The notes under the pieces are model-generated. The model saw only the letters and a list, made by a program, of their open reading frames with translations. It was not told where the DNA came from and did no database searches. A stretch of DNA of 64,000 nucleotides from Micromonospora sp. DSM 45708 (lineage in GTDB: Bacteria > Actinomycetota > Actinomycetes > Mycobacteriales > Micromonosporaceae), in the NCBI RefSeq assembly GCF_039566955.1, contig NZ_CP154796.1, positions 2,604,001 through 2,668,000 of the forward strand. Reading direction: 5' to 3'. How positions within the stretch are numbered: the first letter of the stretch is position 1; each line of letters opens with the position of its first letter. Below, piece by piece: positions 1 to 64,000 of the stretch. Position numbers and translations under genes: made by a program.

Positions 1-46
1 GTTTGTTGCTCATCCATACGAATCCATCCCTCCCGAAGGGGTATCG

Positions 47-1726
47 ATGAGCGTGCACCACACCGATCCGGGCGCCTCCCGCCGCCGCTTCCTCGGCCTG
101 GTCGGCCTCGGCGTGGCCGCCACCGCCGGCGGCCCGCTGCTCGCCGGATGCTCCGAGAAGCCCGCCGGCTCCGGCGCCGCACAGCAGCTCGACGCCGTCT
201 CCGGCCTGCTGCCGACGCGAAAGGACCCGCCCGGCGCCATCAAGCCCGACATCGTCGGCACCCGCCCGGTGCCCGACGGATACACCAGCTACCCGGCGAC
301 CCTGGTCGACGCCATCACCGACAGGCCCGGCACCAGCGGCAAGCAGATCACCGCGATGACGCCCGCCTGGGGCCCGGCGCCGCCCGGCATCGCGCAGAGC
401 GCCTACCTCCAGGCCGTCAACGCCGAGCTGGGCACGCCGGTCAACTTCACCATCCAGGACGGCGCCACCTACGCCGACAAGCTCAACGCCATGCTCAGCG
501 CCCGCGACGTGCCGGAGCTGCTCTGCGTGCCGAGCTGGGAGGTGGAGAAGATCCCGCGCTTCGCCGAGGCGATCAAGGCGCTCTTCGAGGACCTCACCGA
601 CCACCTCCGGGGCGACGCCGCGAACGCGTACCCGATGCTGGCCAGCTTCCCGACCGGGGCCTGGCGCCAGGCGGTGTGGAACGAGCGGCTGATGTCCGTG
701 CCCAATCCCACGGACGGGCCGTTCCCCTGGGCGCTGTTCGCCCGCAAGGACCTGCTCGACGCGCGCGGCCTGGGGGTGCCGACCAACCTCGAGGAGCTGC
801 TGACCGCGGCCAGGCAGGTCACCGACCCGGCTCGCAAGGTGTGGGCCTTCGACGACGTCTTCGCCATGATCCAGATGTTCCACCGGGTGCCCGGCGCCAA
901 CCAGGGGTGGCGGCTGCGCTCCGACGGGACGCCGGAGTTCAAGTACGAGACGCCGGAGTTCCGCCAGGCGCTCGAGGTGATGGCCAAGATCTACAAGGAC
1001 GGCCTGGTCCACCCGGACATCGTGGCCAGCCGCGGCGCGGACGCCAAGCAGTTGTTCGCCAAGAACGGCGCCATCGTGTTCAAGCAGGACGGCATCGGCT
1101 TCTGGCAGGGCGCCCAGGCCGAGCACCAGAAGACCAACCCGAAGTTGAACATCCAGCCGGTGCCGATCTTCTCCGCCACCGGCGGCGACCCGCTGGTCTG
1201 GGGCGAGGACAAGCCCATCTCGTTCACCTTCGTCAGGAAGGGCCTCGGCAAGGAGCGGGTCCAGGAGCTGCTGCGCGTCATCAACTGGTGCTCCGCGCCG
1301 CTGGGCAGCCAGGAGGCCCAGCTCCGGGACTTCGGCGTCGAGGGCAAGCACCACACCAAGTCGCCGAACGGGCCGGTCAAGACCGACCTGGCGTTCAAGG
1401 AGATCGCCAACCAGTACTTCTTCATCAGCGGTCGCAACCCCACCATCGGGCCGTACCCGGACACCCCCCGCTACGTGCCGGACGTGCTGAACTACTCCAA
1501 CCAGATGGTCAAGTTCCTGGAGCGCAACCCCTGGGCCGGGGTCAAGCTGGAGATGCCGGCCGCCTACAAGGCCAACCAGGTGCCGACGGAGGACAAGTTC
1601 ACCGACGTGCTGCGCGGTCGACGCCCGCTCGGCGACGTGGACGCCATCGTCGCGGAGTGGAAGACCAACGGCGGCGAGGAAGCCCGCAAGCTGCTCGCCG
1701 ACTCGCTGCCCAAGGCGGCCAAGTGA
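47..1726 (+). CDS. Extracellular solute-binding lipoprotein of a sugar ABC importer (LplA type)
   Basis: 559-residue substrate-binding protein, probably anchored outside the membrane, feeding the two permeases that follow. The N-terminus has a twin-arginine motif (RRRF, residues 12-15), a hydrophobic stretch and a lipobox (LLAGC) with Cys35 as lipidation site. The length and domain style fit family 1 binding proteins that work with LplB/LplC-like permeases on oligosaccharides; the sugar cannot be read from sequence. The ATG at 47 follows a purine-rich GAAGGGG. It overlaps the next start by four bases. No ATPase gene lies in this operon, as is usual for importers that share an MsiK-like ATPase. 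Confidence 0.88.
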   Translation: MSVHHTDPGASRRRFLGLVGLGVAATAGGPLLAGCSEKPAGSGAAQQLDAVSGLLPTRKDPPGAIKPDIVGTRPVPDGYTSYPATLVDAITDRPGTSGKQITAMTPAWGPAPPGIAQSAYLQAVNAELGTPVNFTIQDGATYADKLNAMLSARDVPELLCVPSWEVEKIPRFAEAIKALFEDLTDHLRGDAANAYPMLASFPTGAWRQAVWNERLMSVPNPTDGPFPWALFARKDLLDARGLGVPTNLEELLTAARQVTDPARKVWAFDDVFAMIQMFHRVPGANQGWRLRSDGTPEFKYETPEFRQALEVMAKIYKDGLVHPDIVASRGADAKQLFAKNGAIVFKQDGIGFWQGAQAEHQKTNPKLNIQPVPIFSATGGDPLVWGEDKPISFTFVRKGLGKERVQELLRVINWCSAPLGSQEAQLRDFGVEGKHHTKSPNGPVKTDLAFKEIANQYFFISGRNPTIGPYPDTPRYVPDVLNYSNQMVKFLERNPWAGVKLEMPAAYKANQVPTEDKFTDVLRGRRPLGDVDAIVAEWKTNGGEEARKLLADSLPKAAK

Positions 1727-2736
1727 GCGAGCCGGCCGTCGCGGTCGGGCCCGAGCGGGCCCGACCCGACGACCCGGTCGCACCGGCCCGCACGCCCCGC
1801 CGTCGCCGGGTGCCGCTGGGCAGCCGGCTGCGCCGCGACTGGCAGTTGCTGGCCATGGTGGCGCCCGGCTTCCTGGTGTTGCTGATCTTCAGCTACCTGC
1901 CGATCGCCGGCAACGTCATCGCGTTCCAGGACTACAACCCGTACCTGGGCGACAATCCGTGGCAGGCGTTCACGCACAGCAACTGGATCGGCTTCGGCCA
2001 GTTCCAGCTCCTCTTCGACGACCCGGCGTTCTGGGACGCGTTCCGCAACACGCTCGCCATCACCGGGTTCCAGCTCGTGTTCTTCTTCCCGCTGCCGATC
2101 CTGCTCGCGGTGATGCTGCACAACCTGCTCTCCAGCCGGCTGCGCGGCCTCGTCCAGACCATCGTCTACCTGCCGCACTTCTTCAGCTGGGTGCTGGTGA
2201 TCAGCTTCTTCGTCGCCATGCTCGGCGGCGCGGGGCTGCTGGCCCAGACCATGCGCGACGCCGGTGTGCAGCCGTGGAACGTGATGACCAACCCGGACAC
2301 GTTCATCGTCCTGGTCACCGCCGAGGCGGTCTGGAAGGACGTGGGCTGGGGCACCATCGTGTTCCTCGCCGCGCTGTCCACCATCGACCAGAGCCTCTAC
2401 GAGGCCGCCGCCGCGGACGGCGCCGGCCGGTGGCGACGGCTCTGGCACATCACGCTGCCCGGCCTGCGTCCGGTGATCGTGCTGCTGCTGATCCTGCGCC
2501 TCGGTGACGCGCTCTCGGTCGGCTTCGAACAGTTCCTGCTGCAACGCGACGCGGTCGGCCGGCAGGCCGCCGAGGTGCTCGACACCTTCGTCTACCACTT
2601 CTCCATCGCCACCGGGAACTACGGCTACGGCGCGGCGGCCGGCCTGTTCAAGGCCGTCGTCGGCCTGGTGCTGATCCTGGCCGCGAACCGGGTGGCGCAC
2701 CTGCTCGGCGAACGAGGGATCTACTCGAAGTCATGA
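1723..2736 (+). CDS. Sugar ABC transporter permease (LplB/UgpA type)
   Basis: 337-residue inner-membrane permease. The GTG at 1723 overlaps the previous stop (GTGA), which settles the start; the same frame stays open far upstream but there it only shadows the binding-protein gene. A basic, proline-rich N-terminus of about 45 residues precedes about six membrane segments, and the EAA-type cytoplasmic loop for ATPase contact is seen around EAAAADGAG followed by ITLPGLRP. It forms a heterodimer with the next gene product in family 1 carbohydrate importers. The C-terminus overlaps the next gene by ATGA. Confidence 0.88.
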   Translation: MSEPAVAVGPERARPDDPVAPARTPRRRRVPLGSRLRRDWQLLAMVAPGFLVLLIFSYLPIAGNVIAFQDYNPYLGDNPWQAFTHSNWIGFGQFQLLFDDPAFWDAFRNTLAITGFQLVFFFPLPILLAVMLHNLLSSRLRGLVQTIVYLPHFFSWVLVISFFVAMLGGAGLLAQTMRDAGVQPWNVMTNPDTFIVLVTAEAVWKDVGWGTIVFLAALSTIDQSLYEAAAADGAGRWRRLWHITLPGLRPVIVLLLILRLGDALSVGFEQFLLQRDAVGRQAAEVLDTFVYHFSIATGNYGYGAAAGLFKAVVGLVLILAANRVAHLLGERGIYSKS

Positions 2737-3653
2737 CCGTGATCATCCGACGGCCGCCGCGCGCGCGGCCCCACCGCCCGGTGTGGGAGGAACGCCCCAC
2801 CCGCGTCGGCCAGGCGCTCAAGGCCACCCTGCTCACCCTGCTGGTGCTCGGCGTCCTCTTCCCGCTCTGGGTGGTCCTGGTGACCAGCCTCTCGTCGCGC
2901 CGGACGATCGCCGACGCGGGCGGCCTGGTGGTGGTGCCGAAGGGCATCGACACCTCGGCCTACGCCACCATCTTCGCCGGCGGCGCGGTCACCCGGGCAC
3001 TGTGGATCAGCACGCTGGTCACCGTCTGCGGCACCGCGATCGCGCTGACCGTCACCGTGCTGGCCGCGTACGGGTTGTCCCGGCCGGGCACGCTGGGGCA
3101 CCGCTGGCTGCTGGCGTACTTCCTGATCCCGTTCCTGGTCTACCCGCCGCTCGTGCCGCGCTACCTGGTGGTCACCGGGCTCGGGCTCAAGGACACCATC
3201 TGGGCGCTGGTGCTGCCGTCCGCGATCAGCGTGTTCAACCTGGTGGTGGTGCGCGGCTTCTTCCAGGGCATCCCGCAGGAGCTGCTGGACAGCGCGCGCA
3301 TCGACGGGGCCAGTGACTTCCGGACGCTGGGCCGCATCGTGCTGCCGCTGTCCCGCGCGGTCGTCGCCGTGGTCGGGCTCTTCTACGCGGTCGGCTACTG
3401 GAACGTCTGGTTCGACGCGCTGCTGTTCATCGACCGCAACGACATGTACCCGATCCAGCGGGTGTTGCAGAGCTACCTGCTGGCCGGGCAGGCGCCGCAC
3501 ACCTCCGGCGCGGCCAGCGGGGTGACCATGCCGCCGACCGAGGCGATCAAGATGGCGGTGGTGGTGCTGACCGTCGCGCCGATCGTCGCGGTCTACCCGT
3601 TCATCCAGCGGCACTTCATCAAGGGGGTGCTGATCGGCGCCGTCAAGGGCTGA
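2733..3653 (+). CDS. Sugar ABC transporter permease (LplC/UgpE type)
   Basis: 306-residue partner permease with about six membrane segments. The EAA loop is visible as LLDSARIDGASDF followed by IVLPLSRA. The ATG at 2733 overlaps the preceding stop, so the three genes from 47 form one translationally coupled importer operon. Its stop (3651-3653) directly abuts the stop of the convergent ATPase gene at 3654, leaving no room for a separate terminator. No catabolic enzyme sits next to it inside the window, so the transported sugar is unknown. Confidence 0.88.
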   Translation: MTVIIRRPPRARPHRPVWEERPTRVGQALKATLLTLLVLGVLFPLWVVLVTSLSSRRTIADAGGLVVVPKGIDTSAYATIFAGGAVTRALWISTLVTVCGTAIALTVTVLAAYGLSRPGTLGHRWLLAYFLIPFLVYPPLVPRYLVVTGLGLKDTIWALVLPSAISVFNLVVVRGFFQGIPQELLDSARIDGASDFRTLGRIVLPLSRAVVAVVGLFYAVGYWNVWFDALLFIDRNDMYPIQRVLQSYLLAGQAPHTSGAASGVTMPPTEAIKMAVVVLTVAPIVAVYPFIQRHFIKGVLIGAVKG

Positions 3654-4397
3654 TCAGAGCACCTGGGACAGGAACCGCCGCAGCCGGGGATGCTCAGGCG
3701 CCTCGAACACGGCGGCCGGCGGCCCGGCCTCCAGCACCACACCGGCGTCCATGAACGCGACCGTGTCGGCGACGGTGCGGGCGAAGCCCATCTCGTGCGT
3801 GACCACCACCATGGTCATGCCGGCGGCGGCGAGATCCGCCATCACCGCGAGCACGCCCTTGACCAGCTCCGGGTCCAGCGCCGAGGTGGCCTCGTCGAAG
3901 AGCATCACCTGCGGGCGCAGCGCGAGCGCGCGGGCGATGGCCACGCGCTGCTGCTGACCGCCGGAGAGTTGCGCCGGCCGGGCGTCGGCCTTCGCGGCGA
4001 GCCCGACCAGGTCGAGCTGGGCCCGGGCCACCGCCACCGCCTCGTCCTGGTCGAGTTTCTTCAGCTTCCGCAGCGCGAGCGTGACGTTGCGCAGCACGCT
4101 CAGGTGGGGGAAGAGGTTGAACTGCTGGAACACCATGCCGATCCGCTGCCGCAGCGCGTCCGGGTCGTCGCGCAGCACGCTGCGCCCGTCCAGCAGCACG
4201 TCGCCCCGGTCCGGCTCGATCAGCCGGTTGACGGCGCGCAGCAGGGTGGACTTCCCGGAGCCGGACGGTCCGATCACGCACGCCGTGCCGCCCCGGGCCA
4301 CGTCCAGGTCCGCCCCGCGCAGCACCCGGTGCGCGCCGAACGCCAGGTGCACGTCGCGGACGGCGAGGCTGACCGAGGTGACGGTGTCCGTGCTCAT
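3654..4397 (-). CDS. Polar amino acid ABC transporter ATP-binding protein (GlnQ/TcyC type)
   Basis: 247-residue ATPase energising the permease encoded just upstream. Walker A is GPSGSGKST, the Q-loop is FQQFNLFPH, the signature is LSGGQQQR and Walker B is [12 protein letters not shown], followed by the switch His in VVTHEMGF: all typical of the polar amino acid uptake family. The ATG at 4397 (MSTDTVTS) overlaps the permease stop by ATGA; the longer open frame to 4988 is excluded because it runs antisense-frame through the permease. Last gene of the riboswitch-headed operon. Confidence 0.9.
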
Positions 4398-5173
4398 CGC
4401 GGGTCCCTTCCGTTCGGGGTGACGCCGGCCGGCGTCAGGTCGGTGTCGGGCTCGGGTGGCGGGGCGGCCGGGCGGCCCTGGCGCAGCCGCCGGTCCAGCC
4501 AGTTGACGGCGTGTGTCAGCGGCACGGTCAGCAGCAGGTAGAACAGGCCGGCCAGCAGCAGCGCGGACTGGTTGCCGGTGTTCGCCGCGTAGTCCTGGCC
4601 GATCCGGAACAGCTCCCGCTGGCTGGCCAGCAGGCCGAGGAAGTAGACCAGGCTGGAATCCTTGATCAACGCGATGAGCTGGTTGACCCAGGCGGGCAGG
4701 ACCCGGCGTACGCCCTGCGGAATGATCACCAGCCGCATCGACTCGGCCCAGGAGAAGCCGAGCGCCCGGGCGCCCTCCAACTGGGCGGCCTCCACGCTCA
4801 GGATGCCGGCCCGGAAGATCTCGCCGAGATAGGCGGCGGCGATCAGCGACAGCGCCAGCACGCCGAGCGGGTAGGGGTTGGGCCCCCAGACCTCCATGCC
4901 CAGCGGCGCCAGACCGACGCCGATGAGCAGGATCGTGGCCGCGGCCGGCAGGCCGCGGAACACGTCGGTGTAGACCCGGGCCGGCCACCGCAACCAGCGG
5001 GTACGCGAGATGCCGGCGACCGCCAGCAGCATGCCCAGCACCGAGCCGAGCAGGGCGGCGGAGACCGCCAGGATCAGCGTGTTGGGCAGCCCGACGGTCA
5101 GCATCTCGGGCAGCGCCTCGCGCATCGAGTCCCCGTCGAAGAACGTCTCCCAGAGGGTGCGCAGTGGATCCAT
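4394..5173 (-). CDS. Polar amino acid ABC transporter permease (His/Glu/Gln/Arg/opine family)
   Basis: 259-residue permease with about five membrane segments and the family's conserved loop ([21 protein letters not shown]). A Pro-rich cytoplasmic C-terminus follows the last segment. It is followed by the ATPase through an ATGA overlap and lies 38 bases after the binding-protein gene. The usual second permease is absent, so it probably homodimerises, as cystine and glutamine systems of this family can. The upstream SAM-IV riboswitch and leader peptide suggest a sulfur-containing substrate, which is an inference from context. Confidence 0.88.
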
Positions 5174-5211
5174 CGTTCCTCCGTCCGCCCCGCTCGAATC
5201 CGGCTGTCCGC

Positions 5212-6069
5212 TCAGGAGGCGGCCGACGGCGAGGGCGCCGCCACCGAGCCGCTGCCGGGCGTGAAGTCGGCCGGGATCGGCCGGCCCGGGTAGTACTGCT
5301 CCTGGAGGCGGCTCCAGGTGCCGTCCGCGATCACCTCGTCGAGGCCCTTGTTCAGCGCCTCCCGCAGCCTGTCGTTGCCCTTCGCCACCGCGTACGCGGT
5401 CGGGGCCGGGCTGAGCTGCTTGGCGGCGACCCTGATCCGGCCGTTGCTGTCGGCGGCGGACTTGTCACCGATCTCGGCCGGGGCGATCCAGGCGTCGGCG
5501 GTGCCGGCCTTGAGCTGGTTGACCGCACCGTTGTAGTCGGGCACGCGCACCGGGTCGAGGTTCTGCCTCGTGGCGAAGTCGTCCTGCACGGTGCCCTGGA
5601 CCACCACCACGCGCTTGCCGGCGAGCTGGTCGAAGCCGGTGATCGCGGAGCCGGCCGGCACGTCCAGGCCGAAGTAGCCGAAGTCGTAGCCGTTGCCGAA
5701 GTCGACGGTCTTCTTCCGCGCCTCGGTGACCGTGATCGAGGAGCTGCCCACGTCGAACTTGCGGTTGTTCACCTGGGAGAGCAGGGCGGAGAAGTCGGTG
5801 CCGACGAACTCCACCGTCAGGCCGACCTTGCCGGCGACGGCGCGCAGCAGGTCGTTGTCGAAGCCGGTGAACTCGCCGTCCTTGAGGTAGACGTTCGGCG
5901 GGGCGTCGGTGAGCGTGCCGGCCCGGATCACACCGGGCTGGAGCAGGCCGTACGGGTTGTGGGTCCGGTCGGCGGCGTCACCGCCGCCGCAGGCGGTCAG
6001 CGCGGTGGCGGCGAGCGCGGCGGCGGCGCCGAGCGCGGCGACGCGGGTCAGGGCGGTACGGATACGCAC
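5212..6069 (-). CDS. Amino acid ABC transporter substrate-binding lipoprotein (family 3)
   Basis: 285-residue lipoprotein with a classical signal peptide ending in LTAC (Cys27). The mature part has the family 3 amino-acid-binding fold: [17 protein letters not shown] near the start, [15 protein letters not shown], and the [15 protein letters not shown] segment typical of cystine/glutamate-type binders. A Ser/Pro/Ala-rich tail ends the protein. It is the first structural gene after the leader peptide and riboswitch at 6175-6425, so cysteine, cystine or methionine are the best substrate guesses; sequence alone does not decide. Confidence 0.88.
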
Positions 6070-6174
6070 GATCTCTCTCCAGTGTGGATGGACACGCGGG
6101 ACGCGTGCCGGTGCCGGCGCCGCCGGGCACGGCGGAGCCGGAAGGGGTGGATCGGGGAAGGGTGGAGCGCTCGT

Positions 6175-6276
6175 TCAGCGCGCGTCGCGACAGCGGTCGC
6201 TGCACACCCGCATCAGGTCGACGTGGCGGCGCGTGACCAGCATGAGGCGGGTCGGAACGAGGGGCGGTGCGAACAT
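6175..6276 (-). CDS. Leader peptide, 33 residues, cysteine/sulfur-regulon type
   Basis: Translating from the ATG at 6276 gives 33 residues with the core LVTRRHVDLMRVCSDRCR and stop TGA at 6175-6177. Short actinobacterial peptides with an RRHVDLxRxxSxxC core are a recognised 'putative leader peptide' group found ahead of sulfur-assimilation and cysteine or methionine genes, where ribosome pausing at the Cys codons is thought to control downstream expression. Here two Cys codons (residues 25 and 29) lie near the end, about 105 bases before the binding-protein start and just after a SAM-IV riboswitch. Too short for routine gene calling. Confidence 0.82.
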   Translation of the reverse strand: MFAPPLVPTRLMLVTRRHVDLMRVCSDRCRDAR

Positions 6277-6304
6277 CGGGTCTCCCTGGCCGGTTGGTGC
6301 TGAC

Positions 6305-6425
6305 CTGGGTGCCAGGCCACGCTTGCGCCGGCTGTCGCCGGCGCCTGGTCCTCACCCGGAGCACCCCACCGTGGCGGAGGGTTGCCGGCCAGCGAGCCGG
6401 GGCTTGACGCTGGCGCTCATGACCT
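6305..6425 (-). promoter_or_regulatory. SAM-IV riboswitch
   Basis: Read on the minus strand, the RNA begins GGTCATGAGCGCCAGCG and continues with CAAGCCCCGGCTCGCTGG, CCGGCAACCCTCC, GGTGGGGTGCTCCGGGTGA and GGACC. This is the conserved core of the SAM-IV class known from Actinomycetales; the closing helix GGTC (6424-6421) pairs with GACC (6351-6348). A downstream hairpin (GCGCCGGCGACAGCCGGCGC) and AAGCGTGGCC supply the 3' helix and pseudoknot part. It should sense S-adenosylmethionine and repress the leader peptide and the amino acid importer after it. Confidence 0.93.
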
Positions 6426-6531
6426 GCCGAAAGGCTAGCAGCACCGGTGCGCCGGTCGTCCAGCCGTTATGACCACCCTCACGGCCGTGCCTTACCGGGC
6501 GGCTCCGGCCGCCGGGACGCAGAATGGCCGG

Positions 6532-6972
6532 ATGACCTCCCCGCGGGTGACCCTCGACGATCTCGGCGCCTGGCTGATCAAGGGCAACGCGGAGAAGGTG
6601 GACCTGGCCGCCCGGTTCGCCGCCGATCCGCGGGTGACCGGCTGGTGCGTGCGTCCCGGCTACCGGGTCCGGCTGATGCGCGCCGGCCAGCCGGTGGTGT
6701 TCTGGGCCAGCGGCAGTCGGGGCCGGGCGCCGTACGGCGTGTGGGGCGTGGGCCGGGTGGCCGGCGTGCCGCGTCCGGGGGAGCCGGGCGGGCCGTGGAC
6801 GCTGCCGCTGGACCTGACCGTCCTCGACGAGCCGTTCCGGGTGCGCCGTGCCGTGCTGCGGGCCGACCTCCGGCTGGCCGGCGCGGAGGTCTTCCGGCAG
6901 CCGCAGGCGTCGAACCCCTCCTACCTGACCGTGGCGCAGTTCGCCGCCGTGCGGGAGTACCTGCCCGGCTAG
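6532..6972 (+). CDS. EVE/PUA-like domain protein
   Basis: 146 residues, almost entirely one small domain. VTGWCVRPGYRVRLM, PVVFWASGS, GVWGVGRVAG and the C-terminal QASNPSYLTVAQF resemble EVE-domain proteins, a PUA-related fold that binds modified bases or RNA in characterised members. I infer the family from this pattern; a specific ligand cannot be given. ATG at 6532 gives the compact domain; an in-frame ATG at 6469 would add 21 low-complexity residues. It stands alone, just upstream of the PadR palindrome. Confidence 0.6.
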   Translation: MTSPRVTLDDLGAWLIKGNAEKVDLAARFAADPRVTGWCVRPGYRVRLMRAGQPVVFWASGSRGRAPYGVWGVGRVAGVPRPGEPGGPWTLPLDLTVLDEPFRVRRAVLRADLRLAGAEVFRQPQASNPSYLTVAQFAAVREYLPG

Positions 6973-6976
6973 GGTC

Positions 6977-7002
6977 TTGCTATGCAACAAAGTGCATAGC
7001 AA
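6977..7002. promoter_or_regulatory. Perfect 10-bp inverted repeat at the padR start (probable autoregulatory operator)
   Basis: TTGCTATGCA (6977-6986) and TGCATAGCAA (6993-7002) are exact reverse complements around the six-base spacer ACAAAG. The palindrome ends one base before the first possible ATG (7004) and ten bases before the preferred ATG (7013) of the PadR gene. PadR regulators commonly bind ATGC/ATGT...GCAT/ACAT dyads in their own promoters, so this is very probably its operator. Confidence 0.8.
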
Positions 7003-7012
7003 GATGGCCGGC

Positions 7013-7585
7013 ATGTCGCTGGAGCACGCCATCCTCGTCTCGCTGCTGGAGCAACCCGCCTCCGGCTACGAGCTGGCACGTCGCTTCGACCGCTCGATCG
7101 GCCGCTTCTGGACCGCCACCCACCAGCAGATCTACCGTGTGCTCAAGCAGATGGCCGGGGACGACCGGATCACCGGCGTCGAGGTCGGCCAGGAGGGCCT
7201 GCCGGACAAGACGGTCTGGTCGGTCACCCCGGCCGGCCGGGCCGCGCTCGTCGGCTGGCTGCACGCCCCGGTGCGCCCGGAGGCGGTCCGGCACGAACTG
7301 GCCGTCAAGATCCGCGGCGCCGCGTTCGACGACGCCGCCGGCCGCGCCACCCTGGTCGCCGAGGTCGAGCGCTACCGCGCCGACCACGAGGGCGTCCTCG
7401 CCGGCTACCTGGCCGGCGAACGCCGCGACTTCCCGGACGCCGTCGCACCCGACGCCCGCGCGGCGCTCCAGCACGTGGTGCTGCGCGGCGGCATCGCGTA
7501 CGAGCGGATGGTGCTGACCTGGCTGGACGACGTCCTGGCCACCCTCCGCGCCCTCGACCCCGACCCGGAAAGGCCCGCCACGTGA
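7013..7585 (+). CDS. PadR family transcriptional regulator
   Basis: 190-residue regulator. The N-terminal winged helix-turn-helix (SLEHAILVSLLEQPASGYEL, then QQIYRVLKQM and GLPDKTVWSVTPAGR) is characteristic of PadR, and the C-terminal helical region is of the Vir/AphA type used for dimerisation. ATG 7013 is preferred because homologues begin near MSLEHAIL; ATG 7004 is an alternative. There is little room for a ribosome site between palindrome and start, so the mRNA may be leaderless or nearly so. It overlaps the acyl-CoA dehydrogenase by GTGA and probably controls it. Confidence 0.88.
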   Translation: MSLEHAILVSLLEQPASGYELARRFDRSIGRFWTATHQQIYRVLKQMAGDDRITGVEVGQEGLPDKTVWSVTPAGRAALVGWLHAPVRPEAVRHELAVKIRGAAFDDAAGRATLVAEVERYRADHEGVLAGYLAGERRDFPDAVAPDARAALQHVVLRGGIAYERMVLTWLDDVLATLRALDPDPERPAT

Positions 7586-9303
7586 GCGACCCGCTGCTGT
7601 TCCACCCGCACCGCTACGACCCCGCCGACCTGGACGACACGTCACGCCGGCTGCTGCGGGCCACGATCGACTGGTTCGAGACGCGGGGCAAGCGCGCGCT
7701 CGTCGAGAGCTACCACGCCCGCGAGTGGTACGCCGACTTCCTCGACTTCGCCGCCCGGGAAGGGCTCTTCGCCACGTTCCTCACCCCGTCCGCCGACGGC
7801 GGCGGCGACGCCGACAAGCGCTGGGACACCGCCCGCAACGCGGCGCTCAGCGAGATCCTCGGCTTCTACGGGCTCGGCTACTGGTACACCTGGCAGGTCA
7901 CCGTGCTCGGCCTCGGGCCGGTGTGGCAGAGCGGCAACGCCGCCGCCCGGGCCCGCGCCGCCGAGCTGCTCGACCAGGGCCACGTGATGGCGTTCGGCCT
8001 CTCCGAACGGCCGCACGGCGCCGACATCTACGCCACCGACATGCTGCTCACCCCCGACGACGCGGGCGGCTTCCGGGCCACCGGCGGCAAGTACTACATC
8101 GGCAACGGCAACGTCGCCGGCCTGGTCTCGGTCTTCGGCCGGCGCGCCGACGTCGAAGGCCCCGAGGGGTACGTGTTCTTCGCCGCCGACAGCCGGCACC
8201 CGGCGTACCGGCTGGTCCGCAACGTGGTCGCCGCCCAGATGTACGTCTCCGAGTTCCGGCTGGAGGACTACCCGGTGCGCGCCGAGGACGTGCTGCACAC
8301 CGGCCCGGCCGCGTTCGACGCCGCGCTCAACACGGTCAACGTCGGTAAGTTCAACCTCTGCACCGCGTCCGTCGGCATCTGCGAGCACGCCATGTACGAG
8401 GCGGTCACCCACGCCCACGGCCGGGTGCTCTACGGCCGGCGGGTCACCGACTTCCCGCACGTGCGCCGCGAGCTGACCGACGCGTACGCCCGGCTGGTCG
8501 CGATGAAGCTGTTCAGCGACCGGGCGGTCGACTACTTCCGCTCGGCCGGCCCGGACGACCGGCGGTACCTGCTGTTCAACCCGATGACCAAGATGAAGGT
8601 CACCACCGAGGGCGAGAAGGTGATCGACCTGCTCTGGGACGTCATCGCCGCCAAGGGTTTCGAGGCCGACACCTACTTCGACAAGGCCGCCAAGGACATC
8701 CGTGGCCTGCCGAAGCTGGAGGGCACCGTGCACGTCAACCTGGCGCTGATCCTCAAGTTCATGCCGAACTATCTGTTCCGGCCGCAGCCCCACCCGGCGG
8801 TGCCGACCCGGCGCGACGCGACCGACGACGCGTTCCTGTTCCGGCAGGGCCCGGCCCGTGGCCTCGGCGCGATCCGCTTCCACGACTGGCGCGCCGCGTA
8901 CGACGCGCACGCCCACCTGCCCACCGTGGCCCGGTTCCGGGAGCAGGCCGACGGCCTGGTCGCGCTGCTCGCCGCACACGCGCCGGACGAGACGCAGCAG
9001 CGCGACCTGGACTTCCTGCTCACCATCGGCCAGCTCTTCGCGCTCGTGGTCTACGGGCAGCTCGTCCTGGAACAGGCGGAGCTGACCGGCCTCGATCCGG
9101 ACCTGCTCGGCGAGATCTTCGACGTGCTGGTCCGGGACTTCTCCGGCTACGCCACCGAGCTGCACGGCAAGCCGGCCACCACCGACGAGCAGGCCGCCTG
9201 GGCGCTCGCCCACGTCCGCCGCCCGGTGGTCGACGCCGACCGCACGGCCCGGGTGTGGCAGCGGGTGGCCGACCTGGCCGGCGCGTACGAGATGCGGCCC
9301 TGA
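7582..9303 (+). CDS. Acyl-CoA dehydrogenase family protein
   Basis: 573-residue flavoprotein. The middle contains the family's FAD/substrate region (MAFGLSERPHGADIY and RATGGKYYIGNG), followed by the helical C-terminal dehydrogenase domain (GICEHAMYEAVTHAHGR, then VIDLLWDVIAAKGFEA). It should oxidise an acyl-CoA to the 2-enoyl-CoA in the cytoplasm; chain specificity is not evident. It is longer than the about 380-residue short-chain enzymes because of extra C-terminal sequence. GTG 7582 overlaps the PadR stop, making a two-gene operon. Confidence 0.82.
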   Translation: MSDPLLFHPHRYDPADLDDTSRRLLRATIDWFETRGKRALVESYHAREWYADFLDFAAREGLFATFLTPSADGGGDADKRWDTARNAALSEILGFYGLGYWYTWQVTVLGLGPVWQSGNAAARARAAELLDQGHVMAFGLSERPHGADIYATDMLLTPDDAGGFRATGGKYYIGNGNVAGLVSVFGRRADVEGPEGYVFFAADSRHPAYRLVRNVVAAQMYVSEFRLEDYPVRAEDVLHTGPAAFDAALNTVNVGKFNLCTASVGICEHAMYEAVTHAHGRVLYGRRVTDFPHVRRELTDAYARLVAMKLFSDRAVDYFRSAGPDDRRYLLFNPMTKMKVTTEGEKVIDLLWDVIAAKGFEADTYFDKAAKDIRGLPKLEGTVHVNLALILKFMPNYLFRPQPHPAVPTRRDATDDAFLFRQGPARGLGAIRFHDWRAAYDAHAHLPTVARFREQADGLVALLAAHAPDETQQRDLDFLLTIGQLFALVVYGQLVLEQAELTGLDPDLLGEIFDVLVRDFSGYATELHGKPATTDEQAAWALAHVRRPVVDADRTARVWQRVADLAGAYEMRP

Positions 9304-9353
9304 GCGGCGAAACCGGCGGGCGGGCCGCCCGCCCGACCGGGTAGGTTGCACGG

Positions 9354-9896
9354 ATGTTCGCGCTTGCCCTGACCGACGACGCCGAGCTGCGACCGTTGCA
9401 GCCCTGGCACGCCGACGAGTTCCTCGCCAACCTCGACCGCTGCCGGGAGCACATCGCACCCTGGGTCGGCGCGTCCTTCGTGGCCACCGACGCCGAGTCG
9501 GCCCGTCGGGTCCTCCAGGCGTACGCCGACCGGTGGGCCCGCGACGACGGCGGGATCTGGGGCATCTGGCAGCGCGGCACGCTCGTCGGCGGCGTGCTGC
9601 TGGTGTCGCTGAGCGCCGCCCGTGGGGTGTGCGAGGCCGGCTGCTGGCTGGAGGCGGAGGCCCAGGGCCAGGGCCTGGTCACCCGGGCCGCCCGGGTGGT
9701 CATCGACTGGGCGGTCCGGGAGCGCGGCATCCACCGCGTCGAGTGGGTGACCCGGGCCGGCAACGAGCGCAGCGTCGCGGTGGCCCGCCGGCTCGGCATG
9801 CGACGTGACGGTGTGCTCCGGGGCGCCGCGCCGGTGCCGGAGGGCCGCGCCGACATGGAGGTCTGGTCGGTGCTGGCGCCGGAGTGGACCGCCTGA
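9354..9896 (+). CDS. GNAT family N-acetyltransferase (RimJ/RimL type)
   Basis: 180-residue acetyltransferase with the layout of ribosomal-protein and small-molecule N-acetyltransferases: ELRPLQPWHADEFLANLDR near the N-terminus, GGVLLVSLS in the core strand, the acetyl-CoA loop region EAQGQGLVTRAARVVIDWA, and RVEWVTRAGNERSVAVARR plus LGMRRDGVLRG at the end. The substrate is unknown. ATG 9354 follows GTAGGTTGCACGG with no clear Shine-Dalgarno, suggesting a leaderless or short-leader transcript. Confidence 0.85.
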   Translation: MFALALTDDAELRPLQPWHADEFLANLDRCREHIAPWVGASFVATDAESARRVLQAYADRWARDDGGIWGIWQRGTLVGGVLLVSLSAARGVCEAGCWLEAEAQGQGLVTRAARVVIDWAVRERGIHRVEWVTRAGNERSVAVARRLGMRRDGVLRGAAPVPEGRADMEVWSVLAPEWTA

Positions 9897-9933
9897 GCGG
9901 GTTCTTGTCGTACCCGGACGTCAACATGTGTCC

Positions 9934-10344
9934 ATGGCTGTCCCCGCACTGGCCGACCGGTCCCCCCAGCCGCGCGCCCTGCCGCTGCGCGAGGTCCGCA
10001 CCCGGCTCACCCAACTCGTCTCCCTCGCCGAGCTGACCGACACCGTCACCGTCGTCACCCGTGACGGCGACCCCCGCCCGATCGCCGCGATCGTGCCCGC
10101 CCCGGCCGCCCGCACCGGGGCCCAGGCCCGGGCCGACGCGGAGCGGGTCGCCGCGATCAGCGCCGGCTGGGCCCGCCGCCTGGAGGAGCTGCACCGGCAG
10201 TCCAGCCGGCGGCACGCCGCCGAGCTGCGCGCCCTCACCGACGCGCTCGCCGAGGCGTGGGCCGAGCTGGATCGGCGCGCGCCGGCCGGCGACGCGGCGC
10301 TCACCCGTCTCAGGGCCGCCCACGCCGACCTGCTGCGCCCCTGA
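9934..10344 (+). CDS. Phd/YefM-like antitoxin-type protein without a visible toxin
   Basis: 136 residues. The first half (LPLREVRTRLTQLVSLAE, then TVVTRDGDPRPIAAIVP) matches the Phd/YefM DNA-binding fold. The second half is a charged, Arg/Ala-rich helix (residues about 55-125) where a toxin-binding tail would be. No PIN, RelE or Doc-like gene follows; the next 300 bases are non-coding repeats. It may be an orphan antitoxin or a regulator derived from one. ATG 9934 is chosen; GTG 9928 is two codons upstream. Confidence 0.6.
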   Translation: MAVPALADRSPQPRALPLREVRTRLTQLVSLAELTDTVTVVTRDGDPRPIAAIVPAPAARTGAQARADAERVAAISAGWARRLEELHRQSSRRHAAELRALTDALAEAWAELDRRAPAGDAALTRLRAAHADLLRP

Positions 10345-10420
10345 CCGGCCGGCTCGACCGACGCCCGCGGCCCGGGCGCCACGCGCGCCGTCGCCCGGAT
10401 CGTCCGCACCACACGTCCGC

Positions 10421-10477
10421 CCCGGGAACGCCGGTCCGCCCGGGAACGCCGCCCCGGGAACGCCGGTCCGCCCGGGA
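10421..10477. repeat. Short direct repeat in the 309-bp gap 10345-10653
   Basis: A 25-base GC-rich block at 10421-10445 is repeated exactly at 10453-10477, with CCCGGGAACGCC as the recurring core (three copies) and a fourth diverged copy (CCCGGGAGCG) at the end. The gap between the Phd-like gene and the haloperoxidase stop holds no convincing gene on either strand. The repeats look like slippage-prone spacer DNA between convergent genes. Confidence 0.7.
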
Positions 10478-10653
10478 GCGCGGCGTCCGACCTCGGCGGC
10501 GCCGCCGTGCCGCGCGCACCCCCCGTGGCGCGCGGCACGACGGCTGTCCGAACGGCGGCTCGATGGCCGCCGCGGTCCAGGTCCATCCGGCCGGTCCATG
10601 TCCGACGGCCCGGTCCGGGTTTCCCCGGTGTGGTTCGGGGCTGCCGGGCCGGG

Positions 10654-12078
10654 TCAGGGCGCGACCGGGCCGGCGGCGGCGCCGGCGCGCAGCCCGTGCG
10701 CGGCGAGGTCGTCGGCCACCTCCAGGCCGAGGCGCACCCCGCCGACGTTCTGCCCGAGGTCGACCCGGCCGTCGTCGTCCAGCGCGAACGCGTCGAACGA
10801 CCAGTGCACGCCCAGGTACACCCGGCTCAGGCCGTTCTCCTCGATCATCTGCCACAACCCGTCCGGGAAGCGGCGGGCCCAACGCGGCCGGACGGCACCG
10901 GTGTTGTCCACGTTGACGCCGTTCAGCTCGTCCGAGACGAACTCCAGCCCGTCGGCGAGGTCGTCCGCGCCGCGCCCGCCCCGCCCGTAGAACCGGCGCA
11001 CCGTCTGCAACGCCGCCGCGCCGAACGTGGCGTGGCCGGAGGGGTACGCCGGGAAGTTCGGCGTCCGGTTCTTCTCCCCGACGCTGTTGGTGTTCGGCGC
11101 GCCCAGCGGCAACCAGCCGATGTCCCCGGCCGGGTCGAGTGCGGCGTCACCGGTGGCGGTCGGCCCCAGCGAACTGTCGTGCTCCCGGATGCCGAGCACC
11201 GGACGCCACAGGTCGTGGCGGTACTTCTCCGTCCAGCAGAGGATGCCGGCGTCGGCCATCGCGGCGTTGACGAGCGCGAAGAGCCGCGCGTTGCGGGCCG
11301 TGTCGTTGCCCTGGGCCCGGGCGACGGCGCGGACGATCTGGTTGTAGAACCGGGGCGGGGTGCCGATGCCACGGGCGCCGTCGTAGGCCCAGAACAGCCC
11401 GACGGCGGTCTCGGCGGCGGTGCGGCGCGGCAGCCGGTCCGGCAGCGTGCCGGTCAGGTGCGGCGCGATGCCCTTGCCGCGTACCTGGCGCAGCGCCCGC
11501 TCGTACGCCCGGTCACCCGGGCGTGGCGGTGCGTCGAGCTGGTGGCGGGTGGTCACCGCGAAGCAGTGTGACCGCGCGCCGTAGAAGGGCGCGTGATAGC
11601 CCTGCCCCGGGTTGTCCGGGTCGACGCGGTGGTGCTGACGCGCCAGCGACGGCACGTAGCCGTCCTCGCCGAGACCGGGGTCGGCGGCCCGCAGCCGCAG
11701 CACCTCCTCGGCGACCCGCCGGCCGTAGGCGTGCCCGGCCGCGTCGTGCTTGCCGGCGACCAGGCCCGCGGCGAGGTGCCGAGACTCGAAGAACGCCCGC
11801 TGCGCCGGGTGGAGGGCGGCCAGCGTGGTCCGGGCCGCCGCCGCGACGGCGCTGTCCGGGTCGGCGTCGGCCGGTGGCTCCGGCAGCCGGTCGCCCAGCC
11901 ACGGCTCGTACGCCCCGGTGAGACCGACGTACGCGTCGTGCATGGCCAGGTGGACGACGGCCAGCGCGCGGGCGCTGCCCACCGGCCCCTGCGACTGCGC
12001 CTCGGTGGCGTCGCCCGTGGTGTGGGTGACCCGGTTCGCCTCCAGGGCCACCTCGTTCCAGTACAGGATCTGATCCAC
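10654..12078 (-). CDS. Vanadium-dependent haloperoxidase
   Basis: 474-residue enzyme of the vanadium haloperoxidase/PAP2 superfamily, which uses vanadate and H2O2 to oxidise halides. The vanadate-binding signature is present: Lys and Arg in EKYRHDLWRP, the Ser-Gly-His of PAYPSGHATFG, and Arg plus His in RVYLGVHWSFDA. GTG 12078 is chosen because GGGGGAA sits six bases upstream and homologous sequence begins with the helix that follows; the frame stays open to 12426 but that part lies across a hairpin and has no family similarity. No secretion signal is seen from this start. It is transcribed alone, with an inverted repeat just before the ribosome site. Confidence 0.85.
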   Translation of the reverse strand: MDQILYWNEVALEANRVTHTTGDATEAQSQGPVGSARALAVVHLAMHDAYVGLTGAYEPWLGDRLPEPPADADPDSAVAAAARTTLAALHPAQRAFFESRHLAAGLVAGKHDAAGHAYGRRVAEEVLRLRAADPGLGEDGYVPSLARQHHRVDPDNPGQGYHAPFYGARSHCFAVTTRHQLDAPPRPGDRAYERALRQVRGKGIAPHLTGTLPDRLPRRTAAETAVGLFWAYDGARGIGTPPRFYNQIVRAVARAQGNDTARNARLFALVNAAMADAGILCWTEKYRHDLWRPVLGIREHDSSLGPTATGDAALDPAGDIGWLPLGAPNTNSVGEKNRTPNFPAYPSGHATFGAAALQTVRRFYGRGGRGADDLADGLEFVSDELNGVNVDNTGAVRPRWARRFPDGLWQMIEENGLSRVYLGVHWSFDAFALDDDGRVDLGQNVGGVRLGLEVADDLAAHGLRAGAAAGPVAP

Positions 12079-12090
12079 GATTTCCCCCGT

Positions 12091-12141
12091 CGTGATCCGT
12101 TGTCGAATGGCGGCGGCAATGCCGTTCCGCAACGGATCACG
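12091..12141 (-). promoter_or_regulatory. 12-bp perfect inverted repeat ahead of the haloperoxidase
   Basis: CGTGATCCGTTG (12091-12102) and CAACGGATCACG (12130-12141) are perfect complements around 27 bases. On the minus strand the second arm ends just before the GGGGGAA ribosome site of the haloperoxidase. It could be an operator or an mRNA stem that controls ribosome access. The rest of the gap 12142-12425 has no gene I can support. Confidence 0.6.
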
Positions 12142-12425
12142 GGTGCGGGAGAAATGGGCGCGCGTCAGCACGTCCGGAATGCCGTCCGGACCGGTGACGT
12201 GCGGAAAGCTGTTCCCCGTCGAGCCCCCGTTGCGAACCGGCGTCCACTGCTCGGGTGGTCCGCCGCGCCGTCGTCGAAACTGCGAATCGACGTCGGCTCG
12301 TCCATGGTTGCGGCGGCCGGCACGAGGGGTCAAGGCGAGACGAGGCAAAATGTGGCCACTGTCGGGGAGTAAGCAGTCGAGCAATTCGGTGCAACCGAAT
12401 GGCGGGTGCGCGTAGCCGCAGGTCA

Positions 12426-12465
12426 CGACGACGCCCGGGCGGTCGGGGCCACCCGGGCGTCGTCG
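12426..12465 (-). terminator. Rho-independent-like terminator of pgi
   Basis: A perfect 14-bp stem, CGACGACGCCCGGG (12426-12439) with CCCGGGCGTCGTCG (12452-12465), has a 12-base loop and lies 7 bases after the pgi stop. No T-run is seen, which is normal for high-GC actinomycetes. It separates pgi from the haloperoxidase. Confidence 0.8.
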
Positions 12466-12472
12466 GTGGAGG

Positions 12473-14107
12473 TCAGCTCCGGCCGCGCTCGGCGCGGTAG
12501 CGGCGGATCAGCTCCGCGGTGGAGGTGTCCACCTCGGCCAGGTCCGGGTCCGCCCCGGTGAGCTTCGGCGCGAGCTGGTTGGCCATCACCTTGCCCAACT
12601 CCACGCCCCACTGGTCGAAGGCGTTGATGTCCCAGACCGCGGCCTCGGTGAAGACGATGTGCTCGTAGAGCGCGATGAGCTGGCCCAGTGTCGCCGGGGT
12701 GAGCTTCGGGGCCAGGATCGAGGTGGTCGGGTGGTTGCCCGCCATCACCCGGTGCGGCACCACCTCGGCCGCGGTGCCCTCGGCCTCCACCTGCTCGCGG
12801 GTCCGTCCGAAGGCCAGCGCGGCGGTCTGGGCGAAGAAGTTCGACATGAACAGGTCGTGCATGTCGCCGAGGTCGTGGTTGGGTCGGCTGAACGCGATGA
12901 AGTCCGCCGGGATCAGCCGGGTGCCCTGGTGGATGAGCTGGTAGAAGGCGTGTTGACCGTTGGTGCCGGGCTCGCCCCAGAAGATCTCCCCGGTCGGGTA
13001 CGTGGCCGGCGAGCCGTCGACGCGTACCGACTTGCCGTTGCTCTCCATGGTGAGCTGCTGGAGGTAGGCCGGGAACCGGTGCAGGTACTGCGCGTACGGC
13101 AGCACGGCGTGGGTCTCCGCGCCGAGGAAGTCCGTGTACCAGACGTTGAGCAACCCGAGCAGCGCCGGCACGTTGCGCTCGACCGGGGTGGAGCGGAAGT
13201 GCTCGTCGACGGCGTGGTAGCCGGCCAGCATCTCGCGGAACCGGTCCGGGCCGATCGCCAGCATCACCGACAGCCCGACCGCCGACGGCAGCGAGTACCG
13301 GCCACCCACCCAGTCCCAGAAGCCGAACATGTTCTCCGGGTCGATGCCGAAGTCGCGGACCCGCTGCTCGTTGGTGCTGACCGCGACGAAGTGCCGGGCG
13401 ACGGCGTCGTCGTCGGCGTCCAGGCCGGCGAGCAGCCAGCGTCGTGCCTGGTCGGCGTTGGCCAGCGTCTCCTGGGTGGAGAACGTCTTCGAGACCACCA
13501 CGAACAACGTGCGGGCCGGGTCCAGGTCGGCGGTCTTGTCGTGGATGTCGGTCGGGTCGATGTTGGACACGAACCGGCAGCTGATCCCCGCGTCCCGGTA
13601 CGCCTTCAACGCCTCGTACGCCATCACCGGGCCGAGGTCGGAACCGCCGATGCCGATGTTGACCACGGTGGTGATCCGCTCGCCGGTGTGGCCGCGCCAC
13701 CCGCCGGAGCGCACCCGGTCGGCGAACGCCGACATCCGGTCCAGCACGGCGTGCACGTCGGCGACGACGTCCTGGCCGTCCACGCGCAGCGTGGCGTCCC
13801 GGGGCAGGCGCAGCGCGGTGTGCAGCACGGCCCGGTCCTCGGTGACGTTGATGTGTCGGCCGGCGAACATGGCCGTGATCCGGTCGGCGAGGCCGACCCG
13901 CTCGGCGAGCGCGGTGAGCAACGCGACCGTCTCGTCGGTGACCAGGTTCTTGCTGTAGTCCACGTACAGGTCGGCGACCTCGCCGGTGAGCCGCTCGCCC
14001 CGCTGCCCGTCGGCGGCGAAGAGGTCGCGCAGGTGGGTGGCGCGCATCGCCTCGGCGTGCTTGCGCAGCGCCTGCCATTCGTCGGTGGTGGTGACGTCCA
14101 CAGCCAT
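12473..14107 (-). CDS. pgi: Glucose-6-phosphate isomerase
   Basis: 544 residues, close to the usual 545-550. It interconverts glucose-6-phosphate and fructose-6-phosphate in the cytoplasm. Family blocks appear in order: [76 protein letters not shown] (catalytic His region) and a C-terminal [13 protein letters not shown] 14107 (MAVDVTTT) is used; AAGGAG lies about 13 bases upstream. It is monocistronic and divergent from the ABC exporter at 14349 across a 241-base gap. Confidence 0.95.
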
Positions 14108-14348
14108 CGGGTCGATCTTCTCCTTCACGACGGGCGGTCGGCGGGCCTTCGCCGGCGACCCCACCAGCCTGCCATCCGGGGCCGGTTACCGCGACGCGAC
14201 CCGACATCGCCCACCTGGTGGGCGCGTCCCACGCCGCGTCGAGCCCGACACGAGCCTGGAACGTCCGTTCGACACGCCGGTCACCGGCTGACACCTGTCG
14301 ATTGCCGAAAGTAATATCCTGCTGCCCGGTCCCCGTGTGGGAGGTGCC

Positions 14349-16289
14349 ATGCCAGGAGTGGTCCACCCTCGTCCCCCGTCCGACCCGGACGAGCCGGCCG
14401 GTGAGTCGGCGCTGCCGGAGCTGGTCGATCCGCACTGGATGCACCGGGCCACCGAGCTGGCCCACACCGGCTTCTGGTCGGTGGCCCGTCGGCTGCCCGC
14501 GCTGGTCCGCGAGGCGGTCGGTCTGGCCTGGGCGACCAGCCGCCGGGACACCGCGGCGTCGCTCGGCCTCAACGTGGCCGCCGGGGTGCTCACCACGCTC
14601 GGCCTGCTCGCCACCACGGGGGTGCTCCAGCAGCTTTTCGCGGCCGGTCCGACGCCGGCCCGGATCCGGGCGGCGCTGCCCGCCCTGGTGCTGGCCGCGG
14701 CGGCCGTCACCACGCGGGGCGCGCTGACCGTCGCGGCCGGATGGGCGCAGGCCCGGCTCATCCCGCAGATCAACTACGCGGTGGAGCGGCGGCTGTTCGA
14801 GACCACCTCCGCGGTCGAGCTGGCCGCTTTCGACGACGCCGGGTTCGCCGAGGAGATGGACCGCGCCCGCGACCGCGGGCTGGCCGAGGCCGGGTCCCTG
14901 GTCGACGACACGGTCAACCTGGTCACCGGCGTGGTGGGGGTGGTGGCCACCGCCGTCGCGGTGGCCGTCATCCACCCGTCGCTGCTGCCCTGCCTGCTCG
15001 TCGCCGCCGCGCCGGAGGCGGTGACGGCGGTGCGGATGGCCCGCCGGCAGCACGTCGACTGGCTCGCCCGGATCACCCGGCGCCGCCGCAAGTGGATGCT
15101 CGCCGACCTGATGGCCAACCGGCACACGGCGGCCGAGATCCGCGCCTACCAGATGCGCGACTTCCTGCTCTCGGAGTACCGCCTGATGACGCGTCTGGAG
15201 ACCCGGGCCGAGCTGCGTCTGGCCCGGGCTCAGACGATCACCCGGGGCGTCGGCCTGTCCGCCACCGGAATCGCCACGTTCGGGCTCTACCTCGTGCTGG
15301 GCGCGTTGCTCATGGGGGGCGTGGTGGCGCTCGCGGCGGCGGCCACCGCGCTGCTCGCCCTCCAGTCCGCGCGTGGCAGCCTGCGCACCGCGATCTTCGC
15401 CACCAACTCGCTCTACGAGGACGCCCTCTACTACCAGGACTACCGGGACTTCCTCGACCGGGCCGACCGGCGGGTCCCGGCCGGTGGCGAGCGGCCGGTC
15501 GACGGGTTCGACCGCATGGAGCTCGACCGGGTCAGCCTGCGGTACCCGGACACCGAGGGCGTCGCCGTCGACGAGGTCAGCCTCACGGTCCGGCGCGGCG
15601 AGGTGGTCGCGCTGGTGGGGGAGAACGGCTCCGGCAAGACCACGCTGGCCAAGCTGATCGCCGGCCTCTACCGGCCCACCGACGGCACCATCCGCTGGGA
15701 CGGGGTGGACATCGCCGAGCTGGACCCGCGCCAGGTCGCCGCCCAGGTCGCGGTGATGAGCCAGGACTGGTGGAAGTTCCCGTTCACCGCTCGGCAGAAC
15801 ATCCGGGTCGGTCGCCACGACCGGGGCGGGCGGCCCGGTCCCACCGTGGAGGCCGCCGCCCGGGACGCCGCCGCGCACGACATGATCAGCGAGCTGCCGT
15901 TCGGGTACGACACGCTGCTGGACCGGCAGTTCAAGGACGGTCAGGACCTGTCGGGCGGGCAGTGGCAGCGGCTGGTGGCCGCCCGCAGCCTCTACCGCGA
16001 CGCCCGGCTGCTGATCTGCGACGAGCCCTCCGCCGCGCTGGACGCGCGCGCCGAGCACGCCCTCTTCGCGCACCTGCGGCGGCACCCGGAACGGGCCGTC
16101 GTGCTGATCACCCACCGGCTGGCCAACGTGCGGCACGCCGATCGGATCTTCGTGCTGGATCACGGTCGCCTCGTCCAGCAGGGCGACCACGGCACGCTGA
16201 TGGCCTCCGACGGCCCCTACCGGCAGCTGTTCGAGCTACAGGCGGCCGGTTACCTGGCCGGCACCGTCGAGCCGGCCGTCGAGCGTTGA
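14349..16289 (+). CDS. ABC exporter, fused membrane and ATPase domains
   Basis: 646 residues: a membrane domain (about residues 45-360) with roughly six hydrophobic segments, then an ATPase domain with Walker A GENGSGKTT (near residue 425), signature LSGGQWQRL and Walker B LLICDEPSAALD. Half-transporters of this type act as dimers. The Q-loop region MSQDWWKFPFTARQNIR is typical of actinobacterial exporters linked to peptide or natural-product pathways, but no biosynthetic gene lies beside it, so the cargo is unknown. GGGAGG is five bases before ATG 14349. A lipoprotein gene follows after 33 bases. Confidence 0.85.
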   Translation: MPGVVHPRPPSDPDEPAGESALPELVDPHWMHRATELAHTGFWSVARRLPALVREAVGLAWATSRRDTAASLGLNVAAGVLTTLGLLATTGVLQQLFAAGPTPARIRAALPALVLAAAAVTTRGALTVAAGWAQARLIPQINYAVERRLFETTSAVELAAFDDAGFAEEMDRARDRGLAEAGSLVDDTVNLVTGVVGVVATAVAVAVIHPSLLPCLLVAAAPEAVTAVRMARRQHVDWLARITRRRRKWMLADLMANRHTAAEIRAYQMRDFLLSEYRLMTRLETRAELRLARAQTITRGVGLSATGIATFGLYLVLGALLMGGVVALAAAATALLALQSARGSLRTAIFATNSLYEDALYYQDYRDFLDRADRRVPAGGERPVDGFDRMELDRVSLRYPDTEGVAVDEVSLTVRRGEVVALVGENGSGKTTLAKLIAGLYRPTDGTIRWDGVDIAELDPRQVAAQVAVMSQDWWKFPFTARQNIRVGRHDRGGRPGPTVEAAARDAAAHDMISELPFGYDTLLDRQFKDGQDLSGGQWQRLVAARSLYRDARLLICDEPSAALDARAEHALFAHLRRHPERAVVLITHRLANVRHADRIFVLDHGRLVQQGDHGTLMASDGPYRQLFELQAAGYLAGTVEPAVER

Positions 16290-16322
16290 CCTCCAGCTCA
16301 CGCGTGGGGCAGGATCGTCGGG

Positions 16323-17393
16323 ATGCCCCGCCCCCGCCCCCGCCGCGTCGCCGTCGTCGTGCTGGCCCTGTTCACCGCCGGCTGCTCCGCGTCCGGGGCC
16401 GATCCCGCCGCGTCCACCGCCGCGCCCGGGTCCGCCGGCGTGACGCCGGGTGCGCCGTCCGCCTCGACAGCACCGTCGCCCGTGCCGGCCGCCCGGGCCG
16501 GGATCGGCGACCGGCCGAGCGCCCCGGCCCGCCCGTGCACCGTGTTCCCGGCCGACAACGTCTGGCACGCCGACGTCTCCCGGCTGCCCGTGCACGCCCG
16601 GTCCAGCGCGATGATCGGCGCGATCGGGGCCGGCGCGACGGTGCACGCCGACTTCGGCTCCGGGCAGTGGGCGGGTGCGCCGGTCGGCATCCCGGTCACC
16701 GTCGTCGCGGCCGGGCAGCGGAAGGTCCCGGTCACCTTCGGGTACGCCGACGAGAGCGACCCGGGGCCGTACCCGATCCCGCCCGACGCGAAGGTCGAGG
16801 GCGGCCCGGCCGGCACCGGCGACCGGCACGTGATCGTCTGGGACCGGGCGGCCTGCCGCGCGTACGAGCTGTTCGACGCGCACCGCTCCGACGCCGGCTG
16901 GCGGGCCGGCTCGGGCGCGGTCTTCGACCTGCGGGCGAATCGGATGCGGCCGGCCGGCTGGACCTCCGCCGATGCCGCCGGGCTGTCCGTGCTCGCCGGG
17001 CTGGTCCGCTACGAGGAGGTGGCCGCCGGTCGGATCGACCACGCGATCCGGGTGACCGTGCCGCGTACCCGGACCGGTTGGACGTGGCCAGCCGGTCACT
17101 CCGCCTCGTCGGCCACCGACCCCGCGTTGCCGCAGCTCGGTCAACGGCTGCGGCTCAAGCGCTCGGTCGACTTGTCCGGGCTGCCCCGGCAGGCCCGGAC
17201 GGTGGCCGAGGCGATGCGCCGCCACGGGTTGATCGTGGCCGACCACGGCTCGGCCTGGTACGTCTCCGGCGCACCGGATCCGCGCTGGGACAACGACGCG
17301 TTGCACGCGCTGGACCGCCTGCGCGGCAGCGACTTCGAGGTGGTGGACGCCACCGGCCTGATGGCCGACCCGAAGTCGGCCGCCGTCCGCTGA
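16323..17393 (+). CDS. Secreted lipoprotein of unknown function
   Basis: 356 residues. A short signal peptide ends in a lipobox (LFTAGC, Cys21), followed by a low-complexity Ala/Pro/Ser linker to about residue 65 and then a globular domain. The domain begins at CTVFPADNVWHADVSRLPV and contains WAGAPVGIPV, HVIVWDRAACRAYELFDA and a C-terminal VADHGSAWYVSGAPDPRW. I recognise this as a conserved actinobacterial pattern but not as a named family, and assign no function. The gene follows the ABC exporter closely and may share its transcript. Confidence 0.75.
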   Translation: MPRPRPRRVAVVVLALFTAGCSASGADPAASTAAPGSAGVTPGAPSASTAPSPVPAARAGIGDRPSAPARPCTVFPADNVWHADVSRLPVHARSSAMIGAIGAGATVHADFGSGQWAGAPVGIPVTVVAAGQRKVPVTFGYADESDPGPYPIPPDAKVEGGPAGTGDRHVIVWDRAACRAYELFDAHRSDAGWRAGSGAVFDLRANRMRPAGWTSADAAGLSVLAGLVRYEEVAAGRIDHAIRVTVPRTRTGWTWPAGHSASSATDPALPQLGQRLRLKRSVDLSGLPRQARTVAEAMRRHGLIVADHGSAWYVSGAPDPRWDNDALHALDRLRGSDFEVVDATGLMADPKSAAVR

Positions 17394-17455
17394 ACCCTCG
17401 CCGCCGTCCGCCGAACCCGGTCGACGCGGTGCGGCCGAGCGCCCACACTGTCCGG

Positions 17456-18004
17456 ATGGAGCACCGTGATCTGGTCCGGGTGAGCAGGCGGATGTCGTTG
17501 GCGTTGCGTCACCGTCCCGACCGGTTCGGCCTGGCGCTCGACCGGGCCGGCTGGGTGCCGGTCACCGACCTGCTCGCCGCGATGCGGATCAGCCGCGTCG
17601 AGCTGGACGCCGTGGTCGCCGACAACGACAAGCAGCGCTTCGCGGTGGCGCCCGGCCCGGACGGGGCCGACCGGATCCGCGCCAACCAGGGCCACTCGGT
17701 CCCGGTCGACCTCGGCCTGACGCCGGCGTCGCCGCCCGGCCGGCTCTACCACGGCACCGCCGACGGGGTGCTGGACGCGATCCGGGCCGAGGGGCTGCGG
17801 CGGGGGCGCCGGCACCACGTACACCTGTCGCCGGACGTGGCGACGGCCCGGCGGGTCGGCGCGCGGCGCTCCGGCGCGGTGGTCGTGCTCACGGTCGACG
17901 CCGCCACCATGGCCGACCACGGATACCTGTTCTACCGGTCGGCGAACGGGGTGTGGTTGACCGACACCGTCCCGCCGGGCTACCTGGTCGTCAGCACGCC
18001 GTGA
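17456..18004 (+). CDS. kptA: RNA 2'-phosphotransferase (Tpt1/KptA family)
   Basis: 182 residues, the normal family size. Tpt1 enzymes transfer an RNA 2'-phosphate to NAD+, ending fungal tRNA splicing; bacterial members are active but their natural substrate is unclear. Signature residues are present: Arg-His-Arg in LALRHRPDRFGL, RIRANQGHSV, the His of LYHGTA, an Arg-rich strand before HVHLSPDVATA, and the C-terminal ANGVWLTDTVPPGYL. ATG 17456 has no strong ribosome site. The 3' end overlaps the convergent sulfite oxidase gene by 14 bases. Confidence 0.88.
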   Translation: MEHRDLVRVSRRMSLALRHRPDRFGLALDRAGWVPVTDLLAAMRISRVELDAVVADNDKQRFAVAPGPDGADRIRANQGHSVPVDLGLTPASPPGRLYHGTADGVLDAIRAEGLRRGRRHHVHLSPDVATARRVGARRSGAVVVLTVDAATMADHGYLFYRSANGVWLTDTVPPGYLVVSTP

Positions 18005-19268
18005 CCGGATGCGCCACCACGGCGTCGAAGAGGTAGGCCAGCGTGTTCGGGTCGGCCCGCTCGGGCTGGCCGGCGCCGGTGCGGTCGGTGGCGCGGGCGC
18101 GCAGCGTGTGCCGGCCGGCGGTCGGTGGGCGCCAGCGGACGGTCCAGCGCTGCCAGGGGCCGCCCCGGTCGGCGGCCACCAGGTCGGCCGCGCGCCACCC
18201 GTCGCCGGTGTCCACCTCGACCCGTTCGATCGGGCCGTTGCCGGACCAGGACCGGCCGCGCAGCAGCAGCTCCGCGCCGGCCGGCACCCGGGCGTCCCAG
18301 GCGAGCTCGAACGCGCTCTTCACCGGCTGCGCGCCCAGCAGGGTGCCGTCGGCGGGGTGGCCGGGGCCGAACAGGCGGTAGAACTGGGTGTTCCACGGTG
18401 AGAACAGCGGCGTGGTGGAGACCTCCACCGGCCCCACCCACTTGATCGAGGAGATGCCGATCCAGCCGGGGACCACCACCCGCACCGGGAAACCGTGGTC
18501 GGCCGGCAGCGGCGCGCCGTTCATCTCGTACGCCAGCAGCACGTCGTCGAGCGCCTTGGCGACCGGCAGCGGCCGGCGGACCCGGCCCAGGTCGATCCCG
18601 CCGGTGACGTAGTGCGGGTCGAGGCCCTCGGGCATCACGTCCACCGCGTCGTCGCGCAGGCCGGCCCGGCGCAGCACCGTGCCGAGCCGGACGCCGCGCC
18701 AGCGGGCCACCCCCACGCCGCCCAGCCCCCAGGCCACGCCCGGGGCCGGCTCGCCCTGCTGGGCGGCGAAGAACCGTCGCCCGTTGCCGGCGCACTCGAC
18801 CAGCGCGGTGCTCTCCTCGGCCGGCAGCCGGCGCAGCTCGTCGAGGCTGAACTCCACCGGCGCGGTCCGGGTCGGTGCGCCGTGCAGCCCGTCGCCGAAC
18901 AACGACAGTCGCCAGGTGGCCGGGTCGAGCCGCGGGGTCACGGTGTGGTTGCGGACGAAGAAGCGGTCGGTCGGGACCACGTATCCCTGGCCGGCCATCG
19001 CCGACCAGCGCATCTCGGCGTTGGTGTCCAACCGCCGCAGCAGCTCCGGCGGCAGCGGCTTGGCGATCGGCGGGTCGACGCCGACCGGGACGGCGGTCAG
19101 CGCGACCGGCTCGCGCTCCGCGGCGGCGGCGGTGACCGCGGCCATCGCCGCGCCCAGCTCCCGCAGCGCGTCGCGGTCGACGCCCGCGCCGTGCGCCGCA
19201 CCGGCGAGCCACTGCCGGCTCCGTTCGGCGTCGTGGACGACTTCGGCGGGGGACGGAAAACGGCTCAC
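17991..19268 (-). CDS. Sulfite oxidase-type molybdopterin oxidoreductase
   Basis: 425 residues. The molybdopterin domain carries the Mo-ligating cysteine in ALVECAGNGRRFF, with FFVRNHTVTP upstream and PVRVVVPGWIGISSIKWV downstream, followed by a C-terminal Mo-co dimerisation domain (about residues 290-420). It should oxidise sulfite to sulfate with an unknown acceptor. There is no signal peptide or Tat motif, so it is predicted cytoplasmic, suiting sulfite released inside the cell by SsuD. GTG 19268 follows GGAGG by seven bases. The palindrome at 19303-19319 lies in its promoter. Confidence 0.85.
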   Translation of the reverse strand: MSRFPSPAEVVHDAERSRQWLAGAAHGAGVDRDALRELGAAMAAVTAAAAEREPVALTAVPVGVDPPIAKPLPPELLRRLDTNAEMRWSAMAGQGYVVPTDRFFVRNHTVTPRLDPATWRLSLFGDGLHGAPTRTAPVEFSLDELRRLPAEESTALVECAGNGRRFFAAQQGEPAPGVAWGLGGVGVARWRGVRLGTVLRRAGLRDDAVDVMPEGLDPHYVTGGIDLGRVRRPLPVAKALDDVLLAYEMNGAPLPADHGFPVRVVVPGWIGISSIKWVGPVEVSTTPLFSPWNTQFYRLFGPGHPADGTLLGAQPVKSAFELAWDARVPAGAELLLRGRSWSGNGPIERVEVDTGDGWRAADLVAADRGGPWQRWTVRWRPPTAGRHTLRARATDRTGAGQPERADPNTLAYLFDAVVAHPVTAC

Positions 19269-19302
19269 GGGGTGACCTCCGGGGCTGGGCGACGCTGCCT
19301 TT

Positions 19303-19319
19303 CCTATTAAATCAGTAGG
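19303..19319. promoter_or_regulatory. Candidate sulfur-regulon operator (copy 1)
   Basis: CCTATTAAATCAGTAGG lies 35 bases before the sulfite oxidase start. Its reverse complement, CCTACTGATTTAATAGG, aligns with the site at 23935 (CCTACCAACCCGATAGG) as CCTACYRAYYYRATAGG. All nine outer positions that matter for the dyad agree between two promoters of the same metabolic block. AT-rich bases inside it are unusual for this GC-rich DNA. Confidence 0.65.
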
Positions 19320-19326
19320 ACTTGCG

Positions 19327-19965
19327 TCAGGTTGCGCCGAGCAGGGTCACCACACCGGCCGCCACCAGTACGCCGGCCCACAGCCGGTCGACGTTGAACC
19401 AGGCCCGGCGCAGCACGCCCACGCCGAGCACCTCGTACACCAGCAGCGCGACCGCCAGCGCGACACCGAGCATGGCCCCGGTGTGCACGGCCGCCGCGGC
19501 GAGCCCGGTCAGCGCGCCGGCCGGCGCGGCGGCCAGGTGCCCGGCGTGCGGCCCGCCGCCGACCGCCGGCTCGGCGAGCAGCACCGGCAGCAGCATCAGG
19601 CCCGCGCCGTGCGCCGCCGACATCAGGAACGACCAGGCGGTGAGCTGGGCCGCCGACAGCCGCATTCCGGCCCAGCGGAAGTGCCGGTCGGACAGCAGCC
19701 GCCACAGCCCGAACCCGACCAGCAGCACGCCGCCGCCGACCGTGACCGCCGTGCCGGCCGTCACCGAGCGGGTGGCGCTGACCAGCGCGGCGACCACCGC
19801 CACCGACGCCAGGTGCCCGGCCGCGATCGGCGGCAGGGCGGCCAGCAACGCGGCCCGACGACGCTCCTGAAGGCCCCGGGCCACCGCGAACAGCCAGCCC
19901 ATCGCCGGGTTCAGGCCGTGGAACGCGCCGAGGCCGGCCAGTGCCGCCCAGGTCGCGCCGGTCAC
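19327..19965 (-). CDS. Polytopic membrane protein in the organosulfur operon
   Basis: 212 residues with about six membrane segments. GLGAFHGLNPAMGWLFAV near the N-terminus and MSAAHGAGLMLLPVLL in the middle each put a His in a membrane helix, an arrangement reminiscent of nickel/cobalt or small-anion exporters and of the HupE/UreJ and RcnA groups; I cannot assign a substrate. GTG 19965 overlaps the methanethiol oxidase stop (GTGA), so it is the last gene of the ssu operon. Exporting sulfite, sulfide or a metal would fit the context but is inference. Confidence 0.7.
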   Translation of the reverse strand: MTGATWAALAGLGAFHGLNPAMGWLFAVARGLQERRRAALLAALPPIAAGHLASVAVVAALVSATRSVTAGTAVTVGGGVLLVGFGLWRLLSDRHFRWAGMRLSAAQLTAWSFLMSAAHGAGLMLLPVLLAEPAVGGGPHAGHLAAAPAGALTGLAAAAVHTGAMLGVALAVALLVYEVLGVGVLRRAWFNVDRLWAGVLVAAGVVTLLGAT

Positions 19966-21368
19966 GGGAAGCAGTACGAGTCGGACGAGGCGTCGCCGCC
20001 CTGCAACCGGGTCTGGTGCACCCGCCGGCCGCGGAACTCCTCCCCGCGCGGAAAGAACCGCGGGTCGGGCACGAGGCCACCGTGCTCCTCGTCGACGTCC
20101 AGCTTCGCCACCCAGGCGCCCACCCCGTCGGGATAGAACTGGTCGTCCCACGCCCCGTAGAGCGAGTTGCTGACGTAGACGCGGCGACCGTCGCGGCTGA
20201 TCTCGACCATCTGCGGGCCGCCGGCGAGCGGCTCGTCCGGAAACGCCGGATGCGGGGTGCGGTTCACGATGCCGCCCAGCCGTACCGAGCCGACCCGCAC
20301 CGGGTGGAACGGGTCGCTGACGTCGTAGCGGACCAGCTCGCCGGTGCCCCAGCAGGAGACGTGCAGGAACCGGTCGTCCACCGACAGGTCGATGTCGGTG
20401 ACCAGCGGCGGCACCGCCCCGAACGGTTTGAGCAGCTCGGGCAGGTCGTCCGCGTCGGCCGGCTCGGCCGGGATGTCGATCACCTTGGTCACCGCCCAGG
20501 CGTCGCCGTCGCGGTGCCACAGCCAGATCGAGGCGGACAGGTCCTCGACGCTGATCACCACGCCGACGAAGCCGTACGACCTCGTCGGGTCGTGCGCGGG
20601 GCGCAGCTCCAGCGGCATCTGGTACGCGTCGCCGAGGTCGACGCGTTGCACGTGCCGGCGCTTCGCCAGGTCCCAGAAGTGCAGCGCGTGCCCGTAGCGA
20701 CGGCCCAGCAGCAGCTCACCGACGATGCCGTCCTCGATCATCGACGGGGTGCCCCACTCGCTGGTGACCAGCACGTCCTGCGTGTAGTGCCACCAGAAGT
20801 CGTACGCCAGGAACTGCGGCCCCCGGTCGGCCTCCCACGCGCCGCGTACCTCGAAGGTGGTGTGGTCGAGCACCGCGATGCCGCCCGGCCCCTCCTCGCC
20901 GTCGGCGCCCCCGAGCGCGGAGACGTAGATGCCGTCCGGCCCGCAGTGCACCGTGTGCGGGCGGGAGTAGCCGGCCCGCTCGCCCAGCTCCTTCGCCTCG
21001 ATCACCTTGACCAGCTCGGGTCGGCGCGGGTCCGGTTTGGTGTCCAGCACGTGGATGCGGGACGAGCGCAGGCCGGGCACGATCAGGTAGCGGCGTTCCA
21101 CGTGCGGGTGCGGGGCGGTCGGGCAGAGCGCGCTGCTGCACGCGTTCCACCCGAAGTGGTGCAGCTCGTCGCCGGTGTGCGGCAGCTCGGTCCAGCCGAC
21201 CACCCGACCGTACGTGTCGGAGTCCGGGTCGGTGTCCAGCACCGCGATGGCGTCCGGTTGCTGCCCGGCGCGGTCGAACGCGGCCACGTACGCCAGCTTC
21301 TCGGCGGGCGCGGCGGCGGCCAGCGTGGGGGAGGGATAGAAGGTCGGGTCCGGGGTCCAGCGGGTCAT
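19962..21368 (-). CDS. Methanethiol oxidase / selenium-binding protein 56 family
   Basis: 468 residues, the standard length of SBP56 proteins. Bacterial members oxidise methanethiol to formaldehyde, H2S and H2O2. Family landmarks include YVAAFDRAGQQPDAIAVLD, HHFGWNACSSALCPTAPH with the conserved cysteines, YSRPHTVHCGPDGIYVSALG, FWWHYTQDVLVTSEWG and FLHVSCWGTGELVRYDV. Most relatives from methylotrophs are exported, but no signal peptide is seen here. ATG 21368 follows GGAG. It is 16 bases after ssuB and coupled to the membrane protein, so it is expressed with sulfonate uptake. Confidence 0.88.
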   Translation of the reverse strand: MTRWTPDPTFYPSPTLAAAAPAEKLAYVAAFDRAGQQPDAIAVLDTDPDSDTYGRVVGWTELPHTGDELHHFGWNACSSALCPTAPHPHVERRYLIVPGLRSSRIHVLDTKPDPRRPELVKVIEAKELGERAGYSRPHTVHCGPDGIYVSALGGADGEEGPGGIAVLDHTTFEVRGAWEADRGPQFLAYDFWWHYTQDVLVTSEWGTPSMIEDGIVGELLLGRRYGHALHFWDLAKRRHVQRVDLGDAYQMPLELRPAHDPTRSYGFVGVVISVEDLSASIWLWHRDGDAWAVTKVIDIPAEPADADDLPELLKPFGAVPPLVTDIDLSVDDRFLHVSCWGTGELVRYDVSDPFHPVRVGSVRLGGIVNRTPHPAFPDEPLAGGPQMVEISRDGRRVYVSNSLYGAWDDQFYPDGVGAWVAKLDVDEEHGGLVPDPRFFPRGEEFRGRRVHQTRLQGGDASSDSYCFP

Positions 21369-21384
21369 CGAGGCTCCATCATGG

Positions 21385-22110
21385 TCAGGAGGTGGGGACG
21401 CCGAGGCGGTCGAGCAGCCGGCGGCGCAGCGCGCCGAGGGCCGGGTCGTCGGGGCGCGGGGCGGGGCCGAGGTCCACCGGGACCTCCTCGGCGATCACGC
21501 CCCCGTCGAGCAGCAGGACGCGGTCGGCGAGCAGCAGCGCCTCCTCAACGTCGTGGGTGACCAGCAGCGCGGCGAAGCCGTGCTGCGCGCGCAGCCGGCG
21601 CAGCAGCCCCTGCATGCGCAGCCGGGTCAGCGCGTCCAACGCGCCGAACGGCTCGTCGAGCAGCAGCAGGTCCGGTTCCCGGACCAGCGCCCGCGCCACC
21701 GCGACGCGCTGCGCCTGCCCGCCGGACAGCTCGGCCGGCCAGGCCCGGCCCCGGTCGGCGAGCCCGACCTCGGCCAGCGCGCGGTCCACCCGGGCGCCGA
21801 CGTCCCGGCCGGTGAGACCGAGCGCGACGTTGTCGGCCACCCGCTTCCAGGGCAGCAGCCGGTGCTCCTGGAACACCACCGCGGCGGCGCCGTGCACCAG
21901 GTGCGTGCCGCCGGCGTCGTCGTCCAGCCCGGCGAGCACGCGCAGCAGCGTGCTCTTGCCGGAGCCGCTGCCGCCGAGCAGCGCCACCGTCTCTCCGGTG
22001 GCGACGGTGAGGTCGACCCCGGCCAGCACCACGGCGGGGCCGAAGGACCGGGTCACCGCGCGTGCGGTGAGCACCGGCCCGGTCAGGTCGCGCGCAACCC
22101 GCGTCGCCAC
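21385..22110 (-). CDS. ssuB: Aliphatic sulfonate ABC transporter ATP-binding protein
   Basis: 241 residues with Walker A GGSGSGKST, the Q-loop VVFQEHRLLPWKRV, signature LSGGQAQR and Walker B LLLLDEPFGALD. These match nitrate/sulfonate/taurine importer ATPases. GTG 22110 overlaps the permease by 28 bases; GTG 22074 (VLTARAV) is a shorter alternative beginning at the ATPase fold. It powers SsuC for uptake of sulfonates as sulfur source. Confidence 0.87.
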   Translation of the reverse strand: MATRVARDLTGPVLTARAVTRSFGPAVVLAGVDLTVATGETVALLGGSGSGKSTLLRVLAGLDDDAGGTHLVHGAAAVVFQEHRLLPWKRVADNVALGLTGRDVGARVDRALAEVGLADRGRAWPAELSGGQAQRVAVARALVREPDLLLLDEPFGALDALTRLRMQGLLRRLRAQHGFAALLVTHDVEEALLLADRVLLLDGGVIAEEVPVDLGPAPRPDDPALGALRRRLLDRLGVPTS

Positions 22111-22916
22111 GTCAGCGTCCTCCGCTCCGCGTACCGGATGAGCAGGTCCGAGGCCAGGCCCAGCAGCGCGTAGACGAGCAGGCCGAGCACGACCACGTCG
22201 GTCTGGCTGAACTCGCGGGCCTCCATCATCAGGAAGCCGACGCCGGTCTGGGCGTTGACCTGCTCGCCGACGACGAGGCTCAGCCAGGCCGCGCCGATGG
22301 CCAGCCGCAGCCCGAGGAAGAGCGCGGGCAGCGCGCCCGGCAGCACCACGTGCCGCAGCCGGGCGGCGGCGCCCAGGCCGCAGGTGCGGGCCGCCTCGAC
22401 GAGGCGCTCGTCGATGTCGCGGATGCCGGCGTACAGGTTGAAGTAGATCGGGAAGAACGCGCCGAGCGCGACCAGCGTGACCTTCAGCGACTCGCCGATG
22501 CCGACCCAGATGATGAGCAGCGGGACCAGGCCCAGGTGCGGCAGCATCCGGGCCATCTGCACCGGCGGGTCGACCAGGTCGTCGCCGAGCCGCAGCAGCC
22601 CGGCCGCGGCGCCGAGCACCAGCGCCAGGCCGCCGCCGATGAGCAGGCCGAGCGCGGCGCGGGTGAGCGAGTCGAGCAGGTGCACGCCGAGTGTGCCGTC
22701 GGCGACCAGCCGCGCGCCGGTGGCCAGCACCGTGCTCGGCGCCGGCAGCTTCTCCGGGGAAAGCAGGCCGGCCCGCGCGGCGACCTCCCAGCCGAGCACC
22801 AGCACGACCGGACTGACCAGCCGCCACCACCGCCGAGCGGTGCGGGCGCGCGGTCGTCGGGGCGCCGGCGACGGTACGACCGGGGTGGGCGCCTCGGCCA
22901 GCGCCGGGCCGGTCAC
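22083..22916 (-). CDS. ssuC: Aliphatic sulfonate ABC transporter permease
   Basis: 277 residues with about six membrane segments after a Pro/Arg-rich cytoplasmic N-terminus. The family loop is seen at ERLVEAARTCGLG followed by HVVLPGALPALFLGLRL, then AIGAAWLSLVVGEQ. GTG 22916 overlaps the SsuA stop (GTGA). The partner genes on both sides identify it as the sulfonate importer permease. Confidence 0.88.
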   Translation of the reverse strand: MTGPALAEAPTPVVPSPAPRRPRARTARRWWRLVSPVVLVLGWEVAARAGLLSPEKLPAPSTVLATGARLVADGTLGVHLLDSLTRAALGLLIGGGLALVLGAAAGLLRLGDDLVDPPVQMARMLPHLGLVPLLIIWVGIGESLKVTLVALGAFFPIYFNLYAGIRDIDERLVEAARTCGLGAAARLRHVVLPGALPALFLGLRLAIGAAWLSLVVGEQVNAQTGVGFLMMEAREFSQTDVVVLGLLVYALLGLASDLLIRYAERRTLTWRRGLRAT

Positions 22917-23884
22917 CGGAACGCCTCGGTGAACCGGTCGTCCACCCGGCCGGCGATGTCCACCGGTCCCGGCACCAGCTTCAGCGCCACGAAGCTGTCC
23001 GCGATGGCCTGCAACTCGCGGCCGATGTCCGGGTTGACCGGCGCGAGCGGCGTGGCGCTGCGGGCCAGCGCCCGGGTGGTTACGTCCAGCGGGATCTTCA
23101 GCTCGGGGGCGAGCACGGCGGCCCGCTCCGCCGGGTGGGCGATGCCCCAGTCGGTGGTCTCGCGGTAGGTGTCCAGGAAGGCCCGGACGTCGTCGGTGCG
23201 GTGCTGCACCGCGTCGGGCGCGGCCAGCACGTACTCCCGGTTGCCGGCCAGGCCGGTGGCGTCGGCGAGCACCCGCACGCCGGGCCGCTCGGCCAGCGCG
23301 AAGTAGGGATCCCAGATGATCCACGCGTCGACCTGCCCGTTGTCGAACGCGGGTCGTCCCTCGGCCGGCTTGAGGTACTTCACGTTGAGGTCGGCGAGCG
23401 TCATCCGGTTCGCCTCCAGCAGCTTCACCAGCAGCCAGTGCACGTTGGAGCCCTTGTTCAGCGCGACGGTCCGCCCGCGCAGGTCGGCGAAGCTCCGGTA
23501 CGGGCTGTCCGCCTTGACCAGCACCGCCTCGCCCCGCGGGATGGGCTCGGACGTGCCGATCACGGAGAACGGGATCTTCCCGGCGGCGGCGAAGACCGGT
23601 GGGGCCTCGCCGACCTGCCCGATGTCGATGGAGCCGGCCTTGAGCGCCTCGGTGAGCGCCGGGCCGCTCTCGAACAGCGACCAGGTGACGTTGCGCGCGG
23701 TGCCGCGCGCCTTGACCAGGCTGAGTCCGCCGAAGCGTTGGTAGCCGATCCGCAGCGGTCCGCCGTCGCCGTCGCGGGCGTCGGCGGCTTCGCCCCCGCA
23801 GCCGGTCAGCGTCGCGGCGACGAGCAGCACGAGCGTGGTGAGCAGCGCGGTCACCCGGCGGCGGGGTCTCGACGGGGTACGCAT
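22913..23884 (-). CDS. ssuA: Aliphatic sulfonate-binding lipoprotein
   Basis: 323-residue binding protein with a basic n-region, hydrophobic core and lipobox ending at Cys29 (TLTGC). The mature domain opens with LRIGYQRFGGLSLVKARG and has DIGQVGEAPPVFAAA, GRTVALNKGSNVHWLLVK and VDAWIIWDPYFALAE, all typical of SsuA/TauA proteins. ATG 23884 is the first gene of the ssu operon and is divergent from ssuD; the shared 142-base region contains the operator at 23935. Confidence 0.88.
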   Translation of the reverse strand: MRTPSRPRRRVTALLTTLVLLVAATLTGCGGEAADARDGDGGPLRIGYQRFGGLSLVKARGTARNVTWSLFESGPALTEALKAGSIDIGQVGEAPPVFAAAGKIPFSVIGTSEPIPRGEAVLVKADSPYRSFADLRGRTVALNKGSNVHWLLVKLLEANRMTLADLNVKYLKPAEGRPAFDNGQVDAWIIWDPYFALAERPGVRVLADATGLAGNREYVLAAPDAVQHRTDDVRAFLDTYRETTDWGIAHPAERAAVLAPELKIPLDVTTRALARSATPLAPVNPDIGRELQAIADSFVALKLVPGPVDIAGRVDDRFTEAFR

Positions 23885-23934
23885 GACGACTCCTCGGGAG
23901 GGGTGGGGCCCGGCACGTCGGCGGGCGTCAGCAA

Positions 23935-23951
23935 CCTACCAACCCGATAGG
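23935..23951. promoter_or_regulatory. Candidate sulfur-regulon operator (copy 2)
   Basis: CCTACCAACCCGATAGG lies in the divergent ssuA/ssuD promoter, 51 bases before ssuA and 76 before ssuD. It is extended by AA and TT to AACCTA...TAGGTT (23933-23953). It shares the consensus CCTACYRAYYYRATAGG with the site before the sulfite oxidase gene. No sulfur regulator is encoded in the window, so the binding protein is unknown; Rrf2-type or other sulfur regulators are possible. Confidence 0.65.
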
Positions 23952-24026
23952 TTTTATGGGTAGTCTGTCGGCGCGGTCGTCCCATCCCTCAGGAGACGGC
24001 CCGCCCGACCCGCGCCGGAGGCCACC

Positions 24027-25193
24027 ATGTCGCTCACCTTCCACTGGTTCCTGCCGACCTACGGCGACAGCCGGGACATCGTGGGCGGTGGGCACGGCGT
24101 GCCGGTGGGCACCGCCGGGGGTGTGCGCCAAGCCGACGTGGCCTACCTCGGCCAGATCGCCCGCAGCGCCGAACAGCTCGGCTTCGTCGGCGCGCTGACC
24201 CCCACCGGCGCCTGGTGCGAGGACGCCTGGCTGACCACCGCCATGCTCACCCAGGTGACCGAGCGGCTGAGGTTCCTCGTGGCGTTCCGGCCCGGCCTGC
24301 TCTCACCCACGCTCGCCGCGCAGATGGCCTCCACCTTCCAGCGGCTCTCCGGCGGCCGGCTGCTGCTCAACGTGGTCACCGGCGGCGAGTCCACCGAACA
24401 GCGGGCGTACGGCGACTTCCTCGACAAGGACGCCCGGTACGCGCGTACCGACGAGTTCCTGCACGTGGTGCGCGCGTTGTGGCGTGGCGAGACGGTTGAC
24501 CACGACGGCGCCCACCTCCGCGTCTCCGGCGCCCGGCTGGGCCGGCTGCCGGACCCGGTGCCGCCGGTCTACTTCGGTGGGTCGTCTGCCGCCGCCGGGC
24601 CGGTGGCGGCCCGACACAGTGACGTCTACCTGACCTGGGGCGAGCCGCCCGCGCAGGTGGCCGGCAAGCTGGACTGGATCCGTGGGCTGGCCACCACCGC
24701 CGGCCGCGAGCTGCGGTACGGCATCCGGCTGCACGTGATCAGCCGGGACACCGCCGACGAGGCGTGGGCGCAGGCCCGCCGCCTGCTCGACGGCATCGCC
24801 GAGGACGACATCCGGGCCGTGCAGGAGGGGCTGCGGCGCAGCGAGTCCGAGGGCCAGCGACGGATGCTGGACCTGCACGGCGGCTCCCGCGACGGGCTGG
24901 AGATCGCGCCCAACCTGTGGGCCGGGGTGGGGCTGGTCCGGGGCGGCGCGGGCACCGCGCTGGTCGGCAGCCACACCGAGGTCGCCGACCGGATCGCCGA
25001 GTACCACGCGCTCGGCATCGACGAGTTCATCCTCTCCGGCCACCCGCACCTGGAGGAGGCGTACTGGTTCGGCGAGGGCGTGCTGCCGATCCTGCGCCGA
25101 CGGGGGCTGTGGCGGCACCCGGACGGCGAGCCGACCGTCGAGGCGTCGGTCGGCGTGCCGTTCGCACCCCGACCGGTGCCGGCCCGGGGCTGA
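24027..25193 (+). CDS. ssuD: FMNH2-dependent alkanesulfonate monooxygenase
   Basis: 388 residues, against about 380 for E. coli SsuD. Luciferase-like TIM barrel: LTFHWFLPTYGDSRDIVGG at the start, ALTPTGAWCEDAW, LVAFRPGLLSPTLAAQMAS, LLLNVVTGGESTEQRAYGD, and DEFILSGHPHLEEAYWFGEG at the end are SsuD hallmarks. It cleaves alkanesulfonates to aldehyde plus sulfite using reduced FMN; no flavin reductase gene is nearby. It is divergent from ssuA and controlled by the same intergenic region. Confidence 0.9.
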   Translation: MSLTFHWFLPTYGDSRDIVGGGHGVPVGTAGGVRQADVAYLGQIARSAEQLGFVGALTPTGAWCEDAWLTTAMLTQVTERLRFLVAFRPGLLSPTLAAQMASTFQRLSGGRLLLNVVTGGESTEQRAYGDFLDKDARYARTDEFLHVVRALWRGETVDHDGAHLRVSGARLGRLPDPVPPVYFGGSSAAAGPVAARHSDVYLTWGEPPAQVAGKLDWIRGLATTAGRELRYGIRLHVISRDTADEAWAQARRLLDGIAEDDIRAVQEGLRRSESEGQRRMLDLHGGSRDGLEIAPNLWAGVGLVRGGAGTALVGSHTEVADRIAEYHALGIDEFILSGHPHLEEAYWFGEGVLPILRRRGLWRHPDGEPTVEASVGVPFAPRPVPARG

Positions 25194-25223
25194 CCGCCAC
25201 GGCGGACGCTCGTGAACGTGGCG

Positions 25224-25733
25224 TCAGCGCGGGTGCCGGCCGGCCAGGAAGTCGGCGAGGACCCGGGTGTGCGTGGAGAACGCCAGCTCGACCGGCTCGA
25301 CGAGCACCAGCCACTCGGTGGCCTCCTCGGTCGGCGCGGACGGCGGCAGGTCGCCGACCGGCCGCTCGGGCAGCACGCCGAAGACCATCATGGCGCCGCC
25401 GGCCGGCGCGCCGTGCACCGCGAACAGCCGCGCCTCGCCGGCCTCGGCGAGCAGCCCGGTCTCCTCGCGCAGCTCCCGCACCAGCGCCTCGTCCCACTCC
25501 TCGCCGTACTCGATGAAGCCGCCGGGCAGCGCGAGCTCGCCGCGGGCCGGCTCGATGTCCCGGCGGACGGCCACCACGCCGAGCCCGTCGGGCGTGCGGA
25601 CCGGCTGCACCGCCACCGCCACCGGCAGCGGGTTGCGCCACACCGTCTCGCCGCAGGCCCGGCAGACGCGTGGCCACCCGGCGCCCGCCGGGTAGGCCGC
25701 GCCGCAGAACGAGCAGTGCGAGTACGCGGTCAC
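25224..25733 (-). CDS. NUDIX hydrolase with N-terminal zinc ribbon
   Basis: 169 residues. Two Cys pairs (CSFCG and CRACG) form a small zinc ribbon in the first 30 residues, followed by a NUDIX domain whose box starts GGFIEYGEEWDEA and ends RELREETGL, with all metal-binding acidic residues. The NadC-like arrangement suggests a nucleoside-diphosphate-linked substrate, which is not defined. GTG 25733 is preferred (VTAYSHCSFCG); GTG 25742 is three codons longer. It is transcribed alone. Confidence 0.85.
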   Translation of the reverse strand: MTAYSHCSFCGAAYPAGAGWPRVCRACGETVWRNPLPVAVAVQPVRTPDGLGVVAVRRDIEPARGELALPGGFIEYGEEWDEALVRELREETGLLAEAGEARLFAVHGAPAGGAMMVFGVLPERPVGDLPPSAPTEEATEWLVLVEPVELAFSTHTRVLADFLAGRHPR

Positions 25734-25821
25734 GCCGCGCACGTTACCCGCGGGCCGCCGGGACGCGCCGCCCGGCGGCGCGTCCCGGCGGACCTCGGCG
25801 TCGGGGTCGGTCCGGCCGCCG

Positions 25822-26379
25822 TCACGCCGGGCCGGCCAACTGCTCGCGTGCCTGCATCAGGGCGAAGCCGAGCAGGTTCTCGCCCCGCCAGGTCGCCGGG
25901 TCGGCGGCGCGCGGATCGTCGGCGGTCAGGCCGATGCCCCAGACCCGATCCGTCGGGCTCGCCTCCACCAGCACCCGGTCGCCGGTGCCGAGCAGGAACC
26001 GCCGCAACGGGTCGTGCTGGCCGAACTTGGCCACGCTGCCGGCCACCACGATCTCCCGGCGGCGGGCCGCCCAGGTGGCCTCGTCGAAGCCGCGCACCTG
26101 CCGGCCGAGCGCCTTGGCCCGGTGCGGGTGCGTGGCGGTGAGCACCCGCGCGGCGACCTCGTGGTCGTCGAAGAGGGTGGCCTTGTGCCACATCATCCAG
26201 TGCTCGGCGGTGGCGAACTCGCGACCGTCCACGGTGAACGCCGCCGGCCACCACTGGCTCAGGCAGCCGGCGCCGACGCTGCCGTCACGCTGCGGCCGGT
26301 GCCCCCAGAAGTGCAGGTATCTCACCGGCTGGCCGGCGTCGAGCACGGCGGTCAGGTCGGCGACGGATCGGATCGGCAT
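25822..26379 (-). CDS. NADAR family protein (YbiA-like N-glycosidase)
   Basis: 185 residues. The NADAR core is visible: RYLHFWGHRP, CLSQWWPAAFTVDGREFATAEHWM, MWHKATLFDD, VAKFGQHDPLRRFLLGTGD, the VEASPTDRVWGIG motif, and WRGENLLGFALMQAR at the end. Characterised members hydrolyse N-glycosidic bonds, for example removing toxic riboflavin precursors or reversing guanine ADP-ribosylation. ATG 26379 is used; ATG 26388 is equally possible. No ADP-ribosyltransferase gene is nearby. Confidence 0.85.
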   Translation of the reverse strand: MPIRSVADLTAVLDAGQPVRYLHFWGHRPQRDGSVGAGCLSQWWPAAFTVDGREFATAEHWMMWHKATLFDDHEVAARVLTATHPHRAKALGRQVRGFDEATWAARRREIVVAGSVAKFGQHDPLRRFLLGTGDRVLVEASPTDRVWGIGLTADDPRAADPATWRGENLLGFALMQAREQLAGPA

Positions 26380-26421
26380 GCCCCGCATCCTGCCCGCCCC
26401 CACCGACATTCCGCACGCCGG

Positions 26422-27075
26422 TCACGGGGTGGCGGCGCCGGTGTAGAAGGCCACGACCCGCTCGCCCGCGCCGCGCGCCTGGTCGGCCGGGGTGCCGGCG
26501 TCCACGCTGGCCGCCGTCCACCGTGCGCCGGACTCGGTGACGAACCGGCGGCCCTCGTCGGAGCCCATCCACCCGGCCGCCGCCGCGGGGTCGACGCCGG
26601 CGCCGGCCGGCACGTGTTCGGCGCCGAGGTGGGAGGCGAGCCCGACCAGTGCGAGGTCCCAGCCGATGCCGACGGCGCCCGGGCCGTACTCGGCCCACCG
26701 CTGGTCGTCGACGTGGGCGACGTGCTCCAGCTCGAAGCGGGTACGGCCGGCGCCGGCGTCGCTCAGGCGCACCTCGATCCAACTGACCTCCCCGCCGAAC
26801 TCCCAGGTGGCGGCGAAGCCGTGCGGCGGGTCGCACCGCTGCACGGTGCCCTCGGCGTTGCCCTCCAGCCGGTACCGGCCACCGGGGCTCAGCTCGCCGG
26901 AGACCGGCAGGAACCAGCGGGGGATGCGCTCCGGATTGGTGCAGGCGTCGAAGACGTCGGCCACCGGCGCGTCGTACGTCTGGCTGATGGTGAGCACCCG
27001 CGCCTGCCCGGCGGGGAGCGTACGGTCGCCGATCCGGCGCTCGACGGCGCTGATCTGCCCGGTCACGTCGATCAT
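26422..27075 (-). CDS. SRPBCC (AHSA1-like) domain protein
   Basis: 217 residues with an activator-of-Hsp90 homologue-type START-like fold: TISQTYDAPVADVFDACTNPERIPRWF, then LSPGGRYRLEGNAEGTV and GFAATWEFGG, and a C-terminal helix over a hydrophobic pocket. ATG 27075 overlaps the ArsR stop by four bases. ArsR-SRPBCC pairs are common in actinobacteria; the ligand is generally unknown. The C-terminal 60 residues (AAAAGWMGSDEGRRFVTESG) are an extra helical block also seen in such paired proteins. Confidence 0.85.
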   Translation of the reverse strand: MIDVTGQISAVERRIGDRTLPAGQARVLTISQTYDAPVADVFDACTNPERIPRWFLPVSGELSPGGRYRLEGNAEGTVQRCDPPHGFAATWEFGGEVSWIEVRLSDAGAGRTRFELEHVAHVDDQRWAEYGPGAVGIGWDLALVGLASHLGAEHVPAGAGVDPAAAAGWMGSDEGRRFVTESGARWTAASVDAGTPADQARGAGERVVAFYTGAATP

Positions 27076-27437
27076 GGGTTGGTCCTCTCGTCGTCGGAAT
27101 CGTCCTCGCGCAGCCGCCGTTCGCGGCGGCCCCGGGCCAGCTCGGTGGCGAGCGCCGCCAGCGGCGGCGTCCAGAAGCGGCGGAACCCGGCCAGCCACGC
27201 GTCGATCTCGCGCAGCGGGCCGGGGTCCACCGCGTAGAGCCGGCGGGTGCCCTCGGCGCGCACGACGGTGAAGCCGTGTTCGCGGAGCACCTTGAGGTGC
27301 TGGGAGACCGCCGGCTGGCTGATGCCGAACTCGCGCCGCACCGTCTCGCCGAGTGCGCCGGCCGGCTGCTCGCCGTCGGCGAGCAGCTCCAGGATGCGGC
27401 GGCGCACCGGGTCGCCGAGGACGTCGAAGGCGTGCAC
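27072..27437 (-). CDS. ArsR family transcriptional regulator
   Basis: 121 residues with one winged helix: FDVLGDPVRRRILELLADGE, FGISQPAVSQHLKVLREHG (recognition helix) and GTRRLYAVDPGPLREIDAW. There is no ArsR-type metal Cys pair in the DNA-binding helix, so metal sensing is unlikely; this subgroup is usually paired with SRPBCC proteins, as here. GTG 27437 is the start. The AT-rich dyad at 27445-27468 directly in front is its likely operator. Confidence 0.88.
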   Translation of the reverse strand: MHAFDVLGDPVRRRILELLADGEQPAGALGETVRREFGISQPAVSQHLKVLREHGFTVVRAEGTRRLYAVDPGPLREIDAWLAGFRRFWTPPLAALATELARGRRERRLREDDSDDERTNP

Positions 27438-27444
27438 GACCTCT

Positions 27445-27468
27445 TTATATCAGATCGTGCTTATATAA
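27445..27468. promoter_or_regulatory. AT-rich dyad before the ArsR gene (probable operator)
   Basis: TTATAT (27445-27450) and ATATAA (27463-27468) are inverted with a 12-base spacer. The second arm is itself inside TTATATAA. It lies 8 bases before the GTG start and stands out sharply in GC-rich DNA. ArsR proteins commonly bind such AT-rich dyads over their own promoter. Beyond it, 27469-27624 contains no gene I can support. Confidence 0.65.
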
Positions 27469-27624
27469 GCGAGGACTGCATTCTCGTCGAACTCTCATCG
27501 ACCTGCGCGCTGCTGGTCCGGCGGGTGCGACGGCGGCCTCGGCACCGGCCGCGCCGCCGGGGCCGACAGCCCGCCCCGACGGCGACACCGGCGTCGGAGC
27601 GGGCCGGACGCCGCCGATGCCGTG

Positions 27625-27659
27625 ACGCGGGACGCCCGTCGCACCCGGGCGCCCCGCGT
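27625..27659 (-). terminator. Terminator hairpin after the amidase gene
   Basis: ACGCGGGACGCCCG (27625-27638) pairs with CGGGCGCCCCGCGT (27646-27659) with one mismatch over 14 positions and a 7-base loop, 7 bases beyond the amidase stop at 27667. Confidence 0.75.
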
Positions 27660-27666
27660 GGGACCG

Positions 27667-28341
27667 TCAGGCGCCGAGTCGGCTGGCGACGGTACGCCGC
27701 AGCTCGGGCAGCCGGTCGTGCAGCAGGCCGGGGCACTGCGTGGAGTTGAAGTCCTTGTGCCCGTAGATCTCGGTGGGCGCGATGCCGTACTGCTGGCAGG
27801 TGAACGCGCAGAACCAGACCAGGCTGTCCCAGAGCGCCTGCGGCGGCTGCACGTCGAGGTAGATGCCGTCGTTCTCGATGCCGATGGCCTGACTGTTCTG
27901 CCCGACGCAGTGCGCGCCCTGCACCATGCTCTGCCCGTGCAGCAGCCCGTACAGGCTGCCGTGCCGGCCCTCGGTCAGGTAGCCGCCCCGGCTGTTGGTG
28001 AAGTGCTGCCCGGAGTCGAGCCAGCCGTTGCTGTCCATGTGCAGGTTCTGGATGTCGCGGGAGTTCCGGTAGGCCTGGGCGAGGCTGTAGTCGGTGGTGT
28101 TCGGGAACGCGGTGTGATGAATGATGATCTTGTTGGGTCGGCTCTGCACCACGCTCACCGGCGACGACGGGGGGCGGGCGCTCCAGGTCGCGCAGTTGGC
28201 GATCGTCGGCTGGTCGACCCGGGTGGCGGCGGCCCGGGCGTCGCGGTCGGCGCCGACCTGGGTCAGCGCGCCGGCGCCGGCGGCGGCGCCGAGCAGGACC
28301 GCGCCGCGCAGCACGGCCCGCCGGGGGAGAGGAACGGACAT
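27667..28341 (-). CDS. Secreted N-acetylmuramoyl-L-alanine amidase (PGRP/amidase_2)
   Basis: 224 residues. The N-terminus has a Tat-type signal (PLPRRAVLRGAVLLG) and Ala-rich cleavage region near residue 38. The catalytic domain has the zinc ligands of type 2 amidases: His in KIIIHHTAF, His in VQGAHCVGQ, and Cys in NSTQCPG, with Tyr/Lys in EIYGHKDF. It should cleave the amide between muramic acid and L-Ala in peptidoglycan outside the cell. GAGGAGG precedes ATG 28341. The next gene upstream is another wall hydrolase, but each has its own terminator. Confidence 0.87.
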   Translation of the reverse strand: MSVPLPRRAVLRGAVLLGAAAGAGALTQVGADRDARAAATRVDQPTIANCATWSARPPSSPVSVVQSRPNKIIIHHTAFPNTTDYSLAQAYRNSRDIQNLHMDSNGWLDSGQHFTNSRGGYLTEGRHGSLYGLLHGQSMVQGAHCVGQNSQAIGIENDGIYLDVQPPQALWDSLVWFCAFTCQQYGIAPTEIYGHKDFNSTQCPGLLHDRLPELRRTVASRLGA

Positions 28342-28370
28342 CGGGGCCTCCTCGTCGGGTTCGGACACGG

Positions 28371-28403
28371 CGGCGGGGCGGGCCGCAGCGACCCGCCCCG
28401 CCG
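28371..28403 (-). terminator. Terminator after the GH25 lysozyme gene
   Basis: A perfect 12-bp GC stem, CGGCGGGGCGGG (28371-28382) with CCCGCCCCGCCG (28392-28403), and a 9-base loop, starts 7 bases after the lysozyme stop at 28410 and lies between it and the amidase start. Confidence 0.8.
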
Positions 28404-28409
28404 GTGGGG

Positions 28410-29156
28410 TCAGCAGGTGCCGTTGCAGGCCAGCACGCGGAGCCGGTCCAGCGTGCCGTTCCAGACGTTCTGGTCACCCGGGAACACGCCGGAGGAGGAC
28501 CACTGCCAGAACGAGTACGTGCCCCAGCCGGCCGGCAGCGTGCCGACGCTGCTGGAGTACCGCGCGATCCACAGTGGGTTGTTGGCCGCGAACTGCGACG
28601 TGTTGCCGGTGCAGGTGCTCCACCAGTCGGTGGTGGTGTAGATGGTGGCCCACCGTCCGGTCCGGGCGTAGTACTGGTTGACGAACGAGGCGATCCAGCT
28701 CCGCATCGACGCCTGGCTCAGCCCGTAGCAGGTGGCGCCGTACGGGTTGTACTCGATGTCGAGCGCGCCGGGCAGCGTCTTGCCGTCCCGCGACCAGCCG
28801 CCGCCGTGGTCGACGAAGTAGTTCGCCTGGGTCGCGCCGGTGGTGGTGTCCGGACGGGCGAAGTGGTAGGCCCCGCGGATCATCCCGACGTTGTAGGAGC
28901 CGTTGTACTGCTGGGCGAAGTAGGCGTTGGTGTAGTAGGTGCCCTCGGTCGCCTTGACGTACGCGAACCGGGCGCCGTTGGCCCAGGCGCCGGACCAGTT
29001 CACGTTGCCCTGGTAGCTGGAGACGTCCATGCCGGGCAGCCCGGCCGGGGCGGCGTGGGCGGGCGCGGCGCCGATCAGGGCCGCGGCGGCGGCGGTGACG
29101 GTGGCGAGCAGGGCGGCGCCGGCCGCGCGCAGCGCCGATCGCAGGTGACGGTGCAT
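28410..29156 (-). CDS. Secreted GH25 lysozyme (1,4-beta-N-acetylmuramidase)
   Basis: 248 residues. A Sec signal peptide ends near AHA-AP (about residue 35). The GH25 barrel follows: MDVSSYQGNVNW, FAYVKATEGTYY, GAYHFARP and the catalytic acid pair in ALDIEYN, ending with WQWSSSG and a C-terminal Cys pair (LACNGTC). It hydrolyses the glycan backbone of peptidoglycan. ATG 29156 sits behind GGGAGGAAAG. It is expressed alone; 29157-29279 upstream contains only its AT-richer promoter region. Confidence 0.9.
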   Translation of the reverse strand: MHRHLRSALRAAGAALLATVTAAAAALIGAAPAHAAPAGLPGMDVSSYQGNVNWSGAWANGARFAYVKATEGTYYTNAYFAQQYNGSYNVGMIRGAYHFARPDTTTGATQANYFVDHGGGWSRDGKTLPGALDIEYNPYGATCYGLSQASMRSWIASFVNQYYARTGRWATIYTTTDWWSTCTGNTSQFAANNPLWIARYSSSVGTLPAGWGTYSFWQWSSSGVFPGDQNVWNGTLDRLRVLACNGTC

Positions 29157-29279
29157 CTTTCCTCCCTGGGGGTTGCCGCCTCGCGGCGGCGGGAGTACCG
29201 AAAGGAACTGTCAACATTAGGTCACAGGGTGGAGAAACTTTTCAAGAGACGCATCGAAGATTTTCTTTGAATTTCGGGT

Positions 29280-30605
29280 TCAGTCGAGGGTGCCGAGCGC
29301 CTCGGCGGCGGCGCGCTCGCCGGCGGTCACCGCGCCCTCCAGATAGCCGCTCCACCGGGTCGCGGTCTCCGTCCCGGCCCAGTGCACCCGGCCCACCGGC
29401 GCCCGCAGCTCCGGGCCGTAGTCACACCAGGAGCCGGGCGTCACCATGCCGCAGAAGCAGCCCCGGGTCCACGGGTCGGCCGACCAGTCGTACTCGACGA
29501 GGTCCACCGGGTCGGCGGCGGCCGGGCCGAACAGCGTGGCCAGCGCGTCCCGCAACGCGGCCCGGCGCGCCCCGTCCGACAGCCGACGCAGCGCCCGGGC
29601 CTGCGCGCCGTAGCTGAACGCGGTGAGCACCCCGCCCGGCGAGCCGGGCAGCGAGTTGTCCACCGTCTCGGTGAGCGGCCCGGTGTCCGTGGTGGCCACC
29701 CCGGAGCGGCCGTCGGCCCGCCAGAACGGCTCCGGATAGCGCGCGTGCACCTTGACCGCCGCGCCCATCGGCATCCGCTGGGTCAGCCCGTCGCGCAGCG
29801 CCGGCAGCGGCGGGTCGTACCGGATCCGGCCGGCCAGCGCCGGGGCCACCGCGACCACCACCGCGTCGCCGTGGTGCACCTGACCGCCGGCGAGGACCCG
29901 TACGCCGGTGGCGTCCTGGGCGATCGCGTCCACCGGCGCGTCGAGGCGCAGCCGATCCGGCGGCAGCGCGGCGGCCATCCGCTGCGCCAGCGCCGCCGGC
30001 CCGCCGACGATCCGGTCCTGCTGGGCGCCGCCGGCCATGCCGAGCAGCGACCCGACGCCGCCGCCGCTGCGCAGGTAGAACAGCATCTGCAACAGCGACA
30101 CCTCGCCCGGCGAGGCGGCCAGCAGCCCACCGGCCAGCAGGCGGCCGGCGTACCGGGCGGTGACCGGGTCGGGCGCGGTGGCGGCGAGCCAGCCGCCGAG
30201 CGTGCTCCGGTCCCACTCCGCCGCCCCGGCGGCCCGCCACGGCGCGACCGGATCGACCCCGGTCGCCAGCGCGTCCAGCGTGTCGAGCAGCCCGGCCAGG
30301 CCGGCCGGCGGTCCGGCCACCGGCCGACCGTCCAGCACCAGCGTCGTCGCGCCCCGGGCCGGCGACGGGAACGTCTCCAGGCCGTACGCGGCGACCAGCG
30401 CGTACATCCGGTCCTGGGTGGGGCCGATCCACTGCGCGCCGAGGTCGAGCCAGCCACCGTCGGGCAGCGGTCGGCTCAGCGTCCGGCCGCCCACCCGGTC
30501 CCGGGCCTCCAGCAGCAGCGGCTGCGCGCCGGCCGCCTCGACCGCGAGCGCGCAGGCCAACCCGGAGAACCCCGCCCCCACCACGATCACCCGGCCGTCG
30601 CCCAC
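29280..30605 (-). CDS. Flavin-containing amine oxidase
   Basis: 441 residues. The FAD dinucleotide-binding motif is RVIVVGAGFSGLACAL at residues 5-20, followed by EARDRVGGRTLSRPL and GAQWIGPTQDRMYAL; the C-terminal FAD contact is HWAGTETATRWSGYLEGA. This is the monoamine oxidase/putrescine oxidase family, producing aldehyde, ammonia and H2O2. GTG 30605 is the only in-frame start just before the FAD motif; there is no good ribosome site, and the true start could be a rare codon further upstream. It is divergent from the YCII gene. Confidence 0.82.
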   Translation of the reverse strand: MGDGRVIVVGAGFSGLACALAVEAAGAQPLLLEARDRVGGRTLSRPLPDGGWLDLGAQWIGPTQDRMYALVAAYGLETFPSPARGATTLVLDGRPVAGPPAGLAGLLDTLDALATGVDPVAPWRAAGAAEWDRSTLGGWLAATAPDPVTARYAGRLLAGGLLAASPGEVSLLQMLFYLRSGGGVGSLLGMAGGAQQDRIVGGPAALAQRMAAALPPDRLRLDAPVDAIAQDATGVRVLAGGQVHHGDAVVVAVAPALAGRIRYDPPLPALRDGLTQRMPMGAAVKVHARYPEPFWRADGRSGVATTDTGPLTETVDNSLPGSPGGVLTAFSYGAQARALRRLSDGARRAALRDALATLFGPAAADPVDLVEYDWSADPWTRGCFCGMVTPGSWCDYGPELRAPVGRVHWAGTETATRWSGYLEGAVTAGERAAAEALGTLD

Positions 30606-30723
30606 GGCCGGGCATACCCGGATCCGGGCCGGAATCCCGCGCGCCCGGCGTGTCGAGACCGGCGTCCGCCGTTCGTGTGAAGGGTGGAGGGCGACAGGGG
30701 TCGCCGGTGCGGAGGAGGAACCC

Positions 30724-31076
30724 GTGAAGCAGTACCTGATCAGCATGTACCAGCCGGCCGGCGCGCAGCGCCCGGACCCGGCGTTCCTGGCCGGGTTGTG
30801 ATGCGCGAGGTCGAGGCCATCGGCCGGGAGCTGCGCGACGCCGGGTGCTGGGTGTTCGGCGACGGCCTGCACGCGCCGGAGACCGCCACCGTGCTGCGGG
30901 CAACCGGCGACGACGTGCTGGTCACCGACGGGCCGTTCGTCGAGGGCAAGGAGTACCTGGGCGGCGTCACCATCATCCGCGCGCCCGACCTGGACGCGGC
31001 GCTCGACTGGGGCCGCCGCTACGCCCGCGCCACCACGCTGCCGATCGAGGTCCGGCCGTTCCAGGGCGAGGGATGA
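30724..31076 (+). pseudogene. YCII/DGPF-domain protein interrupted by a one-base frameshift
   Basis: A GTG at 30724 behind AGGAGG starts [19 protein letters not shown] and reaches TGA at 30799-30801 after 25 codons. The rest of the domain continues one frame over from ATG 30801 ([15 protein letters not shown]), through the [15 protein letters not shown] motif that names DGPF proteins, to a stop at 31076. The halves join to about 117 residues, the normal YCII size, as if one G were lost in TTG-GTG-ATG. It may be a real disruption, a sequencing error, or a coupled two-cistron arrangement (TGATG). The ECF gene starts within its stop codon. Confidence 0.75.
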
Positions 31077-32278
31077 CCGCTGTCGAACGCGTCTTCCGGG
31101 CCGAGTACGGCCGCGCGGTGGCCGTCCTGGTCCGTCTCCTCGGCGACATCGACCTCGCCGAGGAGGCGGTCCAGGACGCGTTCGCCGTCGCGGTGCGCCG
31201 CTGGGCCGTCGACGGGCCGCCGCCGAGCCCGGCCGGCTGGATCGTCACCACCGCCCGCAACCGGGCGATCGACCGGCTGCGTCGCGAGTCCACCCGCGCC
31301 GCCCGGCACGCCCAGGCCGCGCTGCTGTACGCCGCCGACCCGCCCGCCGAGGAGGGACCCGTGCCCGACGACCGGCTGCGGCTGATCTTCACCTGCTGCC
31401 ACCCGGCGCTCGGCCCGGCCGCCCGGGTGGCGTTGACGTTGCGTCTGCTCGGCGGCCTGCGCACCGCCGAGATCGCGCGGGCCTTCCTGGTGCCGGAGCC
31501 GACCATGGCGCAGCGCCTGGTCCGGGCCAAGGCCAAGATCCGGGACGCCGGGATCCCGTACCGGGTGCCCCGCGACGCCGACCTGCCGGACCGGCTGCGC
31601 GGGGTGCTGGCCGTGGTCTACCTGATCTTCAACGAGGGGCACACGGCCAGCGCGGGGGAGCACCTGGGCCGCGTCGAGCTGGGCGCCGAGGCGATCCGGC
31701 TGGGCCGGCTGCTGGTGACGCTGATGCCGGACGAGCCGGAGGCGCTCGGACTGCTCGCGCTGATGCTGCTCACCGAGGCGCGGCGGGCCGCCCGCACCGG
31801 CCCGGACGGGGTGCCGGTGACGCTGCCGGAACAGGACCGCAGCCGGTGGGACCGGACGCTTGTCGTCGAGGGTCAGGACCTGGTGCGCCGCTGCCTGCGG
31901 CGGGACCGGCCCGGCCCGTACCAGATCCAGGCCGCGATCAACGCGGTGCACGCGGACGCGGCCACCGCCGCCGCCACCGACTGGGGTCAGATCCTCGCGC
32001 TCTACGACCGGTTGACGGCGTGCGCGCCGGGGCCGGTGGTGGCGCTCAACCGGGCGGTCGCGCTGGCCGAGGTACGCGGACCGGCCGCCGCCCTGGCCGA
32101 GGTGGACCGGCTCGACCTGGCCCGGTACCACGTGTGGCACGTCGTCCGGGCCGACCTGCTGCGCCGCCTCGACCGGCCGGCCGAGGCGCGGGCCGCGTAC
32201 GACGCGGCGATCGCCGGCACCGGCAACGACGCGGAACGGGCGTTCCTGCGCCGGCGCCGCGACCGGCTCGCCGGGTAG
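31073..32278 (+). CDS. ECF RNA polymerase sigma factor, ECF42 type
   Basis: 401 residues, twice the size of a basic ECF factor. Sigma region 2 is seen at [20 protein letters not shown] with [15 protein letters not shown], and region 4 at [20 protein letters not shown]. The C-terminal 200 residues form the TPR-like extension typical of the group ([20 protein letters not shown]). ECF42 factors lack an anti-sigma gene and are paired with DGPF/YCII proteins, exactly as here. ATG 31073 overlaps the DGPF stop (ATGA). If the partner is truly broken, control of this factor may be altered. Confidence 0.9.
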
Positions 32279-32320
32279 CGCCACGGTCGGCCGGCTGCGT
32301 CGCCACCGCGGCCGGCATCG

Positions 32321-32449
32321 GTAGCCGGGGCCGGCGGGCGGCGTCGGTAGCCGGGGCCGGCGGGCGGCGTCGGTAGCCGGGGCCGGCGGGCGGCGTCGGT
32401 AGCCGGGGCCGGCGGGCGGCGTCGGTAGCCGGGCCGGCGGGCGGCGTCG
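32321..32449. repeat. Minisatellite: five tandem copies of a 26-bp unit
   Basis: The unit begins GTAGCCGGGG and ends GGCGGCGTCG. Copies start at 32321, 32347, 32373, 32399 and 32425; the first four are identical and the last lacks one G. It lies between the convergent stops of the sigma factor (32278) and MarR gene (32477). Each unit contains GCCGGGGCCGGC, able to form small stems. There is no spacer diversity, so it is not a CRISPR array. Confidence 0.92.
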
Positions 32450-32476
32450 GCGCGTGGGCAGGGCCGGCGGGTGACG

Positions 32477-32896
32477 CTACCCGTCGCGCAGCCGGCGCAG
32501 GATGCGGGTCAGCTCCGCCCGGTCGCCCGGGTCGAGCACGCCGAAGAACCGTTCCGCCTCGGTGGCCCGGGCCGCCCGGATGGCGGCGCCGACCCGTTCG
32601 CCCGCGGCGGTGGGCGCGACAAGCGTGGCCCGCCGGTCGCCCGGGTCGGGCCGCCGCTCGACCAGGCCGCGCTCCTGGAGGCCGTCGACCACCTCGGTGG
32701 CCGAGCGGGGCGCGATGTGCAGGTGCTCGGCGAGCGCGCCGGGGCGTAACGCGCCGTGCCGCAGCAGCACGCCGAGCGCCCGCGCCTGCCCCGGGCTGAC
32801 CTCCCACGGCTCCAGCGCGCCCTTGGTCTGGTGGCGCAGCCGCCGGGCCACCGCCCAGAACGCCTCGGCCAGGCTCTCCTCGTCGCTGCCGCTCAC
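32477..32896 (-). CDS. MarR family transcriptional regulator
   Basis: 139 residues. Helical N-terminus EAFWAVARRLRHQTKG, winged helix at LEPWEVSPGQARALGVLLRH, LAEHLHIAPRSATEVVDGLQ (recognition helix) and the wing VERRPDPGDRRATLVAPT with the family's DxR motif. GTG 32896 is used. It is divergent from the ABC exporter at 32976, with a palindromic operator region between them; ligand-relieved repression of the exporter is the expected arrangement. Confidence 0.88.
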   Translation of the reverse strand: MSGSDEESLAEAFWAVARRLRHQTKGALEPWEVSPGQARALGVLLRHGALRPGALAEHLHIAPRSATEVVDGLQERGLVERRPDPGDRRATLVAPTAAGERVGAAIRAARATEAERFFGVLDPGDRAELTRILRRLRDG

Positions 32897-32928
32897 CCGG
32901 AATACGGTAACAGCCGATCGGGTTGTTC

Positions 32929-32948
32929 CCTCATGATGAGGTAACCTC
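32929..32948. promoter_or_regulatory. Overlapping palindromes between MarR and the ABC exporter
   Basis: CCTCATGATGAGG (32929-32941) is a perfect odd palindrome and overlaps a second one, GAGGTAACCTC (32938-32948). They lie 33 bases before the MarR start and 28 before the exporter start. This placement in a short divergent promoter is typical of a MarR operator that controls both genes. Confidence 0.7.
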
Positions 32949-32975
32949 AGCATTACCCGACGAAGGAGCACCCCC

Positions 32976-34766
32976 TTGGATCGCATCCCCGACGGCCGCG
33001 GAGCCGGCCGAACCGCGTCCCCCGCCGAGAAGGCCCAGGCCCGCGACGTGTCGCTACGCCGCATCGGCGGCCTCTTCACCGCCCACCGCGGCCCGCTCGC
33101 CGCCGTGGTGGCGATCATCGTGGCGTCGTCGATCATCGCGATGGCCTCGCCGTTCCTGCTGCGTACCGTGATCGACCGGGCCCTGCCCGACCGCGACCTG
33201 ACGCTGCTGGCCTGGCTGGTCGCGGCCATGATCGCGGTGGCCGCCGTCACCGCCGTGCTCGGCGTCGTCCAGACCTGGATCTCCACCCGCGTCGGCCAGG
33301 AGGTCATGCACCGGCTGCGCACCGACGTCTTCGCCCACCTCCAGCGGCAGTCGATCGGCTTCTTCGTGCGCACCCGCACCGGCGAGGTGCAGTCGCGCAT
33401 CACCAACGACATCGGCGGCATGCAGTCGGTGGTCACCTCCACCGCCACCTCGATCGCCGCCAACCTCACCACCGTGGTCGCCACCACCGTGGCGATGGTG
33501 GCACTGAGCTGGCGACTGACGCTCGTCTCGGTGATCGTGCTGCCGCCCGCGCTCTGGCTCACCCGCCGGGTCGCCCGGCTGCGCCGCGAGATCACCGCCC
33601 GGCGCCAGCGCGAACTGGCCGACCTCACCGTGACCATCGAGGAAGGGCTGTCGGTCAGCGGTGTCCGACTGGCCAAGACGCTCGGCACCGGCGCCGCGCT
33701 TGTCGACCGGTTCACCGCCTCCTCGGCCCGCCTGGTCGACCTGGAACTGCGCTCCGAACTGGCCGGCCGCTGGCGGATGGCCGCCATGACCGTGGTCTTC
33801 GCCGCCATCCCCGCCGTGATCTACCTCGGCGCCGGCCTGCCCGGCACCGCCGGCACGCTCACCATCGGCACGCTCGTCGCGTTCACCGCGTTGCAGGGCA
33901 ACCTGTTCCGCCCGCTGATGGGCCTGCTCAACGTCGGCGTCACGCTGACCGCCTCGCTCGCGCTGTTCGCCCGCATCTTCGAATACCTCGACCTGCCGGT
34001 GGAGGTCGCCGAGCCGACCCGCCCGACGCCGCTGGACCCGGCCACGGTCCGCGGCCACCTGCGCGTCGAGGACGTCACGTTCAGCTACCCCGGCAGCGAC
34101 ACCGCCGCGCTGGCCGGCGTCACCCTGGACGTCCCGGCCGGCACCAGCCTGGCCCTGGTCGGCGAGACCGGCTCCGGCAAGAGCACCCTCGCGGCCCTGA
34201 TCAGCCGCCTGCACGACCCGGACGCCGGACGGATCACCATCGACGGCGTCGACCTGCGCGACCTGCGCCTGGCCGACCTGGCCGCCGTCGTGGGCGTGGT
34301 CAGCCAGGAGACGTACCTGCTGCACGCCACCGTGCGCGACAACCTGCGGTACGCCCGGCCGGACGCCACCGACGCCGACATCGAGGCCGCCGCCCGCGCC
34401 GCCCGCATCCACGACCTGATCGCCGCGCTGCCCGACGGGTACGACACCATGGTCGGCTCCCGTGGCCACCGCTTCTCCGGCGGCGAGCAGCAGCGCCTGG
34501 CCATCGCCCGGACGCTGCTGCGCGACCCACGGATCCTGGTGCTCGACGAGGCGACAAGCGCGCTGGACACCGAGACCGAGCGCGCGGTGCAGCGGGCCCT
34601 GGACGAGCTGGCCCGGGGCCGGACCGTGGTGACCATCGCGCACCGCCTCTCCACCGTGCGCGACGCCGACCGGATCGCCGTGCTCGACCACGGCCGCATC
34701 GTCGAGTCCGGCACCCACACCACCCTGCTCGACCACCAGGGCCGCTACGCCACCCTGGTCGGCTGA
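32976..34766 (+). CDS. ABC exporter (MsbA/multidrug type), TTG start
   Basis: 596 residues: a membrane domain with about six segments (residues 45-330, including WISTRVGQEVMHRLRTDVF and ISRITNDI-like SRITNDIGGMQS), then an ATPase domain with Walker A GETGSGKST, VVSQETYLLHATVRDN, FSGGEQQRLAIAR and Walker [13 protein letters not shown]. The TTG at 32976 is chosen because GAAGGAG lies seven bases before it and no ATG or GTG fits. It functions as a half-transporter dimer; a drug or lipid-like substrate is likely given the MarR neighbour. Confidence 0.88.
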   Translation: MDRIPDGRGAGRTASPAEKAQARDVSLRRIGGLFTAHRGPLAAVVAIIVASSIIAMASPFLLRTVIDRALPDRDLTLLAWLVAAMIAVAAVTAVLGVVQTWISTRVGQEVMHRLRTDVFAHLQRQSIGFFVRTRTGEVQSRITNDIGGMQSVVTSTATSIAANLTTVVATTVAMVALSWRLTLVSVIVLPPALWLTRRVARLRREITARRQRELADLTVTIEEGLSVSGVRLAKTLGTGAALVDRFTASSARLVDLELRSELAGRWRMAAMTVVFAAIPAVIYLGAGLPGTAGTLTIGTLVAFTALQGNLFRPLMGLLNVGVTLTASLALFARIFEYLDLPVEVAEPTRPTPLDPATVRGHLRVEDVTFSYPGSDTAALAGVTLDVPAGTSLALVGETGSGKSTLAALISRLHDPDAGRITIDGVDLRDLRLADLAAVVGVVSQETYLLHATVRDNLRYARPDATDADIEAAARAARIHDLIAALPDGYDTMVGSRGHRFSGGEQQRLAIARTLLRDPRILVLDEATSALDTETERAVQRALDELARGRTVVTIAHRLSTVRDADRIAVLDHGRIVESGTHTTLLDHQGRYATLVG

Positions 34767-34803
34767 ACCCCCGCCCCGCCCCGCCCCGTCCCTGGCCTTC
34801 GTT

Positions 34804-34871
34804 GATCTTGCAGTTGCTGCCCTCCCATATCAGAGCAAGTCCGACTTTCCCGGGGCCGCAAGTGCAAGATC
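34804..34871. repeat. REP-like inverted repeat between convergent genes
   Basis: GATCTTGCAGTTGC (34804-34817) and GCAAGTGCAAGATC (34858-34871) pair with one mismatch across 40 bases that include an AT-rich CCCATATCAGAG. It sits in the 118-base gap between two convergent stops and could act as a bidirectional terminator. Its unrelatedness to the neighbouring GC-only spacer suggests a dispersed intergenic element of this genus. Confidence 0.6.
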
Positions 34872-34884
34872 GCTGGGGGTGGGG

Positions 34885-35745
34885 TCAGGGCTCAGGGCTC
34901 GGGGGTGGGTTCTCGGCGTGGGGTGGGTGGGAGCGTTGACCCGGGGCCGGGCGTGGGGTGGGCGGGGGCAGCAGGGGGTCCAGCGGCATGAACATCTCCG
35001 CCGGGGCGTCCGGCCGTGGGCCGCGTCGGGGCGGCGCGGGTCGGGCCGCGGCGCGCCCCGTGCTGCCGGGCGGTCGCTCCGGCGCGTCGGGTGGGGGCGG
35101 GTCGCGCCGGTGGCGTTCCTCGGCGTACTCGGCGCGTCGGCGGGCCAGGTCGCGTTCGCACTCCAGCGCGATGCGCTGCTCCCAGTACGGCTGGAGCAGC
35201 CGGCGGACCCGCTCGTCCAGATGCACGGTCACGTCCGGCTCGCAGGTGAACGTCACGTCGCCCCGCGCGTACGCCCAGGGTGGTGGATCGTGCTCGGCGA
35301 GCGCCGCGGTCAGCGCGACGAGCAGGTCGCGCGGACGGTGCGGCGGCACCTCCGCCGCGCAGCGGACCGCCAGCCGGTGCAGCCGCTGCGTCGCCTGCGG
35401 CTGAAAATAGTCGACGTACCAGCCGAACAGTTCCGGCCGGGCGGTCTCCGACGACCAGGTGAAGGTGGCCCGGACCCCGAACACGTAGACCTGGCCCTGG
35501 GCCGGCACCACCAGCGGCTCCGGTCGCCGCCGGTCGATGGTGGTCACCGGCGTCGCCGGCTCCTCGGTCCACCACAGGTGCCGCAGTGTGGGCTGCGCGC
35601 CGGCCCAGAACCGTCGGCCGCGCCGACGCGCCGCGTCGCCGAGCGTCCGGGCCCGTCCGGCCCAGCGTCGCCGCCAGCCGTCGACAGGTGCGCCGGGCGT
35701 CGGTCGCCGGCCGGTCGGGTCGGCGCCCGATGGCATCGCGGTCAT
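34885..35745 (-). CDS. Uncharacterised protein with Pro-rich tail
   Basis: 286 residues, no family recognised. A basic N-terminal 50 residues (GWRRRWAGRARTLGDAARRR) are followed by a globular middle: PLVVPAQGQVYVFGVRATFTW, FGWYVDYFQPQATQRLHRLA and FTCEPDVTVHLDERVRRLLQP, then a charged coiled helix (RDLARRRAEYAEERHRRD) and a Pro/Arg-rich disordered tail from about residue 215. The middle part has beta strands and a helix order that could be a distant SPFH/Band-7-like relation, but I would not assign it. No signal peptide or membrane segment. ATG 35745; transcribed alone. Confidence 0.7.
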   Translation of the reverse strand: MTAMPSGADPTGRRPTPGAPVDGWRRRWAGRARTLGDAARRRGRRFWAGAQPTLRHLWWTEEPATPVTTIDRRRPEPLVVPAQGQVYVFGVRATFTWSSETARPELFGWYVDYFQPQATQRLHRLAVRCAAEVPPHRPRDLLVALTAALAEHDPPPWAYARGDVTFTCEPDVTVHLDERVRRLLQPYWEQRIALECERDLARRRAEYAEERHRRDPPPPDAPERPPGSTGRAAARPAPPRRGPRPDAPAEMFMPLDPLLPPPTPRPAPGQRSHPPHAENPPPSPEP

Positions 35746-35890
35746 CGCACCCCTCTCCGCCGGGCGACAGCCGGCCGCCCGGCCGTCGTGGGGCGGCGGG
35801 TCGGTCGGGTGAGGGGGTGTCTCGGAGTCAACCTAACAACCGGGTACGGCCGGAGTGGGCAGCCGCGCGGGCGACCCGTCGCTCGCGTTC

Positions 35891-36051
35891 GTCCGATCGG
35901 ACGACGTGTCGCGTAGTCCGATCGACGGGACTTGCCGCCGAATCTGTTAACGTTCCCAATGCGGTCGGTCCCGTCCACGGGACCGACCGTCCAAACCAGA
36001 CGGTGATCTCAGGGTGATGTCTTGATTCCGCTACGTCGCGCTTCGTAGCGT
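35891..36051. other. Palindrome-rich intergenic region (35746-36118)
   Basis: GTCCGATCGGAC (35891-35902) is a perfect 12-bp palindrome and its half GTCCGATCG recurs at 35916. CGGTCGGTCCCGT (35962-35974) and ACGGGACCGACCG (35977-35989) form a perfect 13-bp inverted repeat with a two-base centre, followed by CGCTACG...CGTAGCG (36029-36051). AT-richer AATCTGTTAACGTTCCCAAT lies between them. It probably holds the divergent promoters of 35745 and 36219 plus operators; a small RNA is possible but unproven. Confidence 0.5.
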
Positions 36052-36118
36052 GAGGCTTCCGCAAACCGCTCGGTGGTGGGGCGCCACCGACGGCTGCGGT
36101 CATTCCCGTGGGGGGCGA

Positions 36119-36214
36119 ATGCTGATCGCCGGAGCCGTGCCGGTCACCACCGTCATGGCGGGGTTGCGTGCCGACAAGCCGACGTCCGCCGGGCCGGGCG
36201 CGGGGAGGGACTGA
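36119..36214 (+). CDS. Possible 31-residue small protein
   Basis: ATG 36119 has a strong GGGGGG purine run just before it and reads MLIAGAVPVTTVMAGLRADK plus eleven more residues to TGA at 36212-36214. It ends four bases before the start of the next gene, as if translationally coupled. The hydrophobic first half could be a short membrane or leader segment. No homology is recognised, and it may simply be a leader that carries ribosomes to 36219. Confidence 0.3.
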   Translation: MLIAGAVPVTTVMAGLRADKPTSAGPGAGRD

Positions 36215-36218
36215 ACGC

Positions 36219-36767
36219 ATGGGCGTGGAAGCTCGCCGGGCCGCCGGACGGACCATCGAATTCCTCAGGTCGCTCGCGGAGCGGCAGTACGACCGGGTGT
36301 GGACGCCGGACTTCCTCACCCTCACTCCCGACGTGCAGGGTTTCGTGGTGTACCACCACGGCGGGCTGGTCCTGGTCTACGGCGCGGTGGTCCAGGGCGA
36401 CCCGACCCGCTGGTTCTTCCAGATGGCGTGCGCGCCCGGCGCGGACGTCGCCGACATCTCCGGCGCGATGAGCTGGGCGAACATCCGCAACCGACTGGCC
36501 GACACCGGGCGCTACTACTGCGTGGTGAAGGCCGACCAGGGCGCCTGCCACGTGGTGTTCACGCTCGACGTGTGGAGTCCGCTGCTGGAGGACGTGACCG
36601 CGCCCGAGGCGCAGGCCGTACGTGACCTGCTCGACGGCGCGCTCGCGGTGTGCGTCCACAACGCGACCGCTGATTTCCGGGACCTGTCCGCCTACCTTCC
36701 GGGGGCCCGGCCGCTCAACCCGACCGAGGTCGACGCCTGGACGCTGTTCGCCTGCACGCAGGACTGA
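36219..36767 (+). CDS. Uncharacterised protein, YbjN/chaperone-like fold suspected
   Basis: 182 residues without signal peptide or membrane segment. GFVVYHHGGLVLVYGAVVQ, WFFQMACAPGADVADISGA, the ANIRNRLADTGRYYCVVKAD segment and CHVVFTLDVW suggest an alternating strand-helix fold like YbjN or type III chaperone-related proteins; this is a weak inference. An acidic helix (APEAQAVRDLLDGALAVCVH) follows. GGGAGGG lies 10 bases before ATG 36219. Convergent with the MetE-like gene. Confidence 0.65.
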   Translation: MGVEARRAAGRTIEFLRSLAERQYDRVWTPDFLTLTPDVQGFVVYHHGGLVLVYGAVVQGDPTRWFFQMACAPGADVADISGAMSWANIRNRLADTGRYYCVVKADQGACHVVFTLDVWSPLLEDVTAPEAQAVRDLLDGALAVCVHNATADFRDLSAYLPGARPLNPTEVDAWTLFACTQD

Positions 36768-36819
36768 CCGGGAATCCGGTCCTGTTCGCGGAGAGTTCGG
36801 TGCGGACCGTCGCGGACGG

Positions 36820-37878
36820 TCAGAGCCTCTCCGCGGCCAGGGCCGTGCCCTCGATCCGGGCCCGTACCTTCGCGAATGCCGTCTCCCGAGACGTCGACAC
36901 GTCATCGCCGAACGGCGCGAACCCGCAGTCGTCGCACGTACCCAGCCGCTCGGGCCCAAGGTGCTCGGCGGCCAGGAGTACCCGGTCGCGCACCTGCGCG
37001 GGAGTCTCGACCTGCGGGTCGATCGGGTCCGTGACGCCGACGAAAACTCGTTGTCCGGGCCGGGCGTGCGCCGCGATCGTTGCCAGTACCCGCTTCGGGT
37101 CCGGCTCGCTCGCGAGCTGCACGTAGAACCGGCCCGCGTTGAGCGCGAACAGGCTCGGCAGGAGTTCGGCGTAGTCCACGTCGAGGCTGTGCGTCGAGTC
37201 GCGGTCGCCGCCCGGGCAGGTGTGTACCCCGATCCGTGCCCGCTGCGCGTCAGTGAACCGGTCGAGTACCCGGTTGTTGAGCGCCACGAACGACTCAAGT
37301 AACCCCTTGGACGGATCGAGCTTCACCGACAGCCGGCCCTCGGTGAAGTCGAGCTGAACCGAGTCCGCGCCGGCGTCGAGCGCCGCACGGATGTCCGCCT
37401 CGGCCTCGTTGACGAGGTCGTCGAGGAACGCCTCCCGGTCGTACCCGGCGATGCCGTCCGCCGGGTACAGCAGGCTCAGCGCGGACGGCGCGATGACGGC
37501 CTGCTTGACCGGCACCGTCGCGTACCGCTGCGCGCCTCGCAGGTACTCCACCGACCGCACCGCGTACCGGAACGGCCCCTCGGTCAGCCTCGGCAGCTGC
37601 CGGGTGTGGCCGTCCGCGAACGGGATCACGACGCCGTCGGGCGCCACGTTGGTGAGCCCGGCGAGCGGGTACGTCGCGAAGCTGGGCTTGCGCTGCTCGC
37701 CGTCGGTCACCACCGGCGACCCGAGCGCCACCAGCCTCGTGATCGTGTCCCGCACCGCCTCGTCGTACCGCGTCCCGAGTTCGTCGGCGCCGATCCGGCC
37801 GGCCGCGTGGTCAGCGGCGGCGGCCAGCAGCTCGGGCGAGCGGGGGATGCTGCCGATCGGTTCGGTCGGGATCATCAT
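36820..37878 (-). CDS. Cobalamin-independent methionine synthase (MetE) C-terminal-type methyltransferase
   Basis: 352 residues, equivalent to the catalytic half of MetE only. Zinc-site residues appear as His and Cys in GVHTCPGGD and Cys in TCDDCGFAPF, with Glu in SVQLDFTEGRLS and QLASEPDP as further family blocks. Stand-alone proteins of this class include core methionine synthases and other thiol methyltransferases, so the methyl donor and acceptor are open. The first codons (MMIPTEPIGSIPRS) carry the family's usual opening. ATG 37878; transcribed alone. Confidence 0.82.
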   Translation of the reverse strand: MMIPTEPIGSIPRSPELLAAAADHAAGRIGADELGTRYDEAVRDTITRLVALGSPVVTDGEQRKPSFATYPLAGLTNVAPDGVVIPFADGHTRQLPRLTEGPFRYAVRSVEYLRGAQRYATVPVKQAVIAPSALSLLYPADGIAGYDREAFLDDLVNEAEADIRAALDAGADSVQLDFTEGRLSVKLDPSKGLLESFVALNNRVLDRFTDAQRARIGVHTCPGGDRDSTHSLDVDYAELLPSLFALNAGRFYVQLASEPDPKRVLATIAAHARPGQRVFVGVTDPIDPQVETPAQVRDRVLLAAEHLGPERLGTCDDCGFAPFGDDVSTSRETAFAKVRARIEGTALAAERL

Positions 37879-38398
37879 GCGGGCACGATAAGGGACCATC
37901 GTTGCCGGCACGTTCTTCGGAATTGCGCTGTGCGTTCCCGTGCAACGCCTCGACCCGGAGGCGTACGCCGCCGTCCGATCGGCTTCGCGTCCCGGTGATC
38001 GCACCTCGGGAAACCAGCGATAGCGTGGTCAGCCGGACGGAATCGGCGGGCGGGGGATCGATGAGCGTGTGGGGAAACCTCGCACCTGCTCCCGAAACCT
38101 GGTCGACCGCAACCGGCGGCCTTGGCGTCCCGCAGCCCGCGGGACCGAGAACCGGGCCGGCCGGCAGACTCCAACGATCGAGCCCGTCCGTCTGCCTGAC
38201 GGTCCTCGGCGCCCGGACACGGTCGTCAGGGCCGCCTGATCGGGCGGGCCGAGTCGCCGTCAAGGTCGCTCGACTCGGCCGATCAGGCGCGGTGGCGGGC
38301 GTCCGCACCGTTGATTGCGGCCCGGCAACCGATCCCGCCGACCGTCCCTCGTGGTCGGATCAGGTTCCGTTCCGTCGTCGGGGGAGAGGGGAACACCC
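37879..38398. other. 520-bp gap with a large imperfect inverted repeat
   Basis: No gene here is convincing: an ATG at 38061 opens a frame (MSVWGNLAPAPETW) but codon use and ribosome site are poor. The notable element is a long inverted repeat: 38233-38256 (CGCCTGATCG, then GCCGAGTCG after a five-base GGCGG stretch) against 38271-38289 (CGACTCGGC, CGATCAGGCG), which gives 19 paired bases with a four-base bulge and a 14-base loop. It looks like a terminator whose gene has been lost, or a mobile hairpin element. Confidence 0.5.
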
Positions 38399-38926
38399 AT
38401 GAGCCGGAACAGTCCCGCGCTCGGATTCCTGCTGTGTCTGCTGATCGGAGGTGCTCCGATCCTGCTCGGCGTCATGGCGGCCCGTCGGGGCAAGCGGAAA
38501 CTGCGAACCGCCCCCGGAGGTGGGGACGGGGCGCCGCTCGTGACGTTCGAGGGGTTCACCGCCGGCCTCGGTGCCCGCCCCGACGCCAGCCGGATCCACG
38601 CGGTGATGCGGGTCTTCGCCGAGCACCTCGTCGTGACGCGCAGCCTGATGGCCGGCGGGCGGCTGGTGACGGACCGGTTCGCCGCCGGCGACGTCCTGTC
38701 GGTGCGCGAGGACGAGTTCCACATGACCGGGATCGCGGGAGCCGTCGCCGACCGCAACGTCAGGCATCCGGTGAGCCGCCTCCTGGGGGCGTCCAACATG
38801 CTCCCGGGCGTCCTGCTGCGGACCCGCCGGGGCGACCTCGTGTTCGTGGTCGAGCGGAAGGACCAGATCCGCCGTCGAGAGGTGTACCTGGCCGTCTGCA
38901 CCCTGATCGGCCAGCAGCCGCGCTGA
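38399..38926 (+). CDS. Uncharacterised membrane-anchored protein
   Basis: 175 residues. One N-terminal membrane segment (ALGFLLCLLIGGAPILLGVM, residues 7-26) is followed by a basic stretch (ARRGKRKLR), giving an N-out/C-in anchor and a cytoplasmic domain of about 140 residues. That domain (VTRSLMAGGRLVTDRFAAGD, LLRTRRGDLVFVVERKD) could be PH-like but is not recognised with confidence. GGGGAGAGGGGAA precedes ATG 38399. Transcribed alone toward the protease gene, 119 bases before its start. Confidence 0.65.
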   Translation: MSRNSPALGFLLCLLIGGAPILLGVMAARRGKRKLRTAPGGGDGAPLVTFEGFTAGLGARPDASRIHAVMRVFAEHLVVTRSLMAGGRLVTDRFAAGDVLSVREDEFHMTGIAGAVADRNVRHPVSRLLGASNMLPGVLLRTRRGDLVFVVERKDQIRRREVYLAVCTLIGQQPR

Positions 38927-39045
38927 CCGGCACCCACAGGCATCGACGCACTGCCATTAATGGATGTTCGGCGGGTGTCGGCCGGTCGATCATCCTGGTC
39001 GGATGGCGGAACGGACATCGCCGTTCGACGATGACAGGAGGGACC

Positions 39046-41976
39046 GTGCGCACACCATCGCGTGCGTTGACGGGGACCACCGCGCTGCTCATGGCAGCCG
39101 GCATGGTCCTGACCGCCGGAGCCGGCGGTCAGGCCGCACCCCGGGACCAGGCCCGCACCGGGGCCGTACCCGACCACCTGCCGGGGGACCGGCACGACAC
39201 CAAGGCCACCGACAACCGGACGGGACGCGTCGCCGTCACCGCGCGGCAGCGGGACCGGGTCGCCGCGCTGGGCGCGCGGGTCCGCTGGACCGACTTCGGT
39301 ACGCCGGCCACGCTCACCTCGACCGGCAAGCCGCTCGCCACCGGACTGCCCGCCGACCCGGCCGCCGCCGCCCGCGCCTACGTCGCGGCGAACTCCGACG
39401 TGCTCGGGCTGACCGCCGAGGCCGCCGCCGCGCTGGAGCAGTTGACCGTGGCGCCGATGGGGGCGGGCGCGACAGTGCTGTTCCGGCAGCGCTTCGGGGG
39501 CCTGCCGGCCGCCGTCGACGGCATGCTGGCGATCGGCGTACGCGACGGAGCGGTCTGGCACGTCAGCTCGTCACTGGCCCGTGACGCCGGGGCGCCGGCG
39601 CCGGCCACGATCGACGCCGCGCAGGCCCGCAGGGCCGCCATCGCGGACGCCGGCCGCGCCGACGCGCGGGTCCTGCGTACCTCGTTGGTCGCGGTGCCCA
39701 CCGCGGACCGGGGGCCGCGCGCGGCCTGGGAGGTCGTGCTGGGCGCGGACACCACCGGCGCGGACCCGGCCGCCTACTCCACCTACGTGGACGCCCGCGA
39801 CGGCGGCGTGCTGGTCCGCGAGGACCTGATCGACCAGGACGCGGACCACGCGTCCTGGGACGTGTTCCCGAACTCGCCGCGCGTCGACAGGTCCTCCGTC
39901 GACACCCGGGTGCGCTGGTGTGCCGCGCCGGCGGCCGGCTGCCGCGAGGTGGTCGGCGTGCCGGGACACCCGGCGTGGGACGTGGACCCGGGCACCGGGG
40001 CGTCCACCACCACGACGAAGGGCAACAACGCGATCGCGGTGCAGAACTGGTTCAGCAACGACCCGTTCAGCGTCGGCACCGAGACCGCCACGCCGCGACC
40101 GGACCGCGTCTACGCGTACCCGTGGACGAACCAGTGGCAGGAGCGGCGCTGCGACCCGGAGGTGTTCACCTCGCCGCAGGCGAACGACATCGACGCGGCC
40201 CGCGCGAACCTGTTCGGGATGCACAACCGGATGCACGACTGGACCTACCACCTGGGCTTCACCGAGGAGACCTGGAACCTGCAACAGGACAACCTCGGCC
40301 GGGGCGGTCTCGGCGGCGACGCCGAGCAGGGCAACGCGCAGGCCGGCGGCGTCAGCGGCGGCCCGCCGACGTTCCCGGCCCGCAACAACGCCAACCAGAT
40401 CACCCCGCCGGACGGCGTCGCGCCGACCACCAACATGTACCTGTGGCAGCCGGTCGCCGGCTCGTTCTACGCGCCCTGCGTGGACGGTGACTTCGACATG
40501 TCGGTGATCGCCCACGAGTACGGCCACGCGGTCACCAACCGCATGATCGCCGGCCCGAGCGCGGGCGTCAGCTCCCCGCAGGGCATGAGCGAGAGCTGGT
40601 CGGACCAGCTCGCCATGGAGTACCTCTACGAGCACGGGTACGCCGCGCCCGGCCGGCGTGGCTTCACCATCGGCGAGTACACCACCCAGGACCCGAACGC
40701 GGGCATCCGCAACTACAACATGAGCGCCAGCCCGCTCAACTACTCGTCGGTCGACTACGACGTGACCGGCCTCCAGGTGCACGCGTCCGGCGAGGTGTGG
40801 AGCGCCACCAACACCGACATCCGGGCGGCCATGATGCGCCGCTGGGGCGCCGGCACGCCGGCCGTGCAGAAGGCGTGCGCGACCGGGGCCCGCGACGTGA
40901 CGGCCTGCCCGGGCAACCGGCGCTGGATCCAGCTCGTCGTCGACTCGTTCCTGCTGATGGCGGTCAGCCAGGTCAGCATGGTCGACGCCCGGGACGCGAT
41001 GCTCGCCGCCGACCGGATCCGCTTCGGCGGGGCCAACCAGGACCTGCTCTGGAACGCGTTCGCCGCGCGTGGCCTCGGCGAGACCGCGGCCAGCGTCGGC
41101 AACGCCGACGCCGATCCGACGCCGGGCTTCACCTCGCCGTACGCCTCGGAGGGCTCGCTGCGGCTCCTGCCGCTCGGCGACCGTGGACCGGTGGCGGGCG
41201 CGCAGCTGTTCGTCGGGCGCTACCAGGCGCGGGCGGTGCCGGTCGCGGACACCGACGCGGCCACCCCGCTGACCGACCGGGTGGACCTGGTGCCCGGCAC
41301 GTACGAGTTCGTGGTCCGGGCGCCCGGTCACGGGCACACCCGGATCGGCCCGGTGACGGTCCGGGCCGGCCAGAACCGCACGCTGTCGGTGTTGCTGACG
41401 CCCAACCTGGCCTCCACGGCGGCGGGCGCGACGGTCGCCGGCGACGGCATCAACCTGACCTCGGTCGCGGACGACGACGAGGCCACCAACTGGGCCTCGC
41501 TCGGCGCGCCGGTGGCCGGCCGGCAGGTCACCGTCGACCTGGCCGGCGGTCTCCAGCAGGTACGCCGGGTGCAGGTCAGCGCGATGCTGCGCCCGCCGGT
41601 GGCCGGGGACCCGGACGCCGGCACCCAGAGCCGGTACTCCGCGGTGCGGCAGTTCCGGGTGCTGGCGTGCACGGCCAGCGGCACGGTGACCTGCGCCGAC
41701 GCGGCCGACTTCCGGCCGGTGTTCACGAGCCGGCCGGACGCCTTCCCGGCGGTGGCGCCGCGCCCCCGGGCGCCGGAGCTGATCCTGCGTTCGTTCGACA
41801 TCCCCCGCACCCGGGCCACCCACCTGCGCGTCGAGGTGCTGACCAACCAGTGCACCGGCGCGCCGGACTACGCCGGTGAGCAGGACGCCGACCCGCGGGC
41901 GGCGACCGACTGCGCGACGGCCAGCCCGCAGGCGCAGAACGTGCGGATCGCCGAGTTCCAGGCGTTCGCGCACTGA
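39046..41976 (+). CDS. Secreted M36 (fungalysin) family metalloprotease
   Basis: 976 residues. Signal peptide to about residue 30, then an FTP-type propeptide region (YVAANSDVLGLTAEAAAAL), a catalytic domain with HEYGH at residues 490-494 and the third zinc ligand Glu in GMSESWSDQLAMEY, and C-terminal beta-rich domains: a regulatory-like domain (VDLVPGTYEFVVRAPGHG) and a discoidin-like module (DDEATNWASLG...VTVDLAGG). The mature enzyme should be an extracellular endopeptidase. GTG 39046 has AGGAGG four bases upstream; ATG 39031 lies inside the ribosome-site context. A hairpin at 41978 ends the transcript. Confidence 0.9.
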   Translation: MRTPSRALTGTTALLMAAGMVLTAGAGGQAAPRDQARTGAVPDHLPGDRHDTKATDNRTGRVAVTARQRDRVAALGARVRWTDFGTPATLTSTGKPLATGLPADPAAAARAYVAANSDVLGLTAEAAAALEQLTVAPMGAGATVLFRQRFGGLPAAVDGMLAIGVRDGAVWHVSSSLARDAGAPAPATIDAAQARRAAIADAGRADARVLRTSLVAVPTADRGPRAAWEVVLGADTTGADPAAYSTYVDARDGGVLVREDLIDQDADHASWDVFPNSPRVDRSSVDTRVRWCAAPAAGCREVVGVPGHPAWDVDPGTGASTTTTKGNNAIAVQNWFSNDPFSVGTETATPRPDRVYAYPWTNQWQERRCDPEVFTSPQANDIDAARANLFGMHNRMHDWTYHLGFTEETWNLQQDNLGRGGLGGDAEQGNAQAGGVSGGPPTFPARNNANQITPPDGVAPTTNMYLWQPVAGSFYAPCVDGDFDMSVIAHEYGHAVTNRMIAGPSAGVSSPQGMSESWSDQLAMEYLYEHGYAAPGRRGFTIGEYTTQDPNAGIRNYNMSASPLNYSSVDYDVTGLQVHASGEVWSATNTDIRAAMMRRWGAGTPAVQKACATGARDVTACPGNRRWIQLVVDSFLLMAVSQVSMVDARDAMLAADRIRFGGANQDLLWNAFAARGLGETAASVGNADADPTPGFTSPYASEGSLRLLPLGDRGPVAGAQLFVGRYQARAVPVADTDAATPLTDRVDLVPGTYEFVVRAPGHGHTRIGPVTVRAGQNRTLSVLLTPNLASTAAGATVAGDGINLTSVADDDEATNWASLGAPVAGRQVTVDLAGGLQQVRRVQVSAMLRPPVAGDPDAGTQSRYSAVRQFRVLACTASGTVTCADAADFRPVFTSRPDAFPAVAPRPRAPELILRSFDIPRTRATHLRVEVLTNQCTGAPDYAGEQDADPRAATDCATASPQAQNVRIAEFQAFAH

Positions 41977-41977
41977 G

Positions 41978-42034
41978 CACGCGGCGGGTGCGGGCGGGTC
42001 GGTTCGCCGTCCCGTCCGCACCCGCCACCGCGTG
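41978..42034 (+). terminator. Terminator after the M36 protease
   Basis: CACGCGGCGGGTGCGG (41978-41993) pairs with 42016-42034 (CCGCACCCG and CCGCGTG, three extra bases in the right arm), two bases after the stop codon. It separates the protease from the RNase gene. Confidence 0.75.
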
Positions 42035-42161
42035 TTCACCCGGCATTCGGGGCCCGGTCGCCGGCCGGGGACTGTACGTCGGGCAGGATCCTCGGCAGAC
42101 TGAGCGCCGACCAGCCAATGATGTTGGTCGATGCCCTGTCGGCTCGCTCAAGGAGGATCCC

Positions 42162-42602
42162 TTGACCCCGTTCCGCGCCGCCGTCACCCGCGTACGCCGC
42201 GCCCTCGCCGCGTCCGCCCTGGTCACCGCCATGGCCGCCGTCGCGCTCGTGGCCCCCGCCACGGTCTCCACCCGACTCGCCGAGCCCGCCGAGGCCGCCG
42301 TCTACAGCTCGTGCACGCTGTCCCGCTGCGCGGATGCCCGTACGGCCCGCTCCGGCTGGTCGGCGAAGAGCTTCCCGACCAGCCGGGGCTGGTACTCGTG
42401 GAGCGGCGGACAGTGCAACTTCGCCGGCGGCCAGTTCTACAACCGCGAGGGCCAACTGCCCACCAACGCCACCTACTACGAGTACGACGTCTACCCGCGC
42501 GCCTGCAACGCCGCCCGCGACGCGTACCGGATCGTGGTGAACAGGAGCACCGGGACGACCTGGTTCTCACCCGACCACTACGCCAACTTCTACCGACTCT
42601 GA
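42162..42602 (+). CDS. Secreted guanyl-type ribonuclease (RNase Sa/barnase family)
   Basis: 146 residues with a TTG start at 42162 placed five bases after AGGAGG. A long signal peptide ends near AEPAEAAV (about residue 46). The mature part has the catalytic layout of microbial RNases: Glu in TYYEYDVYP, Arg in ARDAYRIVV and His in WFSPDHYANFYRL. It has an extra N-terminal disulfide-like pair (SSCTLSRC). It would cut RNA outside the cell. The barstar gene that follows would protect the cytoplasm before export. Confidence 0.87.
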   Translation: MTPFRAAVTRVRRALAASALVTAMAAVALVAPATVSTRLAEPAEAAVYSSCTLSRCADARTARSGWSAKSFPTSRGWYSWSGGQCNFAGGQFYNREGQLPTNATYYEYDVYPRACNAARDAYRIVVNRSTGTTWFSPDHYANFYRL

Positions 42603-42619
42603 TTTCCCGTCGGGGCCGG

Positions 42620-42638
42620 CCCCCCCCCCCCGCCCCCC
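42620..42638. repeat. Poly-C tract between RNase and barstar genes
   Basis: Twelve consecutive C residues (42620-42631), then G and six more C, lie in the 57-base gap between the RNase stop and barstar start. Such a run is prone to slippage and sequencing error, but being non-coding it would change only spacing or transcript structure. Confidence 0.9.
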
Positions 42639-42659
42639 ACGGTCGGAAAGGACGGACCG

Positions 42660-43073
42660 ATGGGCGCAGCGTCCCCGCAGCCGCCGGCCTGGCTCACGCT
42701 CGACGCCGGGCCGGCGCCCGAGCCGGCCGGTGTGCCGGTCTCCGGCCCGGCCACCCGCACCCGGGCGGCCCTGCACGAGACGCTGGCCGAGGCGCTGCCG
42801 CTGCCCGACTGGTACGGCCGCAACTGGGACGCCCTCGCCGACGCCCTGGCCGACCGGATCGACTCCGGGCCGCTCACCCTCGTCGTCCGGGACGCGGCGC
42901 ACCTGCTCGCCGACGAGCCGCCCGCACAACTCGGCACGCTGCTCGACGTGCTCGGCGCGGCAGCCGCCGGCGGTCACGCCACCCTGCGGGTGGTGCTGCG
43001 CGAGCACCCGGAGCGGCTGCCCGCGCTGCGCGCCAGGGTCGCCGCCGCCCTCGGCGCCCCCGAACCCACCTGA
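42660..43073 (+). CDS. Barstar family ribonuclease inhibitor
   Basis: 137 residues. The barstar core is clear: LHETLAEALPLPDWYGRNWDA, the inhibitor helix, then LTLVVRDAAHLLADEP and the C-terminal strand VVLREHPERL. An N-terminal extension of about 35 Pro/Ala-rich residues is unusual. It should bind and block the RNase encoded just upstream inside the cell. ATG 42660 is preceded by GGAAAGGAC. The two genes probably share a transcript, separated only by the poly-C tract. Confidence 0.88.
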   Translation: MGAASPQPPAWLTLDAGPAPEPAGVPVSGPATRTRAALHETLAEALPLPDWYGRNWDALADALADRIDSGPLTLVVRDAAHLLADEPPAQLGTLLDVLGAAAAGGHATLRVVLREHPERLPALRARVAAALGAPEPT

Positions 43074-43115
43074 CCCGCCCCGCCCGCCCCGCGCCCCCAC
43101 CCCCTCCGGTTCGCG

Positions 43116-43169
43116 CTTTCTGGGAAAGAGTGGCTGATCCGCCGGGAATGGCCACACTTTCCGGGAAAG
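43116..43169. repeat. Inverted-repeat element between convergent genes
   Basis: 43116-43134 (CTTTCTGGGAAAGAGTGGC) and 43151-43169 (GCCACACTTTCCGGGAAAG) pair at 16 of 19 positions across 16 bases; each arm is itself partly palindromic (TTTCCGGGAAA). It lies in the gap between the barstar and HD-protein stops. It may terminate both transcripts, and looks like a dispersed intergenic element. Confidence 0.65.
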
Positions 43170-43204
43170 AGGCCGTGCCTGGGGTGGGGTGGGGTGGGGG
43201 TGGG

Positions 43205-43924
43205 TCAGGTCGGGGTGTCGAGGATGGCGCTGAAGCGCTCCTCGGCGAGGTCGAGTTGAGCGAAGATGTGCCGCTTGACCGGCGCCGACAGCGGCGTGTC
43301 CGGGCGCGCGATCAGCTCCCGGAAGACCGGCACCAGCGGGCGGTACTTGGCGGCCGACCGGGGCACCTTCGGACCCACCGTGTGGATCACGCCGACGCCG
43401 TTGTCGGTGAAGTCGGACACCTTGATCACCCGCGCCCAGGGCTCCCGGTCCAGGCTGGCCGCCACGTGTTCCCGGTACTGCGCGTCCCGGTCCCGGTCCG
43501 GGTCGTACGCCGGATTGGTGACCGCCGCGACCAGCCGCGCCACCCGCGGGCCGAACCGCTCGGCGAGCGTGGCCAACGCCGCGGTCGTCACGTCACCGTC
43601 CACCGCCGGGCCGGCCAGCTCGACCGGGTGGTCCTCGACCGCGTCGTGCAGCAGCCCCGCGACGATCACGTCCACGTCCCGCACCTGGTAGTGGTGCATC
43701 AGCCGGATCGCCACCCGCAGCAGGTGGTTCAGGTACGGCTCGCGGACCCGCCGGTCGTCGCGGTGCAGGTCGGCGGCGAGGTCCAGCGCCTCGGTCAACC
43801 GGTCGCGCGCCGCGTCGTCGAACGCGGCGACCTCCAGCCGGAAGCGGGCCAGCAGGCCGGGTTCACCATGGATCTCGGTGATCGCATGCATCGGCATGGT
43901 GGCGAGGTACGCGGGGAACTCCAT
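43205..43924 (-). CDS. HD-domain hydrolase (RelA/SpoT hydrolase-like)
   Basis: 239 residues. The HD motif is in VIVAGLLHDAVEDH, preceded by a first-His region (EPYLNHLLRVAIRLMHHYQV) and followed by ARVIKVSDFTDNGVGV and a late helical region with an Asp. The order matches the hydrolase half of RelA/SpoT and related metal-dependent phosphohydrolases that clear (p)ppGpp-like nucleotides. No synthetase or TGS domain is present. ATG 43924 lies 7 bases after the RsbW-like gene, so the two form an operon. Confidence 0.75.
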   Translation of the reverse strand: MEFPAYLATMPMHAITEIHGEPGLLARFRLEVAAFDDAARDRLTEALDLAADLHRDDRRVREPYLNHLLRVAIRLMHHYQVRDVDVIVAGLLHDAVEDHPVELAGPAVDGDVTTAALATLAERFGPRVARLVAAVTNPAYDPDRDRDAQYREHVAASLDREPWARVIKVSDFTDNGVGVIHTVGPKVPRSAAKYRPLVPVFRELIARPDTPLSAPVKRHIFAQLDLAEERFSAILDTPT

Positions 43925-43931
43925 GCGTCCC

Positions 43932-44381
43932 TTATAGCTGATCTTCGCTCGCCGTGGATGTCGGCTGGCCGACGCCGCCACCGGTGAGCCGCTTGACCAG
44001 GCGTACGCAGGTGCCCTCCGGCGTGCCGACGATGGTCGCCTCGTCCATCACCCGCGCCATGATCAACCGCCCCCGGCCCCGGTCGCTGTCGTCGCCGCTG
44101 TCGGCCGGCCGCCAGACGCCGCGGTCGCGTACCTCGATCTCCAGGCGGTCGTCGCGCAGCTCGACCCGGAGCGTGGTGATTCCCTCCGGGGCGAACCGGT
44201 AGCCGTGCTCGATCGCGTTGGCGCAGGCCTCCCCGGTGGCGATCAGCACCGTCTCGACGTCCCACTCGCCGATGCCGTGCGCGTGCAGCCAGCCGCGCAG
44301 CCGCTCCCGGGTGGGCGCGAGCCGGCCGGGGTCGGCCGGCAGGTCGATGGTGAGGACCCGGCCGGATGTCCCACCCGTCAC
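43932..44381 (-). CDS. Anti-sigma factor RsbW-type serine kinase (HATPase_c)
   Basis: 149 residues. The GHKL ATP site is visible: N-box TGEACANAIEHGYRF, G1-like EVRDRGVWRP and the GRGRLIMARVMDEA loop, with a strand TCVRLVKRL at the end. Members phosphorylate STAS anti-anti-sigma proteins and sequester alternative sigma factors. No sigma factor or STAS partner gene adjoins it. GTG 44381 is the start. It is the first gene of a two-gene operon with the HD hydrolase, downstream of the pectate lyase terminator. Confidence 0.85.
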   Translation of the reverse strand: MTGGTSGRVLTIDLPADPGRLAPTRERLRGWLHAHGIGEWDVETVLIATGEACANAIEHGYRFAPEGITTLRVELRDDRLEIEVRDRGVWRPADSGDDSDRGRGRLIMARVMDEATIVGTPEGTCVRLVKRLTGGGVGQPTSTASEDQL

Positions 44382-44543
44382 GTCCGGCCTCCGTCCCGTG
44401 CCCGTCTCCGGGCCTGGGCGTCCACTCGCGCTGTCACCGCCCGCTTCTCACCCTCTTGTCCCCGGTGACCGTCGGTTCATGCCACCGACGGCGGGTCCGT
44501 CGAGGTGATCATCTCGCATCGGGGCCGGCGTGTCAGCCGACAC

Positions 44544-44594
44544 CCCGACGGACGTCGCCGGGCCGGCGTCCGTCGGGAGCGGACGCCGGCCCGG
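44544..44594 (-). terminator. Two mutually exclusive hairpins after pectate lyase
   Basis: Stem B: CCGGGCCGGCGTCCG (44558-44572) with CGGACGCCGGCCCGG (44580-44594), a perfect 15-bp stem with a 7-base loop, starts 20 bases after the pectate lyase stop. Stem A: CCCGACGGACG (44544-44554) with CGTCCGTCGGG (44567-44577), a perfect 11-bp stem, shares bases 44567-44572 with B, so the two cannot form together. B is the natural terminator for the minus strand. Confidence 0.75.
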
Positions 44595-44613
44595 GTCGCG
44601 GGTGGGGGAGCGG

Positions 44614-45993
44614 TCAGAGCGGGAGCCGGCCGGCGCCCGCCCACGCGCCGACGACCAGCGGGACCAGCGGCGTCGGCAGCGGCGGCGCGGCGCGCAGGGT
44701 GGGCGTCCAGCCGGCGTCGCCGCCCAGGTCCGGGTCGTGCGCGGCGTTGTACGCGGCCAGCAGGTCCACCGGCCGGGCCCGGCCGTCGCCCTGCCGCACC
44801 CAGCTCCCGCGCTCGGTGAGCGCGGTGCCGCCCCAGTCGTGGATGAGGTCCGCCGGGTCGACGTCGTCGGCCAGCGTGAAGAAGTTGTGCTCCGCGACGA
44901 TGGCGGACCGGACGCCGACGCCGAGGGCGTACTCGAAGCCCGGGCCGCCGAGCCGGTAGTGGTTCTCGTGCACGTCCACCTGACCGAACCGCACCCGGGG
45001 CAGCCGCTGGAGGTCCCCGTCGAACAGGTTGTGGTGCACGCTGACCTTGAGCCGGTCGACGTCCGGGCCGACCGTGTTCGAGGAGCCGATCAGCATCAGC
45101 TTGTCCCGCCCGACGAACCGGTTCCAGGACGCGGTGACCAGGCTGGCGGTGTGCGTGACGTCGAGCGAGCCGTCGTGCACCTGGTAGGGCCGGCCGAAGT
45201 AGCTCGGCTGCGCGCCGTCCGGGTTGTCGCCGTCGGTGAACGTGTTGTGGTCCACCCAGACGTGCTCGCTGCGCCGCACCGAGATCTGGTCGTACTGCGA
45301 GTTCCAGTTGCCGGCCTCGCCGTCGGTGGGGGACCAGGCCGGGAAGCAGTCCCGCGCGTCGGCCAGCTCCATGTTGCGCACGATCACGTTGGCGACCCGG
45401 TCGATCATCAGCGTCAGCCCGGTGAGCCGGGCGCCGCGCAGCCCGACGATGGTGGTGTTGGACCCGACGTTGATCTGCGTCTGCCGGGTCTGGGCGGCCA
45501 CCGACCGGACCCGGGCCGCCTCCAACGGGCCGCTCGGGTCCACCCGGCCCCAGACCGCCGGGTCGTACGCGGCCAGGTAGGCCGGCAGCGAGTACTCCGC
45601 GTCGGCCAGGTCGGCGCAGCTCAGCGGCGTGCCGTCGGGCCCTTCGAAGCCGTCGATCGGGCCGGCCACGTACACGATCTTGGGAGTGGCGTCGGCGGCG
45701 TTGGTGGCGTTGTCGCCGCCGAGCGCGGCGACCAGCTCGGCGCGGGTACGCACCACCCGTACCCGGTCCGCGGTGGCGGCCCCGCCGCCGGTGGTGCCGG
45801 CGCCCTCGGCGGCCCAGCCGTCGTTCGCCGGCAACGCCTGACGGCCGAGCAGCTTCGCCGCCGGCTCCTGGCGGCCGATCGGCTCCGCCGCGCGGGACGA
45901 CCACTGCCCGGCGGGGGCGGCCGACGCCGGCCCGGGGGTGGTGACCGCGAGCGCGGCGGCGAGGATCGCGGCGGTGATCGTTCTTCTACGCAT
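44614..45993 (-). CDS. Secreted pectate lyase (PL1-like)
   Basis: 459 residues. A Sec signal peptide ends near ASA-AP (about residue 26). The mature protein has the parallel-beta-helix pattern of PL1: NTTIVGLRGARLTGLTLMI, the WVDHNTFTDGD motif (vWiDH), then SVHHNLF and LQRLPRVRFGQVDVHENHY containing the catalytic Arg and RxPxxR. It cleaves polygalacturonate by beta-elimination outside the cell. ATG 45993 overlaps the MocA-type gene by 8 bases, so it is the last gene of the uronate operon. A 90-residue N-terminal Ala-rich region separates signal from fold. Confidence 0.88.
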   Translation of the reverse strand: MRRRTITAAILAAALAVTTPGPASAAPAGQWSSRAAEPIGRQEPAAKLLGRQALPANDGWAAEGAGTTGGGAATADRVRVVRTRAELVAALGGDNATNAADATPKIVYVAGPIDGFEGPDGTPLSCADLADAEYSLPAYLAAYDPAVWGRVDPSGPLEAARVRSVAAQTRQTQINVGSNTTIVGLRGARLTGLTLMIDRVANVIVRNMELADARDCFPAWSPTDGEAGNWNSQYDQISVRRSEHVWVDHNTFTDGDNPDGAQPSYFGRPYQVHDGSLDVTHTASLVTASWNRFVGRDKLMLIGSSNTVGPDVDRLKVSVHHNLFDGDLQRLPRVRFGQVDVHENHYRLGGPGFEYALGVGVRSAIVAEHNFFTLADDVDPADLIHDWGGTALTERGSWVRQGDGRARPVDLLAAYNAAHDPDLGGDAGWTPTLRAAPPLPTPLVPLVVGAWAGAGRLPL

Positions 45994-47191
45994 GACGTGT
46001 TCCGTCCTGTCTGTCAGGGATGTCGACACCGAGGTCCACCAGGTACGGCCGGACCGCCCACGGCACGCCCGCCTCGGACGGCAGCACGCCGGTCTCCGCC
46101 GCGTCCCGCAGCACCGCGTTGACGCCCCGGAGCACCCGCACCCGTTCCGGGCCGTCGCCCACGGTGCGCACCAGGTCACCGTGGAGCAGCGTCGGCGCGG
46201 GTGCGTCCCGCAGCGCGTCCAGCACCTCGGTGAACGGCCCGGTACGCGCCAGCGGCGCGATCAGCGGCACCCCGACGGCGCGGTGGTCCAGCAGGTTCGC
46301 CAGCAGCCCGACCCGGCCGGGCACGGCCCGCGGGCGGGCGTCGCCGGGCAGGCGCAGCCGGTCGGTCGGGTACTCCAGCACCGCCCGTCCCCGCTCGCCG
46401 GTGACCAGCACGTCACCGGCGACGTGCTCCTCGGCGGCCAGCGTGAGCGCGGCCAGCACCGGCGGGCCGGCGTCGGGGGTCAGCCGCAGCACCGTGGTGT
46501 CGTCCACCTCGATCGGACGGACCCGGTAGCGCTCCACCTCGATCCGGGCCGGCCGCACCGGCGCTCCGGTCACCGCCTCGGCCACCGCCAGGCACTGCAT
46601 CAGCGCGTGCGCGAGCGGGTTGGCCAGCGCGCCGTCGAGCGCCGGCCGGCCGTCCACCGACCGCCGGCCGGCCCACGGGGAGCGGGCGTAGTAGGCGTCG
46701 GGACGCTGCCAGGCCGCCACGGTGGCGATGCCGGTGACCGGGCCGAGCCGCCCGGCGGCCAGCGCGCCGGTCAGCTCGGCCAGCGCCGCCGAGCCGAGCG
46801 CCTGGAAGTTGACCTGCACGGCCCGGCGGGCGGCGGTGGCCGCGTCGACAAGCGCCCGGTGCTCGGCCAGGTCGAGCACCGGCGGCTTCTCCAGCAGCAG
46901 GTCCGCGCCGGCGGCGAGCACGTCGCGTGCGATCGGCAGGTGGGTGTGCGGCGGCGTGCACACCACCACCACGTCCGGGCGGGACGCGGCCAGCATCGCC
47001 CGGTGGTCGGTGAAGATCCCGGTCCCCGGCGGCGTCGGCGCGTCCGGTTCCTCCTCCGGGGGCCGCACGTCGACCAGCGCGACCAGCCGCAGCCGGCCGG
47101 CGCCGTGCAGCGCGGCGATCACCCGCCGGTGCCAGCGGCCGTGCCCGTTCGCGCCGACCAGCGCCACCCGCGGCGGCGCGTCGCCGCTCAC
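45986..47191 (-). CDS. Gfo/Idh/MocA family oxidoreductase
   Basis: 401 residues. Rossmann motif RVALVGANGHGRWHRRV at the N-terminus, VVVVCTPPHTHLPIA, the conserved EKP in DLLLEKPPVLD, and VQVNFQALGS. Substrates of this family are sugars or sugar derivatives with NAD(P). GTG 47191 is the start nearest to the Rossmann strand, 58 bases after the upstream stop; an earlier start in the Arg-rich upstream frame is less likely. Its specific role in the uronate locus is unknown. Confidence 0.82.
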   Translation of the reverse strand: MSGDAPPRVALVGANGHGRWHRRVIAALHGAGRLRLVALVDVRPPEEEPDAPTPPGTGIFTDHRAMLAASRPDVVVVCTPPHTHLPIARDVLAAGADLLLEKPPVLDLAEHRALVDAATAARRAVQVNFQALGSAALAELTGALAAGRLGPVTGIATVAAWQRPDAYYARSPWAGRRSVDGRPALDGALANPLAHALMQCLAVAEAVTGAPVRPARIEVERYRVRPIEVDDTTVLRLTPDAGPPVLAALTLAAEEHVAGDVLVTGERGRAVLEYPTDRLRLPGDARPRAVPGRVGLLANLLDHRAVGVPLIAPLARTGPFTEVLDALRDAPAPTLLHGDLVRTVGDGPERVRVLRGVNAVLRDAAETGVLPSEAGVPWAVRPYLVDLGVDIPDRQDGTRHA

Positions 47192-47249
47192 CGGACACCC
47201 GTCGGTGTGCCGCCGCCGGCCCGCGCGTCCGCGCGCGGCGGACCGCCGG

Positions 47250-48740
47250 TCACCGCGCACCGGCCAGTGTGGCCCGCACGCCGTGCCGGTCCAGCGCGGT
47301 CAGCCAGCCCGTCACGTCCGCCCGGAACTCCTCGTCGGCGGCCAGCTCGGCGGGGAAGACCTCGCGGACCGCGAAGACCGCGTCGACCACGCCGGCCGGG
47401 GTGTGCCGACCGGCGGCCAATGCCGCGCGCAGCCGGTCGGCGAGCGGGTCGTCCAGCGGCAGCGGCCGACCGTCGTCGGTGTGGCCGTGCAGGAACCGCA
47501 GCCAGGCGGCCACCACCAGCGCGCTCCACCGCGCCGACCGGCCGCCCGCCCGCAGGTCGACGGCCGTGTGCAGCACCCGCTGCGGCAACTTCTGCGAGCC
47601 GTCCGAGGCGACCTGTGCGGTGCGGTAGCGGATCGCCGGGTTGCCGAACCGGGCGAGCACCTGCTCCCCGTACTCGGGCACGGAGACGCCGGGCGGCGGG
47701 GTGAAACTCGGCGCGATCTCCTCGGCGACCAGCCGGCGCAGCACCGCGTCCAGATGCGGCAGCGCCAGCGCGTCGAGCACCGTCTCCGCGCCCGCGAGGG
47801 CGCCCAGGTACGCGGTGGCCGAGTGCACGCCGTTGAGCGCGCGCAGCTTCAGCCGCTCCCACGGGCCGGCGTCGTCGGTGAGGACCGCGCCGGCCCGCTC
47901 CCAGGCGGGCCGGCCGCCGGGGAAGTCGTCCTCGATCACCCACTGCGACCACGGCTCGGCCGCGACCGCCGCCAGGTCGGTCACGCCGAGCGCGCGCCGC
48001 GCGGTCTCCCGGGTCTCGTCGGTGCTGGCCGGCACGATCCGGTCGACCATGGTGCCGGGGCAGGTGACCTGCGCCGCCACCCGGTCCAGCGTCGCGTCCG
48101 GCACCCGGGCCAGCGCCAGGCACTGGTCGACGAGCGAGCGCAGCCGGCGCCCGTTGGCGGGCAGGTTGTCGCAGCTCACCAGCGCCAGCGGCCCGGCGTC
48201 GGCGGCGGCGCGGGCGAGCAGCCCGCGTACCAGCAGCCCCGGCACGGTGCGCGGCGGCCGGTCGGTGGTCAGGTCGGCGGTCAGTTCCGCGTCGGCGGTC
48301 AGCGCGCCGGTCACCGGGTCGAGCTGGTAGGCCTTCTCGGTGACGGTCAGCGTGACCACCCGGATCGCCGGGTCGGCGAGCAGGCGCACCACCGCTTCCG
48401 GGTCGGCGGCGGCGTGCCGTACCCCGGCCAGCGCGCCGACCACCCGGGTCGACGCGCCGTCGGCGGCCAGCGTGGTGACGCTGAACAGCGCGTCCTGCGC
48501 GGCCAGCGCCTCGACCACGTCGGTGCTGCGCGGCGCGACGCCGACGATGCCCCAGTCGCCGCCGGCCGCGCCGACCGCCGCCTCGGTGTGCACGGCCTGG
48601 TGGGCCCGGTGGAACGCGCCGAGCCCGAGATGGACGATGCCGGCCGGCACGGTGCCGGGGCGCAGCAGCGGCCGGCTCGCCTCGGGCAGCCGGCGCAGCG
48701 TGGCCAGGCCGAGCCGGCCGGTGTCGACGGTCAGCGCCAT
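47250..48740 (-). CDS. Mannitol dehydrogenase family: fructuronate/tagaturonate reductase
   Basis: 496 residues, the size of UxuB. Motifs: GIVHLGLGAFHRAHQAVHTE at the N-terminal Rossmann region, TLTVTEKAYQLD, LVSCDNLPANG, QWVIEDDFPGGRPAWERAG, and the catalytic Lys/Asn/His block LKLRALNGVHSATAYLG. It should reduce D-fructuronate to D-mannonate (UxuB) or D-tagaturonate to D-altronate (UxaB) with NADH. UxaC next door makes either ketouronate. ATG 48740 overlaps the dehydratase stop by 10 bases. Confidence 0.85.
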   Translation of the reverse strand: MALTVDTGRLGLATLRRLPEASRPLLRPGTVPAGIVHLGLGAFHRAHQAVHTEAAVGAAGGDWGIVGVAPRSTDVVEALAAQDALFSVTTLAADGASTRVVGALAGVRHAAADPEAVVRLLADPAIRVVTLTVTEKAYQLDPVTGALTADAELTADLTTDRPPRTVPGLLVRGLLARAAADAGPLALVSCDNLPANGRRLRSLVDQCLALARVPDATLDRVAAQVTCPGTMVDRIVPASTDETRETARRALGVTDLAAVAAEPWSQWVIEDDFPGGRPAWERAGAVLTDDAGPWERLKLRALNGVHSATAYLGALAGAETVLDALALPHLDAVLRRLVAEEIAPSFTPPPGVSVPEYGEQVLARFGNPAIRYRTAQVASDGSQKLPQRVLHTAVDLRAGGRSARWSALVVAAWLRFLHGHTDDGRPLPLDDPLADRLRAALAAGRHTPAGVVDAVFAVREVFPAELAADEEFRADVTGWLTALDRHGVRATLAGAR

Positions 48741-50032
48741 GCCGGTCCCTCCGGGAAGCGGAACTCCGCGATCGACTCCGGCCGCATGGCGGCGCTGTAG
48801 CCGGGCGCGGTGGGCAGCAGGTAACGCCCGCCGCGGGTGCGGACCGGGTCGACGAAGTGCTCGTGCAGGTGGTCCACGTACTCGACCATCCGGCCGTCCA
48901 GGCCGGTGCTCACCCGCAGGTGGTCGAAGACCGCGAGGTGCTGCACGTACTCGCAGAGCCCCACGCCGCCGGCGTGCGGGCAGACCGGCACCCCGAACTT
49001 CGCCGCCAGCAGCAGCTCGGCGAGCACCTCGTCGACGCCGCCGACCCGGCACGCGTCGACCTGCATCACGCCGATCGCCTCGGCCTGGAGCAACTGCTTG
49101 AAGATGACCCGGTTGGCCGCGACCTCGCCGGTGGCGACGCGGCACCGGCCGCCGGACAGCTCGGTCACCGCGCGGGCGATCCGGGCGTGGCCGAGCACGT
49201 CGTCGGCGTGAGTGGGCTCCTCGATCCAGTACGGGTCGACCTCGACCAGCACCCGCATCGCGGCGATCGCCTCGTCGACGTCCCAGACCTGGTTGGCGTC
49301 CATCATCAGCAACGCGTCCGGGCCGATCTCGGCCCGGATGATCCTCCCCCGCCGCAGGTCGTCGTCGAGCCGGCCGCCGACCTTCATCTTCATCGCCCGC
49401 CACCCCCGGGCGTACGCGTCGCGGGTCAGCGCGCGCACCTGCTCGTCCGGGTAGCCGAGCCAGCCCACCGACGTGGTGTACGAGGGGAAGCCGTCGCGCT
49501 CCAGCCCGGCGAGCCGGTCGCCGAGCCCGTCGCGGCCCTTGTCGAGGATGGCCGCCGCCTCGTCCGGGGTGAGCGCGTCGGTGATGTGGTGGAAGTCGAC
49601 GGTGGCCACCAGCTCGTCGGTGGGCATCTCGGCGAGGAACCGCCACATCGGCTTGCCGGCCAGCTTGGCGCGCAGGTCCCAGACCGCGTTGACGAGCGCG
49701 CCGGTGGCCATGTGGATCACCCCCTTCTCCGGGCCGAGCCAGCGCAGTTGCACGTCGGCGGTGAGCGAGCGCCAGAACGCCACCGGCTCGGCGGCGATCT
49801 CGGCGACCGTGCGCCCGCGTACGTGGTGGGCGAGCGCCCGCACCGCCGCGCAGGTGATCTCGTTGCCCCGGCCGTTGGTGAACGTGAACCCGGCACCGGT
49901 CGGCCCGCCGTCGGTGGTCAGCTCCACGTACGTGGCCGAGTAGTCGCCCCGGTTGATCGCGTCCGAGCCGTCGCCGCTGGCGGCGGTGGGGAAGCGCACG
50001 TCGTGCACCGTGACGTCGACGATCCTGGTCAT
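48731..50032 (-). CDS. Enolase-superfamily sugar acid dehydratase (L-fuconate dehydratase type)
   Basis: 433 residues, full length for L-fuconate dehydratase. The N-terminus (VTVHDVRFPTAASGDGSDA) and FTFTNGRGNE match that family; the barrel has KMKVGG (catalytic KxK), MMDANQVWD, PYWIEEPTHADD, VATGEVAANR, PHAGGVGLCEYVQHLA. It dehydrates an aldonate to a 2-keto-3-deoxy acid. In this locus it occupies the slot of UxuA/UxaA between the reductase and KDG kinase, so D-mannonate or D-altronate is a likely real substrate. ATG 50032 overlaps the uxaC stop (ATGA). Confidence 0.85.
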   Translation of the reverse strand: MTRIVDVTVHDVRFPTAASGDGSDAINRGDYSATYVELTTDGGPTGAGFTFTNGRGNEITCAAVRALAHHVRGRTVAEIAAEPVAFWRSLTADVQLRWLGPEKGVIHMATGALVNAVWDLRAKLAGKPMWRFLAEMPTDELVATVDFHHITDALTPDEAAAILDKGRDGLGDRLAGLERDGFPSYTTSVGWLGYPDEQVRALTRDAYARGWRAMKMKVGGRLDDDLRRGRIIRAEIGPDALLMMDANQVWDVDEAIAAMRVLVEVDPYWIEEPTHADDVLGHARIARAVTELSGGRCRVATGEVAANRVIFKQLLQAEAIGVMQVDACRVGGVDEVLAELLLAAKFGVPVCPHAGGVGLCEYVQHLAVFDHLRVSTGLDGRMVEYVDHLHEHFVDPVRTRGGRYLLPTAPGYSAAMRPESIAEFRFPEGPAWR

Positions 50033-51462
50033 GAGCGCCCTCCGGAGAACTTGAAGACCTGCTTGGGCAGCCGGTACGCCAGGTCGACGATGGTCTCGGC
50101 GGCCTCGTCGCCGTCCAGCCGGTGCTCGGCGACCAGGCGGGCCAGGAAACCGGCGTCGACCCGGCGGGCCACGTCGTGGCGGACCGGGATGGAGCAGAAC
50201 GCGCGGGTGTCGTCGACGAACCCGGCGGTGTTGTAGAAGCCGGCGGTCTCGGTGACCGCCTCCCGGAACCGCCGCAGCACCTCCGGCGAGTCGAGGAACC
50301 ACCAGGGCGCGCCGAGCCGCAGCGCGGCGTAGCCGCCGGCGAGCGGCGCCAGCTCCCGGGTGAACGTGTCCTCGTCGAGCGTGTAGAGCACCACGGTCAG
50401 CCGCGGGTCGTTGCCGTGCGCGTCCAGCAGCGGCGCGAGCCCGTGCACGTAGTCGGTGGCCTGCGGCACGTCGCCGCCGACGTCGCGGCCGTGCCGGGCG
50501 TGCAGCCAGCGGTTGTGGTTGCGCACCGCGCCCGGGTGCAACTGCATCACCAGGCCGTCGTCGAGCGACATCCGGGCGAACTCCAGCAGCATGTGCGCCC
50601 GGAACGCCTCCGCGTCGCCCGCGTCGGCGAGGCCGCGCCGGCCCTTGTCGTACAGCGCCGCCGCCTGCGCGGGGTCGAGCGCGAGGGTACGCGCGGTCGG
50701 GTGCCCGTGGTCGGACGAGGTCGCGCCGGCCGCGATGAACGCCGCCCGGCGCCGCCGCAGCGCGGCCAGGTAGCCGGCGTACGTGCCGGTGTCCTCGCCG
50801 GAGACGTCGGCGAGCCGGTCCACGTTGGCCGCCCAGCCGTCGAACTCCATGTCCACCACGTCGTCCGGGCGGAACGTGGTGACCACCCGCCCGCCCGGCC
50901 CGCCCCAGCCGTCGGCGGCGAGCTTGGCGTGCCGGCCCAGGTCGTCCAGGGGCGACTCGGTGGTGGCGAGCACCTCGATGCCGAAGCGGGTGAACAGCTC
51001 CCGGGGCCGGAACGCCGGCTCGGCGAGGCGGGCGGCGAGCGCGTCGTAGACGGTGTCGGCGGTGGCCGGGCCCAGCGGCGTGTCCACGTCGAACACGTTC
51101 CGGAACGTCTGCTCCAGCCACAGCCGCGACGGCGTGCCCCGGAACAGGTGCCAGTGCGCGGCGAAGCGCCGCCAGATGGTCCGCCCGTCGGTCTCGACCG
51201 GGCTGCCGTCGACGCTCGGCACGCCCAGCTCGGCCGGCGGCACGCCCTGGCTGAGCAGCATCCGGGTCAGGTAGTGGTCGGGCACGATCAGCAGCCGGGC
51301 CGGGTCGGGGAACGGGCGGTCCTCGGCCAGCAGCGCCGGGTCGACGTGCCCGTGCGGGGAGATGATCGGCTGCGTGGCCGCCAGGGCGTACAGCTCGCGG
51401 GCCAGCGCGCGTTGGCCGGGCTCGGCGGGCAGCAGCAGATCGCTGGGGGAGATGATCGGCAC
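50029..51462 (-). CDS. uxaC: Uronate isomerase
   Basis: 477 residues, typical of UxaC. It converts D-glucuronate to D-fructuronate and D-galacturonate to D-tagaturonate. Landmarks: PIISPHGHVDPALLAED with the metal His pair, HWHLFRGTPSRLWLEQTF, ATTESPLDDL, ARTLALDPAQA, LLEFARMSLDDGLVMQLH and YNTAGFVDDTRAFCSIP. GTG 51462 is 17 bases after the MocA-type stop. The metal site and general base appear intact. Confidence 0.92.
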   Translation of the reverse strand: MPIISPSDLLLPAEPGQRALARELYALAATQPIISPHGHVDPALLAEDRPFPDPARLLIVPDHYLTRMLLSQGVPPAELGVPSVDGSPVETDGRTIWRRFAAHWHLFRGTPSRLWLEQTFRNVFDVDTPLGPATADTVYDALAARLAEPAFRPRELFTRFGIEVLATTESPLDDLGRHAKLAADGWGGPGGRVVTTFRPDDVVDMEFDGWAANVDRLADVSGEDTGTYAGYLAALRRRRAAFIAAGATSSDHGHPTARTLALDPAQAAALYDKGRRGLADAGDAEAFRAHMLLEFARMSLDDGLVMQLHPGAVRNHNRWLHARHGRDVGGDVPQATDYVHGLAPLLDAHGNDPRLTVVLYTLDEDTFTRELAPLAGGYAALRLGAPWWFLDSPEVLRRFREAVTETAGFYNTAGFVDDTRAFCSIPVRHDVARRVDAGFLARLVAEHRLDGDEAAETIVDLAYRLPKQVFKFSGGRS

Positions 51463-51479
51463 GGAAGCGGGCTCCTCGG

Positions 51480-52808
51480 TCAGGGCAGGGTGAGCAGGTC
51501 GGCGACCCGGACGGGCGCGCCGGTCTCCAGCGAGCGGTTGGCGGCCAGGCCGGTGAGCAGTGCGAGCGCGCCGTCGTACGCGGTGGCGGCGCGGCCGAGC
51601 GGATCGGGTTCGCCGCCGAGCAGCACCCGGGTCATCCGGGCGTCCGCGCCGCCGTGCCCGCGCCGGGTCCAGCCCTCCACTCCGATCTCCACCGGCGGCG
51701 CCCAGAACGGTCGCAGCGTGAGCCGGGCCGCGCCGCGTTCCACCGCGGCCTCGTCGCCGTGCAGCGCGGCGCCCTTGAGCGCGGACGCGCCGCCGGGGCT
51801 GACGTGGTCGCTCTCGGTGACCTCCAGTTCGAGGCGGCCCCGGCTGCCGTTGACCATCACCCGGTAGCCCTCCCAGGGCGCGTACGCGGTGAGGTGGTAG
51901 GTCATGGTCGCGCCGGTGGAGTAGCGGGCCAGCACCGCGAGGTCGTCCTCGATGGTCACGCCGGGGGCGAACACGTTGCGGTCGCGGTGGTAGCCGTCCT
52001 CGGCCTCGGCGTCGAGGTACAGCTCGCGCAGCCGGGGGTGCTCGGCCAGCCGCAGCGCGAACGGGTCGTCGTCGGCGGCGGGGGCGCCGTGCGCCCGCTC
52101 GTAGTCGCGGGCGTAGCCGTGCCGGCGGCCGGTCTCGCCGTAGAAGAACAGCCGGCCGGCCGCGTACACCTCGACCGGTCGGGCGTCCAGCCACCAGTTG
52201 ACCAGGTCGAAGTGGTGGCTGGCCTTGTGCACGAGCAGGCCGCCGGAGGTGGCCTTGTCCCGGTGCCAGCGGCGGAAGTAGTCGGCGCCGTGCCGCACGT
52301 CCAGCAGCCACTCGAAGTGCACCGAGCCGATCTCGCCGACCGCGCCGTCGGCGAGCAGCCGGCGGAGCTGCTCGTGCAGCGGGTTGTAGCGGTAGTTGAA
52401 CGCGACGGTGACCTGCCGGCCGGTCTCCGCGACCGCGTCCAGGATGCGCCGGCAGCGGGGCGCGTCGACAGTCATCGGCTTCTCGGTGACCACGTCGCAG
52501 CCGGCCCGCAGCGCGGCGGTCACGTACTCGTCGTGGGTGACGTCGACGCTCGTCACCAGCACCACGTCGACCCGCTCCTTCGCCAGCATGGCGGCGAAGT
52601 CGCCGGCGGCGTACGTGGGCACCGTCGGGTGGCCGAGCTCGGCGAGCCAGCGGTTGTGCGCGTCCATCCGGGTCTGGTTGACGTCGGCCAGGGCGACCAG
52701 TTCGGCGGTGTCGGCGTGGTCGAGCGCGAGCGCGCGGACGAACATCTCGGCGCGCGCCCCGGCGCCGACCAGGGCGTGGCGGACCCGTTTCCGGGCCGGT
52801 GGTGACAT
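51480..52808 (-). CDS. Gfo/Idh/MocA family oxidoreductase, first gene of the catabolic operon
   Basis: 442 residues. RHALVGAGARAEMFVRALAL, VDVVLVTSVDVTHDEYV and the EKP motif in DVVTEKPMTVD place it in the family. The C-terminal domain (GSVHFEWLLDVRHGADYFRR, SGGLLVHKASHHFDLVNWWL with the conserved His) suggests action on a sugar acid or oligosaccharide. It is only distantly related to the second MocA-type protein at 45986. ATG 52808 sits next to the LacI operator at 52830. Confidence 0.82.
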   Translation of the reverse strand: MSPPARKRVRHALVGAGARAEMFVRALALDHADTAELVALADVNQTRMDAHNRWLAELGHPTVPTYAAGDFAAMLAKERVDVVLVTSVDVTHDEYVTAALRAGCDVVTEKPMTVDAPRCRRILDAVAETGRQVTVAFNYRYNPLHEQLRRLLADGAVGEIGSVHFEWLLDVRHGADYFRRWHRDKATSGGLLVHKASHHFDLVNWWLDARPVEVYAAGRLFFYGETGRRHGYARDYERAHGAPAADDDPFALRLAEHPRLRELYLDAEAEDGYHRDRNVFAPGVTIEDDLAVLARYSTGATMTYHLTAYAPWEGYRVMVNGSRGRLELEVTESDHVSPGGASALKGAALHGDEAAVERGAARLTLRPFWAPPVEIGVEGWTRRGHGGADARMTRVLLGGEPDPLGRAATAYDGALALLTGLAANRSLETGAPVRVADLLTLP

Positions 52809-52829
52809 GACGTCGGCCTCCCGCGGTTA

Positions 52830-52843
52830 TGCAAAGGTTTGCA
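52830..52843. promoter_or_regulatory. LacI-type operator O1
   Basis: TGCAAAGGTTTGCA is a perfect palindrome with the CG/GG centre typical of LacI/CcpA-like operators. It lies 22 bases before the MocA-type start, over the minus-strand promoter. Confidence 0.8.
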
Positions 52844-52981
52844 GCCGAAGAAACCACGCCGGCCGATACGACGTCAACGGTCGATGGACATCCCGCCCTA
52901 TCAATCCGCATTGGTGCGTTTTTATGCACTCCCCGGGAGCGGTACCGCAATCGAGCCGTAACAATGGACCGTTGACACCGG

Positions 52982-52995
52982 CGCAACCGTTTGCA
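52982..52995. promoter_or_regulatory. LacI-type operator O2
   Basis: CGCAACCGTTTGCA differs from O1 at three of 14 positions and shares TTTGCA and the central G. It lies 51 bases before the lacI start. A weaker GTGC...GCAC dyad (52914-52929) lies between the two, so looping across the 150-base divergent region is possible. Confidence 0.75.
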
Positions 52996-53045
52996 TTAAT
53001 TGGCGACACCCGTGACCCCCACCACATCGGACGAGGGAGCCCGCC

Positions 53046-54092
53046 GTGCCAGCCACCATCCGGGACGTCGCCCGGGCCTCCGGCGTGCACATCTCCACCG
53101 TCTCCCGCACGTTCTCGGCCCCGCACCTGGTCAACCCGGAGACCCGGGTCCGGGTGCTGGCCTGTGCGGAGGACCTCGGCTACCGGCCCAACCGGGCCGC
53201 CCGGGCCCTGATCACCGGCCGGACGCACAACATCGGCCTGATCGTGGCCGACATCGCCAACCCGTTCTTCCCGCCGCTGATCAAGGCCGCGGAGGGGCAG
53301 GCCCGGCACCGCGACTACCACGTGTTCGTGGCCGACACCAACGAGGACGTGGTCGCCGAGGAGGACCTGGTCCACGCGCTCGCCAAGCAGGTCGACGGCG
53401 TGCTGCTGTGCAGCCCCCGGATGAGCAACAGCCTGATCGAGCAGGTCAGCCGCGAGGTCCCGGTGGTGGTGATAAACCGCCAGGTCGCCGGCCTGCCCTG
53501 CGTGATGATGGACGTCGGGCAGGGCGCCCGGTCCGCGATCGAGCACCTGCTCGGCCTCGGCCACCGGCGGATCGCGCTGCTCGGCGGCCCGCGCGGCTCC
53601 TGGACCGCCCGGGAGATGCGCCGGGCCGCCTCGGCAGCCGCCCGGGGCGGCGGCGCCGAGCTGACCCTGCTCGGCCCCAACCAACCCACCGAGACCGGCG
53701 GCGGCGCGCTCGCCGACCAGGTACGCCGCAGCGGCGTCACCGCCGTGCTCGCCTACAACGACCTGATGGCGATCGGCCTGATCGAAGGGCTGGACGCGCT
53801 GGGGCTGCGGGTGCCCCAGGACGTCAGCGTGGTCGGCGTCGACGACATCGCGCTGAGCCGGCTCACCCGCCCCAAGTTGACGACGGTGGCCACGCCGACC
53901 GCGGCCGCCGGCCGGACGGCCGTCGACATGCTGCTGCAACTCGACTCCGACGCGCCGCGTGGCGTGCGGGGCCGGGGCGCGTCGGCCGGCGACCGTCGCA
54001 CCACCGCACAGGTAATGCTCCAGACCGTACTGGTCGTTCGCGACTCGACCGGGCCCGTTCCCGAGCCCGGTCGGGACGGCGCCGGGGCCTGA
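53046..54092 (+). CDS. LacI family transcriptional regulator of the uronate locus
   Basis: 348 residues. The N-terminal HTH (TIRDVARASGVHISTVSRT) and hinge helix (YRPNRAARAL) are canonical, followed by a periplasmic-binding-protein-like sensor: HNIGLIVADIANPFFPPLIKA, VDGVLLCSP, VNRQVAGLPCVMMD and DVSVVGVDDIALSRLT. The extra 40-residue C-terminal tail is disordered. GTG 53046 start. Divergent from the catabolic operon, it presumably represses both arms until a uronate or oligogalacturonide binds. Confidence 0.9.
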   Translation: MPATIRDVARASGVHISTVSRTFSAPHLVNPETRVRVLACAEDLGYRPNRAARALITGRTHNIGLIVADIANPFFPPLIKAAEGQARHRDYHVFVADTNEDVVAEEDLVHALAKQVDGVLLCSPRMSNSLIEQVSREVPVVVINRQVAGLPCVMMDVGQGARSAIEHLLGLGHRRIALLGGPRGSWTAREMRRAASAAARGGGAELTLLGPNQPTETGGGALADQVRRSGVTAVLAYNDLMAIGLIEGLDALGLRVPQDVSVVGVDDIALSRLTRPKLTTVATPTAAAGRTAVDMLLQLDSDAPRGVRGRGASAGDRRTTAQVMLQTVLVVRDSTGPVPEPGRDGAGA

Positions 54093-54099
54093 GCAGGTG

Positions 54100-54131
54100 G
54101 CCCGGGCCCGCATAGCGGTGCGGACCCGGGC
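54100..54131 (+). terminator. Terminator or attenuator after lacI
   Basis: GCCCGGGCCCGCA (54100-54112) and TGCGGACCCGGGC (54119-54131) form a 13-bp stem with one mismatch and a six-base loop, seven bases after the lacI stop. It would reduce readthrough into the transporter genes, so these may have their own promoter in 54132-54189. Confidence 0.65.
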
Positions 54132-54189
54132 GACCCGTGGACGGCCACCGGTGACGTCGTCGCCTCCCACAGCCGAGGAGTGAGCGCAG

Positions 54190-55533
54190 ATGCACCCCGC
54201 AACGTCCCCCACCGCCGGCGCACCCGCCGGGCGGACCCACCGTACCCTCCTGTCCCGACGTCGATTCGTCCGTGGTCTCGCCGCCGTCGCGCTGGCCGCG
54301 CCGCTCGCGCTGGGCGCGGCCGGCTGCGGCGACGACGACGCCGCCGGTGACGGCGGCCCGGTCAAGCTCTCCGTCTTCTGGTGGGGTGGCGAGGCCCGGG
54401 CCAAGCTCACCGAGGACGCCCTCGCCCTCTACACGAAGAAGCACCCCGACGTGACGTTCGAGAAGACCTGGCAGGCCAACCAGGGCTACTTCGACAAGCT
54501 CGCCACGCTGACCGCCGGCGGCAACCCGCCCGACCTGTTCCAGATCGACGACAACTACCTGGCCGAGTACGCCGGTCGCAGCACCACACTCGACCTGGGC
54601 AGCTACCGCGACTCCGGCAAGCTCGACGTGTCGAAGTTCCCGAAGAGCCTGCTGGAGTACGGCGTCGTCGACGGCAAGCTCGCCGGGGTGGCCGCCGGGG
54701 AGAACACCCAGGGCCTGGTCTACAACAAGACGCTGCTGACGAAGAACGGGCTGCCGGAGCCGACCACCGGGATGAGCTGGGAGGAGCACATCGCCTGGGC
54801 GGAGCAGGTGGCGAAGAAGACGAAGGTCCCCGGCACCCAGGACCCGAGCGCCGACTACAAGGCGCTCTGGGTCTGGCTGCGCCAGCAGGGCAAGGACCTG
54901 TACAAGGGCAAGGAACTCGGCTTCACGGTCGAGGACGTGACGAAGTGGTTCGAGCTGTGGAAGGGCGCCCGCGACTCCGGCGCCACCCCGACCGCCGACG
55001 TCATCCACCAGGGCAACGCCACCGACATCACCAAGCAGCTCGTGGTCACCGGCAAGGCGGCCACCTCCTGGGTCTGGGCGAACCAGATGCCGGACCTGAA
55101 GAAGAACACCAAGGACGAGCTGGGCGTGGTCGCCTACCCGGGTGACCCGAGCGCCCAGTGGGCCCGCGCCTCCATGTACTGGTCGGTGTTCAAGGGCAGC
55201 AAGCACCGCGACGTCGCGGTCGACGTGATCAACTTCCTGAACAACGACCCGGAGGCGGTCGCGCTGCTCGGCACCGACCGGGGCCTGCCGTCGAACATGG
55301 ACCTGCGGGCCAAGGTCAGTGAGAGCGCCACCGACCCGGCCATGAAGCAGTCCATCCAGGTCGAGTCCGACCTGGCGCAGAAGTTCGGTCCGTCCCCGCA
55401 GGTCCCGATCAAGGGACACAGCAAGGTCAAGTCCGAGCTGACCAAGGCCGCCGAGAACGCCCAGTACGGCCGCGCCACCCCGGCCCAGGCGGCGGAGCAG
55501 TTCGTCACCGCCTGCAAAGCCGCGATCGCCTGA
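54190..55533 (+). CDS. Sugar ABC transporter substrate-binding lipoprotein
   Basis: 447 residues. Twin-arginine motif SRRRFVRGLA (residues 22-31) and lipobox with Cys46 (LGAAGC). Mature part begins VKLSVFWWGGEARAKLTEDA and has FQIDDNYLAEYAG and the MYWSVFKGSKHRDVAVDVIN block of family 1 binding proteins. It binds the sugar carried by the two permeases that follow; given the locus, an oligogalacturonide or uronate-containing saccharide is expected. GGAGTGAGCGC precedes ATG 54190. Confidence 0.88.
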   Translation: MHPATSPTAGAPAGRTHRTLLSRRRFVRGLAAVALAAPLALGAAGCGDDDAAGDGGPVKLSVFWWGGEARAKLTEDALALYTKKHPDVTFEKTWQANQGYFDKLATLTAGGNPPDLFQIDDNYLAEYAGRSTTLDLGSYRDSGKLDVSKFPKSLLEYGVVDGKLAGVAAGENTQGLVYNKTLLTKNGLPEPTTGMSWEEHIAWAEQVAKKTKVPGTQDPSADYKALWVWLRQQGKDLYKGKELGFTVEDVTKWFELWKGARDSGATPTADVIHQGNATDITKQLVVTGKAATSWVWANQMPDLKKNTKDELGVVAYPGDPSAQWARASMYWSVFKGSKHRDVAVDVINFLNNDPEAVALLGTDRGLPSNMDLRAKVSESATDPAMKQSIQVESDLAQKFGPSPQVPIKGHSKVKSELTKAAENAQYGRATPAQAAEQFVTACKAAIA

Positions 55534-55559
55534 CCCCTCGACGGAAAGGATCCGGATCC

Positions 55560-56540
55560 GTGGCCCTCACCACGGCGCCCGGCCGGAGCCCACGAACCGG
55601 ACCGGTCGGCCCCCGCCCCACGCGGCGCGGGGCCGGCCGGGCCCGGCTCGGCGAGGGCCTGGCAGGGTACGTCTTCCTCTCGCCCTGGCTCATCGGACTG
55701 ATGGGCATCACGGCGCTTCCCATGCTGCTCTCGCTCTGGCTGAGCTTCACCGACTACGACATCCTCACCCCGCTGTCCGAGGTGCGCTGGGTCGGGCTGG
55801 CCAACTACGAGCGGATGTTCACCGCCGACCCGTCGTACTGGCACGCGGTGCGCGTCACGCTGACGTTCGCGCTGGTCGCCGTGCCGCTGAAGCTGGCCGC
55901 CGCGCTCGGCGTGGCACTGCTGCTCAACCGCACCTGGCGCGGCGTCGGACTGTTCCGGGGTCTGTTCTACCTGCCGTCGCTGCTCGGCGGCAGCGTCGCG
56001 CTGGCCATCGTCTGGGTGAACATGTTCAACCGGGACGGCGCGTTCAACTCGTTCCTCGCGCTCTTCGGCGTCGAGGGGCTGCCCTGGGTCGCCGACCCGG
56101 ACTGGGCGCTCCAGACGCTGATGGTGCTGGCGATCTGGCAGTTCGGCGCGCCCATGGTGATCTTCCTGGCCGGGCTCAAGCAGGTCCCCGTCGAGCTGTA
56201 CGAGGCGGCCTCGGTCGACGGCGCCGGCGCCTGGCGCAAGTTCCGCGCCGTCACCCTGCCCATGCTCTCCCCGGTGATCTTCTTCAACCTGGTGCTGGAG
56301 ACCATCCACGGCTTCCAGGGCTTCACCGCCGCGTTCGTGCTCAGCAACGGCACCGGCGGCCCGGTCGACTCCACGCTGATGTACACGCTCAAGCTCTACA
56401 TCGCCGGCTTCACCGACCTGGAGATGGGCTACGCCTCGGCGATGGCCTGGGTGTTCCTGCTGGCCATCGCGCTCATCACGGCCGTGCTCTTCAGCACCGG
56501 CCGGTTCTGGGTGCACTACTCGGACGGAGACGACTCGTGA
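55560..56540 (+). CDS. Sugar ABC transporter permease (MalF/UgpA type)
   Basis: 326 residues, with about six membrane segments after a 35-residue cytoplasmic Arg/Pro-rich start. The EAA loop is LYEAASVDGAGAWRKFR followed by VTLPMLSPVIFF. GTG 55560 is preceded by GGAAAGGAT. Together with the next gene it forms the channel for the pectin-related importer; its ATPase is likely a shared MsiK-type protein encoded elsewhere. Confidence 0.88.
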   Translation: MALTTAPGRSPRTGPVGPRPTRRGAGRARLGEGLAGYVFLSPWLIGLMGITALPMLLSLWLSFTDYDILTPLSEVRWVGLANYERMFTADPSYWHAVRVTLTFALVAVPLKLAAALGVALLLNRTWRGVGLFRGLFYLPSLLGGSVALAIVWVNMFNRDGAFNSFLALFGVEGLPWVADPDWALQTLMVLAIWQFGAPMVIFLAGLKQVPVELYEAASVDGAGAWRKFRAVTLPMLSPVIFFNLVLETIHGFQGFTAAFVLSNGTGGPVDSTLMYTLKLYIAGFTDLEMGYASAMAWVFLLAIALITAVLFSTGRFWVHYSDGDDS

Positions 56541-57400
56541 CCGCCGCCCCGGCCCGCCACCGGACGGGCAACCGGCAGGCGCTGCGCCTGCTGGTGCTCG
56601 TGGCGATCGTGGCGGTGGTGCTCTATCCGCTGATCTGGATGCTCGGCACCTCGGTCAAGTCACCGGCCGAGATCGTCAACAACATCGGCCTGTTGCCGGA
56701 GGAGTTCACCCCCGGCAACTACGCCGAGGGCTGGACGAACTTCGACGTCAGCTTCGGCCGGTTCTTCCTGAACAGCGCCTTGGTCAGTCTGCTCACCGTG
56801 GTCGGCAACGCGCTGTCCTGCCTGCTGGCCGCGTACGCCCTGGGGCGGTTGCGGTTCCGGCTGCGCAAGGCGTGGTTCACCGTCATGATCGGCACCCTGC
56901 TGCTGCCCGGGCACGTGCTGATCGTGCCGCAGTACATCCTGTTCCGCAGCCTCGGCCTGGTCGGCGGCGACTGGCCGTACCTGCCGCTGCTCATCCCGCA
57001 CTTCCTGGCCACCGAGGCGTTCTTCGTCTTCCTCATGGTGCAGTTCATGCGCGGCATCCCCCGCGAGCTGGACGAGGCCGCCAAGATCGACGGCGCGTCG
57101 CCGTACGGCGTCTTCCGGCACGTGATCCTGCCGCTGAGCCGCCCCGCGCTGGTCACCACCGCGATCTTCTCGTTCATCTGGACCTGGAACGACTTCTTCC
57201 GGCAACTGGTCTACCTGTCCACGCTGGAGGACTACACCGTCCCGGTGGCGCTGACCCTGTTCATCGACTCGACCAGCCAGAGCGCGGTCGGCCCGATGTT
57301 CGCCATGTCGGTGCTGTCCCTGCTGCCGGTGTTCCTGTTCTTCCTCGCGTTCCAGCGGATGCTGGTCGAGGGCATCAACACCAGCGGGCTGAAGGGATGA
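56537..57400 (+). CDS. Sugar ABC transporter permease (MalG/UgpE type)
   Basis: 287 residues, about six membrane segments. EAA loop: LDEAAKIDGASPYGVFRHV then ILPLSRPALVTT. GTG 56537 overlaps the preceding stop (GTGA). The last segment is followed by VEGINTSGLKG, typical of the carbohydrate family 1 partner permease. It continues into the small membrane protein by ATGA. Confidence 0.88.
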   Translation: MTAAPARHRTGNRQALRLLVLVAIVAVVLYPLIWMLGTSVKSPAEIVNNIGLLPEEFTPGNYAEGWTNFDVSFGRFFLNSALVSLLTVVGNALSCLLAAYALGRLRFRLRKAWFTVMIGTLLLPGHVLIVPQYILFRSLGLVGGDWPYLPLLIPHFLATEAFFVFLMVQFMRGIPRELDEAAKIDGASPYGVFRHVILPLSRPALVTTAIFSFIWTWNDFFRQLVYLSTLEDYTVPVALTLFIDSTSQSAVGPMFAMSVLSLLPVFLFFLAFQRMLVEGINTSGLKG

Positions 57401-58041
57401 ACGCCGAGGCCCCCCGCCGGGACTGGCGGGACACCGTGGCCGAGGCGGCCGACCTGGCGCTGCTCGGCCTCGCCGTGGCGGTGGCGTCGCTGCCGGTGCT
57501 CACGCTCGCCCCGGCCGTCGCCACCGCCTCCGCCGCGCTGCACGACCGGGCCGTCACCGGGAGCTGGCCGCCGGCCCGGACCAACCTGACCCGGTTCGGC
57601 CGCGCGGTACCCGCCGGCACGGCGGTCAGCGCCGTCGTGCTCGCGGTCGCCGCGCTGCTCGCCGTCGACCTGCTGGCGCTGGCCACCGGCCGGGTGCCCG
57701 GCGGCGGGCCCGCCCTGGCGGTCACCGCCGTCGTGGTCGCGGCGCTGCTCGGGTACGCCGGCCTGGTCGCCGTCGCGGTCGGACGCACCGGGGGCCGGGG
57801 CTGGCGACCCGCCGCCCGGTCGACGGCGCGCACCTGCGCGCGGCACCCCGGCGCCTGGGCCGCCGCGGCCGGGATCGGCGGGCTCGCCGCGCTGCTCGCC
57901 GCGCTGGTCACCCCGGTGGCGGTGCCGATCCTCGGCGGGTACGCCCTCGCCGCGCTGCACGCGGTGGACGCCCGACGCCGGGCGCGTGCGCCGGAACCGC
58001 CGGACGCCCGTCCCGCCACGCTCGGGCCGGCGGCGTCGTGA
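57397..58041 (+). CDS. Small polytopic membrane protein, YesL/DUF624-like
   Basis: 214 residues, about five hydrophobic segments. The N-terminal block (DTVAEAADLALLGLAVAVAS then LPVLTLAPAVATASAALHD) is the pattern of YesL-type proteins, which co-occur with carbohydrate ABC importers and have no settled function. ATG 57397 overlaps the permease stop; the gene ends in a GTGA overlap with the next. A Pro/Ala/Arg-rich tail ends the protein. Confidence 0.75.
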   Translation: MNAEAPRRDWRDTVAEAADLALLGLAVAVASLPVLTLAPAVATASAALHDRAVTGSWPPARTNLTRFGRAVPAGTAVSAVVLAVAALLAVDLLALATGRVPGGGPALAVTAVVVAALLGYAGLVAVAVGRTGGRGWRPAARSTARTCARHPGAWAAAAGIGGLAALLAALVTPVAVPILGGYALAALHAVDARRRARAPEPPDARPATLGPAAS

Positions 58042-58928
58042 CCGCCGGCCCCCACGCCGCCGCGGCGGGACCCGCCGTCGACGCCGAGCCCGGCGAGGAG
58101 CGCCTGGTCGTGGCCGGGGTCGAGGTGGCCCGCTACGTGGTCCGCCCCGACCTCGACCCGCGCCACGGCCCCCGGCCCTACCTGCACCCGGTGCGGACCC
58201 GCGCCGGCACCCCGGTCACCGACGCGCTCCCGGCCGACCACGTGTGGCACCTCGGCGCGTCCCTCGCCGTGCAGGACGTGGCCGGCGCCAACCTCTGGGG
58301 CGGCCGGACGTACGTGCGCGGCACCGGCTACACCTGGCGCGACGACCACGGCGTCATCGCCCACACCGGCTGGCGGGACCGGACCGCCGACCGGCTCGAC
58401 CACGACCTCGACTGGCGGGACGCCGACGGCCGGACGCTGCTGCGCGAGCACCGCCGGCTCACCGCCGCGCCGGCCGGGGACGACGCCTGGTGGCTCGACC
58501 TGTCCGCCACCCTCACGTCCGCCACCGGCGCCGACGTCCACCTGGGCAGCCCGGCCACCAACGGCCGCCCCGGCGGCGCCGGCTACGGCGGCTTCTTCTG
58601 GCGGGCGGCCGGCGGCCCGGAACCCCGGGTGTGCACCGCGGACGCGGCCGGCGAGGAGGCGGTCAACGGCTCGGCCGCGCCCTGGCTGGCGCTGTCCGGC
58701 ACCGCGCCGGGCGGCGGCGCGTACACGCTGGTGTTCAGCGGGCTGGGGCCGGGCGACAGGTGGTTCGTCCGTACCGCGATGTACCCGGGCGTCTGCGTCG
58801 CGTACGCGTTCGACCGGCCGGCGGTGGTCGCCGCCGACCGACCCCGCCGCAACCGGCACCGGGTGCTCGTCGTCGACGGCCACCTGGACCGGGCCGAGGT
58901 CGAGCGGCGGCTGGAGGCCGTGCCGTGA
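58038..58928 (+). CDS. PmoA-like protein (DUF6807 family)
   Basis: 296 residues, beta-rich, no signal peptide. RPYLHPVRTRAGTPVTD, the DHVWHLGASLAVQDV segment and NLWGGRTYVRGTGYTW are hallmarks of the misnamed 'methane oxygenase PmoA' family, which is common in sugar-degradation loci and unrelated to particulate methane monooxygenase. Conserved His, Trp and Asp in these motifs suggest a carbohydrate-active enzyme, reaction unknown. GTG 58038 couples it to the membrane protein; GTGA overlap leads to the kinase. Confidence 0.8.
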   Translation: MTAGPHAAAAGPAVDAEPGEERLVVAGVEVARYVVRPDLDPRHGPRPYLHPVRTRAGTPVTDALPADHVWHLGASLAVQDVAGANLWGGRTYVRGTGYTWRDDHGVIAHTGWRDRTADRLDHDLDWRDADGRTLLREHRRLTAAPAGDDAWWLDLSATLTSATGADVHLGSPATNGRPGGAGYGGFFWRAAGGPEPRVCTADAAGEEAVNGSAAPWLALSGTAPGGGAYTLVFSGLGPGDRWFVRTAMYPGVCVAYAFDRPAVVAADRPRRNRHRVLVVDGHLDRAEVERRLEAVP

Positions 58929-59908
58929 GCGGACCGGAGGTCGCCTGCGTGGGGGAGACCATGGTGGTGCTCGCGCCCGACGACGGCGGGCCGCTGGAGC
59001 ACGCCGACCGGCTGGCGGTCGGCGTCGGCGGCGCGGAGTCCAACGTGGCCATGGGACTGGCCCGGCTCGGCCACCGCGCCGCCTGGGTCAGCCGGGTCGG
59101 CGACGACCCGTTCGGCCGCCGGGTGGTCGCCGAGATCGCCGCCGCCGGGGTGGACGTCCGCGCGGTCACCGTCGACCCGGCCGCGCCGACCGGCGTCTAC
59201 CTCAAGGACCCTGGCCCGGCCGGCACCCGGGTCCACTACCACCGCGCCGGATCCGCGGCGAGCCGGCTCGGCGTGCCGGACCTGACCGACCCGCGGCTGG
59301 CCGGGGTGCGGCTGCTGCACCTGTCCGGGATCACCGCCGCGCTCTCCGACTCCTGCCGGGAGCTGCTCGCGTACGCGCTGACCGGGCGGGCGCTGCCCGG
59401 CGCCCGGACCACGTTCGACGTGAACCACCGCCCCGCGCTCTGGCCCGCCGACCGGGCCGCCCCGGTGCTGCGGGACCTGGCCGACCGCGCCGACGTGGTG
59501 CTCGTCGGGCTGGACGAGGCGGCGACGCTCTGGGGCAGCGCCGACCCGGCCGCCGTCCGCGACCTGCTGCCCGGACCGGAGTTGGTGGTGGTCAAGGACG
59601 GGCCGGTCGGCGCGACCGCGCTGCCGCGTACCGGGCCGGCGGTCTTCGTGCCGACGCCCCCGGTGGACGTGGTGGAGCCGGTCGGCGCCGGGGACGCGTT
59701 CGCCGCCGGCTTCCTCGCCGGGCTGCTGCGCGATCTCGACCTGCGCGCCTGCCTGCGGTTGGGTCATCTCACCGCCGCGCCGGTGCTGGCCGCGTCGGGC
59801 GACACCGCGCCGCCGCCCGATCCGGCCGGGATCGCCCGGGCGCTGGCGTTGACGGACCGGGACTGGGCGGTGCCGGCGAGGCGCCGCGACGAAGGGAGCG
59901 GCACATGA
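58925..59908 (+). CDS. kdgK: 2-Keto-3-deoxygluconate kinase (PfkB family)
   Basis: 327 residues. ACVGETMVVLAP, the GGAESNVAMGLARLGHRAAW substrate-site region, GDDPFGRRV and the catalytic VGAGDAFAAGF loop with the anionic-hole Gly and base Asp are PfkB hallmarks. It phosphorylates KDG to KDPG; the KDPG aldolase that follows directly fixes the assignment. A helix (FDVNHRPALW) contacts the sugar. GTG 58925 overlaps the previous stop, and the stop overlaps eda by ATGA. Confidence 0.88.
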   Translation: MSGPEVACVGETMVVLAPDDGGPLEHADRLAVGVGGAESNVAMGLARLGHRAAWVSRVGDDPFGRRVVAEIAAAGVDVRAVTVDPAAPTGVYLKDPGPAGTRVHYHRAGSAASRLGVPDLTDPRLAGVRLLHLSGITAALSDSCRELLAYALTGRALPGARTTFDVNHRPALWPADRAAPVLRDLADRADVVLVGLDEAATLWGSADPAAVRDLLPGPELVVVKDGPVGATALPRTGPAVFVPTPPVDVVEPVGAGDAFAAGFLAGLLRDLDLRACLRLGHLTAAPVLAASGDTAPPPDPAGIARALALTDRDWAVPARRRDEGSGT

Positions 59909-60519
59909 TCGAGCACGACTTCGCACCGCTGTTCGGCGACGGGCGGGTCATGGTGATCCTGCGCGACCTGCCGCCGGAGGAGACGGTCCGGCTCGCGGAG
60001 CTGGCCTGGGATCTCGGCATCGGCGTGGTGGAGGTCCCGATCCGTACCCCGGGGGCGGTGCCCGCGCTGCGCGCCGCGGTCACCGCCGGACGGCGCCGGG
60101 ACCGGCTCGTCGGCGCCGGCACGGTCCGCACCCCGGCCCAGGTCCGCCAGGCGATGAGCGCCGGGGCGGCGTTCACCGTCGCCCCCGGCCTGGACCTGAC
60201 CGTCGCGGACACGGCGCGCGGCTACGGCATCCCGCACCTGCCCGGCGTGGCCACCCCGACCGAGGCGCAGCGGGCGCTCGACCACGGCCTGGTCTGGCTC
60301 AAGGCGTTTCCGGCGGTCAGCCTCGGCCCGGCCTGGTTCCGGGCGGTCGCCGGGCCGCTGCCGGAGGCGCGGTTCGTGGCCACCGGCGGCATCGACGCCG
60401 GCAACGCGGGCGACTTCCTGGCCGCCGGCGTACGCGTGGTGGCGGTCGGCTCGGCGCTCACCGACCCGGCGCAGCTCCCACGCCTGGCCGCGCTCGCCAC
60501 CGGCGACCCGGTCAGCTGA
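59905..60519 (+). CDS. eda: 2-Dehydro-3-deoxy-phosphogluconate aldolase (KDPG aldolase)
   Basis: 204 residues, the standard length. VEVPIRTPGAV contains the catalytic Glu, VGAGTVRTPAQVR the phosphate-binding loop, and LVWLKAFPAVSLGP the Schiff-base Lys. It splits KDPG into pyruvate and glyceraldehyde-3-phosphate, ending the uronate pathway. Last gene of the plus-strand operon; its last 8 bases overlap the convergent membrane-protein gene. Confidence 0.92.
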   Translation: MIEHDFAPLFGDGRVMVILRDLPPEETVRLAELAWDLGIGVVEVPIRTPGAVPALRAAVTAGRRRDRLVGAGTVRTPAQVRQAMSAGAAFTVAPGLDLTVADTARGYGIPHLPGVATPTEAQRALDHGLVWLKAFPAVSLGPAWFRAVAGPLPEARFVATGGIDAGNAGDFLAAGVRVVAVGSALTDPAQLPRLAALATGDPVS

Positions 60520-61276
60520 CGGTGCGGCCGGACGTCGTCACGGTGGTCCGCACCGCCTTGACGATCGCCGGGATCGAGCCGACCAGCAGCACCAGCGCCC
60601 AGATGACCGCCACCACCGCGAAGACCACCGCGCCCAGGTCGTCGACGACGCTGACCAGGATCACCGGCACCAGGCCGTGCAGGAACTGCAACACCACGGT
60701 GCACAGCAGCGTGGTCGACGCCAGCAGCACCAGCCCCCTGTTGCGCAGGAAGCGCGGCTGTGCGGCCAGCAGCAGCCCGGCCCAGACCAGCTTGAGCAGC
60801 AGCGCCAGCCCGAGCAGCACGGCCGCGTCGCCGACCGGGAAGAACCCCCACACCGCGAGGTACGCCAGCGTGCCGAACGGGACCGCCAGGAACAGCGAGA
60901 CCATCACCGTCAGCTCGACGAACGCGACGACCAGCAGCACCAGCGACACCACCAGCAGCACCACCGAGAAGACCAGCGTGGCCGCGCCCTGCACCCGGCC
61001 CTGGACCCGGTCGGGCAGCACCAGGCTCAGCGCGAACAGCCCGGTGGTCCAGAGCGCCACCACGTCGATCAGCGCCAGGTAGCCGGTGCCCCGGCCGGAC
61101 GGCTCGGCCACCGCGCCGACGTCGCCCAGCTCGACGCCGAGCCCGCCGGCGCTGTCCCGCAGCGCGGCGCCCGCGTCCCCGCCGCCGGTCAGCGCCGCCG
61201 CGCCCAGCTCCACGCCCACCACCAGCGCCACCGCCAGCAGCGCCAGCAGCAGGAACGGCTTCCGCAGCTCACCCAT
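60512..61276 (-). CDS. Polytopic membrane protein, last gene of the phage-tail-like operon
   Basis: 254 residues with about seven hydrophobic segments (for example LLLALLAVALVVGVELGAAA and VVLLVVSLVLLVVAF). No family recognised. There is a soluble loop at residues 30-62 (GGGDAGAALRDSAGG). ATG 61276 lies 27 bases after the previous gene, completing a five-gene minus-strand block that includes a tail protein. It may help place or control an injection machine at the membrane, which is speculation from context. Confidence 0.7.
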   Translation of the reverse strand: MGELRKPFLLLALLAVALVVGVELGAAALTGGGDAGAALRDSAGGLGVELGDVGAVAEPSGRGTGYLALIDVVALWTTGLFALSLVLPDRVQGRVQGAATLVFSVVLLVVSLVLLVVAFVELTVMVSLFLAVPFGTLAYLAVWGFFPVGDAAVLLGLALLLKLVWAGLLLAAQPRFLRNRGLVLLASTTLLCTVVLQFLHGLVPVILVSVVDDLGAVVFAVVAVIWALVLLVGSIPAIVKAVRTTVTTSGRTVS

Positions 61277-61303
61277 GTCGCGCCTCCCGGCGGTCGGGCC
61301 CGG

Positions 61304-61780
61304 TCAGGACCGGGCGAGCGTGACCGTGCACCCGCCACCTCCCGGGCACCGCAGGAGCACCTCGGTCTCCCGGTCCACCGCCACCGTCGCCACCGTCGCG
61401 CCGTCCGGCCCCGGCGTGACCTCGTCGGTGACCGTGACGTCCGCGTCGCCGGGCGCGCGGGCGGTCACCTCGAACGGCGTCGCGCCGCGCAGCACCAGCG
61501 TGCGCAGCGCGCCCGGGTCGGCGACGCGCAGCCGGCAGGTGGCGCCGAACGCGACCACCACCCCGTCGGCGGTGGTGGTCGGGTCGGTGGCCGGCGGCCC
61601 GCACGCCACGCCCACCGTCGCCGGGTCCACCGTGCCGGCGCCGCGTCCCAGCCGGGCCAGTGGTCCCGCCCCGGCAGCCGGGTCACCGGGGCCGTCGGGC
61701 CGCCCGGCCACCGCCACCACGTAGAGCACCACCAGCAGCCCGGCCAGCGCGACCACCAGCAGCTTCTGCCGACCGCTCAT
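61304..61780 (-). CDS. Single-pass membrane-anchored protein of unknown function
   Basis: 158 residues: an N-terminal anchor (KLLVVALAGLLVVLYVVAVA, residues 6-25), a Gly/Pro/Ala linker and an exposed beta-rich domain with three Cys (VACGPP, ATCRLRV, LLRCPGGGGC). Topology suggests the C-terminal part is outside. ATG 61780 overlaps the previous stop (ATGA). No similarity is recognised, and its role is unknown beyond the operon context. Confidence 0.65.
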   Translation of the reverse strand: MSGRQKLLVVALAGLLVVLYVVAVAGRPDGPGDPAAGAGPLARLGRGAGTVDPATVGVACGPPATDPTTTADGVVVAFGATCRLRVADPGALRTLVLRGATPFEVTARAPGDADVTVTDEVTPGPDGATVATVAVDRETEVLLRCPGGGGCTVTLARS

Positions 61781-62694
61781 GCTCGGCCGACCGGGGTGAA
61801 CCGGATCTGGTCGACGCCGGCGAAGTAGCGGTCGGTGCCCTGGGTCCGGCTCACCGCCACCAGCGTCAGCCGGTGCGTGCCCCGGGTCAGCTCCAGCGTG
61901 CCCACCTCCACGTCGTCGGTGCGCACCACGGTCGGCGTGAAGCCGAGGAACGTGTCACCCACCTGCCGGCCGTCGACCAGCCAGATGGTGTTCGCGTAGT
62001 CGAACGAGGTGGTGCGCACCGTGGAGAACCGCCAGGTGCCGTCCGCCGGCAGGTCCACCGGCACGGTCACCCGGTCGCCGACCGCCCGGCCCAGAAAGAA
62101 CAGTTGCGCGTCGCCGGACCACGTCACGTCGCAGCAGTTCTCCTGCGCCACCACCTCGGCCTTCGCGGCGGTGGTGGACCGGACCTCGGCGGCGGCCACC
62201 AGCGTCTCCGCCTCCACGGTCACCGCCGCCGGCCGCGGCGGCGACGTCTGTTCCGGGCGGGTCACCAGCCAGACCGCCACGCCGGTCACCACCAGCAGCA
62301 GCACCGCCGCGGCGGCCAACCACGGCCACGGCGTACGCTTCGGCGGCGCGACCGCCCGCACGTCGTACGTCACCCGGCCGCTGGACCGGGAACTCTCCTC
62401 CGGGGCGGTGTTCGCCGAGTACGCGAACCCGGTCATGTCGTACCGCCGGGGCGGGGTGCCGGGCGGCACCGCGAGCCGGACCAGCACCGACACCGATCCC
62501 TGGCCGGGCACCACCCGCTGCGGCTCGGTCACCGTGAACCAGGCCCGCTGGCTGCCCTCGCCGGGCGCCACGTCGAACACCACGGTGTCCGGCGCCGGTC
62601 CCGGGTTCGACACGGTGAAGGTCAGCTCCCCGGCGTTGCGGGCGTCCAGGGTGAACTGTCCGGCGGCGGCGACGACTGTCCATTCGGTGGTCAT
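61777..62694 (-). CDS. Bitopic membrane protein with Ig-like and carbohydrate-binding-like domains; CisA-like candidate
   Basis: 305 residues. The N-terminal about 110 residues form a beta-sandwich (LTFTVSNPGPAPDTVVFDV, SVLVRLAVPPGTPPRRYDMT) likely cytoplasmic. A single membrane helix follows (WPWLAAAAVLLLVVTGVAVW, near residues 118-137), then an exposed domain (GTWRFSTVRTTSFDYANTIW, GTHRLTLVAVS) resembling CBM6/35 sandwiches. Streptomyces contractile injection systems use a single-pass protein, CisA, to link particle and membrane; this protein has comparable topology, but homology is not shown here. ATG 62694 overlaps the tail gene stop. Confidence 0.6.
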   Translation of the reverse strand: MTTEWTVVAAAGQFTLDARNAGELTFTVSNPGPAPDTVVFDVAPGEGSQRAWFTVTEPQRVVPGQGSVSVLVRLAVPPGTPPRRYDMTGFAYSANTAPEESSRSSGRVTYDVRAVAPPKRTPWPWLAAAAVLLLVVTGVAVWLVTRPEQTSPPRPAAVTVEAETLVAAAEVRSTTAAKAEVVAQENCCDVTWSGDAQLFFLGRAVGDRVTVPVDLPADGTWRFSTVRTTSFDYANTIWLVDGRQVGDTFLGFTPTVVRTDDVEVGTLELTRGTHRLTLVAVSRTQGTDRYFAGVDQIRFTPVGRA

Positions 62695-63287
62695 GACGGC
62701 TCCTCGGGCGGCTCGTGGGGCGGGGGTGGGGGCACGTGCGCCCGGCCGGCCGCGCGTACCGGCCCGGGCGGGGGTGGGTCGTCGGCGGGGCCGACCACCT
62801 CGACGGTGACCGCGGCCGGTTTCTCCGCCTCGACGATCCGGCCGATCAGCGCCAGCCGGTCCGCGGCGGCCGTCGGCACCCGCACCACCAGGTGGAACGG
62901 CCGGTCCGCCGGCTCGTCCAGCACGAACCCGGTCACCCCGGTGGCCAGCTCCAGCGCGGTGCGCATCCCGTACGGGGTGCCCCGCCAGCGGGCCAGCAGC
63001 GCGCCGTGCGCGACCAGGTCCCGCAGCCGGCCCAGCGGCAGCGGCAGCGGCGCGTCGACGCGCGGCGCGGCGACCACGTGATCCATCGCCACCCAGCGGG
63101 TCAGGTACGCCACGAACCCGTCCGGCGTCCGGTACGGCCCGAACAGCGCGTCGACGTCGGCGAGCACCGCCTCGTCCGGGGCGTGCAGCGCCTCCATCAC
63201 GTCCAGCAGCGCGCCCAGCACGCTGCCCGGGCCGGCGGCCCGCTGGTACGCGGCCGGCAGCAGCCGCTCAATCGCCGTTCGGCGCAT
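62691..63287 (-). CDS. Phage tail protein (P2 gpI-like, TIGR02242-type)
   Basis: 198 residues. RTAIERLLPAAYQRAAG at the N-terminus, LLDVMEALHAPDEAVLADVD, the FGPYRTPDGFVAYLTRWVA core and the YGMRTALELATGVTGFVLDE region fit the small tail/baseplate proteins found in extracellular contractile injection loci and in some phages. It is expected at the baseplate. ATG 63287 lies 20 bases inside the upstream gene. A Pro-rich disordered tail (GRAHVPPPPPHEPPEEPS) ends it. No capsid or lysis gene is seen. Confidence 0.72.
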   Translation of the reverse strand: MRRTAIERLLPAAYQRAAGPGSVLGALLDVMEALHAPDEAVLADVDALFGPYRTPDGFVAYLTRWVAMDHVVAAPRVDAPLPLPLGRLRDLVAHGALLARWRGTPYGMRTALELATGVTGFVLDEPADRPFHLVVRVPTAAADRLALIGRIVEAEKPAAVTVEVVGPADDPPPPGPVRAAGRAHVPPPPPHEPPEEPS

Positions 63288-64000
63288 CCTGCCGCACCAC
63301 CTCGATGTCGTGCTCGCCGGAGCAGAGCAGCCAGGTGCCGGGAACGGTGACCACGTCGGCGGTGGACTGGTTGGCGCTGGCCACCCAGTCCTCGCCGTCG
63401 CCGCTGCGGTACACGCCGCGCTCACCGCCGGCCAGGACCAGCCGCCCGGCGCCGGACGGGTCGGCCGGCGCGGTGGCGGCGATGGCGTCCACCGGCGAGA
63501 ACCGGGTCCGGTCCCGCAGCGGCAGCCCGCAGTTGACCATCACCGGCCGCCACTGCGGCTGCCCGGCGAGGGTGTCCAGCCGCACCACGCCGCCGCTCTG
63601 CGTGGCCGCCAACGCCATCGGACCGCTGAACGCCAGGTCCCGGCAGGTGCCGCCGATCCAACCGGCGGACATCGACTGCCACTGCACGTCGGACTCGAAC
63701 AGCCGGGTGCGGTGGGCGCCCTGGCCGGGCTTCTTCGGGTCGGGCTCGCCCGCGCCGCACCACAGCAGCGTGGCCGGGCCGTCGTACTGCACGGCCAGCA
63801 CCCGGTTGTCCACGTTGGCCAGGCCGACGTGGGTGAACGTGCCGGGGCGGCCGGCCGCGACGGACAGGTAGACGCCGAAGCCGGCCTGCGCGGCGACCGC
63901 CACGCCGGGCGCGCCGCGCTCGGAGACGAACGAGCTCACCGCGTAGAAGCCGCGGTCGGCGTCGGCCGGGTCGACCAGGATCTGCAACGGCACCGCGCCG
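63268..64000 (-). CDS. BNR/beta-propeller-like protein, 5' end outside the window
   Basis: At least 241 residues; the frame stays open to the window edge, so the true start is not visible (GTG 63993 is an internal in-frame codon). Repeated short units of the kind RGVYRSGDGEDW, GVYLSVAAG and RLVLAGGERG resemble BNR or YCF48-like propeller blades. It ends in VVRQDAPNGD, overlapping the tail gene by 20 bases. In this setting it may be a fibre- or baseplate-associated protein. Confidence 0.6.
   Translation of the reverse strand, partial: GAVPLQILVDPADADRGFYAVSSFVSERGAPGVAVAAQAGFGVYLSVAAGRPGTFTHVGLANVDNRVLAVQYDGPATLLWCGAGEPDPKKPGQGAHRTRLFESDVQWQSMSAGWIGGTCRDLAFSGPMALAATQSGGVVRLDTLAGQPQWRPVMVNCGLPLRDRTRFSPVDAIAATAPADPSGAGRLVLAGGERGVYRSGDGEDWVASANQSTADVVTVPGTWLLCSGEHDIEVVRQDAPNGD

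What the first reader, a model, noticed from the sequence alone, without database searches (positions are those of the whole stretch)
60512..64000. Probable edge of a contractile injection system with a CisA-like membrane protein
Seen: BNR-like protein, gpI/TIGR02242-type tail protein, a bitopic protein and two further membrane proteins, all coupled by overlaps. No integrase, capsid or lysis genes are visible. Inference: this is the accessory end of an eCIS locus; 61777-62694, with a single membrane helix between an N-terminal domain and an exposed carbohydrate-binding-like domain, is a candidate for the membrane link that triggers firing in Streptomyces.
Basis: partly seen in the sequence, partly recalled or inferred. 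Interest (0 to 1): 0.8.

Follow-up and report, generated by a model that had tools for sequence, protein, structure and literature searches.

The report
Compact bacterial injection machine with membrane adaptor
The end of this window is one end of a spring-loaded protein injection machine in a soil bacterium, and right behind its base the operon encodes a membrane protein that may tell the machine when to fire: the same idea as CisA in Streptomyces, but apparently built from different parts.

Summary
Positions 60512-64000 are the downstream end of a minus-strand contractile injection system (CIS) operon in a closed Micromonospora genome; tube, spike, baseplate and sheath genes lie within 8.5 kb past the window edge. 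No AAA+ ATPase, said to be invariable in eCIS, is in the locus.

It belongs to a compact CIS clade of Micromonosporaceae, separate from Streptomyces-type (IId) loci in sheath and baseplate trees. The 'BNR protein' is the tail of a baseplate J protein (Cis11) with a propeller-like extension.

Protein 61777-62694 sits where CisA sits, right after cis12, with the same predicted topology (N-in, one helix, C-out). Profile comparison finds no relation to CisA: an Ig-like domain replaces zinc ribbons and disorder inside, and a CBM35/6-type domain replaces an F5/8-type one outside. Its inner domain is the most conserved of 14 operon parts measured (92.5% mean identity). In sister genera the outer domain is PASTA, and seven of those loci have a CHAT protease gene upstream.

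Best reading: an independently built membrane adaptor and wall sensor that recruits cytoplasmic CIS particles for firing. Docking and function are untested.

The parts
60512..61276 (-). m254: polytopic membrane protein, last gene of the operon; relatives in nearly all compact loci
   Evidence: Hydropathy and alignment; found in 54 of 55 loci; no Pfam, NCBIfam or PHROG match
61304..61780 (-). m158: small protein with one N-terminal helix and a predicted outer beta-rich part with a conserved pair of Cys
   Evidence: 54 of 55 loci; overlaps the bitopic gene by 4 nt
61777..62694 (-). Bitopic membrane adaptor candidate: Ig-like domain (6-111), helix (123-145), CBM35/6-type jelly roll (158-301)
62691..63287 (-). 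Cis12-like baseplate wedge protein (TIGR02242/Tail_P2_I); an earlier GTG start would extend it to 63425
63268..64000 (-). C-terminal, propeller-like part of Cis11 (baseplate J, TIGR02243); the gene runs on to 65943 outside the window
   Evidence: Cis11 median 873 aa in 28 compact loci against 649 aa in 13 IId loci

Best explanation
This is the membrane-module end of a compact, ATPase-free, probably cytoplasmic contractile injection system. SHOWN by sequence: the operon encodes sheath, tube, LysM hub, spike, PAAR-like tip, gp25, a Cis11 with a propeller-like extension, Cis12, then three membrane proteins in a fixed order. PREDICTED: the bitopic protein has a highly conserved Ig-like domain inside, one helix, and an exchangeable glycan- or wall-type domain outside (CBM in Micromonospora, PASTA in sister genera). 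INFERRED: the outer domain senses the state of the cell wall or envelope; the inner domain catches free particles by their baseplate, most likely through Cis11 (its propeller-like part) or Cis12; m158 and m254 complete the membrane site; docking triggers contraction at the cell's own membrane, as proposed for CisA in Streptomyces. It works like CisA but is not a recognisable descendant of it.
For: Structural genes of a CIS. Sheath closest to the Streptomyces CIS sheaths (352 and 343 bits; next 307, then 165 and less). Bitopic gene directly after cis12, the place of cisA (PMC12237407, section 3). Predicted topology as CisA: K/R excess before the helix in 22 of 22 (A7) and in 26 of 29 with 3 ties (A1); in A1 all 48 Cys on the outer side; CisA rows 23 of 23 N-in by the same rule. 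Jelly roll outside in both. Inner domain most conserved of 14 parts measured in 42 loci (92.5%; outer domain 68.5%), kept while the outer part changes to PASTA. In 45 of the 47 genomes (of 200) with the inner domain a baseplate J match lies within about 3 kb (hand count).
Against: No interaction, localisation or firing was tested. No profile relation to CisA. Orphan copies of the inner domain exist away from any CIS gene (L135, L146), so the domain is not used only by CIS. Distance correlations did not single out Cis11 or its propeller part as partner. High conservation of the inner domain fits other inner functions too. In S. coelicolor loss of the ATPase abolishes the cell-death effect (PMC10020575, passages), so an ATPase-free system may do something else. 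The cytoplasmic state of the particles is assumed by analogy.
Confidence: 0.6

Rival explanations
1. The three membrane proteins anchor the CIS for outward firing at other cells, as a type VI system does; the CBM or PASTA domain grips the cell's own wall so that the tube can pass through it.
For: Three membrane proteins follow the baseplate genes in fixed order; wall- or glycan-type outer domains.
Against: No T6SS membrane-complex family matched in the scans of these proteins; nearest relatives by sheath are Streptomyces CIS, which act inside the producer (PMC12237407).
Confidence: 0.18
2. The particle is a released extracellular CIS and the bitopic protein is a tail fibre or receptor-binding protein, as was first proposed for SCO4242.
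For: Fibre genes lie at this place in other eCIS, and SCO4242 was detected in purified particles (PMC10020575, section 11 and passages); the outer domain has a CBM fold.
Against: A central membrane helix and predicted N-in topology; [quoted passage not shown]
Confidence: 0.07
3. The bitopic protein, m158 and m254 are an envelope or immunity module carried in the operon (for example protection of the producer), not a trigger.
For: Orphan copies of the bitopic domain occur away from CIS (L135, L146); Hamadaea L055 has two copies in tandem.
Against: Position and translational coupling to cis12; the inner domain is the most conserved part measured, whereas immunity proteins tend to vary (general knowledge).
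Confidence: 0.12
4. The locus is a decayed prophage tail or dead CIS.
For: No ATPase, one tube gene where IId loci have two, shorter sheath (median 408 against 515 aa). One relative (L140) has a sheath call of 110 aa and a split J.
Against: 53 of 73 compact loci hold all nine checked genes at over 75% of length with high identity between species; the few upstream flank genes scanned are not phage genes.
Confidence: 0.03

Closest known systems
Streptomyces coelicolor CIS (CIS-Sc, class IId eCIS)
   Same: Same core genes in the same order; closest sheath by sequence; Cis11 core matches 9gtp_1K; membrane protein gene directly after cis12
   Different: No AAA+ ATPase, no clear Pvc16_N cap, one tube gene, shorter sheath, Cis11 with a C-terminal extension, and two further membrane proteins at the end
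CisA (SCO4242 family)
   Same: Gene position; one helix; predicted N-in/C-out; jelly-roll fold outside
   Different: No zinc ribbon, structured Ig-like N-domain, CBM35/6-type instead of F5/8-type (PF25302) outer domain, no profile similarity
Thylakoid CIS of cyanobacteria and T6SS
   Same: CIS machines tied to a membrane (from PMC12237407, sections 3 and 9)
   Different: tCIS uses an extension of the baseplate and T6SS a trans-envelope complex; here separate membrane proteins follow the baseplate genes
PASTA-domain wall sensors (PknB-type kinases; recalled)
   Same: Sister-genus versions place a PASTA domain outside one helix
   Different: The inner domain is Ig-like, not a kinase

Membership tests
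Contractile injection system (broad) | Sheath, tube, spike, LysM hub, gp25 and baseplate J genes together | tested here: met
   PF04984/PF17482, PF06841, PF05954/PF04717, PF19266, PF04965, PF04865/TIGR02243, all over their curated cut-offs
eCIS as defined in PMC10020575 | AAA+ ATPase in the locus | tested here: not met
   No PF00004 match between 1.72 and 2.76 Mb of the genome (150 of 234 candidates scored); 0 tblastn hits in 77 stretches against 6 of 6 IId loci
eCIS as defined in PMC10020575 | Tail terminator/cap of family Pvc16_N (PF14065) | tested here: inconclusive
   A 227-aa gene at the right place; Pvc16_N only at E 0.023 in the relative L145; hhalign with IId caps 2.2%
Class IId (Streptomyces-type) CIS | Groups with IId loci in trees of core proteins | tested here: inconclusive
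   Compact rows form their own side of a branch (96/100 sheath, 100/98 J) next to IId rows; outgroups few and long-branched
CisA family | Encoded directly downstream of cis12 | tested here: met
CisA family | Single-pass, N-in/C-out membrane protein | tested here: met
   Prediction only:
CisA family | Zinc-ribbon, largely disordered N-terminus | tested here: not met
   Ordered Ig-like domain without Cys
CisA family | C-domain of the NADase_transloc/F5-8 type (PF25302) and sequence kinship | tested here: not met
   No such Pfam match at E up to 1; hhalign 2.9%; fold matches CBM35/6
CisA family | Needed for contraction and firing | not testable with these tools
   Needs deletion and cryo-tomography
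Contractile prophage or tailocin | Capsid, terminase, integrase or lysis genes nearby | tested here: not met
   None among locus genes and about seven upstream flank frames scanned; the downstream flank was read by eye only

The most novel reading that the evidence does not exclude
Micromonosporaceae hold a distinct, ATPase-free intracellular CIS whose trigger is a modular receptor built independently of CisA: a constant Ig-like baseplate-docking domain inside and exchangeable wall-sensing domains (CBM, PASTA) outside, acting with m158 and m254 as a membrane firing site and, in sister genera, wired to a CHAT caspase-like protease for programmed cell death.
Probability: 0.4. Interest if true: 0.85.

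Novelty: new variant of a known kind. Interest (0 to 1): 0.7.

Why it matters
How cytoplasmic CIS are brought to a membrane and told to fire is open; CisA is the one characterised membrane factor that I found, and its signal is unknown. A second, apparently unrelated protein in the same gene position with the same topology would show that membrane triggering is a general need of these machines, met at least twice. The exchange of CBM and PASTA outer domains gives a direct hypothesis for the signal (state of the wall) that deletion and binding tests can check. A CIS clade without the AAA+ ATPase would show that this supposedly invariable part is dispensable, and surveys that require it or Pvc16_N may miss such loci.

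Tried and rejected
Homology of the bitopic protein to CisA: not supported by hhalign; very distant kinship of the two jelly rolls is not excluded. Cap identity by profile comparison: no result. Distance correlation (mirror-tree) for a docking partner: uninformative, since all pairs follow the species tree and the inner domain varies little; its correlation with the propeller-like part (0.54) is not higher than with the Cis11 core (0.63), tube (0.63) or spike (0.62). NCBIfam CIS12_fam (NF053768) as a marker: cut-off reached in 0 of 197 genomes and control hits were two archaea, so it was used only to fetch loci. The 202-aa Gly-zipper protein has an HEDVH motif in all 7 aligned rows, but relatives occur in organisms outside this clade's listed hosts, so it is not claimed as the effector. 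The Pro-rich frame L002:13133-14848 was not settled as gene or not. Fold searches report mostly one domain; absence of other folds is not claimed.

Papers, what I saw: PMC12237407 (outline with abstract, sections 3, 7, 9, passages); PMC10020575 (passages, section 11); PMC13277306 (outline with abstract, section 10); PMC8213781, PMC12210884, PMC12998442, PMC12923769 (passages). Others only as search listings. Recalled, from no call: PASTA domains binding peptidoglycan-type ligands, caspase-like nature of CHAT, WxLIP being extracellular, common superfamily of CBM6/35 and F5/8 domains.

Full report
What was claimed. A reader saw the edge of a CIS locus at 60512-64000 and guessed that 61777-62694 is a CisA-like membrane link, to be supported by sheath, tube, baseplate and AAA ATPase genes in the next 20 kb.

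What is there. The window is positions 2,604,001-2,668,000 of a one-contig, 7.016-Mb genome with one PF04984 sheath match, at 2,675,673-2,675,915. Its bitopic protein is 97% identical to one of Micromonospora sp. NPDC049240. I took 2,660,001-2,700,000 (L002 position = window position minus 56,000). Gene calling by codon bias and family scans give this minus-strand order from upstream: 111-aa membrane protein; 202-aa Gly-zipper membrane protein; 227-aa protein with a CarboxypepD_reg end (cap candidate); sheath 408 aa; tube 160 aa; 1.7 kb with a Pro-rich frame; LysM/CIS_tube 252 aa; VgrG-like spike 523 aa; 112-aa PAAR-like protein (so called by eye; no family match); gp25; Cis11 891 aa; Cis12-like 198 aa; bitopic 305 aa; m158; m254. 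Apart from the 1.7-kb stretch and gaps of at most 55 nt, neighbours touch or overlap. The next gene past m254, ending at 60519 on the other strand, looks like a sugar-catabolism gene (by eye).

The 'BNR-like protein' is the tail of Cis11. TIGR02243 covers residues 135-513, a family with BNR-like proteins covers 630-787 at E 5.7e-8 (below its cut-off); the PDB search gives 9gtp_1K for 270-511 and a BNR protein for 532-567. I did not model this part, so I call it propeller-like. Cis11 has a median of 873 aa in 28 compact loci and 649 aa in 13 IId loci.

Closest relatives. The sheath scores 352 and 343 bits with 8bky/8bl4, sequences shared with 9gtp and 9gts, the CIS-Sc models of PMC12237407; then 307 (9ezm) and 165 or less. 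For comparison I fetched 12 regions and 7 more. In L089, L091, L092, L094 and L095 the gene after cis12 is CisA-like: zinc ribbons, disorder, helix, conserved C-domain; in the window-genus genome G095 (L093) the same architecture can be read in one frame. In L097 and L099 the next gene is on the other strand and no CisA was seen; in L090 none was called.

The ATPase is absent here. The six IId loci (G250, G364, G112, G268, G346, G356) have an AAA+ ATPase upstream of the sheath (Pfam AAA in the two scanned, Pvc16_N caps in the two scanned). tblastn with three of these ATPases finds nothing in 77 stretches: L002, L003, the 55 loci and the 20 regions, of which L135, L146 and L147 are not compact CIS loci; many of the 55 end near the sheath, so only L002 and the 17 compact regions test the upstream side well. 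Genome-wide, 6 of 17 genomes with the compact-type protein have a long match to the ATPase (G364, G203, G252, G312, G235, G291; 234-686 bits), each within about 15 kb of another TIGR02243 match away from the compact locus; the other 11 have only shorter matches (up to 111 bits) to other AAA proteins; G112 was the positive control. In S. coelicolor the ATPase is not needed for normal-looking particles but is needed for hyphal death (PMC10020575, passages), so its absence may matter for function.

The compact clade. Trees of sheath (36 rows) and Cis11 (43 rows) put all compact rows on one side of a branch (96/100 and 100/98). Outgroups were few and long-branched, so I claim separateness, not position. 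Hand count: of 200 Micromonosporaceae genomes, 36 have a full-length bitopic match and 11 more match the inner domain only, 47 of 200; a further one (G301) has a partial match (33-115). Within the window's genus 32 of 41 have the full-length protein. In 45 of the 47 a TIGR02243 match lies within about 3 kb; G303 is split over contigs, and G291 has its J beside it in L140. Clear CisA matches in the genus are G346 and G364, with G095. G364 holds both systems, each with its own membrane protein (L148, L151).

Synteny. In 55 loci fetched with the bitopic protein (55 of 55 by construction), cis12, m158, m254 and Cis11 are each found in 54, spike, gp25 and the 112-aa gene in 48, LysM in 46, tube and sheath in 39, the cap candidate in 34. 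Many stretches end inside the operon, so these are lower bounds. Beyond m254 the neighbours differ between species groups.

Modularity. In 42 loci (nearly all named Micromonospora) the inner domain averages 92.5% identity, the highest of 14 parts measured (gp25 88.7, sheath 87.4), and the outer domain 68.5%. In sister genera the inner domain and helix are kept and the outer part is PASTA plus more: Pfam PF03793 in L134, L136 and L138; L137 and L141-L144 align with them but were not scanned. L139 and L140 have CBM-like outer parts (Pfam CBM_6 in L139 at E 0.0093, below cut-off); a second L140 copy has none; the orphan L146 has InlB-type repeats. A constant docking part with a variable sensor would give this; another inner function could too.

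Link to cell death. In L136, L137, L138, L141, L142, L143 and L144 a gene for a TPR-CHAT protein stands upstream of the cap candidate on the same strand: 84-257 nt away in six, with two small frames between in L136 (Pfam CHAT 117 and 142 bits in L136 and L137). L134 has a relative beyond m254 on the opposite strand. In five Micromonospora regions and in the window genome that place holds the 111- and 202-aa membrane proteins. This suggests, but does not show, a role in regulated death.

Mechanism. Shown: gene content, order, conservation. Predicted: folds, topology. Inferred: sensing outside, docking of the baseplate inside, firing at the own membrane. For CisA a Cis11 contact is predicted but not proven (PMC12237407, section 9). 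Here Cis11 carries an extra propeller-like part, a candidate partner for the Ig-like domain; I could not test it.

In print? Searches of the open PMC library for contractile injection with Micromonospora, PASTA domain (75), CHAT domain (76), Micromonosporaceae (77), TIGR02243 (101) and propeller plus baseplate (98), and for eCIS with Micromonospora (97), showed no description of this system in what I saw of the hits. PMC13277306 studies an effector of M. eburnea in a cluster that it calls SLP-like (abstract, section 10). PMC12923769 notes fibre genes in many actinobacterial eCIS (passages), which speaks for extracellular use in part of the phylum. Subscription papers, preprints and supplementary tables were not searched, so these loci may be listed there.

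Noticed in passing
L136, L137, L138, L141-L144 (regions): TPR-CHAT (caspase-like) protease gene directly upstream of the compact CIS operon in sister genera.
   Followed up: partly
L002:17229-17837 (window frame 73229-73837, outside the window): 202-aa Gly-zipper membrane protein with a conserved HEDVH motif, overlapping the cap candidate by 4 nt; relatives also outside Micromonosporaceae.
   Followed up: partly
L135 (2718-3689) and L146 (2686-3651): Orphan bitopic proteins with no CIS genes beside them; L146 carries InlB-type repeats outside.
   Followed up: partly
L055 and G232:C99: Two bitopic genes in tandem within the compact operon.
   Followed up: no
L140 (G291:C3:382000-401999): Compact locus that looks decayed: sheath called at 110 aa and J split in two; not mended.
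   Followed up: no
L002:18402-19130 (outside the window): LppM-domain gene just upstream of the operon on the same strand (PF21946, 111 bits); similar-sized genes stand at that place in other Micromonospora loci (not scanned).
   Followed up: no
L147 (G095:C1:615000-634999): A further TIGR02243 locus with four large genes (707-1143 aa) in a row and a gp25-like gene; type not identified.
   Followed up: no
window about 50029-60519: Looks by eye like a uronate-type sugar utilisation cluster (LacI regulator, ABC transporter, sugar kinase, KDPG-type aldolase); no family scan was run.
   Followed up: no
L002:13133-14848 (outside the window): Pro-rich low-complexity frame between tube and LysM genes; a stretch of about 0.7-1.9 kb without a confident gene lies there in the compact loci compared.
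   Followed up: no
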